DNA of 44,378 nucleotides from assembly GCA_020629255.1 (NCBI GenBank), contig JAHDDR010000009.1, positions 1 to 44,378 of the forward strand, in the 5' to 3' direction. Made by a program: the position numbers and the translations under genes. This DNA comes from Saprospiraceae bacterium (GTDB lineage: Bacteria; Bacteroidota; Bacteroidia; Chitinophagales; Saprospiraceae). Below are positions 1-44,378 of the stretch, one piece after another. A model generated the notes under the pieces. That model was not told the origin of the DNA, did no database searches, and worked only from the letters and a program-made list of their open reading frames with translations. Numbering within the stretch: the stretch's first letter is position 1; each line of letters begins with the position of its first letter.

Positions 1-1702
1 CTAATTTTTGCTTCGTGATCGTCTTGTACTGAGCAGGAATTACTTCCTCTCTTGTAGTAGCAGGTGTTTTCAACACTCGCTTCGTTACAGTAGAGTACTG
101 AGCAGGAATAGTCTCTTCTCTAGTAGTAGCAGGAACAGTTACTTTACGTACTGTTCTTGTAGCCGTCTTTTCAGGAACAGCTACAGATTCTGAACAACCA
201 GAACCAGCGACACCAGAACCATCACATCCAACGTCTACACGCTTTGTGATAGTTTTGTATTGAGCAGGAACCTCAACAAGACACCAAACTAAACAATCGT
301 TAGGATCTTGAGAAAGACAGTTACGATCAGCTCTACGCTTTACCCACTTAGTAGTAGCAGGAGCCACTTCGATACGATCTGTACGAGTCTCATATTGAGG
401 TGTTTTAGCAACAATACGCTCTGTTTGAGGCTCAACTACATACGTTTCAGTTACTGTTTCAAATTGAGCAGGAACTTCAATCAAACGAGTTGAAGCAGCT
501 TTTGTCTCAACTTGCTCACTTACTGTTTCATACTCAGCAGGAACAGCAATCAAACGACGGCTTTCTTCAGCTACCATCACTTGCTCTGTAACTGTCTCAT
601 ATTGAGCAGGAACAGGAACCAAACGACGAGTTTCAGGAGTTACCATCACTTGCTCCGTAGCAGTTTCATACTCTGCAGGAACAGCAATTAAACGACGACT
701 CTCAGGAGTCACCATCACTTGCTCTGTAGCAGTTTCATACTCTGCAGGAACAACGATCAATCTACGGCTTTCCTCAGCTACCATTACTTGTTCAGTTACT
801 GTCTCGAATTGAGCAGGAGTAACTTGCAAATCGGCACCGCCTTCATCACCAGCCACTTGTTCAGTGTAGGTTTCGAATTGCGCAGGAACCGGAATTAATC
901 TACGGCTCTCTTCTTTTACCAATACTTGCTCAGTTACTGTCTCATATTGAGCAGGAACAACAATTAAACGGCGAGACTCAGGCTTAACCATAATTTGCTC
1001 AGTTACTGTCTCATACTCAGCAGGAACTGCAATTAAACGGCTAGAAGCAGGTTGAGTTTCAACTTGCTCAGTTACTGTCTCATATTGTGCAGGAACTGCA
1101 ACAAGACGAGACGAAGCATCTTTAACCATTACTTGCTCAGTTACTGTCTCATATTGAGCAGGAACAGCGATTAAACGACGACTTTCTTCAGAAGTCACCA
1201 CTTGTTCAGTTACTGTTTCAAATTGAGCAGGAACCACAACTAAGCGGCTTCCAGCATCTTGAGAAACAATTTGTTCAGTTGTCGTCTCAAGTTGAGCAGG
1301 AACTGGAATCAAACGACGACTTTCTTCTTTCGTCATTACTTGTTCAGTTACTGTCTCATATTGAGCAGGAACAACTCTTAATGTAGAACTTGCAGGAGCA
1401 CTTTCATACTGTTCTGTAACAGTTTCATACTCAGCAGGAACTGGAATAAGACGACGGCTTTCTTCAGCAACAATTACCTGTTCGGTAACTGTTTCATACT
1501 CACCTGGAACAACTTCAGTACGTGAAGAAGCTCCCTTGGTCTCAACAGTTTCAGTCACAGTATCGTAACGGTCCTGGATCATACACTTAGCATAGCATTT
1601 TCCTGGCTCACGTTCGATAGGTGCATCAATACCTGGCTGAGCTGTAGCAGCTACGGCAAAAAGCACGAAAACTACTCCAAGAATCAGGTTCAATTTTTTC
1701 AT
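1..1702 (-). CDS. Secreted 23-residue-repeat protein, 3' end outside window
   Basis: Reading the minus strand from the ATG at 1702 gives 567 codons without a stop, running off the left edge. The N-terminus is a signal peptide (MKKLNLILGVVFVLFAVAA, then TAQPG), followed by a short Cys-containing segment (GKCYAKCMIQD) and at least 22 copies of a repeat with consensus PAQYETVTEQV plus a variable part such as VAEESRRLI. Units 1-17 are exactly 23 residues; unit 18 is enlarged by a Cys-rich insertion (NCL, DCLVWC) and unit 19 by a Gly/Ser/Cys insertion; units 20-22 change to a TTREEVIPAQYKTITK form. No catalytic domain is visible. In Bacteroidota such repeats can precede an OmpA-type peptidoglycan-binding domain (recalled, not verified); that part would lie outside. 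Function unknown; a cell-envelope or surface role is inference. The reading frame is very secure. Confidence 0.9.
   Translation of the reverse strand, partial: MKKLNLILGVVFVLFAVAATAQPGIDAPIEREPGKCYAKCMIQDRYDTVTETVETKGASSRTEVVPGEYETVTEQVIVAEESRRLIPVPAEYETVTEQYESAPASSTLRVVPAQYETVTEQVMTKEESRRLIPVPAQLETTTEQIVSQDAGSRLVVVPAQFETVTEQVVTSEESRRLIAVPAQYETVTEQVMVKDASSRLVAVPAQYETVTEQVETQPASSRLIAVPAEYETVTEQIMVKPESRRLIVVPAQYETVTEQVLVKEESRRLIPVPAQFETYTEQVAGDEGGADLQVTPAQFETVTEQVMVAEESRRLIVVPAEYETATEQVMVTPESRRLIAVPAEYETATEQVMVTPETRRLVPVPAQYETVTEQVMVAEESRRLIAVPAEYETVSEQVETKAASTRLIEVPAQFETVTETYVVEPQTERIVAKTPQYETRTDRIEVAPATTKWVKRRADRNCLSQDPNDCLVWCLVEVPAQYKTITKRVDVGCDGSGVAGSGCSESVAVPEKTATRTVRKVTVPATTREETIPAQYSTVTKRVLKTPATTREEVIPAQYKTITKQKL
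398..1570 (-). repeat. 17 tandem 69-bp coding repeats
   Basis: The repeats recur every 69 bases (for example the GCAG core at 537, 606, 675 and 744) and each encodes one 23-residue unit of the protein starting at 1702. The period is kept exactly through units 1-17. Third-codon positions differ between units while YETVTEQ and the SRRL core are kept, which indicates selection on the protein rather than very recent DNA amplification. Confidence 0.9.
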
Positions 1703-1780
1703 AGCGAAACAACAGATTTTGAATTAATGAAATAAGGTTTATAACTAATTAAAATTATTACCAATGAATAATATAATAGA

Positions 1781-1803
1781 AGAAGGAGAAATATACTCCT
1801 TCT
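1781..1803. other. Inverted repeat, 8-bp arms
   Basis: AGAAGGAG (1781-1788) and CTCCTTCT (1796-1803) form a perfect 8-bp stem with a 7-base loop. It lies 79 bases upstream of the repeat-protein start and 156 bases past the HD-gene stop. There is no strong U-tract on either side, so an operator or leader hairpin is as likely as a terminator. Confidence 0.4.
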
Positions 1804-1842
1804 ATCATACTTATACTTGAAGTAGCCTCGAGTTTTACCTTT

Positions 1843-1870
1843 AATCAGGGAAATTGGATTCGCCCTGATT
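1843..1870. other. Inverted repeat, 8-bp arms, in the same leader
   Basis: AATCAGGG (1843-1850) and CCCTGATT (1863-1870) are perfect inverted arms separated by 12 bases. The site is about 140 bases upstream of the repeat-protein gene. The size fits a dimeric regulator site or a leader hairpin; the sequence does not decide which. Confidence 0.35.
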
Positions 1871-1919
1871 ATTAAAACCCGATATATCAAAGAACATTAT
1901 TGTTTTTTTATAGTTACAA

Positions 1920-1934
1920 GGCACTAAAAGTGCC
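1920..1934 (-). terminator. Possible terminator of the HD-domain gene
   Basis: GGCACT and AGTGCC form a 6-bp stem with a 3-base loop, starting about 25 bases beyond the stop codon of the HD gene on the minus strand. The following minus-strand sequence is not a U-run, so this is a weak call based mainly on position. Confidence 0.35.
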
Positions 1935-1958
1935 GTATTTTCTAAATTGGGTGCAAAG

Positions 1959-3176
1959 TTACAATATAGTTTTCGGATAGCATAAATAATGCTTCGTGAT
2001 TATTCCCTGAGGAATGTTAATCATACTTGTTTCTGACATGGGAACGACTTCCCCTGTTTTAAGAAGTATATTAATTTCTTCTTTGGAAACAGAATATGTT
2101 GTATTGCTTTCTTTGCCAAAGGAAACGAGTTCCTCAGAATCAACATCATTATGTTGAAACATGGTAGCTGTCTTATGACGGATCATATTGATGTAGTCAC
2201 TTGTAAATGGGGTGTTTTGTATTTCAATTCTAAATAATTTACGATAAAGAAGACCCTTGGATAAAAAAGACAACAAAAAATCATTTGCTGAAGCAAAAGT
2301 CTTTAGTGCCATTACTATGTCTGTATCATCCAAAAAAGAATAATGATGGATAATTTTGGCACCTTTTTGTTCTAAATCTTTTTCATTTAAGTTTTCGGAC
2401 AGGAAGAAATTCAAATGTTCGGAAGGCGTGGCAAGGGATTCTTGTTGAAACAATTCCTTTGCTCTTTTCAGTACTTTTATTAACATTTGTTCCGCCACCA
2501 AAGTGGTTTTGTGAAGATAAACCTGCCAATACATCAATCGGCGAGCTGTAAGAAACCGTTCTATGGAGTAGATAGCTTTTTCTTCTACTACCAATTCATT
2601 ATTTCTTTCGGCTAACATTTTAATAATTCGATGATAACCTATAACCCCTTCATGAACTCCTGTAAAAAAGCTATCTCTATTCAGATAATCCATCCTATCC
2701 ATATCCAATTGCCCCGACACTAGTTGATGTAGAAACTTCTTATGATATTGATTTTTAAAAATGGATATCGCCAAATCGAGTCTTCCTCCAAATTCCTCAT
2801 TCAGCTTGTTCATGAAAAGGACAGAAATGGCTTCATGATGGATATTTACCAATGTATGCTCCAAAGCATGGGAAAATGGACCATGCCCGATATCATGAAG
2901 TAAGATGGTAATAGAAACTGCCTCGGCTTCCTCTTCTGTTATTTCTGTTCCTTTCGATCTTAATACGTCAATGGCTTGCCCAGTTAGATGCAACGCTCCC
3001 AAAGCATGATGGAATCGCGTATGCAAAGCACCGGGATAAACATAATGTGTAAGAGCCAACTGTTTTATCCTTCTTAATCTTTGGAACCAATGATGTTCCA
3101 TCAGATCATAAATGATGTCAAAAGGAATGGTTACAAATCCATAGACTGGATCATTAATAATTTTTCTTTTATTCAT
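1959..3176 (-). CDS. HD-domain phosphohydrolase, SAMHD1/dGTPase-like
   Basis: A 405-residue cytoplasmic HD-superfamily metal-dependent phosphohydrolase of the COG1078 type. The metal ligands are visible in order: His57 in RFHHALG, His94-Asp95 in LLHDIGHGPFSH, and Asp158/Asp160 in QLDMDRMDYL, the pattern shared by SAMHD1-like dNTP triphosphohydrolases and related enzymes. The N-terminal DPVYGFVTIP segment is typical of this family. Length is normal. The true substrate cannot be read from the sequence; nucleotide hydrolysis is the family expectation. It is divergent from porX across 360 bp. From memory, HD proteins of this type often lie near porX or lpx genes in Bacteroidota; no lpx gene is present here. 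Confidence 0.88.
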   Translation of the reverse strand: MNKRKIINDPVYGFVTIPFDIIYDLMEHHWFQRLRRIKQLALTHYVYPGALHTRFHHALGALHLTGQAIDVLRSKGTEITEEEAEAVSITILLHDIGHGPFSHALEHTLVNIHHEAISVLFMNKLNEEFGGRLDLAISIFKNQYHKKFLHQLVSGQLDMDRMDYLNRDSFFTGVHEGVIGYHRIIKMLAERNNELVVEEKAIYSIERFLTARRLMYWQVYLHKTTLVAEQMLIKVLKRAKELFQQESLATPSEHLNFFLSENLNEKDLEQKGAKIIHHYSFLDDTDIVMALKTFASANDFLLSFLSKGLLYRKLFRIEIQNTPFTSDYINMIRHKTATMFQHNDVDSEELVSFGKESNTTYSVSKEEINILLKTGEVVPMSETSMINIPQGIITKHYLCYPKTIL

Positions 3177-3536
3177 GAAAAGAATTTATAATAGAAAACC
3201 TCCTCACAATCAACTCTTTCTGTTTTCAAAACCCAAGAAGGAACTTTTTCCCTCGAAATATTGCATAACTAAGACTGATTATAGTGGAAAAGGGTTGCGT
3301 CGGTTGTAGATTTTTTTTCTAAATCATGGCAAAGATAAGAGATGGCTCCATACATATGTTCAGTCATGTTGCTTCTTTTTTGCTCTATTCGGTCAGAATG
3401 CTTTCCCACTAAACGAGCATTTATCCACTATTATCAATATTTTTGTGCCTTTCCATCATAAAATGATGGTTTCTATCGTATATAGATGTATACATAACCA
3501 CCAATCTGTTCATCAACATTAGAAATAACCATAATA
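3177..3536. other. Divergent intergenic region, HD gene / porX
   Basis: A 360-bp non-coding stretch that must hold the promoters of both divergent genes. On the minus strand 3330-3337 reads TATCTTTG, a perfect match to the Bacteroidota -7 box, 154 bases before the HD-gene ATG; no good -33 TTTG partner was seen. CCATCAT-AAA-ATGATGG at 3453-3469 is a perfect 7-bp inverted repeat 68 bases before the porX ATG and could be an operator. No small ORF or RNA gene was recognised. Confidence 0.4.
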
Positions 3537-5099
3537 ATGAGTAATAAGATAACGATTCTTTGGGCTGACGACGAAATCGATTTGTTGAAACCCCAAGTCA
3601 TGTTCCTAGAGAAAAAAGGATATGATGTCATTACAGTGAGCAATGGCCATGATGCCATTGAAGAATGCGAGGAGTACAACGACATCGATGTCGTCTTTCT
3701 AGATGAAAGCATGCCCGGGCTAACGGGATTGGAGACCCTAGGGAAAATAAAAGGCATCAACCCCCATCTTCCTGTTGTGATGATTACGAAGAATGAGGCG
3801 GAAAATGTAATGGAAGAAGCTATAGGTTCTCAAATCACTGATTATCTGATCAAGCCGGTCAACCCGAACCAAATATTATTGACCCTCAAAAAAATCATTG
3901 ACAAAAAAGATTTGGTCAAGGAAAAGACTTCTTCGGATTATCGACAGCAATTCGGAGAAATCTTCTCTAAAATAAATAGTGGGTTAAATTACCTCGAATG
4001 GACGGATACCTATAAGAAAATCATTAATTGGGAAATCAAAATCGACAATTCGGATACCGCTGAAATGGCGAACATCCTTTCGATGCAAAAGAGTGAAGCG
4101 AACATCGAATTTTCGAAATTCATCGAAAAAAATTATGTCGACTGGCTTTACGACGAAACAGATAGGGCTCCTATCATGTCCCATAATTTAATGAGGGAAA
4201 AAATCTTCAATGAAATTGAAGAAGGTGTCCCTACATTTTTTGTGTTACTCGACAACCTCCGTTTTGATCAATGGAAGATCATCGAACCCATCATTACAGA
4301 ATATTATAGAGTTGACGAAGAAGACACCTTCTTCTCTATCCTCCCTACCGCCACCCAATATAGCCGAAATGCTATTTTTTCAGGATTGATGCCTTCAGAA
4401 ATTGAAGAATACTACCCCGAATGGTGGAAAAATGACAATGAAAAAGGAGGTAAAAACCTGCACGAGGAAGACTTATTGAGAGAACAATTGAAAAGAACTT
4501 TCAGAAACCCTCCTAAGTTTGATTATGTAAAAATCATTAATACCCAGCATGCTAACAACCTTAGAGATAACATCCATAATTATATGAACAATGACTTCAA
4601 TGCCATTGTCTATAATTTTATTGATATGCTATCTCATGCCAGAACAGAAATGGAAGTTTTGAAACAACTTGCCGGAGATGAACGGGCTTACAGATCCCTC
4701 ACCCGTTCTTGGTTCATCCACTCTCCGTTATGGGAAGCCTTAAAAGAAATTTCTTCCAAGAATATCCGCCTCATCATTACAACCGATCATGGAACCATCC
4801 GGGTAAAACAACCCTCTAAAGTTATTGGCGACAGAGAAACGACCACCAACCTCCGATATAAAGTGGGCAAAAATCTAAAATTCGAACATAAAGATGTCCT
4901 CTCGGTTTCAAGCCCTAAAGAAGCACTACTTCCCCGCCCCAATGTGAGTTCCAAATTCATTTTTGCCAAGGAAGATAAATTCTTTTTATACCCGAACAAC
5001 TACAATTATTATAACAATTATTATCGGGATACGTTCCAACATGGGGGGATCTCCCTAGAGGAAATCATCTGCCCTATTGTTAAACTCAGTCCCAAATAA
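3537..5099 (+). CDS. porX: PorX, T9SS response regulator with PglZ domain
   Basis: A 520-residue two-domain protein, close to the usual PorX length of about 518. Residues 1-125 are a receiver domain: acidic pocket Asp11-Asp12-Glu13, phospho-acceptor Asp56 in VVFLDESMPG, and the conserved Lys in YLIKPVNP. After a helical linker comes an alkaline-phosphatase-like PglZ domain with metal-ligand and nucleophile motifs: Asp239 in LLDNLRFDQW, Thr271 in LPTATQYSRN (the catalytic-Thr position as I recall it for Porphyromonas gingivalis PorX), then DMLSHAR and ITTDHGT. PorX acts in the cytoplasm with the kinase PorY and an extracytoplasmic sigma factor to control T9SS genes and secretion; neither partner is in this window. 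Two T9SS cargo genes lie nearby. Start ATG is supported by the receiver-domain N-terminus. Confidence 0.95.
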   Translation: MSNKITILWADDEIDLLKPQVMFLEKKGYDVITVSNGHDAIEECEEYNDIDVVFLDESMPGLTGLETLGKIKGINPHLPVVMITKNEAENVMEEAIGSQITDYLIKPVNPNQILLTLKKIIDKKDLVKEKTSSDYRQQFGEIFSKINSGLNYLEWTDTYKKIINWEIKIDNSDTAEMANILSMQKSEANIEFSKFIEKNYVDWLYDETDRAPIMSHNLMREKIFNEIEEGVPTFFVLLDNLRFDQWKIIEPIITEYYRVDEEDTFFSILPTATQYSRNAIFSGLMPSEIEEYYPEWWKNDNEKGGKNLHEEDLLREQLKRTFRNPPKFDYVKIINTQHANNLRDNIHNYMNNDFNAIVYNFIDMLSHARTEMEVLKQLAGDERAYRSLTRSWFIHSPLWEALKEISSKNIRLIITTDHGTIRVKQPSKVIGDRETTTNLRYKVGKNLKFEHKDVLSVSSPKEALLPRPNVSSKFIFAKEDKFFLYPNNYNYYNNYYRDTFQHGGISLEEIICPIVKLSPK

Positions 5100-5124
5100 G
5101 AGAAATTCTCTAAATTGGCGGCTT

Positions 5125-5154
5125 GGATCCAGAAATTCAAAGAATCTGGTATCC
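5125..5154 (+). terminator. Weak hairpin after porX
   Basis: GGAT-CCAGA-A-ATTC and GAAT-CTGG-TATCC form an imperfect stem with small bulges about 25 bases after the porX stop, followed by GTTTTG. The short T stretch and the bulges make it only a possible terminator. Confidence 0.3.
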
Positions 5155-5198
5155 GTTTTGCATGACGATTAAATAACATATATCAAAAACAAAAAATC

Positions 5199-5513
5199 AT
5201 GTTTGGAGATTTAATGGGCAACATGGAAGCCAAAAAGGAAGAAATGTTCCAAAAATTATCTGCCATTGAAGTCAGTGACTCTATTGGCGATGGTGCGGTA
5301 ACAATTAAAGCCAATGCCAACCGACAAATTCTGAACATCAGTATAGACAAGTCCAAACTATCTTCCGACGATATGGAAGAACTCGAAGACTTGCTCCTTA
5401 CCGTTGTGAATCGCACACTCGAAAAAGCCGCAGAAAAAGAAGCGGAAGAATCCCAGAAAATGATGAACGATCTTCTGCCCCCGGGCTTAGGAAACCTCTT
5501 CGGAGGTATGTGA
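5199..5513 (+). CDS. YbaB/EbfC nucleoid-associated protein
   Basis: A 104-residue protein of the YbaB/EbfC family, small dimeric DNA-binding proteins that coat the nucleoid. The family plan is visible: an amphipathic N-terminal helix (EAKKEEMFQKLSAIEV), a central beta part with GDGAVTIKANANRQI, then a Leu-rich acidic helix (SSDDMEELEDLLLTVVNRTL) and a Gly/Met-rich tail (LPPGLGNLFGGM). Length matches the family. It is 99 bases after porX and 13 bases before the next cargo gene, so co-transcription with the latter is possible. It is not next to dnaX or recR, the classical context in other phyla. Confidence 0.88.
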   Translation: MFGDLMGNMEAKKEEMFQKLSAIEVSDSIGDGAVTIKANANRQILNISIDKSKLSSDDMEELEDLLLTVVNRTLEKAAEKEAEESQKMMNDLLPPGLGNLFGGM

Positions 5514-5526
5514 TGAACAAATAAAG

Positions 5527-6768
5527 ATGAAAATGTACAAAACATACTTTTTTACTATTCTATTGATTTTTTCTTGTTTCGGATTTTTGCAATCCCAAAC
5601 TCCTATTATAAATGAAGGGCTCATTGCCTATTATTCTTTTGACAATTGTGATGCCTTTGATGATACAGAAAGTGGATCTGATGGTGTGATTGTTGGCACT
5701 CCGGGTTGTGTTTGTGGTGTTTCCGGCAATGCCTTGGAATTAGACGGCCTTAACGACCACATCTTATTCCTAGGAGTTGTCAATAATTTTTTCAATACAG
5801 AACCCTTTTCGATAAGCTTTTATTTCAAATCTTTTGGTTCCCCTTTAACCCAAGACATTCTTTCCAAGCGGGAAGATTGTGGTCCGGACAATGCACTCAG
5901 CATTAGTTACAGACCTAGTTTAGGAACCGTCTCAGCAGAACTGAGCGAAGATTTTGAAAAGGGATCTGAAACCATCGGTACATTGAATTTTGATAATTGT
6001 TGGCATCATGTCGCTATTGTACGTAGAGCCGGAACAACCACTTTATTTTTAGATGGCGAAAAAATTTCTGAAGGCACAGCTGTTTCCAGAGTGGATTTGA
6101 CCAACAATGCCGTTTTGTCTTTGGCGGACAGCCCCTGTATTGGTACAGGTATCAATCGTTTTAAAGGGTATATAGATGAAATTACAATTTACAATAGAGA
6201 ATTATTGGATTCCGAAGTAAGTCAACTTTATTTGGCTCCGGATCGGATGGTCAATAATGATACCTTATTATACCTAGGTCAAACCGTAGACATCAATATT
6301 TCCAATACTTGTGTTACGAATTTTTCTTGGACCCCCACAGATGGCGTAGATGATCCTACATCAGAAAATCCTACTCTTTCTCCTACTGAAACCACAACCT
6401 ATCAAGTAGAAATGATAGATGAAAATGGTTGTAGAGCTACTGACTCCATAAGGATAACCGTTATCGATCCATCAACATTGGATTGTGAACAAGTGTTTGT
6501 GCCCAAAGCTTTTACGCCAAATGGAACGGGACCTATTGTAAATGAAACCCTTGGCATCAGTAACCCTTACGCCTTGGATGATTTGATCTCTTTCGAAATT
6601 TTCGACAGATGGGGAGGACGAGTATTCCAAACCGACGATCCTTTTGTTCTTTGGGATGGAACCATGGGGGGGAAAAAACTCAACCCGGGCGTCTTCCTTT
6701 ACAAAATCAAATTTAAATGTGACGGCAGTGAAAAAGTTAAATTCGGAAGCGTCACGCTAATTCGATAA
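5527..6768 (+). CDS. T9SS cargo: LamG domain with gliding-associated C-terminal domain
   Basis: A 413-residue exported protein. Residues 1-24 are a signal peptide (MKMYKTYFFTILLIFSCFGF, cleavage near LQSQ). Residues about 30-235 are a LamG/concanavalin-like jelly roll (GLIAYYSFDNCDAFDD, LELDGLNDHI, WHHVAIVRRAGTTTLFLDGE, GYIDEITIYNREL). Residues about 240-315 are an Ig/PKD-like module (FSWTPTDGVDDP, TTTYQVEMIDENGC). The last 90 residues match the gliding-motility-associated C-terminal domain: VFVPKAFTPNGTG, FEIFDRWGGRVFQTDDP, WDGTMGGKKLNPGVFLYKI. That domain directs export by T9SS and surface attachment (type B sorting). LamG suggests glycan or protein binding on the surface; no catalytic motif was seen. 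The partner secretion regulator porX is two genes upstream. Confidence 0.9.
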   Translation: MKMYKTYFFTILLIFSCFGFLQSQTPIINEGLIAYYSFDNCDAFDDTESGSDGVIVGTPGCVCGVSGNALELDGLNDHILFLGVVNNFFNTEPFSISFYFKSFGSPLTQDILSKREDCGPDNALSISYRPSLGTVSAELSEDFEKGSETIGTLNFDNCWHHVAIVRRAGTTTLFLDGEKISEGTAVSRVDLTNNAVLSLADSPCIGTGINRFKGYIDEITIYNRELLDSEVSQLYLAPDRMVNNDTLLYLGQTVDINISNTCVTNFSWTPTDGVDDPTSENPTLSPTETTTYQVEMIDENGCRATDSIRITVIDPSTLDCEQVFVPKAFTPNGTGPIVNETLGISNPYALDDLISFEIFDRWGGRVFQTDDPFVLWDGTMGGKKLNPGVFLYKIKFKCDGSEKVKFGSVTLIR

Positions 6769-6898
6769 AAAACTGAAAAAATCCTATAATTTTTTTAACA
6801 ATTTAATAACAAAACCCTTATATTAGTAGTATCAAATGATAATTGATGTTTTACATCAGTTTTATTTAAGGGTGATTCATTTGGGTTTTTTTACTTAT

Positions 6899-6935
6899 GA
6901 GAGGATCTTGCAAAAGATTCTCTCTCTTTTTTTTT
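6899..6935 (+). terminator. Rho-independent terminator
   Basis: GAGAGGATCTT (6899-6909) pairs with AAGATTCTCTC (6914-6924), an 11-bp stem with one G-U pair and a 4-base loop, followed by TC and nine T. This is a textbook terminator on the plus strand, yet it lies 131 bases beyond the stop of the LamG gene, leaving a long untranslated tail or room for a short transcript. Confidence 0.75.
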
Positions 6936-6990
6936 GAAACATACTATTTTAATACGGGAAGGCCATCCTCCCTTTTATTCTCTTTCCATT

Positions 6991-7548
6991 ATGAAAATAC
7001 TGGTATTCGGCAATATCGGTTCGGGTAAGACTACTTTTTGCAAAGCCCTCTCGGAGCACCTCTCCGATTGGGAATATCTCGCTATTGATGATTTTCGAAG
7101 AACGTATGGAGACAACACATTCAAGGGAGATTCTATTGCAAAGAGCCATTTTATAAAAAGCATCACTCACGACGATTCATTACAACTCATTGAAAGCTCG
7201 GGCTTTGGCCGACTGGGCAGCTCTCTAGCTAGACGCTTACAAAAATATGAAGGCGAGCTGATTGTACTTGTTTTATTGGTAAAAGGAGATCAATGCAAAC
7301 AACGGTTGGAATCCCGCGAATGGGATGTTCCTTTTCCAGAAAACACAACCAAAGGAGATGCCCTTGTAAAAAAAATGGATAAACTTATTTTTTCTAATTT
7401 CCTCTTTGAACGGTGGTCAACCAGAGAGAAAACCCTTTTTATACAAGCCCCTCATATTGTTCCAAATGACACCCTAGTTTTAATATCGACTCTTACCAGT
7501 TATATCAATACTAAAGGATTAGCCAACCTCAACAATCACTTTATATAA
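6991..7548 (+). CDS. P-loop nucleotide kinase/ATPase-like protein
   Basis: A 185-residue cytoplasmic P-loop protein when started at ATG 6991; a longer version from 6934 adds 19 residues that do not look conserved and place the Walker A motif unusually deep. The N-terminal MKILVFGNIGSGKTTFCKAL is a Walker A loop directly after the first strand, as in adenylate-kinase-like and zeta-toxin-like kinases. IDDFRRTYG supplies the acidic residues usual after strand 2, and IVLVLLVKGDQCKQRLESRE resembles the LID/adenine region with Arg residues. The substrate is unknown. It stands alone between a terminator (6899-6935) and a palindrome (7552-7569), so it is likely monocistronic. Similar small ATPases are common and poorly characterised. 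Confidence 0.7.
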   Translation: MKILVFGNIGSGKTTFCKALSEHLSDWEYLAIDDFRRTYGDNTFKGDSIAKSHFIKSITHDDSLQLIESSGFGRLGSSLARRLQKYEGELIVLVLLVKGDQCKQRLESREWDVPFPENTTKGDALVKKMDKLIFSNFLFERWSTREKTLFIQAPHIVPNDTLVLISTLTSYINTKGLANLNNHFI

Positions 7549-7551
7549 TAT

Positions 7552-7569
7552 TTTCAATAAATATTGAAA
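7552..7569. terminator. 18-bp palindrome after the P-loop gene, overlapping the menF -33 region
   Basis: TTTCAATA-AA-TATTGAAA is a perfect 8-bp inverted repeat starting 4 bases after the stop codon at 7548 and followed by GTTTGTTTTTT. It fits a short A/T-rich terminator of the upstream gene. It also covers the -33 region of the menF promoter, so it could equally be an operator. Confidence 0.45.
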
Positions 7570-7594
7570 GTTTGTTTTTTAGCCGTTATATTTG
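7563..7594 (+). promoter_or_regulatory. Bacteroidota-type promoter of menFDB
   Basis: TATATTTG at 7587-7594 is a perfect TAnnTTTG -7 box, with ATTG at 7563-7566 as -33 element 20 bases upstream, within the usual spacing. The menF ATG follows 36 bases later. The -33 element lies inside the palindrome 7552-7569. Confidence 0.6.
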
Positions 7595-7630
7595 TCTAAG
7601 AAAATAGAAATGGTTAACTAGCCACGTCTT

Positions 7631-8674
7631 ATGAAACACGAGCTTGGTAATAAAGATGCTTTTGCAATATATAGACTTCCCAATGAGGAGAACCACTACT
7701 TGTTGAAGTCAAGGAACCAACAACCTATCCCTTTTGCAAAGCTGGGAAAAGAAGAAACGGCCTTTGTCATGCATCCATTCGATGCAGAAGGGAATGCTCC
7801 TGCCCTGGCTCTTATCCCTGAAGAAATCTACATTAATCCCCAATTTATTTTCAAGAGTGCACATCATGGGGAACCACATTTCATTTCTGAAGAAAATTAT
7901 TTGCCATTGCTGGAAAACTTCATCCAATGCATTTGTGATAATAATTTTCACAAAGCGATTTGTTCCAGGGTCATACCCAAACATATGCCAACAGAAAATC
8001 TTTATGCCCTTTTCATGAAAATGAAAAAGCAATATCCTTTTGCTTTTGTTTACCTAATCAATTTACCGGGCATCGGATGTTGGATGGGAGCGACCCCTGA
8101 AATTCTACTAACAGAAAATAATGGAATTGGAGAGACCGTTGCTCTTGCTGGTACGAGACCGCTCAGCAGCATGGAAGATTGGGGCAAAAAAGAAATTATT
8201 GAGCAGCAAATGGTCGAACGGTACATTGCTAACATTCTGATTAGTCGGAAAAAGAGTTTTCAAAAAATAGGGCCATTTACCGTTAATGCCGGCCATGTGA
8301 TGCATCTAAAAACACGCTTCCGCTTCCCGCTAGAAAGCCATTGGAAAGAAGTTGCTCTAGACATCCACCCTACCCCAGCCATTTGCGGATTACCACAAGA
8401 TAAAGCCCAACAATTCATACTAGAAAACGAGCCTCATGATAGAAGCTACTATTGTGGGTTCTTGGGGCCTGTAAATTTTCAAGGCAAAACAGATTTATTT
8501 GTCAACCTTCGGTGCATGCAAGTGTTTAAGGATAAATTCGCCCTTTATGTGGGTGGTGGAATCACATCCGATTCAGAACCTGAAAAAGAATTGGAAGAAA
8601 CTCGTTGGAAATCCCGTACTTTGTCGGACATTATCGAAGAAGTATATAATAGTGAGCAAATTTATATCAGATAA
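7631..8674 (+). CDS. menF: Isochorismate synthase MenF
   Basis: A 347-residue chorismate-utilising enzyme that converts chorismate to isochorismate, the entry step of menaquinone synthesis. The C-terminal chorismate-binding fold is well seen: CWMGATPEILL, VALAGTRPLS, FTVNAGHVMHLKTRFRF, HPTPAICGLPQDKA, and YYCGFLGPVN followed by VNLRCMQV and YVGGGITSDSEPEKELEET with the metal-binding Glu residues. The N-terminal half is short compared with Escherichia coli MenF (about 430 residues), which is common in Bacteroidota. The assignment as MenF rather than anthranilate or aminodeoxychorismate synthase rests mainly on its position: it overlaps menD by 23 bases and menB follows. Confidence 0.92.
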   Translation: MKHELGNKDAFAIYRLPNEENHYLLKSRNQQPIPFAKLGKEETAFVMHPFDAEGNAPALALIPEEIYINPQFIFKSAHHGEPHFISEENYLPLLENFIQCICDNNFHKAICSRVIPKHMPTENLYALFMKMKKQYPFAFVYLINLPGIGCWMGATPEILLTENNGIGETVALAGTRPLSSMEDWGKKEIIEQQMVERYIANILISRKKSFQKIGPFTVNAGHVMHLKTRFRFPLESHWKEVALDIHPTPAICGLPQDKAQQFILENEPHDRSYYCGFLGPVNFQGKTDLFVNLRCMQVFKDKFALYVGGGITSDSEPEKELEETRWKSRTLSDIIEEVYNSEQIYIR

Positions 8675-10367
8675 ACATAGTGTCAGGAATTTGGTGGAAA
8701 TCTGTGCTGCCAAAGGCATCCGCTATGTCATAATATCTCCGGGTTCAAGAAATGCTCCGCTTACCATTACTTTTAGTGAACATGATGCTTTTGAATGTTT
8801 GAGTATTCCGGATGAACGCTCTGCCGCTTTTATTGCTTTGGGCATTGCCCAACAAACAGGGGTACCGGCTATTATCACCTGTACTTCGGGTAGTGCTTCA
8901 TTAAATTATGCTCCGGGCATCAGTGAAGCCCATCATCAAGGCATACCCATGGTGGTTCTAACCGCTGATCGTCCTGAAGAATGGATAGGTCAGGGCGAAG
9001 GGCAATCCATTAACCAACGCAATGTATATGACAACTATATTTTAAAAAGTTATTCCTTGCATTTGGATTTATCCGACAAGGATCATATTTGGTCGAATGA
9101 TCGAATGGTTTGCGAGGCGATTGACATCGCCAAAAATAAGCAAGGGCCCGTACATATTAATATGCCTTTCCGAGAGCCTTTATATGTCCATCATACATAC
9201 GACGACGTTCCTTTACCCAAAGTCCATACTCAAGAAAAATTAGAATACAAACTACCTGATTCATTATTAGAAAAATTATCTAATACATGTAATACCGCTT
9301 CTAAAATTTTAATTCTTTGTGGATTAATTCCTAGAAAAAACAAAACATTAAATCGACAGTTAAATCAGCTGGGTCAAACCGTTGTTGTTTTTTCAGAATC
9401 CACTTCCAATATTATTGGTGAACATATTTTTAATCATATTGACGGATTATTAAGCCACCCTTCTTCGGAAAATGAACAACCCGAAATTTTAATTACAATC
9501 GGTCATTCTTTTATTTCAAAAAAAATAAAAAAATGGTTGAGAAAAAATACGCCCACGGAGCATTGGCATATTTCTGAAAAAGAAAATGCCCAAGATGTTT
9601 TCCAAGCATTAACCTCACATATAAAAATAGAACCTTCCTTATTTTTTCAAGAATTTATTCCGAAAATAAATTCAGCGAAAAAAGAAAAAAACAAATACAA
9701 AGAATTATGGAATAACATCAAAAAAGGAAATGAAAAAATAAATATTCTTTCTCGTTTTGATAAAGAAAAAATTCTTTCTGATTATACTGCTTTTTCAAAA
9801 ATGCTAGAAGCATTACCCCAAAATACTAATTTACATTTAGGAAATTCCTCTCCTGTTCGATATGCTCAACTTTTCCCTTTACGGGAAGATATTTTATATA
9901 ATAGCAATCGAGGAGTAAGTGGTATTGACGGCAGTTCTTCTACCGCCATAGGTGCTGCATTGGTCAATAAACGACCTACTGTTTTAATGACCGGAGATAT
10001 TTCTTTTTTTTACGATTCCAATGCATTATGGAACTATCAGTTACCCAGCAACCTGAGAATTATAATTATCAACAACCAAGGAGGAGGAATTTTTAATTTA
10101 ATTCCGGGCCCGCCCTCTACGAAACATTGTGAAACATTTTTTGAAACCCATCACAACTTTAAAGCCAAAGGAATTTGCGAAGCATTTCATGTTCCTTATT
10201 TTTTTGTAGAAACCATAGAAGAATTAGAAAAAACATTGCCTGAATTTTATGCTCCCCAAAAAAACAATCGCCCGGCTGTTCTCGAAATATATACAGACCG
10301 GTCATTTAATGATATCGTATATCATTCTTATTTTAATGAAATCAATACATCTAAATACGTAGAATAA
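8652..10367 (+). CDS. menD: SEPHCHC synthase MenD
   Basis: A thiamine-diphosphate enzyme that condenses isochorismate with 2-oxoglutarate. I place the start at GTG 8652 (residues VSKFISDKHSVRNL), giving 571 residues, the normal MenD size; an upstream ATG at 8499 would add 51 residues that are only the menF gene read in another frame. Motifs: IISPGSRNAPLT near the N-terminus, PDERSAAFIALGIA, TCTSGSASLNYAP, VLTADRPEEWIGQGEGQSIN, and in the C-terminal ThDP domain RGVSGIDGSSSTAIGAAL, MTGDISFFYDSNALWN and INNQGGGIFNLIPGP. The 23-base overlap with menF indicates translational coupling. The middle domain is more A-rich than the rest, but the frame is unbroken. Confidence 0.95.
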   Translation: MSKFISDKHSVRNLVEICAAKGIRYVIISPGSRNAPLTITFSEHDAFECLSIPDERSAAFIALGIAQQTGVPAIITCTSGSASLNYAPGISEAHHQGIPMVVLTADRPEEWIGQGEGQSINQRNVYDNYILKSYSLHLDLSDKDHIWSNDRMVCEAIDIAKNKQGPVHINMPFREPLYVHHTYDDVPLPKVHTQEKLEYKLPDSLLEKLSNTCNTASKILILCGLIPRKNKTLNRQLNQLGQTVVVFSESTSNIIGEHIFNHIDGLLSHPSSENEQPEILITIGHSFISKKIKKWLRKNTPTEHWHISEKENAQDVFQALTSHIKIEPSLFFQEFIPKINSAKKEKNKYKELWNNIKKGNEKINILSRFDKEKILSDYTAFSKMLEALPQNTNLHLGNSSPVRYAQLFPLREDILYNSNRGVSGIDGSSSTAIGAALVNKRPTVLMTGDISFFYDSNALWNYQLPSNLRIIIINNQGGGIFNLIPGPPSTKHCETFFETHHNFKAKGICEAFHVPYFFVETIEELEKTLPEFYAPQKNNRPAVLEIYTDRSFNDIVYHSYFNEINTSKYVE

Positions 10368-10370
10368 TTT

Positions 10371-11213
10371 ATGTCAAAAATAGATTGGAAAATTGCGAAA
10401 GAATATGAGGACATCACTTACAAAAAATGTAAGGGTGTTGCTCGGATTGCATTTAATCGACCAGAGGTTCGAAATGCTTTCCGCCCTAAGACCGTAGGTG
10501 AATTATTGGATGCTTTCCACGATGCGAGGGAAGACAGAACCATTGGTGTTGTTCTTTTATCCGGCGAAGGTCCTTCACCCAAAGATGGTGTTTATGCCTT
10601 TTGCTCAGGAGGCGATCAGCGTGTTCGTGGAAAAAGAGGCTACGAAGGTGGCGATGGTGTAGGCCGCTTGAATATTTTGGAAGTCCAACGCCTCATCCGT
10701 TTTATGAATAAGGCGGTTATTTGTGTGGTGCCCGGTTGGGCTGTGGGTGGAGGTCATAGTCTACACGTTGTTTGTGATTTAACTCTCGCGAGTAAGGAAC
10801 ATGCTATTTTTAAACAAACAGATGCCGATGTTGCCAGCTATGATGCGGGTTATGGTTCTGCTTATTTAGCAAGGCAAGTGGGGCAAAAAAGGGCAAGGGA
10901 AATATTTTTCCTCGGGCGAAATTATTCAGCACAGGAAGCCTTCGAAATGGGCATGGTGAATGCGGTCATTCCTCATGATCAATTAGAAGATGAAGCTTAC
11001 AATTGGGCTCAAGAAATTTTAGGTAAAAGTCCAACAGCAATTAAAATGTTGAAATTCGCATTTAATTTAATTGATGACGGTTTGGTGGGTCAACAAATTT
11101 TTGCTGGTGAAGCTACCCGCCTGGGTTATATGACAGATGAGGCAGAAGAAGGCAGAAATGCATTCTTGGAAAAACGAAAACCGAACTGGGAAAAATTCCC
11201 AAAGTTTCCTTAA
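10371..11213 (+). CDS. menB: 1,4-dihydroxy-2-naphthoyl-CoA synthase MenB
   Basis: A 280-residue crotonase-fold enzyme that closes the naphthoquinone ring of o-succinylbenzoyl-CoA. MenB-specific features are visible: FCSGGDQRVRGKRGYEGG in the substrate loop, the oxyanion-hole stretch VPGWAVGGGHSLHVVCDLTL, and KQTDADVASYDAGYGSAYLA with the conserved Asp and Tyr. The C-terminus GRNAFLEKRKPNWEKFPKFP is typical. It begins 3 bases after menD and ends just before a strong hairpin, so it is the last gene of the menF-menD-menB operon. The genes for MenH, MenC, MenE and MenA are not in this window. Confidence 0.96.
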   Translation: MSKIDWKIAKEYEDITYKKCKGVARIAFNRPEVRNAFRPKTVGELLDAFHDAREDRTIGVVLLSGEGPSPKDGVYAFCSGGDQRVRGKRGYEGGDGVGRLNILEVQRLIRFMNKAVICVVPGWAVGGGHSLHVVCDLTLASKEHAIFKQTDADVASYDAGYGSAYLARQVGQKRAREIFFLGRNYSAQEAFEMGMVNAVIPHDQLEDEAYNWAQEILGKSPTAIKMLKFAFNLIDDGLVGQQIFAGEATRLGYMTDEAEEGRNAFLEKRKPNWEKFPKFP

Positions 11214-11222
11214 TTTATATTG

Positions 11223-11266
11223 AGCTGTCCTGATTTTCCCCAATGTTCAAAAAAATCAGGACAGCT
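11223..11266 (+). terminator. Strong hairpin after menB
   Basis: AGCTGTCCTGATTTT (11223-11237) and AAAATCAGGACAGCT (11252-11266) form a perfect 15-bp stem with a 14-base loop, 10 bases after the menB stop. The downstream TTATTTATAC is only modestly T-rich, but the stem is very stable and marks the end of the operon. Confidence 0.75.
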
Positions 11267-11352
11267 TATTTATACAAAAACAATCCTCTTACCTTTGCAA
11301 GGCTTAATCATTAAATCGCATCATTCTTTCTATGGAAGCCAATAATAATGCG

Positions 11353-11360
11353 TAATTTTG
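11353..11360 (+). promoter_or_regulatory. Candidate -7 box for the lipoprotein gene
   Basis: TAATTTTG matches TAnnTTTG, 30 bases before the ATG at 11391. A second perfect match, TACCTTTG, occurs at 11290-11297. Neither has a clear TTTG -33 partner, and such boxes arise by chance in A/T-rich DNA. Confidence 0.4.
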
Positions 11361-11390
11361 TGTTAGATTAACAAGCAAACATTCAAGGTT

Positions 11391-12050
11391 ATGACATATT
11401 TCAAAACGATGGGCTGTTTCCTGATTGCCATATTGCTCTATTCTTGCAATACACCGGAAGCGCCCGATTCTACCAACCCAACCACAACTGCACCCGATGC
11501 ATCCACTTTCGTTTTGAATCTTCCCGATTCGTCTATGCTGAAGAAAGGTCCTTTGCCTATTTTCCTAGAGGGCGAGAAAACGATCATCAATTTGGATGAT
11601 TATTTCCACGACCCTTTAAAAATCGAGTATATCAAAATCAATTCGGATAAAATCAACCATACTTTTTTCTTGGATGAAAAAAGATTGGAGTTAGATGTTG
11701 TAGGCGAACCCGACCTGCTTACCAATATGACCATGCGAACCGACGGCATCGACTACGACTTGCTTCTTGCTAGAAAATTACCCGATAATGTTCCTCCTTC
11801 TCCATCAAAATTATCGTATGCGAAAGGAGATGCAAATGGAATGACCATTAATTTTACAGAAAAACCAGTGGCTGTATTGGCGTATTGGGAAGGGTTCAAA
11901 ATTCCGGCAGAAATTTCAGATAAGAATATCCAACTCGAATTACCAACCAATGCGAAGGATTTGGAAAATTCTGCTGTTATTATTTACGCCCATAATGGTC
12001 AAAAATATTTTCCTCGTTTGGAAATTCCTTTGAAAAAAGGATTGAAGTAA
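11391..12050 (+). CDS. Lipoprotein of unknown function
   Basis: A 219-residue protein with a lipoprotein signal (MTYFKTMGCFLIAILLYSC; lipid attachment at the Cys of LLYSC), then a Thr/Pro/Ser-rich linker and a globular part of about 170 residues. I do not recognise the domain; it looks all-beta (LNLPDSSMLKKGPLPIFL, EKTIINLDDYFHDPLKIEYI, MTINFTEKPVAVLAYWEGF). It is flanked by the menB terminator and a bidirectional terminator, so it is probably transcribed alone. A periplasmic or outer-membrane location follows from the lipobox; the residue after Cys is Asn. Confidence 0.75.
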   Translation: MTYFKTMGCFLIAILLYSCNTPEAPDSTNPTTTAPDASTFVLNLPDSSMLKKGPLPIFLEGEKTIINLDDYFHDPLKIEYIKINSDKINHTFFLDEKRLELDVVGEPDLLTNMTMRTDGIDYDLLLARKLPDNVPPSPSKLSYAKGDANGMTINFTEKPVAVLAYWEGFKIPAEISDKNIQLELPTNAKDLENSAVIIYAHNGQKYFPRLEIPLKKGLK

Positions 12051-12062
12051 ATACTACAATAT

Positions 12063-12098
12063 AAAAAAACCTCCTAGAAAATCTAGGAGGTTTTTTTT
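12063..12098. terminator. Bidirectional terminator
   Basis: CCTCCTAGA (12070-12078) and TCTAGGAGG (12082-12090) form a perfect 9-bp stem with an AAA loop, preceded by seven A and followed by eight T, so it works in both directions. It separates the convergent lipoprotein gene (plus) and the moaD-moaE-12118 operon (minus). Confidence 0.88.
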
Positions 12099-12117
12099 AT
12101 ACCTACATTATACCTTC

Positions 12118-12492
12118 TCAACAATTATCTTCCCCATCCGACAATTCCCAAAAAGTATCATTGTAATTTTCTTCTTCTCTATTCTTGCACGGAAAATCTT
12201 TTTCGACCAATAATTGAAGTTTTCTATTGTTTGAAAATTCCAATACATTTTCCAAACTTACCTGATTGGAACCCGCCCAAACCATTGCCCTTACTTCGGG
12301 TAAAAAAATGTTTATCATATCGTTTTCAAACTTAGCATTCAACTTTGGAACATCTGCTATTTCGAGGAAAAAGGAAAATTCTTTTTCACCCAAATGAACA
12401 GTTTCAATTATTTTTTTTTGTTTGACTAATTCTTCTAATTCTGATTTCCGAATTCTAACCCGGATACTATCTTTTGTACAACGCAATTTCAT
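12118..12492 (-). CDS. Small conserved protein at end of moaD-moaE operon
   Basis: I start it at ATG 12492 (MKLRCTKDSIRVRIRKSELE), 124 residues; an upstream ATG at 12525 would overlap moaE by 22 bases. The protein has a beta-rich N-terminal part with alternating basic residues, then EKEFSFFLEIADV, NDMINIFLPEVRAMVWAGSN and a C-terminus with several Cys (DFPCKNREEE, EDNC). It resembles a small uncharacterised Bacteroidota family that I recall as DUF7009; that name is from memory and unverified. It lies 11 bases after moaE on the same strand, so a role linked to molybdopterin synthase is suggested by context only. No signal peptide or membrane segment. Confidence 0.7.
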   Translation of the reverse strand: MKLRCTKDSIRVRIRKSELEELVKQKKIIETVHLGEKEFSFFLEIADVPKLNAKFENDMINIFLPEVRAMVWAGSNQVSLENVLEFSNNRKLQLLVEKDFPCKNREEENYNDTFWELSDGEDNC

Positions 12493-12503
12493 AAATTCAA
12501 TCT

Positions 12504-12932
12504 TTATGGATGTGCCGAAACCCACACTTCCCCATTTTCAAAAATTTCTTTTTTCCAAATCGGTACCGTTTCTTTTAGCGTATCAATAGCAAATTGGCAA
12601 GCTTCGAAAGCTGCTTTCCGATGAGGTGCCGAAACCACAATGACAACCGGAATTTCACCCACTTGCAAAACACCTGTTCGATGATGAATCACTATCTTAA
12701 AAACATCAAAATTTTTAATGGCTTCCTCTGCAATTTTTCTCATTTCGGAAAGGGCCATTTTTTCGTAGGCTTCAAATTCCAGACGAATTACTTTTTTTCC
12801 ATTTGTTTGGTTTCGAACCGTACCTACAAAAGAAACAATTCCTCCCGCCGAATTATCGGCTACAAAATTAAAAGCTATATCTGAAGACAGTTCTTCCGCT
12901 TGTAAAATAATATTTATTTTTCCATCCATCAT
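12504..12932 (-). CDS. moaE: Molybdopterin synthase large subunit MoaE
   Basis: A 142-residue catalytic subunit that inserts two sulfurs, carried by MoaD thiocarboxylate, into precursor Z (cPMP). Typical motifs are GGIVSFVGTVRNQTNGK, LEFEAYEKMALSEM, HHRTGVLQVGEIPVVIVVSA, HRKAAFEACQFAID and the active-site region ETVPIWKKEIF with two Lys. Length is normal. The start codon overlaps the moaD stop in an ATGA arrangement, and a second in-frame Met follows immediately, so the first residue is uncertain by one. Cytoplasmic heterotetramer with MoaD. Confidence 0.95.
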   Translation of the reverse strand: MMDGKINIILQAEELSSDIAFNFVADNSAGGIVSFVGTVRNQTNGKKVIRLEFEAYEKMALSEMRKIAEEAIKNFDVFKIVIHHRTGVLQVGEIPVVIVVSAPHRKAAFEACQFAIDTLKETVPIWKKEIFENGEVWVSAHP

Positions 12933-13171
12933 CCTCCTGCTACGGGTGGTATTAATGCAATTTCATCCGAAGAAGAAATCAATAAATCATCATTACCGTA
13001 TTCTTCGTTTACGGCAATCAATAACGATTTTAATGCTTTGAATTTCGGAAACTCACTTTCTAATTTATTTTTTAAATCAGCAACAGTTGCTCCTTCATTC
13101 AAATCAATAAAAATACTATTATTCTTCACGATGTCTTTTGTAATACCGAATGCTAAAATTTTCACTTTCAT
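12929..13171 (-). CDS. moaD: Molybdopterin synthase sulfur carrier MoaD
   Basis: An 80-residue ubiquitin-like sulfur carrier when started at ATG 13171 (MKVKILAFGITKDIV). The frame extends upstream to 13309, but those extra 46 residues are Cys/Phe-rich, unlike the family, and run into the divergent mog gene. The ubiquitin fold is seen in the initial beta strands, GATVADLKNKLESEFP and the C-terminus DEIALIPPVAGG, whose terminal Gly-Gly is the site of adenylation and thiocarboxylation. The activating enzyme (MoeB/ThiF type) is not in this window. First gene of the minus-strand moaD-moaE-12118 operon, coupled by ATGA to moaE. Confidence 0.93.
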   Translation of the reverse strand: MKVKILAFGITKDIVKNNSIFIDLNEGATVADLKNKLESEFPKFKALKSLLIAVNEEYGNDDLLISSSDEIALIPPVAGG

Positions 13172-13261
13172 ATTGGTTGTAAAATTAAGCTTATTCATTC
13201 GAAATAAAAAACATGATGAACAGCATCCAACAATCTTTAGGGATTTTCTTATCTTTAGAAT

Positions 13262-13792
13262 ATGAAAGCAAAAATAGGAATCATAAATGTTTCGGATAGA
13301 GCCAGCCAAGGAATTTATGAAGACCTGCCGGGCAAAGCTGTTGTTGCTACGTTAAAAGAATATTTAATTTCTGAATGGGATTTCGAATATGCCGTTATTC
13401 CTGATGAGCAACATTTGCTTGAAAAAAAAATGACCGAAATGGCCGATGAAAAAAATTGTTGTTTGATCATTACCACCGGAGGAACGGGGCCAGCAAAAAG
13501 GGATGTGACACCTGAGGCTACCGAGGCTATTTGTCAAAAAATGATGCCCGGTTTTGGTGAACGAATGCGAATGGAAAGTTTAAAATATGTACCCACGGCC
13601 ATCTTGTCCCGACAAACCGCAGGAATAAGAAACCAAACATTAATTATTAATTTACCTGGAAAACCGAAAGCCATCCGCGAATGTTTGGATGCTGTTTTTC
13701 CCGCCGTTCCTTATTGTATTGATTTAATTGAAGGTCCTTATTTAAAAACCGATGAAAATGTCATTCGTGCATTTCGTCCAAAAGCCAAATAA
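13262..13792 (+). CDS. mog: Molybdopterin adenylyltransferase (MogA/MoaB family)
   Basis: A 176-residue MogA/MoaB-fold enzyme that adenylates molybdopterin before metal insertion. Recognised by IGIINVSDRASQGIYED, LIITTGGTGPAKRDVTPEAT, FGERMRMESLKYVPTAILSR and the C-terminal LINLPGKPKAIRECLDAV. The TGGTG-x-R/D-V-T-P stretch is the pterin/ATP-binding signature. It is the first gene of the plus-strand operon mog-MOSC-moeA-moaC-mobA and divergent from moaD across 90 bp. A TATCTTTA box (one mismatch to the -7 consensus) lies only 4 bases before the ATG, so a leaderless or near-leaderless mRNA is possible but unproven. Confidence 0.92.
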   Translation: MKAKIGIINVSDRASQGIYEDLPGKAVVATLKEYLISEWDFEYAVIPDEQHLLEKKMTEMADEKNCCLIITTGGTGPAKRDVTPEATEAICQKMMPGFGERMRMESLKYVPTAILSRQTAGIRNQTLIINLPGKPKAIRECLDAVFPAVPYCIDLIEGPYLKTDENVIRAFRPKAK

Positions 13793-14233
13793 ATGGAAAA
13801 AGGAAAAGTAGAATGGATTAGTATTCGTCCGAAAACGAAAGAAATTTCTATTTTAAATGAAGTCGAAGTTTCTGTAGAAAATGGTTTAATTGGCGATCGA
13901 TATAAGAAAATAAATGGTAAAAGACAAGTCACTTTAATTCAAAAGGAACATCTTGATATTATTGCTTCTTTTATCGGTCAAGAAAAAATTGAGCCTCAAC
14001 AAACTCGAAGAAATATTGTCGTATCGGGTATTAATTTAAAATCGTTCATCGGTAAAAAAATGAACATCGGAAATGTAATTTTAGAAATTACGGATCATTG
14101 TGTTCCTTGCGACAACATGGACAAAACGTTAGGCGAAGGAGGAAGGAATGCTATGGAAGGCATGGGTGGAATTACAGCCCGAGTTATCCAAGGGGGGCGG
14201 ATTAAAATAGGTGACGCCGTTTTGCGAGATTAA
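13793..14233 (+). CDS. MOSC-domain protein
   Basis: A 146-residue stand-alone MOSC (molybdenum cofactor sulfurase C-terminal) domain, related to YiiM and to the sulfur-carrying C-terminus of eukaryotic Moco sulfurase. Key features: NGLIGDRY near the N-terminus, TLIQKEHLD, RRNIVVSGINL, and the conserved Cys region TDHCVPCDNMDKTLG, followed by GGITARVIQGGRIKIGD. It starts immediately after the mog stop codon and is inside the Moco operon, so it probably handles the cofactor or its sulfur ligand; its precise reaction is not known for short MOSC proteins. Confidence 0.88.
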   Translation: MEKGKVEWISIRPKTKEISILNEVEVSVENGLIGDRYKKINGKRQVTLIQKEHLDIIASFIGQEKIEPQQTRRNIVVSGINLKSFIGKKMNIGNVILEITDHCVPCDNMDKTLGEGGRNAMEGMGGITARVIQGGRIKIGDAVLRD

Positions 14234-14262
14234 TTCTTTTTAAATTAAAAAAAACACAAGCA

Positions 14263-15456
14263 TTGATTACCGTTCAAGAAGCTACAGAAATTATTTTACA
14301 ACATGGCTACTTACCTAAAGTAGAAAAAATAAAATTGGAACATTCTGTAGGACGAATTTTAGCCGAAGACATTTTAGCCGATCGGGACTTCCCTCCTTTT
14401 GATCGAGTAATGATGGATGGTGTTGCTTTATCTTTTGCTTTTTTTTCTCCAGAAAACCATTTAACGATTGAAGGTGTTCAAGCAGCGGGTTCTCCTCCTT
14501 TAATTTTAAAAGAAAAAAACAATTGTATTGAAATCATGACGGGTGCCGTTTTACCTCAAAACACAGATAGTGTTGTGCGTTATGAAGATTTTGAAAAAAT
14601 TGACCAAAAAATAAAAATAAATATTTCCGATATAAAAAAAGGACAAAATATACATTTCCAAGGAACGGACAGAAAACAAGGTGATATCATCATTAAAAAA
14701 AGCAATATTATTTCTCCGGCAGAAATTGGCGTAATGGCCACCGTTGGCAAAAAAGAAATCAATGTCCTTTCCTTGCCGAAAATTGCTATTTTTAGCACGG
14801 GTGATGAATTGGTCAACGTAAAAGAAACACCCCTCCCCCATCAAATTCGAAAATCGAATATTCATGTACTGGAATCTATTCTACAAAAAGAAAAAATAAA
14901 AACTACATCTATTCATATCAAGGACAATAAAGAAGAAATTAGAAGTGGATTATCCAAAGCACTTTTAAATAATGATGTCCTGATTTTAAGTGGTGGCGTA
15001 TCAAAAGGAAAATATGATTACATACCAGAAATATTAGAAGAACTTGGCGTTGAAAAATTATTTCACCGAGTAAAACAACGCCCGGGCAAACCTTTTTGGT
15101 TTGGAAAATCCAAAGAAGGAAAAATTGTTTTTGCATTGCCGGGCAATCCTGTTTCTACCTTTATGTGTACCAATCGTTATTTTTTGCCCTGGCTGAGAAA
15201 TTCAATGGGCTTACCCTCAATTCACTCTCCTTATGCCATCCTTACGGAGGATTTTTATTTCGACAAAGATTTACAATATTTTCTTCAAGTAAAAATAAGT
15301 CATAATAAAAAAGGGCAACTTTTAGCAACGCCCAAAATCGGACAAGGATCAGGAGATCTGGCTAATTTGGTCAACGCTGATGGATTCCTCGAATTACCAC
15401 AAGAACAACAACAATTTAAAAAAGGAGAATGTTACCCTTATATTTCTTTTAGATAA
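14263..15456 (+). CDS. moeA: Molybdopterin molybdenumtransferase MoeA
   Basis: A 397-residue MoeA that inserts molybdate into adenylated molybdopterin. The best start is the TTG at 14263 (reading ITVQEATEIILQHG), since no in-frame ATG exists between the MOSC stop (14233) and the conserved N-terminus. Motifs: VGRILAEDILADRDFPPFDR, EIMTGAVLPQNTDSVVRYED, IAIFSTGDELV, ILSGGVSKGKYDYIPEI, VKQRPGKPFWFGKS and ALPGNPVSTFMCTNRY. The C-terminal domain IV is short but present. It sits between MOSC and moaC, 29 and 6 bases apart. The rare TTG start may reduce translation relative to neighbours. Confidence 0.93.
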   Translation: MITVQEATEIILQHGYLPKVEKIKLEHSVGRILAEDILADRDFPPFDRVMMDGVALSFAFFSPENHLTIEGVQAAGSPPLILKEKNNCIEIMTGAVLPQNTDSVVRYEDFEKIDQKIKINISDIKKGQNIHFQGTDRKQGDIIIKKSNIISPAEIGVMATVGKKEINVLSLPKIAIFSTGDELVNVKETPLPHQIRKSNIHVLESILQKEKIKTTSIHIKDNKEEIRSGLSKALLNNDVLILSGGVSKGKYDYIPEILEELGVEKLFHRVKQRPGKPFWFGKSKEGKIVFALPGNPVSTFMCTNRYFLPWLRNSMGLPSIHSPYAILTEDFYFDKDLQYFLQVKISHNKKGQLLATPKIGQGSGDLANLVNADGFLELPQEQQQFKKGECYPYISFR

Positions 15457-15462
15457 TTTGAA

Positions 15463-15945
15463 ATGGATAAAAATAAATTTACACATTTAGACGAAAAAGG
15501 CAATCCAAGCATGGTAGATGTGGGTCAGAAAAAGCCGACACATCGAATAGCAAAAGCAAGGGCTATCATTTCTTTAAATACAGAAATTTTAGCACAATTA
15601 AATGACGGGGAAATAAAAACAAAAAAAGGGCCCGTTTTTCAGACGGCTATTATTGCAGGCATGATGGCGGCCAAAAAAACAGGCGAATTAATTCCCTTGT
15701 GCCATCCTATCGGAATGGATAATTGCCAAGTAGACATACAAGTAAAAAACAAAGAAATCATTATTGATTGTACGGCGAGCGTTTTTGCAAAAACGGGAAT
15801 AGAGATGGAAGCCATGACCGGTGCTTCAGTAGCTGCCCTGACCATCTATGACATGTGCAAAGCCTTTTCTCATGATATTGTCATCAAAGAAATTAAACTC
15901 ATGGAAAAACATGGAGGAAAAAAAGATTTTAACCGAAACGAATAA
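15463..15945 (+). CDS. moaC: Cyclic pyranopterin monophosphate synthase MoaC
   Basis: A 160-residue MoaC. It converts the 3',8-cyclo-GTP made by MoaA into cPMP, the first stable Moco intermediate. Family motifs: FTHLDEKGNPSMVDVGQKK at the N-terminus, KKTGELIPLCHPIGMDN with the active-site Cys-His, and KTGIEMEAMTGASVAALTIYDMCKA. Length is normal. It begins 6 bases after moeA and overlaps mobA by 35 bases. The MoaA partner needed for its substrate is not encoded here. Confidence 0.95.
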   Translation: MDKNKFTHLDEKGNPSMVDVGQKKPTHRIAKARAIISLNTEILAQLNDGEIKTKKGPVFQTAIIAGMMAAKKTGELIPLCHPIGMDNCQVDIQVKNKEIIIDCTASVFAKTGIEMEAMTGASVAALTIYDMCKAFSHDIVIKEIKLMEKHGGKKDFNRNE

Positions 15946-16480
15946 TTTATATGGTTTGGTTCTCGCTGGTGGGCAAAGTCGAAGAATGAAACAAGACAAA
16001 AGCTTGATGGCGTACCATGACATCCCTCAAGCAGAATATACTTATCGTTTATTATCTCCTTTTTTTGAACAAACATTTATTTCTTGTCGTGAAGATCAAA
16101 AAAACAATTTCAACCCCAACTGTCATTTAATTTTTGATCGTTATGATTCCATTGGCCCTATTGGTGGTTTATTATCCGCTTTTGAAAAACACCCTGACTC
16201 TTCTTTTTTTGTTCTTCCTTGCGACATGCCTTATCTCACCCAAGAAGAAATAAAAACAGTATTACAAAAAAGAAGTCCCTATAAAAAAGGAAGCTATGTT
16301 TTTAATGCTAGCACTAAAAACATAGAACCTTTATTTTGCATTTATGAACCTTCTTCTCACCCTTTGGTAAAAAAAGCGGTTCAAGAAAAAGAATATTCTT
16401 TGCGAAAGCTCATTTTAAAATATGATTTTGAAAAGGTAATCCTTAATAAAAAAGATCGATTAATGAATATCAATGAATAA
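15911..16480 (+). CDS. mobA: Molybdenum cofactor guanylyltransferase MobA
   Basis: Started at ATG 15911 (MEEKKILTETNNLYGLVLAG), 189 residues; the frame is open from 15848 but that part overlaps moaC. MobA links GMP to Moco to make the MGD form used by DMSO-reductase-type enzymes. Signature motifs are LVLAGGQSRRMKQDKSLM (GTP-binding loop), FDRYDSIGPIGGLLSAFEKH and FVLPCDMPYLTQEEI. The last gene of the Moco operon, ending 15 bases before the convergent stop of the giant T9SS protein gene with no clear terminator between. Its presence suggests that the cell uses a guanylylated-cofactor enzyme. Confidence 0.92.
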   Translation: MEEKKILTETNNLYGLVLAGGQSRRMKQDKSLMAYHDIPQAEYTYRLLSPFFEQTFISCREDQKNNFNPNCHLIFDRYDSIGPIGGLLSAFEKHPDSSFFVLPCDMPYLTQEEIKTVLQKRSPYKKGSYVFNASTKNIEPLFCIYEPSSHPLVKKAVQEKEYSLRKLILKYDFEKVILNKKDRLMNINE

Positions 16481-16495
16481 GCTATCATATTGGTA

Positions 16496-19400
16496 TTATT
16501 TCCTTAACACCACTATTTTCCTTTTGAATATTCTCTTACCTACCGAAATCCAAACAAAATAGATCCCTGGTTTCCAGTCCGAAGTGTCGAAATCAAGAAC
16601 CTGATGCCCCTTTGGCAATTCACCATATTCTTTTGAGAATACGGGGTTGCTTAAAGCATCATAAATAATTAGACTTACCATTTCTTTATTTTTCAAGTTT
16701 AATTCTGTCTGTGTTCTGGAGAACGTAGGATTGGGATAGAAATGCCCCATTATCGATTTTTCTTCTGATTTTTCAACAGCTTTCCAATTATTCGAACAGA
16801 AAATGTCTTGGTATTGGCTTACTCCCACTCCCTGCACAAATACATCTGTAGATGTCTGGGGAAAATAGGGAAGCCCCATTTCGTTTGCCATCGATCCGAT
16901 GCTTCCTTCAGCAGTCAGATTGGTTGGTATTATATTGTTATCCCCTTCTTCAGAATCATAACAGCCATCATTATCACTATCTAGATCTAATCGATTTACA
17001 ATTCCGTCATTATCCTGATCACAAGAATTTAATGAATAAATTGATAGCCAAATTCCATTATTAGGGTTAAATGAACTAATGGTAATACTGGTTACCGTTT
17101 TATCACTCTTCCCTATAATATGTCCTTGTACACTATCTACACCCTCGTTGATTTTTCCAGAAGAAGCGTCATAAGTAACTATCCCTAAATTCTGATACTG
17201 AGAAGGATTTCCACCAGATAAAATTCCTTCGGCTACTTCAAAATCCAAGGTGGTTGCCGTTCCTTCATTGATTTCTAAAACAAGCGGATGAACTCCTGTA
17301 TTCCAAATTCCATCATATACAAAAATGCCGATCTCGTAGGCTTTAACCGGTTTATCAAAATGAATGGTTAGACTACTATTAGAATTATAGAAATATGGCG
17401 ATTGAAAAAAATCTAATGTTGTCTCCGTTCCTGACACTCCAGATAAAAAACTACTACTACCAAAAGTTGAATACCCTACATAATTTGGAGTTATTTGAAC
17501 ATTTGTTTGAGTTTCCCCTTTCCATATATCTGTTCCGGAATAGTATAAAGATGAAGTTAAGCCACATTCATCAATATCAGATATTCCATCGTTGTCATCA
17601 TCTAAGTCTATATCATCGGTTATTCCATCACTATCAAAATCTTGTTCACATTCCATAACATCAAAATCTTGGCTATTTCCAATTGATTGACTTATTGCAA
17701 TTCCGTTTTCATTAATAGGAACACCATTGATATCTGATGTAGTTCCAAAACTACCATCAGCTTCTATGTCTGAATTAGTATAATCTCCATCCCCCTCTTC
17801 AGCATCATAACAGCCGTCTGAATCGGAATCCAAATCCAGATAATTTGGAATCATATCATTGTCTGTATCACAGGAAAGCGAAATCAGATCAAAGAGGAGT
17901 TGCCCCCCCTGAAAAGTAAGTCGGATATTATTGACCAATTCGTCTCCACTCCCCAAGAGGAAGAGGTCAGAACAATTAGAGAAATTGGAATCATTATTTA
18001 TTTGCCCTGTAGTTGTGTCGAAAGTAGGGAGTTGTATTGCACAATTGGATACGAGCAGGTCATATATCCCACCTATAGAATTGGAAGGGATAGAGTTGAA
18101 ATCATTTGAACTTACAGTTCCGTTAATCTCAATGCCTACTTGATAAGAACCCCATATTCCCCAGAAATGCAGCCCTATCTTATTGATGGGGGTGGGTTCT
18201 GAAAAAGAAATGAATATATTCCCTCCATTTGCTGTAACATAAGATGAACCAATATGGGCTTTTCCTGAAAATTCGGAGGAGGTCAAATCGAAATCATAGG
18301 GCTGGCTGCCAATATTTTCCCAATCATAAAAAGTAGCATTTGATGTGTTTGTTTCTACAGCCACACCAGACTCATTCCAAATGCCATTATTAGTAGCTTG
18401 GTAGATACATTCGTCGTTATCTTGAATTCCATCGTTGTCATCATCCAAGTCAACTGTATTAATAATGCCATCACCATCAGTATCCAAGCAAGATGTAGCA
18501 TCACTGCCCAAAACAATAAGGTGGAGCTTAGTCGTATTGGTACATCCATTTTCGAGTTCTTCATACATGAAATAAGTGCCGCTTTCCATCAATTGATTTC
18601 CATCGAAGGGGTAAGAATCCCCCTCGCAGATTTCCACTTCTAAAAACACATCGTTATTTTCACAGCATATCTGTGCGATAACATTTGGATCATTGCTGGC
18701 CCCAATTCCCTGTACGATCTCTATTCCTTCCACTATAGGGATACCCATAACATTGGAAACCGTACCAAAACTCCCGTCTAGAGGCAAGTCAGAATCATAT
18801 CCCATCGTACCTTCCAAAGCATCATAACAACCATCACCGTCCGAATCCAGATCCAGACTGTTCACAGTGCCGTCACCGTCACTATCGCAATCGGATATCC
18901 TATACAAAACACAAACTATATTTTCATTCGAGAAAATCGTGGAACGCAGCCTTATCCTGGTAACCAATGCATTGGAATTTCCGATGATATGCCCTTCGAA
19001 TGATTCATTTGTAGGTCCATTGATATTTCCTGTAAAAGGATTGTATTCCAATGTGGAAGGGTTAATGCCTGATGAGGATATTATGCCTCCCGTTGATTCT
19101 GCGTCAAAAACAGAAAATGAAGTGTTCATGTCCGTTTCCCCTGAGAAAGAAACGCTTAATTCCGAATTCGAGGTGCTGTGCTTGATGATATAAATACCAA
19201 TGGCGCTTGCTTCAACACCTTCTGAAAATTCAAATTCATAAACGGATTCCAATGGATTGCCTAAATTATCAGTTTCTCCGGCAAACAGAATGACATCATC
19301 TACATCCAGTTCAATACCCAAAGAAGGTATCGTGCTGATATAGTTGTAACCGTTTCCTTGGTCATCCAAATAATTCGAAAGACTTGTTTGCCCCCCCTCA

Positions 19401-22400
19401 TTGACATTTGTTGTACTTAGACTTAGAAGGCTGGTCCCCCAGTCGTTTTGGCCAACATTAAGCGATGCAACTTCGCAGTTTTCCTCCAAGTCTGGGATTC
19501 CGTCATTGTCATCATCCAAATCTTCTATATCGACAACCCCATCTCCGTCTGTATCTAGGCAGGAGGCAGCATCACTGCCCAAAACAATCAGGTGGAGTTT
19601 AGTCGTATTGGTACATCCGTTTTCAAGCTCTTCATACATGAAATAAGTCCCGCTTTCCATCAATTGATTTCCATCGAAGGGATAAGAATCCCCTTGGCAG
19701 ATTTCCACTTCTAAAAACACATCGTTATTCTCACAGCATGCCTGTGCGATAACATTCGGATCATCGCCCGTTCCAATTCCCTGCATGATCTCCATGCCGT
19801 CCACAATGGGGATTCCCATATCATTTGAAACGGTACCAAAACTCCCGTCGGGAGGCAAGTCGGAATCATATCCCATTGTTCCTTCCAATGAATCAAAACA
19901 ATCATCACCATCCGAATCCAGATCCAAGCTATTTACAATGCCATCACCGTCACTATCCGTATTACAATTATTGTATGATATCCTTATGTTATCTATTCGG
20001 AGTTCATCTGCTCCCGAGCTTCCCTGTAGATTCAAGACATTTGTATCTGGACCAGAATAGGGTATGGTTACCGTCACATTTTGGGTCATGAGATTATTGT
20101 CATTAGAAACGACAAATTCGGTATGGCTTACGATTGCTCCATTCCTTCCCCAAATACCAGAAACCCTATCAGGCCATGAATCGGTTGTGGCAGAAAGGAC
20201 ATCGTGGCAGCAGCCTAGCCAGATAAGGAAACTGGCTGCATTCCCATTCCCTGCGTTCGGCTCGGAACTAGCATGGGAAGTACCCCCTATATCAAAAGAG
20301 ATGGTAATCGTCCCTCCTGCTTGGTTTAGACCTGATATTTCTTGACTCATGAAATGTACTCCATTTATATTTGGATTGACATTAGCCACGCCATCCTCTA
20401 AAATCCAACCACTGGACAAACCATTTCCGATTGGTTCCCAAGACGAGTCATTATCAAAACTGGGGTTAGATAACACATACAATTCCTCACATTCCTCAGT
20501 ATCTGGGATGCCATCATTGTCATCATCGAGATCCATACTGTCTGGAACACCATCTCCGTCTGTGTCAAGACATTCCGAAACATCTAAAACAGTTAAATCC
20601 ATATAAACAACAGATTCACAATTATTCGTAGATGATTGTGTAATTGTATGTGAATACAGCCCACTCTCTGTCAATATTTCTCCATAGAAATTATAAAATT
20701 CTCCTTGACAGATTTCTTCTGAGATACTTTCGATTTCATCAACTAATAAGTTAGGATCGATATTGGCAGGGTTAGCCAAGTCGAATGTATTAGCCAATTT
20801 GATATCATCCAAAAGAATGGATATGACCGTGGCATTTGCATTGTCTGTAGAGTTGGGATGATAAATTCCTGAACTCAGCCTCCATTCATCTGGTCCATCT
20901 TCATATCCCCAAAAGAGGTTCATTTGTCCTTCTAGGGTTCCATTCACCCATACGCCAATTTCTCCTAAAATCCCTTCAATATCCGCTCTGCTTGGCCTTG
21001 CTTTCAGCACTATATTATGCCAATTACTCTTTGGTCCTATATCAATCCAAGTCATATCAAAAGGATGGTGTTGTACTCCTTCTGAATCTGCTACTTCTGC
21101 TCTTAGGAAAATATTACCATCCATTACTTTACACCAAATAACAAAAGGGACTGGCCGTGGGGAATGATCAAACACCTGAACCATTTGCATAAGAACAAAA
21201 TGATTCGTATTATTTGGAGTTTCCTCATCAAAAGTGAATGCCTGTCCGTAATATTTTGTTTCTCCGAATTTTAATGCATAAGGTTCATGTCTTAGGGACG
21301 TAACGATTTCTGATCTTTCTTTTTCTGAATCGGTATTTGGATTAATTCTACAACGAATGGATTTATTTCCAGAATTAGAGTTTTCGAAATTAATTTCAGG
21401 TTCTTCTCCATCTGAACCAGAATATAAAAAATATTCCAATCCGTTATCGTTTAAATAATTGCCAGTGGTACTTGGCTCTCCCGTATTATTATAGAAAATA
21501 TCAATACATTCAGCATCAATATTTGAAAATAGTTCTGCTGGGATTTCTGTAACATTCAATTGGATTATGCTGTCACATCCAAATTCGGTTTGGGTAGTGT
21601 GTAGATACTCCCCTGCTTCAGTTATTATCTGCCCTTCAAATGTAATGGTTTCTCCTGATACTAATTCATGTTCTAATATGGTGTTGGGAACTAAAAAGTA
21701 ATTTGCTTTTATCCAATCAATCTCAAAATCGATACCTGAACTTGTTATTGGATCAACACGTATTAAATTAATAGCTCCTTTCCAATTATCATGAGTATAG
21801 ACTGGAAAAACAATTTCTTGCCAGTTGCCATTTCCACTATAAGGTAAGGTAATTAAATAGTGACTATTCGTATCATTTCTTTTCCAAAAAAATTGAATGG
21901 TTGTATTATTGATATCAGCTTTCAGTTTCACTACGACTTCTGTTATTTCATCAGCAGACAAAAAGACATTGCTATTATAAAAATAAGGGTCGCTAGTACT
22001 GGAAGTTGCTGAAAAAACTCCTGATTGTACTGATATATTTTCCATATTTTGGAAGACTGAAAAACCTTCAAAATTACCATCTTCATTAAACTGGAATGCC
22101 ATATCTGAAGCAGAAAAAGGATTTCTACCCTCCGATAATTCATCTCCATCACTCATTCCATCTCCATCACTATCATGTATCGGATTTTCAGAATTAAATG
22201 CTCTTATCCAGTCTACATCAAAATCCAAACCTACATTTGTCACAGGATCAAGTCTTAAAGTGGTAATTATATTATTCCATTCATCATGGGTTCCAACATC
22301 AAATACAATTTGCTGCCAATCACCATTTCCTGTATAAGGTATGGTCATGACACTATATGAATTGGAAATATTGTTTTTCCAAAGGAGCTGGGTATTGGTA

Positions 22401-25210
22401 TTGTTCGTGGCTCTAATTTTTACAATTATTTCATTTATATTCCCTGCGTTTATATTTAAATTATCATTCCATATATGTGCATCTCCGTTATTTATTGAAC
22501 TACCTGACAAGCTTCCGCAAGCTACAGTTACATTTTCTATATTATTCATTCCTGTCCAACCCTCAAAATTTGAATCTTCATTGAAATGAAATGCCATATC
22601 AGATGCAGAGAAAGGATTATTTCCACTATTAACTTCTTGGTTATCTGATATTAGATCTCCATCAGAATCCACAAGTGTTGGAGTAAAATCTGTTACCCAT
22701 GTTAGGGTATAGAGTTGGCTTCCCGTATCCTGTAGCCGGCTATCAGCAATGGGTCGGATATACAAATCCCCATTTGGCTCAATAAAGTACCCCGATTCTG
22801 TTGCACTTTTAAGTTCGGCAAGAGAGCCATATTGATAAACCTGATCATTATTGGCATTTATGTTTATGCCACCTAACTTACCAAAATCCTTTAATCGAAT
22901 CACATAACTATCACCTACCTCTATAGCATCGTACATTCTTAATTGAATTGTTTTAGTGTGGGGAAGGGTTTCATAATAGAATGTATATAAAAAATCATCA
23001 TTACAAATTAAAGGAACGGCATGATGTGTTCTGAAACCTTGACTGTAATACAGATAAGCGGGATCAGTACCATCTTTCGTCCGATGGATGGTCATGACCG
23101 GTTTCTCTTCGGGTGAAACAATATTGTAAGTAAGGTGTGCCAGTGAATAATGGTGATTATTTACATAAGCATTATTCCAATTCTCAGGTTTTGTCTCTTG
23201 ACCAGTCAATAATAAGGGGTGGTTACTTACTATGGAACTGCTACCCTGATTACTTACTGATCCATCATCTCTGAAAACCATTGTCCATGTTCTGGGATGT
23301 TCAGGTTCCCCGTTTGTGATAAAGGATTTAGGAGGGAGATCATAATTGGGTAATCTAATGGGCAATGGTTCAGTGTGATTGGTTGTAATATTTTCAAAAC
23401 AATGATTCAATCGTTTCACTGCAGCGAAGCCATTCAAAATAGAATTAGCATTTGGCAAATTCCAATCTACTAAATAACTATTTTTTATACATCCTGCACC
23501 ATCATATGCACGATATAAATGTTGCTCACCAGTTATATTTCCTTCATTGGAATTGAAAATAAGTGCTGAGGAATCAATAACTACAAAAGAGGCAAGCATC
23601 ATATTCCTTCTATTGTCTATAAAGACATTATTCCTGAAAATTAGATTTGATGAAAGGCCTCCACTCCCTATTCCTGCATAAACACCTAGGTTATTTGAAT
23701 ACCACGTACAACTATCCATATAATGCAAATCTGAATTAGCCCATCCTTTGTTTGTCAATATTACGTGGGGTTCATTTAGGGAAATTTGATCGAAGATGTC
23801 GAAACCATTCATACAACTATGGGCCTTATTGCCATAGAATCTACCTAATGGTTCTTTATAGGGTTCTAATCCCTCAAAATATGGATGACCATTTGAAAAA
23901 CCTGTTGGCTCGATTGGAAAAGCAAACCAATATCCAGTACCCTCTGTGCCAGCAGCAATATTATTCTCAATAATATTATTAGGGTTAGTGATCCAATAAC
24001 TTGATGGCGTACGATTTTGAAATTGATCGTGCGAATTATCCGATGCAATAATTTCTTCTCCCGGAGCTGGCTTTTTAGACAGAAGGGTAACGTTTTTACT
24101 CACTGTGTTAAACCGTTCACTACCATCTTCAAAAAATACTCCATGACCTATATGATCATAGAAAAAATTATTTTCAACTGTAGTAAAATCAGTACCATGA
24201 ATCGTAATAGCCCTATTATATGACAAATGCACGCTCGAATTTTTAAAGTATTGACCATCGCCTCCATCTGTTATCATATGCCAATGAAATGGATATTTTC
24301 CTAAATAAGATTTTTGTCCCATTCTGTATAATTCAACACCATCAAAATAAGCTTTACCACCAGAATGCATCATAACATGGCCTCCATACCCCTCTGCTTC
24401 TGACACTTGATCTCCTTGAACAACAATATTATGACTAAGCAATCCTACTTCAGCACGAATATCTGCTATCCACGTTTCTTCATCTGAAGATCTAGTATAA
24501 TCCTTGGTAATACCCGTATGAGGAAATTCCAATGGCATATATAAACTAATGGTTAGACTATCAGGACTAATGGATTGAATTCTTCTTTTCTCAGCTTCAT
24601 TCCAATCTAAACGAGTAGAAGTTATTACTATTTCATCATCAACTTCCCAATTGACAGGCTCAGATAGGGTTATTGTAAAGCTGCCCTCAGAAACATTACC
24701 CGCTAATTTAACCCAACTGTTTTTTTGTTTTCCATGTAAGTTTAACGTTGCTTCACCTGAAGCACCTACATATTTATTATCAAAACCAATATCATTAGTG
24801 CCGTCATCAATTCCTGTTAAATTTATGACTCCAGAGCCTAAATATCTGTTTGACGGGAGTCCGATTTCTAGTTCTGCAAACTCACCATGAACCCACAAGA
24901 AATCTGTATTTAGATAAAAATCAGCATTTCCATCGTTCATAAGTTTACCATTGACTGTAATATTTTTTGCATTACAATCCCCTACAAGTTTTACAATACG
25001 ACCAGAAGGAATAACAACTTCATCTGTTAGAGATGGGACCCCTTCAGGTGACCAAGTAGTATCTTCATTCCATAAGCCATTATTAATTGCTATAACTTGG
25101 CTTTTTGCCATTGGAAAAAAGAAAATCAATAATAAAAAGATAGCAATAATCTTAGGGAAGATCATCTTCAATTTTCGAATTGGACTTGAACAGGTAATTT
25201 TGTTTTTCAT
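16496..25210 (-). CDS. Giant T9SS cargo: G8, CEMIP-like beta-helix and polysaccharide-lyase-like domain
   Basis: 2904 residues. Signal peptide 1-38 (IIAIFLLLIFFFPMAKSQ). G8 domain about 45-170. Residues about 240-830 form a right-handed beta-helix resembling vertebrate CEMIP/TMEM2: KYPFHWHMITDG, ITIHGTDFTTVENN, GHGVFFEDGSERFN, WITNPNNIIENNIAAGTEGT. Two similar carbohydrate-binding-like modules (about 880-1005 and 1035-1170), each preceded by a DSDGD calcium repeat and sharing LRLDP/IRVDP and DWI motifs. Residues about 1224-1478 resemble a PF14099-type polysaccharide lyase (ERSEIV, YYGQAFTF, WHNIVLKARPS, GEIGVWVNGTLEG). Then alternating short ICQGDSYPFDGNQL modules, DTDGDGVVD/DLDDDNDGIPD thrombospondin-3-like repeats and beta-sandwich insertions to about 2780. 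The last 85 residues are a type A T9SS sorting domain (FYPNPTFSRT, GIYFVWISVGKRIFKRKI). Predicted to be cell-surface or secreted; substrate (hyaluronan-like or other uronic-acid glycan) is inference. Confidence 0.9.
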   Translation of the reverse strand: MKNKITCSSPIRKLKMIFPKIIAIFLLLIFFFPMAKSQVIAINNGLWNEDTTWSPEGVPSLTDEVVIPSGRIVKLVGDCNAKNITVNGKLMNDGNADFYLNTDFLWVHGEFAELEIGLPSNRYLGSGVINLTGIDDGTNDIGFDNKYVGASGEATLNLHGKQKNSWVKLAGNVSEGSFTITLSEPVNWEVDDEIVITSTRLDWNEAEKRRIQSISPDSLTISLYMPLEFPHTGITKDYTRSSDEETWIADIRAEVGLLSHNIVVQGDQVSEAEGYGGHVMMHSGGKAYFDGVELYRMGQKSYLGKYPFHWHMITDGGDGQYFKNSSVHLSYNRAITIHGTDFTTVENNFFYDHIGHGVFFEDGSERFNTVSKNVTLLSKKPAPGEEIIASDNSHDQFQNRTPSSYWITNPNNIIENNIAAGTEGTGYWFAFPIEPTGFSNGHPYFEGLEPYKEPLGRFYGNKAHSCMNGFDIFDQISLNEPHVILTNKGWANSDLHYMDSCTWYSNNLGVYAGIGSGGLSSNLIFRNNVFIDNRRNMMLASFVVIDSSALIFNSNEGNITGEQHLYRAYDGAGCIKNSYLVDWNLPNANSILNGFAAVKRLNHCFENITTNHTEPLPIRLPNYDLPPKSFITNGEPEHPRTWTMVFRDDGSVSNQGSSSIVSNHPLLLTGQETKPENWNNAYVNNHHYSLAHLTYNIVSPEEKPVMTIHRTKDGTDPAYLYYSQGFRTHHAVPLICNDDFLYTFYYETLPHTKTIQLRMYDAIEVGDSYVIRLKDFGKLGGININANNDQVYQYGSLAELKSATESGYFIEPNGDLYIRPIADSRLQDTGSQLYTLTWVTDFTPTLVDSDGDLISDNQEVNSGNNPFSASDMAFHFNEDSNFEGWTGMNNIENVTVACGSLSGSSINNGDAHIWNDNLNINAGNINEIIVKIRATNNTNTQLLWKNNISNSYSVMTIPYTGNGDWQQIVFDVGTHDEWNNIITTLRLDPVTNVGLDFDVDWIRAFNSENPIHDSDGDGMSDGDELSEGRNPFSASDMAFQFNEDGNFEGFSVFQNMENISVQSGVFSATSSTSDPYFYNSNVFLSADEITEVVVKLKADINNTTIQFFWKRNDTNSHYLITLPYSGNGNWQEIVFPVYTHDNWKGAINLIRVDPITSSGIDFEIDWIKANYFLVPNTILEHELVSGETITFEGQIITEAGEYLHTTQTEFGCDSIIQLNVTEIPAELFSNIDAECIDIFYNNTGEPSTTGNYLNDNGLEYFLYSGSDGEEPEINFENSNSGNKSIRCRINPNTDSEKERSEIVTSLRHEPYALKFGETKYYGQAFTFDEETPNNTNHFVLMQMVQVFDHSPRPVPFVIWCKVMDGNIFLRAEVADSEGVQHHPFDMTWIDIGPKSNWHNIVLKARPSRADIEGILGEIGVWVNGTLEGQMNLFWGYEDGPDEWRLSSGIYHPNSTDNANATVISILLDDIKLANTFDLANPANIDPNLLVDEIESISEEICQGEFYNFYGEILTESGLYSHTITQSSTNNCESVVYMDLTVLDVSECLDTDGDGVPDSMDLDDDNDGIPDTEECEELYVLSNPSFDNDSSWEPIGNGLSSGWILEDGVANVNPNINGVHFMSQEISGLNQAGGTITISFDIGGTSHASSEPNAGNGNAASFLIWLGCCHDVLSATTDSWPDRVSGIWGRNGAIVSHTEFVVSNDNNLMTQNVTVTIPYSGPDTNVLNLQGSSGADELRIDNIRISYNNCNTDSDGDGIVNSLDLDSDGDDCFDSLEGTMGYDSDLPPDGSFGTVSNDMGIPIVDGMEIMQGIGTGDDPNVIAQACCENNDVFLEVEICQGDSYPFDGNQLMESGTYFMYEELENGCTNTTKLHLIVLGSDAASCLDTDGDGVVDIEDLDDDNDGIPDLEENCEVASLNVGQNDWGTSLLSLSTTNVNEGGQTSLSNYLDDQGNGYNYISTIPSLGIELDVDDVILFAGETDNLGNPLESVYEFEFSEGVEASAIGIYIIKHSTSNSELSVSFSGETDMNTSFSVFDAESTGGIISSSGINPSTLEYNPFTGNINGPTNESFEGHIIGNSNALVTRIRLRSTIFSNENIVCVLYRISDCDSDGDGTVNSLDLDSDGDGCYDALEGTMGYDSDLPLDGSFGTVSNVMGIPIVEGIEIVQGIGASNDPNVIAQICCENNDVFLEVEICEGDSYPFDGNQLMESGTYFMYEELENGCTNTTKLHLIVLGSDATSCLDTDGDGIINTVDLDDDNDGIQDNDECIYQATNNGIWNESGVAVETNTSNATFYDWENIGSQPYDFDLTSSEFSGKAHIGSSYVTANGGNIFISFSEPTPINKIGLHFWGIWGSYQVGIEINGTVSSNDFNSIPSNSIGGIYDLLVSNCAIQLPTFDTTTGQINNDSNFSNCSDLFLLGSGDELVNNIRLTFQGGQLLFDLISLSCDTDNDMIPNYLDLDSDSDGCYDAEEGDGDYTNSDIEADGSFGTTSDINGVPINENGIAISQSIGNSQDFDVMECEQDFDSDGITDDIDLDDDNDGISDIDECGLTSSLYYSGTDIWKGETQTNVQITPNYVGYSTFGSSSFLSGVSGTETTLDFFQSPYFYNSNSSLTIHFDKPVKAYEIGIFVYDGIWNTGVHPLVLEINEGTATTLDFEVAEGILSGGNPSQYQNLGIVTYDASSGKINEGVDSVQGHIIGKSDKTVTSITISSFNPNNGIWLSIYSLNSCDQDNDGIVNRLDLDSDNDGCYDSEEGDNNIIPTNLTAEGSIGSMANEMGLPYFPQTSTDVFVQGVGVSQYQDIFCSNNWKAVEKSEEKSIMGHFYPNPTFSRTQTELNLKNKEMVSLIIYDALSNPVFSKEYGELPKGHQVLDFDTSDWKPGIYFVWISVGKRIFKRKIVVLRK
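18420..18890 (-). repeat. Intragenic duplication, copy A
   Basis: About 470 bases closely similar at DNA level to 19491-19961, with a constant offset of 1071 bases (357 codons). It encodes a DSDGDG block, the GTMGYDSDLP segment, the ICEGDSYPFDGNQLMESGTY module and the next DTDGDG block. Many synonymous sites are also identical, pointing to a fairly recent duplication or gene conversion. Confidence 0.8.
19491..19961 (-). repeat. Intragenic duplication, copy B
   Basis: Partner of 18420-18890. Differences are scattered substitutions; for example ICQGDSYPF here against ICEGDSYPF in copy A, and GTGDDPNV against GASNDPNV. The unit between the copies contains a different beta-sandwich domain, so a whole 357-codon cassette boundary was duplicated. 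Confidence 0.8.
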
Positions 25211-25471
25211 TATATAGTAATTGTATGAAAAAATATTTTCTTGAAAGAATTGTGTCAGGCGACCTTATAGCTTTGATGGTGAAACATTAAAATGTGTGTA
25301 TCTATTCTATAGCTAATTCATTTTAATTTGTCGTATTTTTTGATGGTATCAGAAACAATAACTTTTTAAATGTGTATGTATCCCTTAACAGAATCTATTT
25401 TTTTTCAAGTTATGTTGAACTCCATTCATTTCTGTCTCCTATCCTCTCTAACATGATGAAATGTCCATAAA

Positions 25472-25537
25472 AGTTTATGACTTTCATTGCACCCTGCTAC
25501 CAACAAAAGCAACAAGGTGCAATGAAAATCATAACTA
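25472..25537 (-). terminator. Long hairpin, apparently the terminator of a lost gene
   Basis: TTTCATTGCACC (25482-25493) and GGTGCAATGAAA (25516-25527) form a perfect 12-bp stem, extended outward after one mismatch by TATGA/TCATA and AGT/ACT. On the minus strand it begins about 30 bases after the stop of the truncated sorting-domain fragment (25569-25740), exactly where that gene's terminator should be. It is 262 bases or more upstream of the giant gene. Confidence 0.65.
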
Positions 25538-25568
25538 TATGCAAAATTCAATAATTTAACCAATCTAG

Positions 25569-25740
25569 CTATTCCCCTAACACCACTATTTTCCTTTTGA
25601 ATATTCTTTTACCTACCGAAACCCAGGCAACATAAACTCCTGGTTTCCATTCTGAAGTATCGAAGCCCAGAATTTGAAGTCCTTCTGGCACGCCTATCTC
25701 GTATGGTTTATCAGATGAACAAACACCTGACAAGGCTAGG
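25569..25740 (-). pseudogene. Truncated T9SS C-terminal sorting domain
   Basis: The minus strand reads about 56 codons ending in TAG at 25569: KPYEIGVPEGLQILGF, then DTSEWKPGVYVAWVSVGKRI and FKRKIVVLGE. This parallels the end of the giant protein (DTSDWKPGIYFVWISVGKRI, FKRKIVVLRK). A 30-base stretch is identical between the two 3' ends. Upstream the similarity stops abruptly near 25740 and an in-frame TAG follows, with no start codon, so only the last part of a former type A T9SS cargo gene remains. It sits just upstream of the giant gene, on the same strand, which suggests a former tandem pair of paralogues. Confidence 0.8.
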
Positions 25741-25844
25741 TGCTATATTCTTGATAGGCATTTTATAATATATGTATGTATTGCTACAATTATTGCAAAT
25801 AATTTCTCCAATCTATCCCTGAATATAGGGCAGACGAAACCTCA

Positions 25845-25866
25845 AAAATCCAAACCTTTGGATTTT
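25845..25866. other. Perfect 10-bp hairpin
   Basis: AAAATCCAAA and TTTGGATTTT are perfect inverted arms with a CC loop. The A and T ends make it terminator-like in both directions, but no intact gene ends next to it. It lies between the truncated sorting domain and the unexplained block at 25911-26086. Confidence 0.45.
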
Positions 25867-25910
25867 CATACATTTATAAAACCATAAAATTAGGAGGGGG
25901 ATAGTATGTT

Positions 25911-26086
25911 TTATAATCTTAAACCCTTGTTTAAGTAGTAGCCCAAAAGTTCTTCAATAGTCAAACTTGCTATTTTATCGTTCTTCGTCGTTGAAAAATC
26001 ATCTGATAGCCCGCTATCATCAAATTTTTCGCCTAGAATAACCATAAAATAACCGCCTTCATATGATTGAATTTCTTTTGTCCGAC
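25911..26086 (-). other. Unexplained block with a 44-codon ORF and internal palindrome
   Basis: One minus-strand frame is open for about 58 codons and contains an ATG at 26045 giving 44 residues: MVILGEKFDDSGLSDDFST, then TKNDKIASLTIEELLGYYL and NKGLRL. The DNA contains GATAGC-GG-GCTATC, a 14-bp hairpin. The base composition is richer in G/C than the surroundings. No start context or neighbour argues for a real protein, and the block looks more like a copy of a dispersed genomic repeat or an element end; I cannot name it from memory. No homologous copy occurs elsewhere in this window. Confidence 0.4.
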
Positions 26087-26089
26087 TAC

Positions 26090-26182
26090 TTTAAAGGATA
26101 CAATAACCATTAACATCACAATTCCATAGTTACAATATTACAACAGTGAATGTCAACTTCTTCTGATAAAGTATCCTTTAAA
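26090..26182. repeat. 93-bp element bounded by 12-bp perfect inverted repeats
   Basis: TTTAAAGGATAC (26090-26101) and GTATCCTTTAAA (26171-26182) are perfect inverted repeats around 69 A/T-rich bases. It abuts the block 25911-26086. The size and termini are MITE-like, but no target-site duplication is evident and only one copy is in the window, so a mobile origin is a guess. The remaining gene-free DNA to 26385 shows nothing I recognise. Confidence 0.45.
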
Positions 26183-26385
26183 AAAAATAAAATTAACTTA
26201 TATAATGATTAACGTAATTTTTACTAAGATTTGATCATGAAATGATAAAAGATGTGTATAAATATAGTTTTTAACACGGGGAAAATGTTTAGTAACAGAA
26301 CATAATAATCCCTTTTGTACAAAAAAAATATTTCTAAATCAACCAAAAATTCAACTACCTTAACGACCTCTCTTGAAATTAAGCT

Positions 26386-28050
26386 TTACATTTCTCTCAA
26401 TTCTCTACGCAAAATTTTACCCACATTGGTCTTGGGCAAATCATCTCTGAACTCAACGGCCTTGGGTACTTTATAACCCGTTAAATTTTCCCGACAAAAA
26501 GCCATGATTTCATCTTCGGATAAAGATTTATCTTTTTTCACCACAAATATTTTCACCACCTCACCCGATTTCTCATCTGGTTTTCCTACCGCAGCTACCT
26601 CCAACACTTTTGGGTGTCCCGCCACCACTTCTTCTATTTCATTCGGATATACATTAAAACCAGAAACCAGAATCATATCTTTTTTTCTATCAACAATTTG
26701 GAAAAAACCATCCTCCGACATCATACCAATATCACCAGTACTCAACCAACCATCCTTCAACACTTTTGCAGTGGCTTCGGGTCTGTTATAATATCCCTTC
26801 ATCACCTGTGGTCCTTTAATTTGAATTTCCCCCACTTCGCCATGAGACAAAGGATGTCCATTATCATCTACAATCCGCATTTCTGTAGAAGGCACCGGCA
26901 TACCAATCGTACCCAAACGACCTTGACCATTAATCGGATTACAAGAAGCGACCGGTGAAGATTCGGTCATACCGTACCCCTCTGCCAAAAAACAACCTGT
27001 TACCCTTTCCCATTTTTCAGCCACCGGTTTTTGCACTGCCATTCCTCCTCCTACGCTTCCTTTCAAATGACTAAAATCCAATTTTTCAAAATCAGGATGA
27101 TTAAGTAACGCATTGAACAAGGTATTCACACCCGTCATCAATGAAATATCATAACGTTGGAATTCTTTCATTACAGATTTTAAATCACGAGGGTTCGTGA
27201 CCAACACATTTTTTGCTCCCATCATCATCATTGCCAAGCAATTTACCGTAAAGGAAAAAATATGATACATCGGCAAAGGAGAAAGAGCCGTCTCTTTTTC
27301 TTTTTCTAAAAAGGGAAGCATAATATGATAAATCTGAAGCATATTCGCCACCAAATTCCGGTTGGTTAACATGGCACCTTTTGCTACTCCTGTTGTTCCT
27401 CCTGTGTACTGTAATAAAATAGTATCATTAGGACTGCCTTGCTTTCGTTGCAGTGTGAATTTCTTCCCTTGGCTCATCGCCTCCTTAAACCCAACGGTAT
27501 TTGACAAACTATATTTAGGAACTCCTCGTTTCACTTTTCGTACCACCAAATTTATCATGCCTCCTTTCACCGTACCCAACAACTCCCCCACACTGGTTAG
27601 TATAACTGTTTTGATTTGAGTATCTCCAATTATCTTTTCCAAATTCGCCGCGAAATTCTCGGCAATAACTATGGCCTTCACACCTGAGTCGGTAAATTGA
27701 TGCTTCATTTCCCGAGGCGTGTACAAAGGGTTAGTATTAACGACGATCAACCCCGCTCTTAGGGCTCCAAAAAGAGCAATCGGATATTGCAACAAGTTCG
27801 GCATCATCAAGGCGACCCGATCGCCCGGCTCCAATCCTCTCGATTGCAGATAAGCACCAAATGCCTCCGACATCTTATCAATATCCTTGTATTTCAGTTC
27901 CTTTCCGAAATTTGAAAAGGCGACTAAATTGGCATATTTTTTCAGATTACCATCAATGATTTCCACTAGGGAAGAATAGGTATCCACATCTATATTGGCT
28001 GGAATTCCACTCGGGTAATTCGCCAACCATGGTTTATGAGCAACCGCCAT
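26386..28050 (-). CDS. Long-chain fatty acid-CoA ligase (FadD-like)
   Basis: A 554-residue ANL-superfamily enzyme that activates fatty acids with ATP and CoA. Motifs in order: the P-loop YTGGTTGVAKGAMLTNRN, GYGMTESSPVASCNP (adenine site), STGDIGMMSEDGFFQIVDR, KKDMILVSGFNVYPNEIEEV (hinge and A8 region) and the catalytic Lys in KTNVGKILRREL. Length and N-terminus (KPWLANYPSGIPANID) match bacterial FadD. It begins 52 bases after the stop of the GbsR/MarR-type gene on the same strand, so the two are likely one operon, and the regulator may sense a fatty-acid or acyl-CoA signal (inference). Peripheral membrane or cytoplasmic. Confidence 0.92.
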   Translation of the reverse strand: MAVAHKPWLANYPSGIPANIDVDTYSSLVEIIDGNLKKYANLVAFSNFGKELKYKDIDKMSEAFGAYLQSRGLEPGDRVALMMPNLLQYPIALFGALRAGLIVVNTNPLYTPREMKHQFTDSGVKAIVIAENFAANLEKIIGDTQIKTVILTSVGELLGTVKGGMINLVVRKVKRGVPKYSLSNTVGFKEAMSQGKKFTLQRKQGSPNDTILLQYTGGTTGVAKGAMLTNRNLVANMLQIYHIMLPFLEKEKETALSPLPMYHIFSFTVNCLAMMMMGAKNVLVTNPRDLKSVMKEFQRYDISLMTGVNTLFNALLNHPDFEKLDFSHLKGSVGGGMAVQKPVAEKWERVTGCFLAEGYGMTESSPVASCNPINGQGRLGTIGMPVPSTEMRIVDDNGHPLSHGEVGEIQIKGPQVMKGYYNRPEATAKVLKDGWLSTGDIGMMSEDGFFQIVDRKKDMILVSGFNVYPNEIEEVVAGHPKVLEVAAVGKPDEKSGEVVKIFVVKKDKSLSEDEIMAFCRENLTGYKVPKAVEFRDDLPKTNVGKILRRELREM

Positions 28051-28102
28051 AACTTTTATTTAATTTTTATTTTGATGTAAAAATAAGATAAGATCTTAAG
28101 AC

Positions 28103-28603
28103 CTATTTAATCATCTTCATAAAAGTACCGATGAACCAATTCGAATCGGCTTTGATTAAATTTTCCAAGGTGGAATCTGCCTTACTGGAAAAGAGTTGGA
28201 TGTCTCGAACTACTTTTTTGAATTCTTCTGCTTCTTCCGAATTTCCTTCTACTTTCGAAATGCTATCCAGAACACGGAGCATCGGTTCCAACTCTTTCTT
28301 TTTTCTTTGTGTGATAATTCTCTTCACGACTTCCCACATGTCTTTTTCTGCCACATAGAAATCTTTGCGTTCTCCAGGCTTGAGTTCCTTGAATACCAAC
28401 CCCCAATCAATGAGTGCCCGAATATTCATATTGGTATTCCCCATAGAAATATTGAGTTCGTCCATGATATTATTGGCACTTAATGGTTCGTTCGCCACTA
28501 AAAGCAACGCATGTATTTGAGCCATCGTTCGATTGATGCCCCAATGGGAACCGAGTGTTCCCCAAGATTGTATGAATTTTTCTTTTCCTTCTTTTAATTC
28601 CAT
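28103..28603 (-). CDS. GbsR/MarR family transcriptional regulator
   Basis: A 166-residue winged-helix DNA-binding protein of the GbsR branch. The N-terminal half has the recognisable GSHWGINRTMAQIHALLLVA, SANNIMDELNISMGNTNMNI (recognition helix) and IRALIDWGLVFKELKPGERK (wing). The C-terminal half is a long helical dimerisation region (RIITQRKKKELEPMLRVLDS and the following helices). GbsR in Bacillus subtilis is a choline-sensing repressor, but the wider family has varied ligands. Here the context is a fatty acid-CoA ligase directly downstream, so a lipid-related effector is suggested. TTTTGA-GTTT-TCAAAA at 28623-28638, 20 bases before the ATG, is a possible self-operator. Confidence 0.88.
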   Translation of the reverse strand: MELKEGKEKFIQSWGTLGSHWGINRTMAQIHALLLVANEPLSANNIMDELNISMGNTNMNIRALIDWGLVFKELKPGERKDFYVAEKDMWEVVKRIITQRKKKELEPMLRVLDSISKVEGNSEEAEEFKKVVRDIQLFSSKADSTLENLIKADSNWFIGTFMKMIK

Positions 28604-28672
28604 CTAATTAAGTCCGCAATAGTTTTGAGTTTTCAAAATTTACTGAAAAATAAAACTTTTAAAACTCTAAAT

Positions 28673-28680
28673 CAAACTTA
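28673..28680 (-). promoter_or_regulatory. Candidate -7 box for the GbsR-FadD operon
   Basis: The minus strand reads TAAGTTTG, a perfect TAnnTTTG match, 69 bases before the regulator ATG and between it and the end of the DUF5686 gene. No good -33 element was found at the expected distance. Confidence 0.4.
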
Positions 28681-28716
28681 TTGGAAGATGTTTAGAAAAT
28701 GAGAAGAAATAACCGA

Positions 28717-31233
28717 TTAGAAATAAAAATCAACACCTAAGCGAAAAGTGATGGGCTTTACATTCGGGGCATCCAAATAATTCAATCGCCACAGCACATC
28801 TACACGTAGAAATTTGAAAATATTTTCAATCCCTACACCTGTTTCCATGTAAGGATATTTATTTAGTGTAGAAAAACCGGTATAAGTATTTTTCCCATCC
28901 AACGTATCATCCAAAAGATTGAGTTGATTGGCGGCAATATTTTGCTGAGACATTTGTCCCCAAACGGCTCTGAAGGTAGCCACGGTACGCCAGTTCAATT
29001 TCCGAATCAGTGGTATTTTATTCAGGATGAAGCCATCGAAATGGTGATCCAAGATCAGAGCAGTGAACAAATCACTGGCAAATTCATATTTGTTGACCCC
29101 ATTAAATGCTGCCTTATTATATGTATAGGATTCATTTCCCGGATGTACTTCTGCCAAGAGGAAGGGAACTTGTCCGAAGGTTTTCCCGGCACGGAATCGG
29201 TATGCCATCCAACCAATGGGATTGATATTGAAGTATCCCCGCATACCCAAAGCTAATTTATGGTAATTATACTTACTTCCTAATACCCCCTTTATACCTT
29301 TAGTATATTGTAATTGAATTATAGGATATTTCGATCCCAAACTCACTCGTTTATAGGACCCGTCAATAACTTTCTCGTTGAAAGCATAACGAACAGAAAA
29401 AATGACTTCTGCTGTTGTGATCGTAGTATCAATAACAGATGTCAATTCGGGTTGAGGAAGGTATTTATAATTAAAGCCTCCACCATCTTTACCAATACCA
29501 CCATAAGGATCCAAGTTTCGATGCAGGAGTGTTATACGGTTGGACCAACCTTTTTTCCAATATTTTTCAAAAGAAACTTTCCCTTCTCGCGTATGGACTA
29601 GTTTTAAATAAATCGGTTTTCTATAAATTCCGGTAAACAAATTCCCTTGGGCAAAATCTTCTGTATTTTCACTGGAAAAGCTCACATCATCATAATAGGA
29701 CATTTCCATCAATGCTCTTGGTTTCCGTTTCAATACCCAAACCAGATCTCCTCCATACTTAAATTTCTTATCCTTGAAACCATAAGCACCATAACCATAT
29801 ATCCGAAATCTTTTACTGAATTTCTTACTTGTACCGATTCCCATTTTCAAGCGATGTCCTTGTAGGGGGTCAACGCTATATAATGAAAAAAGAGGACCGA
29901 CTTCTATCGGGCCAAATTGTTTATAACCGGTAAAGATCAACTGGAGTACATCCACATATGTTTTATATATCGGTACATTTTTCACACTATCCACCATTTC
30001 GTATATCTGCTCCTCGTTGCCAGAAAGTTTTTCGTGCCGTGCCTCTTTCCAATACTCATCTTCTTTTTCAATTTCCTTTAAGGTGAAGGCTTCGGGATCG
30101 CTTTCAAAATAACGGGCGGTGGTTTGCTCGTCATCTGTTTTATAATTTTTGTAGGATATGGTCTTTCGACCGATGATCCCCATCCGTTCCTTCTTTTCGC
30201 TGGGCGAAAAATCAATGACTGTTTTTTGCCGGGTAGGGAACATGAAATCATCTCCTTGCGATTTGAACTCTTGAAAAATGATAATCCGACTCACCAAATT
30301 GATATTCACATCCGGACTCATTCTCATATCAAGCCTTTGAATGGCATGATTATCCTTCATCACCCAAAAAGTGCCAAAAAAGGTATTTTCTTGTTTTCGT
30401 TTTGGCTTGAATTTTAATTTGATGGCGGTTTTACCCTCTATCATCGTGCTATCCATGATGTAATACTCGTAATAGAATAATCCCATTTTTGAGAAAGGAG
30501 AAGCAAAGGGCTTTTCTAAAATATTGATCCAATTATCATAAACATTGTATTCTGCCTGTGCCGTATTCAAAAATTCATTGATAGTCCCATTATCTACACC
30601 CGATACTTTCCTTGCTTTGAGTATTTCCTTCGGTTTCCCTTCTCCTTTCACATAAAACACATCATATACTTGTTCTTGGATATAAGCAGGAAGATAAGGT
30701 TTTTCATCACTCAAGCTATCTATATTTTCAAAAATGAATTCGAAGGGTTTCATGAGTTTGGTGTTTCTCAATCTTTCTATATTGTGAAGATCCAACTCTA
30801 ATTTTGAATATGCTTCGCATTCATATTTTTCTAAATGATCAACCCTGTTGTTTTTCTTATTTTCTATGATCCCTCTCACAATCGCATTCGCCGGATTTTC
30901 ACCGGCAAGCACGACAACTTCCTCCAACTTGAAATTGGATGCACCCAAGCGGAAATTAATGGTTTGTTCGGAGGCAGAAGAAACAGGTTTGGCTACCGTT
31001 TCATACCCCATAGCAGACACCCAAACAGAATCGACCGGTTCATCTACCAGAACCTCATAGAAACCATCCATATCTGTAGAAACACCTAGGTTGGTTCCTT
31101 CAAAATATACATCACAAAAAGGGAGGCCTTCTTCGGTATCCACATCCATTACCTGCCCGGTAATTGTGATATTTTGTCCGAAGGCCATCAATGTTATCCA
31201 ACTAAAAAAAAGGGTAATCCGAATTTTTTGCAT
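28717..31233 (-). CDS. DUF5686 / carboxypeptidase-regulatory-like outer-membrane protein
   Basis: An 838-residue protein. Residues 1-19 are a signal peptide (ITLFFSWITLMAFGQ). Residues about 22-105 are a carboxypeptidase-D regulatory-like beta-sandwich (ITGQVMDVDTEEGLPFCDVY, TDMDGFYEVLV, SAMGYETV), the plug-like N-terminal domain shared with SusC-type receptors. The rest matches the DUF5686 pattern: VVVLAGENPANAIVRGIIEN, KNNRVDHLEKYECEAYSKLE, then a C-terminal half rich in aromatic, alternating strands ending in Phe (FRLGVDFYF), as expected of an outer-membrane beta-barrel. The function of DUF5686 is unknown. It is divergent from exonuclease III; the next downstream genes on the same strand are the GbsR regulator and ligase, which have their own candidate promoter. 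Confidence 0.88.
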   Translation of the reverse strand: MQKIRITLFFSWITLMAFGQNITITGQVMDVDTEEGLPFCDVYFEGTNLGVSTDMDGFYEVLVDEPVDSVWVSAMGYETVAKPVSSASEQTINFRLGASNFKLEEVVVLAGENPANAIVRGIIENKKNNRVDHLEKYECEAYSKLELDLHNIERLRNTKLMKPFEFIFENIDSLSDEKPYLPAYIQEQVYDVFYVKGEGKPKEILKARKVSGVDNGTINEFLNTAQAEYNVYDNWINILEKPFASPFSKMGLFYYEYYIMDSTMIEGKTAIKLKFKPKRKQENTFFGTFWVMKDNHAIQRLDMRMSPDVNINLVSRIIIFQEFKSQGDDFMFPTRQKTVIDFSPSEKKERMGIIGRKTISYKNYKTDDEQTTARYFESDPEAFTLKEIEKEDEYWKEARHEKLSGNEEQIYEMVDSVKNVPIYKTYVDVLQLIFTGYKQFGPIEVGPLFSLYSVDPLQGHRLKMGIGTSKKFSKRFRIYGYGAYGFKDKKFKYGGDLVWVLKRKPRALMEMSYYDDVSFSSENTEDFAQGNLFTGIYRKPIYLKLVHTREGKVSFEKYWKKGWSNRITLLHRNLDPYGGIGKDGGGFNYKYLPQPELTSVIDTTITTAEVIFSVRYAFNEKVIDGSYKRVSLGSKYPIIQLQYTKGIKGVLGSKYNYHKLALGMRGYFNINPIGWMAYRFRAGKTFGQVPFLLAEVHPGNESYTYNKAAFNGVNKYEFASDLFTALILDHHFDGFILNKIPLIRKLNWRTVATFRAVWGQMSQQNIAANQLNLLDDTLDGKNTYTGFSTLNKYPYMETGVGIENIFKFLRVDVLWRLNYLDAPNVKPITFRLGVDFYF

Positions 31234-31419
31234 TCTGGAAAAGGGTTTAAAGTTTAGTGTTTACGAATGTAACAAAAACATTGTCCCATTCGACAATTCA
31301 ACTTGGATTTAAGTTGGTAGAGGATAGAAATGAAACTTAATTTGTCAAAAAGTCTAAAAAGAATCAAGCAATTGAGCATATTTGTTTTTTTTGAACATTG
31401 TCAAAGCGTCTTTCATCTT

Positions 31420-32193
31420 ATGATTAAAATTGTATCCTATAATGTAAATGGAATTAGAGCCGCCTCCAGAAAAGGATTAGTCGATTGGATTCAAGAAACT
31501 AGTCCGGACATCATCGGCTTCCAAGAGGTAAAGGCCCTCCAAGAGCAATATGATATTTCAGAATTGGAACAACTCGGCTACCATTGTGAATGGCATAGTG
31601 CAGAAAAAAAAGGATACAGTGGAGTGGCAACATTTTCTAAAAAAGCACCTTCTCATACAGAAATCGGTTGTGGGATTGAAAAATATGACAACGAAGGACG
31701 TATTTTAAGAACAGATTTTGGAGATTGGACACTCTTAAATTGTTATTTCCCTTCCGGAACAAGCGGAGACGAAAGGCAAGCCTTCAAAATGGAATTCCTA
31801 GACGATTTCCACAACTGGATTGATGAACTAAAAAAAGAAAGACCTCAACTCATCATTATGGGAGATTACAACATCGCCCATACAGAAAATGACATCCATA
31901 ACCCTGTGAGTAATAAAAACACCTCCGGTTTCAAACCCGAAGAAAGAGCTTGGATGACCCAATGGTTCGAGAATGGTTTCACAGATGCTTTCCGACATCA
32001 ATATCCAGATAAAACAGAATATAGCTGGTGGAGTTATCGGGCAGCCGCAAGAGCCCGGAACAAGGGATGGAGAATCGACTACCAGTCTGTGAGCAATAAT
32101 ATGTCTCCACTCATTCAAGATGCCGGGCATTATAATGATGCTGTACATTCTGATCATTGTCCTGTTTATTTAGACATAGATTTATCTCTATAA
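31420..32193 (+). CDS. xth: Exodeoxyribonuclease III
   Basis: Started at ATG 31420 (MIKIVSYNVNGIRAASRKGL), 257 residues, the usual ExoIII length; an upstream ATG at 31330 adds 30 residues outside the conserved fold. It repairs abasic sites and degrades 3' ends of duplex DNA. The exonuclease/endonuclease/phosphatase catalytic residues are visible: Asn in SYNVNG, Glu in GFQEVKALQ, Asn/Asp in MGDYNIAH, and Asp-His in HSDHCPVYLD. The RIDYQSVSN region carries the conserved Asp. It stands alone, divergent from DUF5686. Confidence 0.93.
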   Translation: MIKIVSYNVNGIRAASRKGLVDWIQETSPDIIGFQEVKALQEQYDISELEQLGYHCEWHSAEKKGYSGVATFSKKAPSHTEIGCGIEKYDNEGRILRTDFGDWTLLNCYFPSGTSGDERQAFKMEFLDDFHNWIDELKKERPQLIIMGDYNIAHTENDIHNPVSNKNTSGFKPEERAWMTQWFENGFTDAFRHQYPDKTEYSWWSYRAAARARNKGWRIDYQSVSNNMSPLIQDAGHYNDAVHSDHCPVYLDIDLSL

Positions 32194-32274
32194 CTTCATT
32201 CCCGCTTAATTGTCGCGATCAATACCATTCAACAAAAATGAAAATCTTAAATTGGATCCACAATTCAGGTAGAA

Positions 32275-33075
32275 ATGAAAAAGAGTACATTTATTTTAAG
32301 TCTTTTCCTATTGTTATTTGCTTCATGTAGCGATACCAATAATTTTCCTCAGGAAGTAGAAGAAATCCCGCCTTCAGAAAGATGCTCCGATAACTATATC
32401 GTCAAATCGGAATTATATTACGAGGATGAGGAAGGCAATAAATTCCTTTGGGGCGGAGACGACCCAAGCAGCCATTTCAGGATTAATAATTTCAAACTGG
32501 ATGTTTGTAAACTCAGGCATGGCGTAGGGCGAGAAAACTTCCCTGCCCTTCTTGATCCATTATACCAGCCCTTGGAAGAAGTTGTTGATAATTTTGGCGA
32601 GTACGAAAAAGTACTCATTTTAAAAAGTGTCGAGGGAGTAAAAGCCTATCCTTTTTCCATTCTAGTCAAACACGAACTTCTGAATGAAGTCCTGCAAGGG
32701 CAAGCCGTAGCTGTCGTTTATTGTTTTTTAGCGGATTTGGCTGCCGTTTACCATAGAAAATATTGCAACCGGACATTAACTTTTGGCGTAAGTGGTTTTA
32801 CCTATTCCGACCCAGAAATACAGGATGGATTAGAAAGTTTTGTTTTATGGGATAGAGATACTGAAAGCCTTTGGTGGCCAATTTCTGAAGAAGGGGTTGC
32901 CGGTGCGTTTGCTGGCACAGACATGGTACAATATGATACTACGAAATGGGAAGAACTCCGTTGGCCAGAACTTCTAGAGCAATATCCCCATGCAGTTGTC
33001 CTTCGTGATAACCAGACGATGGATGTTCCTGGAGATTGGCCCATTCTAGACCCTGCCGATATTAGTTGTTTCTAA
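32275..33075 (+). CDS. DUF3179 family lipoprotein
   Basis: A 266-residue lipoprotein: MKKSTFILSLFLLLFASC with the lipid Cys in LLFASC. The globular part matches DUF3179: GVKAYPFSILVKHELLNEVL, GQAVAVVYCFLADLAAVYH, LTFGVSGFTY, VLWDRDTESLWWPISEEGVA and GAFAGTDM. In most DUF3179 proteins I recall, the YC segment continues as PLCGTA; here it is YCFLADL, so the second Cys is lost, which could mean altered metal or redox chemistry. Family function is unknown. The gene ends before a strong terminator and lies between xth and der without an obvious functional link. Confidence 0.83.
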   Translation: MKKSTFILSLFLLLFASCSDTNNFPQEVEEIPPSERCSDNYIVKSELYYEDEEGNKFLWGGDDPSSHFRINNFKLDVCKLRHGVGRENFPALLDPLYQPLEEVVDNFGEYEKVLILKSVEGVKAYPFSILVKHELLNEVLQGQAVAVVYCFLADLAAVYHRKYCNRTLTFGVSGFTYSDPEIQDGLESFVLWDRDTESLWWPISEEGVAGAFAGTDMVQYDTTKWEELRWPELLEQYPHAVVLRDNQTMDVPGDWPILDPADISCF

Positions 33076-33114
33076 CTATCCGACTCAAATTCTTTAGCAT
33101 ATTTAATGATTGAC

Positions 33115-33152
33115 AAACATTCGGGTATTTCCTGCCCGAATGTTTTTTGTTT
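33115..33152 (+). terminator. Rho-independent terminator after the DUF3179 gene
   Basis: AAACATTCGGG (33115-33125) and CCCGAATGTTT (33135-33145) form a perfect 11-bp stem with a 9-base loop, followed by TTTGTTTTG. It is 40 bases after the stop at 33075 and excludes the long upstream start (33106) for der. Confidence 0.85.
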
Positions 33153-33184
33153 TGATAAATCATCATACAAGAAGAATAATCCAC

Positions 33185-33192
33185 TATCTTTG
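33185..33192 (+). promoter_or_regulatory. -7 box of the der promoter
   Basis: TATCTTTG matches TAnnTTTG, 36 bases before the der ATG at 33229 and just after the preceding terminator, the position expected of a promoter. A -33 TTTG at 33151-33154 is 30 bases away, farther than usual. Confidence 0.5.
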
Positions 33193-33228
33193 CAGCCCCT
33201 TTGGGAATTGAGTAGATTTGAAACCATC

Positions 33229-34533
33229 ATGAATAATATCGTAGCCATAGTAGGACGCCCCAATGTGGGAAAATCAACATTATACAATCGCCTTATCGGC
33301 GAAAGGCAAGCCATTGTTGACGACTTCAGCGGTGTTACCCGTGATCGGATGTATGGTCTTTGCGAGTGGAATGGTAAAAAATTCACTGTTGTCGATACAG
33401 GTGGATTCGTCAAAAATTCGGATGATATTTTCGAAGCAGCCATTCGCAATCAAGTAGAAATAGCCATTGATGAAGCCGATCTTATCATTTTCATGGTTGA
33501 TGTTACTACAGGTATCACCGATTTGGATGAACAAATGGCTAGAATCCTTCGAAAAACAGACAAGCCTGTTATCGTTACCGTCAATAAAGTTGATAATCAT
33601 GCTCGTTTATTGGAGGCCAATGAATTTTGGAGCCTCGGTTTTGAAGATACTTTTTTTCTTTCTTCCATTACAGGGAGCGGTTCGGGAGATGTTTTGGATG
33701 CTGTAACAGAACAGTTGGAAGATGTCGAACCCGAAGAAAATGACATTCCCAAATTTGCTATTATTGGCCAACCCAATGTAGGAAAGTCATCTTTAGTGAA
33801 TGCCCTTCTAGGAGAAGATCGGAATGTGGTTACCAATATTGCCGGAACAACCCGAGACTCCATCCATACCATCTACAACAAATTCGACAAGGAATTCATG
33901 CTGATTGATACCGCAGGTATCCGAAAAAAGAACAAGGTTCATGAAAACCTCGAATTTTATTCTGTGATGCGGGCTATCCGTGCCTTGGAAGAAGCAGATG
34001 TTTGCTTTTTGATGCTTGATGCGACCCTTGGAGTCGAGGCTCAGGACATGAGCATTTTCCAACTTGCCATCAAACGGAAAAAGGGCATTGTAATATTGGT
34101 CAACAAATGGGATTTAATTCCTAATAAACATTCTAATTCGGCACGGGATTTCGAAAACAAGATAAAAGACAAACTCGCCCCCTTCAATGATGTTCCTATT
34201 CTTTTCATTTCTGCCCTTGAAAAGCAACGGCTCATGAAAGCCATTGATGTGGGTCTTGAAGTTTATGCCAATAGAACTAAAACGGTTCGCACATCCGATT
34301 TGAACAATTTGCTTTTGCCGATTATTGAACAAAAATCTCCACCAGCGAGTCGTGGTCGTTTCATCAAAATAAAATACGTTACACAAATCAAGACGTATCA
34401 TCCTGCCTTTGCTTTTTTCTGTAACCATCCCAAGCATGTAAAACCATCTTACAAGCATTTTCTCGAAAACCAAATCCGAGAACATTTTGATTTCAAGGGT
34501 GTTCCGATTAGTATATTTTTCAGGGAAAAATAA
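33229..34533 (+). CDS. der: Ribosome-assembly GTPase Der (EngA)
   Basis: Started at ATG 33229 (MNNIVAIVGRPNVGKSTLYN), 434 residues, the normal Der length; the frame upstream to 33106 crosses a terminator. Two tandem GTPase domains are seen: first GRPNVGKST, GVTRDRMYG, VDTGGF and VNKVD; second GQPNVGKSS, GTTRDS, IDTAGIRKK and VNKWD. The C-terminal 90 residues form the KH-like domain (IKIKYVTQIKTYHPAFAFFC, NQIREHFDFKGVPISIFFRE). Der binds the 50S subunit and is essential in most bacteria. Transcribed probably alone or with the downstream GNAT gene 76 bases away. Confidence 0.96.
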   Translation: MNNIVAIVGRPNVGKSTLYNRLIGERQAIVDDFSGVTRDRMYGLCEWNGKKFTVVDTGGFVKNSDDIFEAAIRNQVEIAIDEADLIIFMVDVTTGITDLDEQMARILRKTDKPVIVTVNKVDNHARLLEANEFWSLGFEDTFFLSSITGSGSGDVLDAVTEQLEDVEPEENDIPKFAIIGQPNVGKSSLVNALLGEDRNVVTNIAGTTRDSIHTIYNKFDKEFMLIDTAGIRKKNKVHENLEFYSVMRAIRALEEADVCFLMLDATLGVEAQDMSIFQLAIKRKKGIVILVNKWDLIPNKHSNSARDFENKIKDKLAPFNDVPILFISALEKQRLMKAIDVGLEVYANRTKTVRTSDLNNLLLPIIEQKSPPASRGRFIKIKYVTQIKTYHPAFAFFCNHPKHVKPSYKHFLENQIREHFDFKGVPISIFFREK

Positions 34534-34609
34534 TACACTATCCATGGATAATTCTATCTTGTGTAAATCCTAAAGAATATTTATTGACAGATGATTAGGG
34601 TTTTATATT

Positions 34610-35725
34610 ATGATAGAAATTAGAGCTGTTTCTAGCAAAAAAGATGAGAAAGAATTCATCAGGCTTCCTTGGAAAATCTATAAAGGAGATCCTAATTGGG
34701 TTCCTCCATTGATTGCTGATTTCAAGACGATATTCTCTCCGAAGCACCCTTTTTACGAGTATGGCACAATGAGCCATTATTTAGCTCGTAAAAACGGGGA
34801 AGTAGTTGGGCGGATAACTGCCATAACAAATGGTCTCCATGAAGAACATCAGAATAAAGACGAAGCATTTATCGGTTTCTTCGAATGCATCAACGATAAG
34901 GAGGTCGCCCATGCTTTATTGGATCAATGTTTCAAGGAATTAAAAGCCAAGGGATATCGGAATATTTTGGGACCGGCCAATCCAAGTATCAGTTATGATT
35001 ATGGTTTATTGATTGATGGTTTTGGTGAGCCGCCCCGAATCATGATGACCTACAATCCCGAATATTATATCGAATTGCTCGAAAGCTATGGTTTTAAAAA
35101 GATAAAAAACCTATTTGCCTATAAATTGGATATCGACAAGGCAAGTAGCCATCCGAAACTGCAACGGGTAACCGAGTTGATCAAAAAAAGATACAATGTG
35201 AGGCTTCGTCCTTTAGACATGAAGAATTTGGATCGGGATGTCGACATCATTAAACATATATATTCCATTGCTTGGGAAAAAAACTGGGGCGACGTTCCCA
35301 TGACCGATCGGGAATTTGAAGAATTGGCAAAAGCATTCAAACCCCTTGCCGACCCCAACCTCATCCAATTCGCTTATATCGAAGATAAACCTGTTGCCAT
35401 TATTGTATCCATGCCCGATTGGTATCAAGTGACAAAGACCATGGATGGAAAATTATTCCCTTTCAACTTTTTGAAAATATTTACAAAGAAAAAATCCCAT
35501 ACCTGGGGGCGTGTCATCCTTTTGGGCACTTTACCTGAATATCGAAACAAGGGTTTTGATGGTTTGCTTTGTTATCAAACCATATTGGAAGGGCAAAAAA
35601 GAGGTATCAAGTATGCAGAAGGTTCTTGGATTTTAGAGGACAATGTCATGATGAACCGAGCAATGAGAAACGTTTTCGGGGTCATTTATAAAACCTATGG
35701 CATTTTCGAAAAAGCGGTGGATTAA
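34610..35725 (+). CDS. GNAT-fold N-acetyltransferase-like protein
   Basis: A 371-residue cytoplasmic protein of a GNAT-related family common in Bacteroidota. N-terminal IRLPWKIYKGDPNWVPPLIA, FYEYGTMSHYLARKNGEVVG and RITAITNGLHEEHQ are typical; QCFKELKAKGYRNILGPANP is the first acyltransferase-like half, and VILLGTLPEYRNKGFDGLLC near residue 305 resembles the acyl-CoA pyrophosphate loop (R-N-K-G). The tail contains GSWILEDNVMMNRAMRNVFG, usual in this family. The acceptor substrate is unknown. Its last 4 bases overlap the convergent membrane-protein gene. Confidence 0.85.
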   Translation: MIEIRAVSSKKDEKEFIRLPWKIYKGDPNWVPPLIADFKTIFSPKHPFYEYGTMSHYLARKNGEVVGRITAITNGLHEEHQNKDEAFIGFFECINDKEVAHALLDQCFKELKAKGYRNILGPANPSISYDYGLLIDGFGEPPRIMMTYNPEYYIELLESYGFKKIKNLFAYKLDIDKASSHPKLQRVTELIKKRYNVRLRPLDMKNLDRDVDIIKHIYSIAWEKNWGDVPMTDREFEELAKAFKPLADPNLIQFAYIEDKPVAIIVSMPDWYQVTKTMDGKLFPFNFLKIFTKKKSHTWGRVILLGTLPEYRNKGFDGLLCYQTILEGQKRGIKYAEGSWILEDNVMMNRAMRNVFGVIYKTYGIFEKAVD

Positions 35726-36276
35726 TGCAATAAACTCAAGGATAAAAGAATTAAAGCAATACTTACCTTGATATAGATTTTCAAATTTTCTTTCCTTAAT
35801 ATCTTTCTCACGGAATTGAGGTAGAAGCGGTTTGTCTTTCCTTTAAGATATGACAATACTTCTTCGAAGTTTTTCAATTTCCCTTTATGCAGAGCATGCA
35901 CTTTTCCATTTTTCTTGCGGAGTATAATACCTCTGAAGACCCCTTTTCGTTCCAAATCCGAATCATCCATAGAAAAATGCCCTCCTAATTCTTTAATCGA
36001 AACTTCCTTTTTAGAGAAAACTGTTCCCCATTGGATTTTTGATGGAAAAAATAAGGTTTTCCAAGTAAGTTGAAGGAAAAAATAAATGGAAATGAAAAAG
36101 AAACAAATACCGGTAAACAGATCCAATCGACCATGAATTTCTTCAAAATAATTGGGAAAAGAACTCCAGAGATTGAATATACTAATGGTAAGGCTCCCAC
36201 ATCCTCCTATTAAAAAATAGAACCATTTTGTTTTCATGGGAAGACCCGAAATTATAACCGGCTTTTCATTTTCCAT
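35722..36276 (-). CDS. Membrane protein of unknown function
   Basis: A 184-residue protein with two N-terminal membrane segments (FYFLIGGCGSLTISIFNLWS and LFTGICFFFISIYFFLQLTW), a basic soluble middle with PH-like beta character (FSKKEVSIKELGGHF, GVFRGIILRKKNGKVHALHK) and a C-terminal membrane segment (IYIKVSIALILLSLSLL). The layout suggests an inner-membrane protein whose middle faces the cytoplasm. I do not recognise a named family. Its 3' end overlaps the end of the convergent GNAT gene by 4 bases. TACCTTTG at 36306-36313 on its strand is a candidate -7 box. Confidence 0.65.
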   Translation of the reverse strand: MENEKPVIISGLPMKTKWFYFLIGGCGSLTISIFNLWSSFPNYFEEIHGRLDLFTGICFFFISIYFFLQLTWKTLFFPSKIQWGTVFSKKEVSIKELGGHFSMDDSDLERKGVFRGIILRKKNGKVHALHKGKLKNFEEVLSYLKGKTNRFYLNSVRKILRKENLKIYIKVSIALILLSLSLLH

Positions 36277-36305
36277 TGAGTAAATTTTATTCAGATAAGG
36301 TTCTG

Positions 36306-36313
36306 CAAAGGTA
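36306..36313 (-). promoter_or_regulatory. Candidate -7 box for the membrane-protein gene
   Basis: The minus strand reads TACCTTTG, a perfect TAnnTTTG match 29 bases before the ATG at 36276. No -33 element at standard spacing was found. Confidence 0.45.
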
Positions 36314-36787
36314 ACATCTATCCAGAAAAAAGAAAGAAGTTGTTTGTTTTGCTCAAAAATCCATCAAAAATCGAAATTAAGTTAAACTTACACAAAGACC
36401 TAATAATCAAACTATTAAATATACTTTGGTTTCATCACTATTATAATTTTTACAAATTTTAAGAATTTATTAGTACTCTAATCTGTCTTAAATACGTTTA
36501 AAAGGTAAGAATCAAAATATTGAAAACAGCCAACATTCAATTTTTGTATTTTTAAATCATTCAATATGAATAAACTAGATTAATACTTCGCTTCGGGTTT
36601 TAGGATGCAGCCTTCTGCTCCATCCAAAGTCCACAACTTCTGATAGTAAAGGAAGTTTTCTTTCGACCAGAACATCTTAGGTCAATATCACAAAAGTTAC
36701 AAAACCATTATTTAGGGTTTAGGATAGATCTATCTGTTTTTCAGATATGATACCCTATACCCCTACATCACACTCAATTCAAGAATT
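36314..36787. other. Gene-free divergent region with one perfect palindrome
   Basis: About 470 A/T-rich bases between the divergent membrane-protein and OmpA-type genes. No ORF of convincing length or RNA gene was seen. GATAGATCTATC at 36723-36734 is a perfect 12-bp palindrome, 53 bases before the OmpA-gene ATG, and could be a regulator site. No TAnnTTTG box was found on the plus strand, so the OmpA-gene promoter is not located. Confidence 0.35.
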
Positions 36788-37927
36788 ATGAAACGTATAA
36801 CAAGATTCGCCAGCATTTTTGCCTTTTGTTTCATCACTACTATCACTTTTGCCCAAATGGCAAATGTAAAAGGTGTTGTTACTGAAAAGGACAATCAAGC
36901 ATCCATTAAAAATGTAAGGATTATGGCTCTGGATGCCACGACCCATGCCATAATTGCCACTACTTTTACTGATACGGAAGGACATTTCAATTTTAATCTT
37001 CCGGAAGGACAGGAATATAAAATTGTAGCAGAGAAAAAATCTTTTTTCCACCAAGAAATGTCCTTAACAAGCCTAAACGAAATAAATGCTATCGCTATCT
37101 CTTTGGAACGCAAACCGGGCTACATTTTCGATGTCAGCTTAATGGATGCCAGCCATAAAAGAGGAAAAGCCAAAGTAGATGCCATTATAGGAGCTCGGAT
37201 AGAAATCTATAACAATACCAGCCATAAAGAAGAGTTGGTATTGATGGAACATAACCAACCGAGTTTCATTTTCAATTTTGAGGAAGGCAACCATTATACG
37301 ATAATGGTCAGGAAGAAGGGATATCTTACTAAACGAATCGAAGCCTATATTAATGTGGATGATTGTATCCTTTGTTTTGATGGGATGGGTATTGTTGAGC
37401 CCAATGTGGTCGAGATCATGACCCATGAGAACCAACGGGGTGCCTTTTTATCCAATTTGGAAATGGAACCCGTCGCCATCAACACGACCTTCAGGATTGA
37501 GAATTTGTATTATGATTACAATGAATCCAACATCCGTCCGGATGCCGCTTTGGTGCTTGACAATGTGGTTCAGGTCTTGAAGGACAATCCGGCCATCAAA
37601 ATCGAAATGGGTTCGCATACCGATGCTCGTGGAACAGACCATTATAATCTTATCCTATCGGAAGCCCGCGCAAAATCTGCTGTGGAATATTTGGTTGCCC
37701 AGGGCATTGATGCCAACCACCTGACTTGGAAAGGTTATGGAGAGAAGCAGTTGATCAATTCTTGTAAGAATGGAGTAGAATGTGCCGAAGAAATGCATCA
37801 GGAAAATAGAAGAACAGAATTGAAAATCACAGGAATCGAATACGAAGATCCTTTGGATAAGAAGAGCCTTCGTCAGATCATCGAATCGGAAAGAGGGTAT
37901 CAGGATGTTTCTTTTTCTTTGAAATAG
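36788..37927 (+). CDS. OmpA-family protein with carboxypeptidase-regulatory-like domain
   Basis: A 379-residue exported protein. Signal peptide 1-22 (ITRFASIFAFCFITTITFAQ). Residues about 25-105 are a regulatory-like beta-sandwich (VKGVVTEKDNQASIKNVRIM, TDTEGHFNFNLPEG, AEKKSFF); 110-230 form a second beta-rich part (HYTIMVRKKGYLTKRIEAYI). Residues about 245-350 are an OmpA peptidoglycan-binding domain: YYDYNESNIRPDAALVLDNV, IEMGSHTDARGTDHYNLILS, EARAKSAVEYLVAQGI, LTWKGYGEKQL and HQENRRTEL, with the diaminopimelate-binding Asp and Arg. Probably lies in the periplasm or outer membrane, anchoring to peptidoglycan. It is followed 48 bases later by a secreted polybasic protein. Confidence 0.9.
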   Translation: MKRITRFASIFAFCFITTITFAQMANVKGVVTEKDNQASIKNVRIMALDATTHAIIATTFTDTEGHFNFNLPEGQEYKIVAEKKSFFHQEMSLTSLNEINAIAISLERKPGYIFDVSLMDASHKRGKAKVDAIIGARIEIYNNTSHKEELVLMEHNQPSFIFNFEEGNHYTIMVRKKGYLTKRIEAYINVDDCILCFDGMGIVEPNVVEIMTHENQRGAFLSNLEMEPVAINTTFRIENLYYDYNESNIRPDAALVLDNVVQVLKDNPAIKIEMGSHTDARGTDHYNLILSEARAKSAVEYLVAQGIDANHLTWKGYGEKQLINSCKNGVECAEEMHQENRRTELKITGIEYEDPLDKKSLRQIIESERGYQDVSFSLK

Positions 37928-37975
37928 TCTCTTGGGAATTAATATGTCTCTATTTATCCACGAAAATGAATCGCC

Positions 37976-38548
37976 ATGAAAAATCCGATAATAATTATAA
38001 TCATGATACTGTATTGTTCCTCAATTCATGCACAAGAAGGCATCAAGGAACAATACCAAAGTGAGGACAACCAACAAAATACGGTTATCGTCAAAGATGG
38101 GACCCTTAGTGACCAAGATATTCTGAACCAACTCGATTTGGATGATTTCGTCTTTGGGCAAGAAGTAGAAATAACAGCAGAAATGCTGGAACAACTTCGA
38201 CAACAAAAGGAGAAGGCGGAGAAAAATCCGGCTCCTTCGGAAAATTTGGCCACAGAAGAAAGTTCTATCGCCCTACAAGAAGAAGTAGAACAGGTCGACA
38301 TGGTTGTACTTCCTCCCAATTTGGTAAAAGAGGTCGAAAAAGAGGTTCATCAAGTTCAGACAAAAGAACCTACATCTACCCGAACGCAAAGGACATCTAA
38401 ACCGAATTTGAGAGCATCCAAATCTTCCTCTATAAAGAAGAAGAAATACAAGAAAAAAAGGAAGAAAAAGAAAAGGGTGAAGTATAAAAAGCATCATACA
38501 AAAAGACGTAACGCAAAAGGAAAGAAAGGTGCTTGTTATACATTTTAG
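37976..38548 (+). CDS. Secreted protein with extremely basic C-terminal tail
   Basis: A 190-residue protein. Signal peptide (IIIIIMILYCSSIHAQ), an acidic, Gln/Glu-rich middle (LDDFVFGQEVEITAEMLEQL and the following coiled-coil-like stretch), a Ser/Thr linker and, from about residue 145, some 40 residues made almost only of Lys and Arg (KKKKYKKKRKKKKRVKYKKH, TKRRNAKGKKG) ending CYTF. No domain is recognised. The acidic-to-polycationic layout suggests that the tail binds an anionic surface polymer, lipopolysaccharide or nucleic acid after export; this is inference. It probably shares a transcript with the OmpA-type gene and ends at a terminator. Confidence 0.75.
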   Translation: MKNPIIIIIMILYCSSIHAQEGIKEQYQSEDNQQNTVIVKDGTLSDQDILNQLDLDDFVFGQEVEITAEMLEQLRQQKEKAEKNPAPSENLATEESSIALQEEVEQVDMVVLPPNLVKEVEKEVHQVQTKEPTSTRTQRTSKPNLRASKSSSIKKKKYKKKRKKKKRVKYKKHHTKRRNAKGKKGACYTF

Positions 38549-38570
38549 TTGAAAGTTGGCACACTAAAAT

Positions 38571-38603
38571 GAGAGCTTCTCAATATTTGAGAGGCTCTTT
38601 TTA
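38571..38603. terminator. Terminator between convergent genes
   Basis: AGAGCTTCTCAA (38572-38583) pairs with TTGAGAGGCTCT (38587-38598), 12 bp with one G-U pair and a 3-base loop, followed by TTTTTATTT. It terminates the polybasic-protein transcript and its right end touches the stop of the convergent lipoprotein gene. Confidence 0.8.
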
Positions 38604-38912
38604 TTTCTCAAAATAATACAAGCATTCCAAAGAAAAACGCAACAAGGTCAATTCTTCATCGGTTACTTTTACAATATCATAGGTGGGTGCTCCCCGAACA
38701 TATAGCACATCATGATCAATCTCATAATCAGAAACATAAATCGTCCCATCCAAATCTAGATATAAGGTATCTGAAGAAAATTCGAAAGAGCGAACTCCTT
38801 CAAAACCTACACAAGTTGTTTCTGTCATATTCCAGAAACCGACTAGATTCTTTTTTTCTTCTTTACAGGAAAAAAATAAAATTATTGGAATTAAAAATAT
38901 TAAATACCGCAT
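38601..38912 (-). CDS. Small lipoprotein of unknown function
   Basis: A 103-residue lipoprotein: MRYLIFLIPIILFFSC with the lipid Cys after FFS, then Lys-Glu-Glu-Lys-Lys. The body is beta-rich (NLVGFWNMTETTCVGFEGVR, FSSDTLYLDLDGTIYVSDY, VLYVRGAPTYDIVKV) and resembles the small lipocalin-like or YD-type beta sandwich found in many Bacteroidota lipoproteins, but I cannot name a family. Two further Cys residues (TTCVGF, LECLYY) could form a disulfide. Monocistronic, convergent with the polybasic-protein gene. Confidence 0.7.
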   Translation of the reverse strand: MRYLIFLIPIILFFSCKEEKKNLVGFWNMTETTCVGFEGVRSFEFSSDTLYLDLDGTIYVSDYEIDHDVLYVRGAPTYDIVKVTDEELTLLRFSLECLYYFEK

Positions 38913-39057
38913 TGGAATTCTTTTTACTGAACAAATGCGGGTTTTGAAGTGCTAAAATTAAATTTAAATATAATATCACAAAGATGAAACCACATTAACA
39001 AAAGAGAGGAACTATCTAAGGATGTTTTTTGTTAATGAGTATGAAAAAGGATAAATA

Positions 39058-39219
39058 ATGGCTAAAAAAAAACATAAAATTCAAAAAATGCTAGAAGCTT
39101 CTATTCGGGAAGAACGAAAAGAACAAGGTTTTTTTGATGGTCGTTTTTCAACTCGAGCACATACTCCTAAAAAAAATTATAATAGAAAAAGAAAGCACAA
39201 GGGTTTGCCTTTTGATTAA
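39058..39219 (+). CDS. Small basic protein, 53 residues
   Basis: ATG 39058 to TAA 39217-39219 encodes 53 residues: MAKKKHKIQKMLEASIREE, RKEQGFFDGRFSTRAHTPK, KNYNRKRKHKGLPFD. The pattern of an acidic-basic helix followed by HTPKKNYNRKRKHKG resembles short basic proteins with a K-x-Y-x-RKxKHK tail seen in Bacteroidota (from memory). It stands alone 48 bases before the sensor-kinase gene. The charged composition and codon choice support coding, and RNA binding is plausible but only inferred. No signal peptide. Confidence 0.6.
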   Translation: MAKKKHKIQKMLEASIREERKEQGFFDGRFSTRAHTPKKNYNRKRKHKGLPFD

Positions 39220-39266
39220 GGTATAACCTTTACATTCTTCTTTTTTATTCCTAATTTAGTCGTTTC

Positions 39267-42206
39267 ATGAAACGACTCTTCGTCATATTAATATTTTGTT
39301 TTATTTATCAATTTCTTTTTTCCCAAGAAAAGATATTAAATAATTTCACCATAGAAGACGGTCTTCCCAGCTCTCATGTTTATAATGGGCTTCAAGACAG
39401 ACAAGGTTATATTTGGTTTTGCACCGACAAAGGTGTTGTCAAATTCGATGGTGAAAAAAGTAAAGTTTTCACCACAGAAGATGGATTATCCAATAATGAT
39501 ATTTGGAATTTATTTTTAGATAGTCAGGATCGGATATGGCTTTATACTTTTGGTAATAAAATCCATTATATCCAGAACGATTCTGTCCATGCCATCAATG
39601 CCCCTGCAAACTTTGATAAAATCACGAATATCAAAGAAGATCCAGAAAAAGGGCTTTGGTTCATTTTGGGTTTAAGACCTTTTTTATATTCCAATAATAA
39701 ATTCGTACTAGAAGTACCTTATTATAAAAAAACAGAATCAGAGGCAAACTTTTTACATTATGTCAACACATCCGAAGACACAACATTTTATTGTTCCAAA
39801 ACTTTCCCTAACAACAAACCAGGACATCAATTTTTACATATTAAAATAGGAGAAGGTCCCATAACAAAAATAGCATCTATTACACAAAACAAAATTACCC
39901 CTTTTTTTATTACTCCATATAAAAATGGAGTTTTATCCATAGAGAACAATTCCATCTATGAAATAGGCGTTAATCATCAAAAAAAATTATTATATAGCAC
40001 CTCTGATATCTACATCAAGGAACTGGTATCTTTTTCTGATTTTAATATTTTAGCCACGTCAAAAGGACAATTAATTCTTGATAAGAATTTTTTGCCTCAC
40101 CCTGATTTTGAATTTACAAAAAAAATGAATATCAATAAGGTATTTGAAGATCGAGAAAATAATATTTGGATCACGACTAAAGACAAAGGTGTTTTTTTAT
40201 GGAAAAGAAATCAAGGTAGTGAAATTTACAAAGAAGATTTCAAGGACAATGCGAATTTACTCTGCATAGAAAAAGATGAAAACGAAACCCTTTGGCTGGG
40301 TGGAAGCAATGACTTTTTATATTACATTGATAAGGATGAAAAAATAAAAAAGATAAAACTGCAACTGCCTCCGAATAGCCTTGACATAGGTAAAGAAATA
40401 AAAATAATAAAATCTAAAAATGAATCACTTACACTTGGTTTAAACATCGGGTTAATCCAAATTAACAAAAATAAAATCACATCCAAAACAAAAAAAATAT
40501 CTCCTCATTTTTTTTTGGGTAAAATACCTACCAAAGATTTCGAATTCTACAACAACAACATTCTTGCCACTTCTGGTCAAGCCATCGTCGATATCAACAA
40601 AAGTTTAAAGAACAATAAAGTCGAATATTTTTTTTATAAAAAAACACCTATTTATCAGATAGCTCTTGATAATGAAAAAATTTGGATGGGCAGCCACGAA
40701 GGCATTGTATATCTAAAAAATAACGAGCTTCATGAACAGCACAACCCTTGGTCCAACCTTCCTATTTCCAATATCCAAACATTTAAAGAAACAGATGGGA
40801 TCTGGGTTTCGACACAAACGGGAGTCTTATATGTTATCAGAAAAAATGAAACTAAAAAAATATTTGATTTTAAGACTTCCATTAATAAAATCCTCATTGA
40901 AAACCCGACGTCAATCTGGGCAGCAACCAGCACAGGAATTTATCTATTAAAAGAAAAAAACAACGAATTCCAGATAGAAGGATTCATCAATAATAAGAAC
41001 GGACTTCTATCTAATGAAGTAAACGATTTTTCCATCAGAAAACCTTTTCTTTATGCTGCTACGAACAAAGGACTATCAAAAATCAATTTAATTAATTTCA
41101 GACAAAACAAAAAACCTCATTTTTTGCAACCCATCATTTCCGAAGTACTCATCAACAATAAAAAAACATCCGATAAAAACCCGATACTAAAATACAATAA
41201 AAACAATTTGAAATTTTATTTCCACTCCCATTCTTTTTCTCAATTCGGAAATATCGAGTACGAATATCGAATTCCTGAAATCAATGATAATTGGGAAAGA
41301 ACCCTCAACAGAACCGCGAATTACACTACACTACCCCACGGGGCCTATACCTTCCAAGTACGTGCATTGATCCCCAACCAAACAACATCAACAACAACAT
41401 CTTATTCTTTTGAAATACTCCCCCATTGGTCAAACACTTGGTGGTTCTATACTTTATGTTCTCTTACTTTTCTTTTTATTGTTTATTTTTTATACAAAAA
41501 TCGAATTAAAAAAATAGAAGAGCGTGAATTGGAAAAAAATAAAATCAGCCATCAATTTTCCGAACTGGAATTACAAGCACTGCAAGCACAAATGAACCCC
41601 CATTTTATTTTTAATTCTTTGGGAGCCATCCAATATTTCATTTCGACGGATCAAACATTAAAAGCAGAAAATTACCTTTCCAAGTTCGCCACACTTTTAC
41701 GATCTTACCTTGAAGCATCCAGACATAAATTCATCAGCCTTCAAGAAGAAATCAATTTAATTTCCAACTACATCTTCATTGAACAAATGAGAGTGAACAA
41801 TAAATTTACTTTCGAATTAGATACTGATCCTTCTTGCAATTTACATTCAATCCATGTACCTTCATTTTTAATTCAGCCATTTATTGAAAATGCTATTTTA
41901 CATGGTCTTATCCCTAAAGAAGGAGAGGGGATGCTCATTATTCGCATAAAAAATAATAGTAGGATCAATTCTTGCGTTATTTCTATTGACGACAATGGTG
42001 TAGGACGAACCGCCAACACTACGGCTCATCCATCAAAATTTAAAAACCACCATAAATCAAGGGGACTACAATTGGTTCAAGAACGAATTGCCGTTGTCAA
42101 TAAAATCCACAACAGCTATCTTGGATATGAAATAATTGACAAAAACAATAACCAAGGGACTTTGGTAAAAATAACCATCCCTTTCGACACGGAAGAAAAT
42201 GAATAA
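39267..42206 (+). CDS. Propeller-type sensor histidine kinase (LytS-like)
   Basis: A 979-residue transmembrane sensor kinase. Signal/anchor 1-20 (LFVILIFCFIYQFLFSQ). The periplasmic part is a two-component-regulator beta-propeller, with repeats such as EDGLPSSHVYNGLQDRQGYI, TTEDGLSNNDIWNLFLDSQD and ENNIWITTKDKGVFLWKR, then a Y_Y_Y domain (YEYRIPEINDNWERTLNRTA, TLPHGAYTFQVRALIP). A membrane helix lies near 725-745 (WWFYTLCSLTFLFIVYFLY). The cytoplasmic part is a short coiled coil and a LytS/His_kinase domain with the phospho-His at 779 in QMNPHFIFNSLGAIQ, IQPFIENAILHGL as the N-box and DDNGVGRTAN as G1. It overlaps the LytTR response regulator by 8 bases, so the two form a signalling pair. The ligand is unknown; propeller sensors in Bacteroidota often sense glycans or peptides. 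Confidence 0.92.
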   Translation: MKRLFVILIFCFIYQFLFSQEKILNNFTIEDGLPSSHVYNGLQDRQGYIWFCTDKGVVKFDGEKSKVFTTEDGLSNNDIWNLFLDSQDRIWLYTFGNKIHYIQNDSVHAINAPANFDKITNIKEDPEKGLWFILGLRPFLYSNNKFVLEVPYYKKTESEANFLHYVNTSEDTTFYCSKTFPNNKPGHQFLHIKIGEGPITKIASITQNKITPFFITPYKNGVLSIENNSIYEIGVNHQKKLLYSTSDIYIKELVSFSDFNILATSKGQLILDKNFLPHPDFEFTKKMNINKVFEDRENNIWITTKDKGVFLWKRNQGSEIYKEDFKDNANLLCIEKDENETLWLGGSNDFLYYIDKDEKIKKIKLQLPPNSLDIGKEIKIIKSKNESLTLGLNIGLIQINKNKITSKTKKISPHFFLGKIPTKDFEFYNNNILATSGQAIVDINKSLKNNKVEYFFYKKTPIYQIALDNEKIWMGSHEGIVYLKNNELHEQHNPWSNLPISNIQTFKETDGIWVSTQTGVLYVIRKNETKKIFDFKTSINKILIENPTSIWAATSTGIYLLKEKNNEFQIEGFINNKNGLLSNEVNDFSIRKPFLYAATNKGLSKINLINFRQNKKPHFLQPIISEVLINNKKTSDKNPILKYNKNNLKFYFHSHSFSQFGNIEYEYRIPEINDNWERTLNRTANYTTLPHGAYTFQVRALIPNQTTSTTTSYSFEILPHWSNTWWFYTLCSLTFLFIVYFLYKNRIKKIEERELEKNKISHQFSELELQALQAQMNPHFIFNSLGAIQYFISTDQTLKAENYLSKFATLLRSYLEASRHKFISLQEEINLISNYIFIEQMRVNNKFTFELDTDPSCNLHSIHVPSFLIQPFIENAILHGLIPKEGEGMLIIRIKNNSRINSCVISIDDNGVGRTANTTAHPSKFKNHHKSRGLQLVQERIAVVNKIHNSYLGYEIIDKNNNQGTLVKITIPFDTEENE

Positions 42207-42963
42207 AAACATAACTACTATCATCGTTGAAGATGAGCCACACATGCGTGACTTAATCATTAAAAAATTATCAGATTTTTCCTCATTTATCGAAGTAGTC
42301 GACACGGCCAACAATGTTGACGAAGCCATAAAGAAAATAACGACCCAACAACCTGACCTAATTTTTTTAGACATCCAATTAAAAAACAGGAATAGTTTTG
42401 AAATCCTTGAACAACTCCCTTACCTTAAATCCGAAATTATTTTCCTTACCGCCTATAATGACTATGTCTTAAAGGCTATTAAATTTTCTGCTATAGATTA
42501 CATTTTAAAACCCATCAATAATGATGATTTTTTTACTGCCATTAATAAAGCGAAAAAAAGAATAGAAGAAAAAAAAGAAAACGAACGGCTTAAATATTTA
42601 ATACAGACCATCAACAACCCGTTAGATAAAGAAAATAAAATCGGCATCCCCACCATCGATGGTTATGAATTCGTAAAAATAAAAGATATTATTCGGTGTG
42701 AAGCAGACAGAAATTACACGCTTATCATTTTAGATGATGACGAAAAAACAAAAGTTCTTAGTTCTTACAACCTCAAAGAATTCGAAATACTTCTCAACGA
42801 AATGGATTTTTGCAGAGTTCACAAATCACACCTAGTAAATATATCACACATAAAACGTTACTCTAAATCGGACGGTGCGATAATCATCATGTCTGACGGA
42901 TCTAATATTCCAATATCAAGAACAAAAAAAGAAGATTTTTTACAACGAATAAGAACGATTTGA
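42199..42963 (+). CDS. LytTR-type response regulator
   Basis: A 254-residue response regulator. Residues 1-120 are a receiver domain: Glu11-Asp12 in IIVEDEPHMRD, phospho-acceptor Asp58 in LIFLDIQLKN, Thr in IIFLTAYNDYV and Lys in YILKPINNDD. Residues about 150-254 are a LytTR DNA-binding domain (IPTIDGYEFVKIKDIIRCEA, FCRVHKSHLVNISHIKRY and the following GAIIIMSDGSNIPISRT strands). The start overlaps the kinase stop by 8 bases, indicating translational coupling. The target genes cannot be told from the sequence. Its stop is 7 bases from the convergent stop of the EEP gene. Confidence 0.95.
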   Translation: MNKNITTIIVEDEPHMRDLIIKKLSDFSSFIEVVDTANNVDEAIKKITTQQPDLIFLDIQLKNRNSFEILEQLPYLKSEIIFLTAYNDYVLKAIKFSAIDYILKPINNDDFFTAINKAKKRIEEKKENERLKYLIQTINNPLDKENKIGIPTIDGYEFVKIKDIIRCEADRNYTLIILDDDEKTKVLSSYNLKEFEILLNEMDFCRVHKSHLVNISHIKRYSKSDGAIIIMSDGSNIPISRTKKEDFLQRIRTI

Positions 42964-42970
42964 TTTCTGA

Positions 42971-44065
42971 CTAAAAGTCATCAGCAATTTGTTCATTGGG
43001 ATTTTTATCCGTACTCTTTATAAAAATTCCGCTTGCCATATCTTTTAAAAACAATTGGCTACGATCTATCGGAAATTCGATCCACATGGGCAAATGATCA
43101 GATAATTGATGAGTTCTAAAATGCGTTTTATAATAATTACTTTGATTGCTTGAGTTCGCGTAGCTTTCTCCCATCACATCTACATAATCTGTTTCCTGAT
43201 CTTCTGTAAAGACATAATCGAAAAAATTAAACACGCCTGCTTTCATCCCACTTTTTATACCAATTAAATCATTGAGGTAAGGTGTTCTAAAAGAAATTTG
43301 ATCAAAATGTTTATCTTTTTTTATGTTCGATGGCAATTCCATGATTTCATCCGGAATTCTGAAATGTTCTGCAATGGCTTCGAAGGTTTTTGTATTGGTT
43401 CTAAAAATATTAAAATCTCCTAATAAAATTATATTTTCTGACCAAGCCGTTTTATTGTCTGCCCATTCTGCTAGAAATTCTGAAAGTATTTCTGCCTCTT
43501 TTATTCTTTCCGGCGAATTCGCTCCCGACTTCCCATAAATTAAATGAACCGACACCATAATAAATCTATACCACCCTACTTTAAATCCTACGGCAAAGGG
43601 CGTTCTTGCCCATTGTTTTTGTGGCAATTTTGTTTTTTTCTCCAGGGGCAAAACCAACTCTCCGGCTAAGCCACCAAACTCCACTTTCCTTGAATCATAT
43701 AAATATGCCAATCGTTCGTAGTTCCCTTCTCTTCCTCCAGATACATCGGTAAAAATGATTTTCCAATGTTTGCCTAGTAATTTCATTAAGCGGCGAAGCC
43801 CATCCAAATCATCTCGTAATTCTTGCAGTGCAACGAGGTCGAACCGATCAATAATTTCAGCAATATAATACATCGATTCATCCAATCTTTTTCCAAAACG
43901 GGAAGAATCGAATTCTCGGATATTCCAAGTAGCCAACAATAATTTATCATACGATTTTTCAGGAATATTTTCTTTCGACATTCCTTCCTTCAAGGATAAA
44001 ATCCCATTGGCTATTCTTATTTTTTTGTCGGGTTCGAGTTCTTTTAATTCGGTATATAATGGCAT
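42971..44065 (-). CDS. Endonuclease/exonuclease/phosphatase family protein
   Basis: A 364-residue protein with a DNase-I-like EEP fold. Catalytic residues are visible: Asn48 in LATWNIREFD, Glu82 in LVALQELRDDL, His174 in VSVHLIYGKS, Asp217/Asn219 in ILLGDFNIF, and Asp323-His324 in QLSDHLPMWIEF. The N-terminal 40 residues (LYTELKELEPDKKIRIANG, IPEKSYDKLL) precede the fold and are characteristic of this subgroup. No signal peptide, so it probably acts inside the cell, on DNA, RNA or phosphoesters. It starts 29 bases after the stop of an upstream gene whose product ends in an EAD11-like domain, which suggests one operon. Confidence 0.88.
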   Translation of the reverse strand: MPLYTELKELEPDKKIRIANGILSLKEGMSKENIPEKSYDKLLLATWNIREFDSSRFGKRLDESMYYIAEIIDRFDLVALQELRDDLDGLRRLMKLLGKHWKIIFTDVSGGREGNYERLAYLYDSRKVEFGGLAGELVLPLEKKTKLPQKQWARTPFAVGFKVGWYRFIMVSVHLIYGKSGANSPERIKEAEILSEFLAEWADNKTAWSENIILLGDFNIFRTNTKTFEAIAEHFRIPDEIMELPSNIKKDKHFDQISFRTPYLNDLIGIKSGMKAGVFNFFDYVFTEDQETDYVDVMGESYANSSNQSNYYKTHFRTHQLSDHLPMWIEFPIDRSQLFLKDMASGIFIKSTDKNPNEQIADDF

Positions 44066-44094
44066 TGTTTTAGTTTTTCAATTTATGAGGTAAT

Positions 44095-44378
44095 TTATTT
44101 TTTATTTTTCTTCTTCATTTTTTTTATCATTTCTAATAAAGAATATGTGATTTGATTCCTTGTCATATTAGCATTGGGGCCACTAACGACGCCCCTATTT
44201 ATTTGTTTTTCTAAACCATTCCATCTCGAATGAAGCATGACTAATTCATTTGATTTTTCATATTTCTTTAATAATTCTATTGCTTCTTCTATTTCTCCTT
44301 CTCCAACAAGTTCCTCTGCTTCGTCTAAATAATTTTTATTGGAAGAAGAAGATGGTTCAGAAGGATTGGAAGGTGGCG
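44095..44378 (-). CDS. EAD11-like C-terminal domain, 5' end outside window
   Basis: The minus strand gives an open frame from the right edge to TAA at 44095, 94 codons including the stop. It reads a Pro/Ser linker (PPSNPSEPSSSSNKN), then YLDEAEELVGEGEIEEAIEL, LHSRWNGLEKQINRGVVSG, PNANMTRNQITYSLLEMI and a Lys tail. The S-R-W-N-x-L-x-x-x-x-x-x-G-V-V-S ... R-N-Q-I-T-Y-S-L-L-E pattern fits effector-associated domain 11, a small death-like helical adaptor described in predicted bacterial conflict systems. The N-terminal effector or NTPase part is not visible. The EEP gene follows 29 bases later. The domain identification is from memory of the family pattern. Confidence 0.7.
   Translation of the reverse strand, partial: PPSNPSEPSSSSNKNYLDEAEELVGEGEIEEAIELLKKYEKSNELVMLHSRWNGLEKQINRGVVSGPNANMTRNQITYSLLEMIKKMKKKNKK

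Follow-up and report, generated by a model that had tools for sequence, protein, structure and literature searches.

What does a bacterial protein do that carries, in one chain, a core like that of CEMIP and TMEM2 and a segment like a polysaccharide lyase, and which of its parts could cut? This question is raised by a very long gene in a 44,378-nucleotide stretch of DNA from a Saprospiraceae bacterium (the window, meaning the whole stretch that was analysed). A first-pass annotation of the gene, made from the sequence, proposed that its product is exported by the type IX secretion system (T9SS) and may bind and cut hyaluronan or another uronic-acid polymer. We compared the protein with profiles, structures and relatives from other genomes.

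Domain order, export and surroundings of the gene

The gene occupies positions 16496-25210 of the minus strand, on which all features of the gene described below lie, as a single ATG-started open reading frame without internal stop. It encodes a predicted multi-domain secreted protein of 2904 amino acids. A hydrophobic, signal-like segment, read from the sequence by eye (residues 1-37; 25100-25210), is followed by a CEMIP/TMEM2-type core (residues 40-862; 22625-25093), a beta-helix with a following beta-rich domain, which was defined by an AlphaFold2 model and its match to TMEM2. The core contains a G8 domain (residues 52-170; 24701-25057; PF10162, E 7.5e-18, 65.1 bits, cut-off 22.9), which was recovered in a second search, and a CEMIP beta-helix (residues 275-469; 23804-24388; PF24606, E 2.6e-64, 217.3 bits, cut-off 27.3). 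Downstream of the core are two unnamed modules (residues ~909-1004, 22199-22486, and ~1073-1169, 21704-21994), separated by a TSP3-like spacer (residues 1013-1032; 22115-22174; PF18884, 20.2 bits, below the cut-off of 25). These modules, previously described as carbohydrate-binding-like, are real repeats with 48% identity to each other. Of 34 CEMIP-like ORFs, 19 have related copies; once loci fetched for the module are excluded, the figure is 12 of 24. The polysaccharide-lyase-like segment (residues 1278-1470; 20801-21379) was identified by PF14099 (E 4.1e-12, 46.9 bits, cut-off 29.9) and by a fold match. Next come TSP3-like spacers, rich in Asp, that alternate with other modules (17567-20572). 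This region has direct repeats, with a 300-nt unit present as a pair (86%) and an 81-nt unit present four times. The chain ends in a T9SS type A sorting domain (residues 2825-2901; 16508-16738; PF18962 (Por_Secre_tail), E 7.7e-7; TIGR04183 of NCBIfam, E 1.9e-8, 34.2 bits, cut-off 23). Besides the TSP3_bac match of the spacer (PF18884), two others fell short of their cut-offs: AglB_L1 (17.1 bits, cut-off 23.6) in Pfam and, far below, BamM in the repeat part (45.6 bits, cut-off 315, NCBIfam). The sequence motifs quoted by the first-pass annotation are present in the protein, and its one-chain domain order was confirmed by Pfam and NCBIfam for G8, the CEMIP helix, PF14099 and the sorting tail. 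The G+C content climbs to 0.43-0.44 within part of the C-terminal repeat region (18600-20400), compared with 0.33-0.39 in most of the remaining gene.

The proposed export by T9SS is supported by the sorting domain together with SprA in the organism's own genome (2450.6 bits), SprA being the sole component from which the presence of the machinery was judged. The window also encodes a protein that joins a response regulator to a PglZ domain (3537-5099, plus strand), an architecture that we associate with the T9SS regulator PorX. Neither a polysaccharide-degrading enzyme nor a SusC/SusD pair was found among the 30 other window ORFs scanned. Where a profile was matched, most of these ORFs belong to menaquinone, molybdenum-cofactor, AMP-ligase, GTPase, regulator or envelope types, and the nearest thing to a polysaccharide-related gene in the window is one whose product has a Laminin_G_3 domain, which is lectin-like (5527-6768). 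A molybdenum-cofactor-type row (MoaE, ThiS-like, MoCF, MOSC, MoeA, MoaC, MobA-like; 12504-16480) adjoins the giant gene, and a propeller-type sensor histidine kinase (Reg_prop, Y_Y_Y, His_kinase), with a LytTR response regulator after it (39267-42963, plus strand), lies about 14 kb from it.

The CEMIP/TMEM2-type core and its candidate active site

The kinship with CEMIP and TMEM2, for which TMEM2 served as the comparison, is supported by profile, sequence and predicted structure. When the whole protein was searched against the PDB (phmmer, E up to 1), TMEM2 (8c6i) was the sole chain matched, at E 2.1e-41. An AlphaFold2 model of residues 40-862 built from 60 sequences (pLDDT 94.4, pTM 0.93) also had TMEM2 as its best solved structure (Z 35.7, rmsd 3.0, 742 residues aligned), with model residues 3-806 aligned to TMEM2 118-1165. 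The next structure, the alginate epimerase AlgG, reached Z 19.5 over 314 residues. The refuting case named by the first-pass annotation, a beta-helix that matches only generic pectate-lyase-like helices, did not arise: the TMEM2 score is far above that of the other helices. The helix end was placed near model residue 600 from the strand pattern of the model; because the 742 aligned residues run past this point, much of the following beta domain is probably common to TMEM2. That domain (residues 640-860; 22631-23293) would correspond to 'domain X' of TMEM2, for which the crystal study reports no close relative among known structures (PMC10206443). Judging from the aligned length, TMEM2 domain X thus probably has a bacterial counterpart. 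In the predicted structure, a beta-helix that truly belongs to the CEMIP/TMEM2 family, together with the beta domain behind it, takes up the front ~820 residues.

Conservation in this core points to a particular set of residues. In a 60-row bacterial alignment, for which 59 of the 88 CEMIP-like ORFs of named loci were chosen for coverage, 26 columns are invariant, and 24 of these 26 are identical in TMEM2. In a larger set of 104 distinct bacterial sequences (121 rows), drawn from the 80 best-scoring relatives (of 251 confirmed) and from the order set and therefore poor in very remote CEMIP-like members, H309, R333, H338, E361 and E365 are invariant (104/104), and H311 (103), H464 (102), H278 (101), D362 (100) and H356 (98) are nearly so. 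Our candidate catalytic cluster (residues 309-365; 24116-24286) consists of H309, H311, R333, H338, E361 and E365, with H356 and D362 as less constant members. Human TMEM2 is identical at all eight positions. TMEM2 numbers are obtained by adding 82 to the chain position; counted in the phmmer alignment, R, D and D then fall at 265, 273 and 286. In this numbering, the counterparts of H309, H311, R333 and H338 are H550, H552, R580 and H585, and those of H356, E361, D362 and E365 are H603, E608, D609 and E612. In the model, H311, H338 and E361 lie in or beside strands 269-275, 296-301 and 319-321, which are successive coils of the helix; closeness in space was judged from these strand positions alone. 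An invariant H356, as it appeared in the 60-row alignment, was dropped on the full set, in which the other sequences have Ser or Asn. Relatives with Ser or Asn at this position are found in eight loci (L062, L066, L067, L069, L079, L080, L199 and L201) and may form a functional subgroup.

These residues bear on a problem in the animal proteins. Whether TMEM2 and CEMIP cut hyaluronan, and by which residues, is in dispute (PMC10206443, PMC12254123, PMC13113925). The purified human TMEM2 ectodomain had no activity in one study, as far as its available text goes (PMC10206443), and intrinsic activity is claimed in the title of another (PMC10474455). The crystal study reports that no active site could be confidently assigned. 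It describes a helix interrupted by a small sandwich and lectin-like domain 1, the insert to which the changes said to abolish activity, R265C, D273N and D286N, map (PMC10206443). In bacteria, the interval from W166 to W188 is 20-23 residues long in 60 of 60 rows of the smaller alignment and 121 of 121 rows of the larger set (104 distinct sequences), compared with 186 residues in TMEM2. Since the lectin-like insert is missing, the bacterial proteins have no counterpart of R265, D273 and D286. If the bacterial members are the same kind of enzyme, these three therefore cannot be the catalytic residues of the whole family. From its conservation, we propose the His/Arg/Glu cluster on neighbouring coils of the helix as the likely active site, although such conservation may also be structural.

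The lyase-like segment and the occurrence of the fusion

The second potentially catalytic part is the PF14099 segment. Searched alone against the PDB with phmmer, it matched only one unrelated chain (E 0.34). A family profile, which includes the window sequence itself, had as its best solved relatives the glucuronan lyase 2zzj, at E 9.2e-23, and heparin lyase I, at E 1.8e-6; we take the latter to be PL13. When the segment was modelled alone with four remote sequences, the model was of low confidence (pLDDT 60.8, pTM 0.69). This model nevertheless ranked 2zzj first (Z 15.7, 211 residues, 3.4 A, 13% identity), with 3imn at Z 15.1, and the ten best rows were 2zzj, six of heparin lyase I (14.6-15.1), two alginate lyases (14.4 and 14.3) and a GH131 protein (14.2). 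The glucuronan lyase has been classed as PL20 (PMC3764139). Thus, the PF14099-type assignment is borne out by a profile score above the gathering cut-off and by a lyase jelly-roll fold in the low-confidence model.

The residues of the putative site give a less uniform picture. In a 27-row family alignment, with the protein's own row counted, the segment retains R1299 (R in 18/27), E1301 (21/27), Q1342 (17/27) and Y1450 (23/27). R-x-E, Q and Y are presumably the lyase site motif, to which we assume that the charged residue two after Q and the Lys of KxGIY also belong. At the first of these two places the protein has V1344 where the aligned rows have H (10/27), K (9/27) or E (4/27), and at the second it has S1446 where K stands in 15 of 27 rows; both V and S are unique to this protein. 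The glucuronan lyase 2zzj itself departs at both positions, with QFI (no His of QxH) and RVGLY (Arg for Lys). The lyase activity of the segment is doubtful because V1344 and S1446 replace these residues, though 2zzj departs at the same two places. For the region 1224-1478, the first-pass annotation had expected both a lyase fold and active-site residues; the fold was recovered (2zzj at Z 15.7) and the site is incomplete at V1344 and S1446. With these two replacements, the segment may only bind.

It could still be that both modules cut, with the helix depolymerising a polymer and the PF14099 segment acting on the same polymer as an active beta-eliminating lyase. The four retained residues, the fold match and the fact that 2zzj, an active relative, departs at the same places are consistent with this. 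At the same time, this protein's row is the only one of the 27 with V1344 and S1446, and 2zzj has His where this protein has R1299, so that the two have not found the same solution. Furthermore, the fold relative Cip1 keeps the Gln and, in the available part of the report on it, showed no convincing lyase activity (PMC3764139). We therefore think that cutting by both modules is rather improbable.

The fusion of a CEMIP-type core with a lyase segment was described by the first-pass annotation as a combination not seen before, and it was seen nowhere else in the genomes and loci searched. No second case was found in the order, phylum and genus samples, which overlap, or in 33 CEMIP-positive genomes (27 from the order sample, three already known and three from the phylum sample); in the order sample, PF14099 was checked where CEMIP was present. 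PF24606 was found in 28 of 396 genomes of the order and in 5 of 395 of the phylum, and PF14099 in 24 of the 395 phylum genomes. Two phylum-sample genomes have both: that of the window, and G745, on different contigs. Among the 33 CEMIP-positive genomes, PF14099 is present in 11 and never in the CEMIP frame; in G330 and G481 the two share a contig of chromosome size but are separated by more than 3 Mb. The lyase segment is absent from all 88 CEMIP-like ORFs of 78 named loci, although some of these ORFs reach contig or locus ends and may conceal further domains. When 27 proteins were scanned, PF14099 was found in this one only; malectin was found in eight of the 27, and Ig/PKD modules are also partners.

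A fusion confined to one genome (one of nine in the genus) might be an artefact of assembly, as this genome is in 271 contigs and 300-nt repeats at 86% lie within the same gene. The frame runs uninterrupted through 2904 amino acids, the G+C bins are 0.35-0.39 over the lyase part and 0.35-0.37 over the CEMIP part, and the listed repeats (17567-20572) are outside the lyase segment, which together make an artefact very improbable. PF14099 was matched once in the whole of the own genome, in this gene. The same genome has a second CEMIP-like gene (L054, contig C10, 7476-11660, plus strand), which encodes 1394 amino acids with G8 and the CEMIP helix, without the lyase segment, and is 68% identical to the giant gene over residues 200-480.

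CEMIP-like relatives were found in seven bacterial phyla, which we take to be Bacteroidota, Verrucomicrobiota, Planctomycetota, Myxococcota, Deinococcota, Pseudomonadota and Bdellovibrionota. Among the best 80 of 251 relatives, core identity in other organisms reaches 67% over residues 200-477 (L126). Three consecutive CEMIP-like genes were observed in L055 and in L076-L077 (genomes G005 and G115), with eight matches in total in G005, and a weak CEMIP-helix match lies inside an exceptionally large open frame of 25,093 amino acids (L042; G250:C243:31061-31477). A viral origin was also considered. In viral collections, a partial CEMIP-like relative with 40% identity over a short stretch lies at a contig end (L204), and relatives of the PF14099 segment numbered none with one query and one, remote, with another (L205). 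In the open-licence literature, no published description of a bacterial CEMIP relative was found among the matches listed, and no paper was found that has 'G8 domain' together with 'polysaccharide lyase'. To our knowledge, no activity has been reported for any bacterial CEMIP-like member.

Neighbourhoods of relatives, substrate class and comparison with known systems

Lyases and CEMIP-like proteins are also found close together as separate genes. Just upstream of the CEMIP-like gene and on the same strand, lyase-like genes of the PF14099/PL14 kind were found in four of 78 loci, all from Aquimarina: L155 (2320-4548, PF14099; 7230-8675, A2 profile only), L157 (3662-5146, PL14; 5167-6630, A2 profile only), L169 (6292-8517, PF14099) and L173 (82-1914, PL14; 6997-9210, PF14099). 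A scan of the ORFs of the 78 named loci with the A2 (lyase) HMM gave six separate genes at E <= 7.5e-10, confined to these four loci; three pass Pfam PF14099, one is PL14 and two have no Pfam lyase match at 1e-5. Weak A2 matches in L130, L080 and L056 (E 1e-4 to 4e-3) were dropped. Since PF14099 is present in so few genomes of the phylum (24/395), this closeness is unlikely to be due to chance, with all four cases coming from one genus.

Genes of uronate (KDG) catabolism follow the CEMIP-like gene in two loci that were scanned gene by gene. Beyond the CEMIP-like gene and on the opposite strand, L169 has DctM, DctP, KDPG aldolase, PfkB kinase, DUF4861, SDR and KduI, a type of set that can take unsaturated uronates via KDG, and L164 has DctM, DctP, aldolase, PfkB and SDR. 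In L155 and L157, DctM lies at the locus end, again beyond the CEMIP-like gene and on the opposite strand, and no KDG genes were found among the ORFs scanned in L173, which has lyases. Around ten Aquimarina loci, 45 neighbours (42 of 72 listed ORFs plus three more) included five PL14, three DctM, three DctP, three aldolase, two PfkB and two SDR. Algibacter and Flavicella loci have sulfatases, GH78, GH3 and GH43 (ten hand-picked proteins), as might be expected if the substrate were ulvan or another sulfated polysaccharide.

Taken together, the neighbour types near relatives (PL14, PF14099, KduI, KDPG aldolase, sulfatases, GH78) point to uronic-acid polymers and not specifically to hyaluronan, and the fusion here together with neighbouring lyases in relatives points to a common substrate. 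Thus, of the substrate proposed earlier, the uronic-acid polymer class is favoured by the neighbourhoods of relatives, and hyaluronan was rejected as unsupported, the neighbours being of polyuronide and algal-polysaccharide type. Alginate as the only substrate also seems less likely, given KduI and the sulfatase, GH78 and GH43 genes near relatives. The first-pass interpretation as a whole is partly supported: it stands in kinship, PF14099 fold, T9SS export and a combination seen nowhere else in what was searched, and it is weakened in the choice of hyaluronan and in the lyase site.

The explanation that we favour, and on which we are evenly divided between belief and doubt, is that of a T9SS-exported protein acting on a uronic-acid polysaccharide. 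T9SS would export the multi-module protein toward a polysaccharide that contains uronic acid, and the beta-helix cluster H309, H311, R333, H338, E361 and E365, perhaps with D362 and H356, would catalyse. The main task of the PF14099 segment would be to bind or position the acidic chain, and it may retain some lyase activity, weak or altered. The use of uronate as food is not supported for this organism, because KDPG aldolase was not matched in its own genome (89% complete). That finding would also fit a non-enzymatic surface adhesin or matrix-binding protein, in which both folds have turned into binding modules. The very long, repeat-rich, T9SS-sorted chain and the scan of 30 window ORFs, none of which is a polysaccharide-utilisation enzyme, agree with such a role, and the activity of TMEM2 itself is disputed (PMC12254123). 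We consider it unlikely, as five charged residues that never vary among the 104 bacterial sequences and recur in human TMEM2 are more than we would expect of a scaffold and some relatives lie in degradative loci.

Returning to the favoured, catalytic reading, the evidence can be joined in a tentative proposal, which as a whole is more probably wrong than right. The invariant cluster (TMEM2 H550, H552, R580, H585, E608 and E612, perhaps with D609 and H603) would be the missing CEMIP/TMEM2 active site, and the lectin-like domain an addition for substrate capture on the animal side. Uronides would be cleaved by His-base chemistry like that of lyases or epimerases, not by classic hydrolysis, and the lyase would be joined here as in the neighbouring genes of relatives. 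The most useful outcome is the conserved residue set together with the simple bacterial versions: without the lectin insert, these are a simple soluble test system for the dispute on TMEM2/CEMIP activity, and conservation singles out six to eight positions at which the human proteins could be mutated. The Aquimarina loci suggest the substrate class, and the fusion is a natural cue to the type of enzyme that works beside a CEMIP core.

In comparison with known systems, the protein shares with human TMEM2 the G8 domain and the CEMIP beta-helix and, to judge from how far the alignment extends, probably much of the beta domain after it. It differs in that the match stops at TMEM2 residue 1165, before the C-terminal part of TMEM2, in that bacterial proteins are without the small beta-sandwich and lectin-like domain 1 insert, and in its additional modules and T9SS tail. 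The alginate C5-epimerases AlgG (Z 19.5 over 314 residues) and AlgE4 (Z 19.1 over 325 residues) are among the next-best helices, but with 10-13% identity and a much smaller part in common with the core. The lyase-like segment resembles the glucuronan lyase 2zzj and heparin lyase I in profile, predicted fold and the R/E/Q/Y positions, whereas here two charged positions are lost and the segment is fused to a CEMIP core. With the bacterial CEMIP-like proteins of seven phyla, the protein has the core in common, and it is set apart from them by the lyase segment that they lack.
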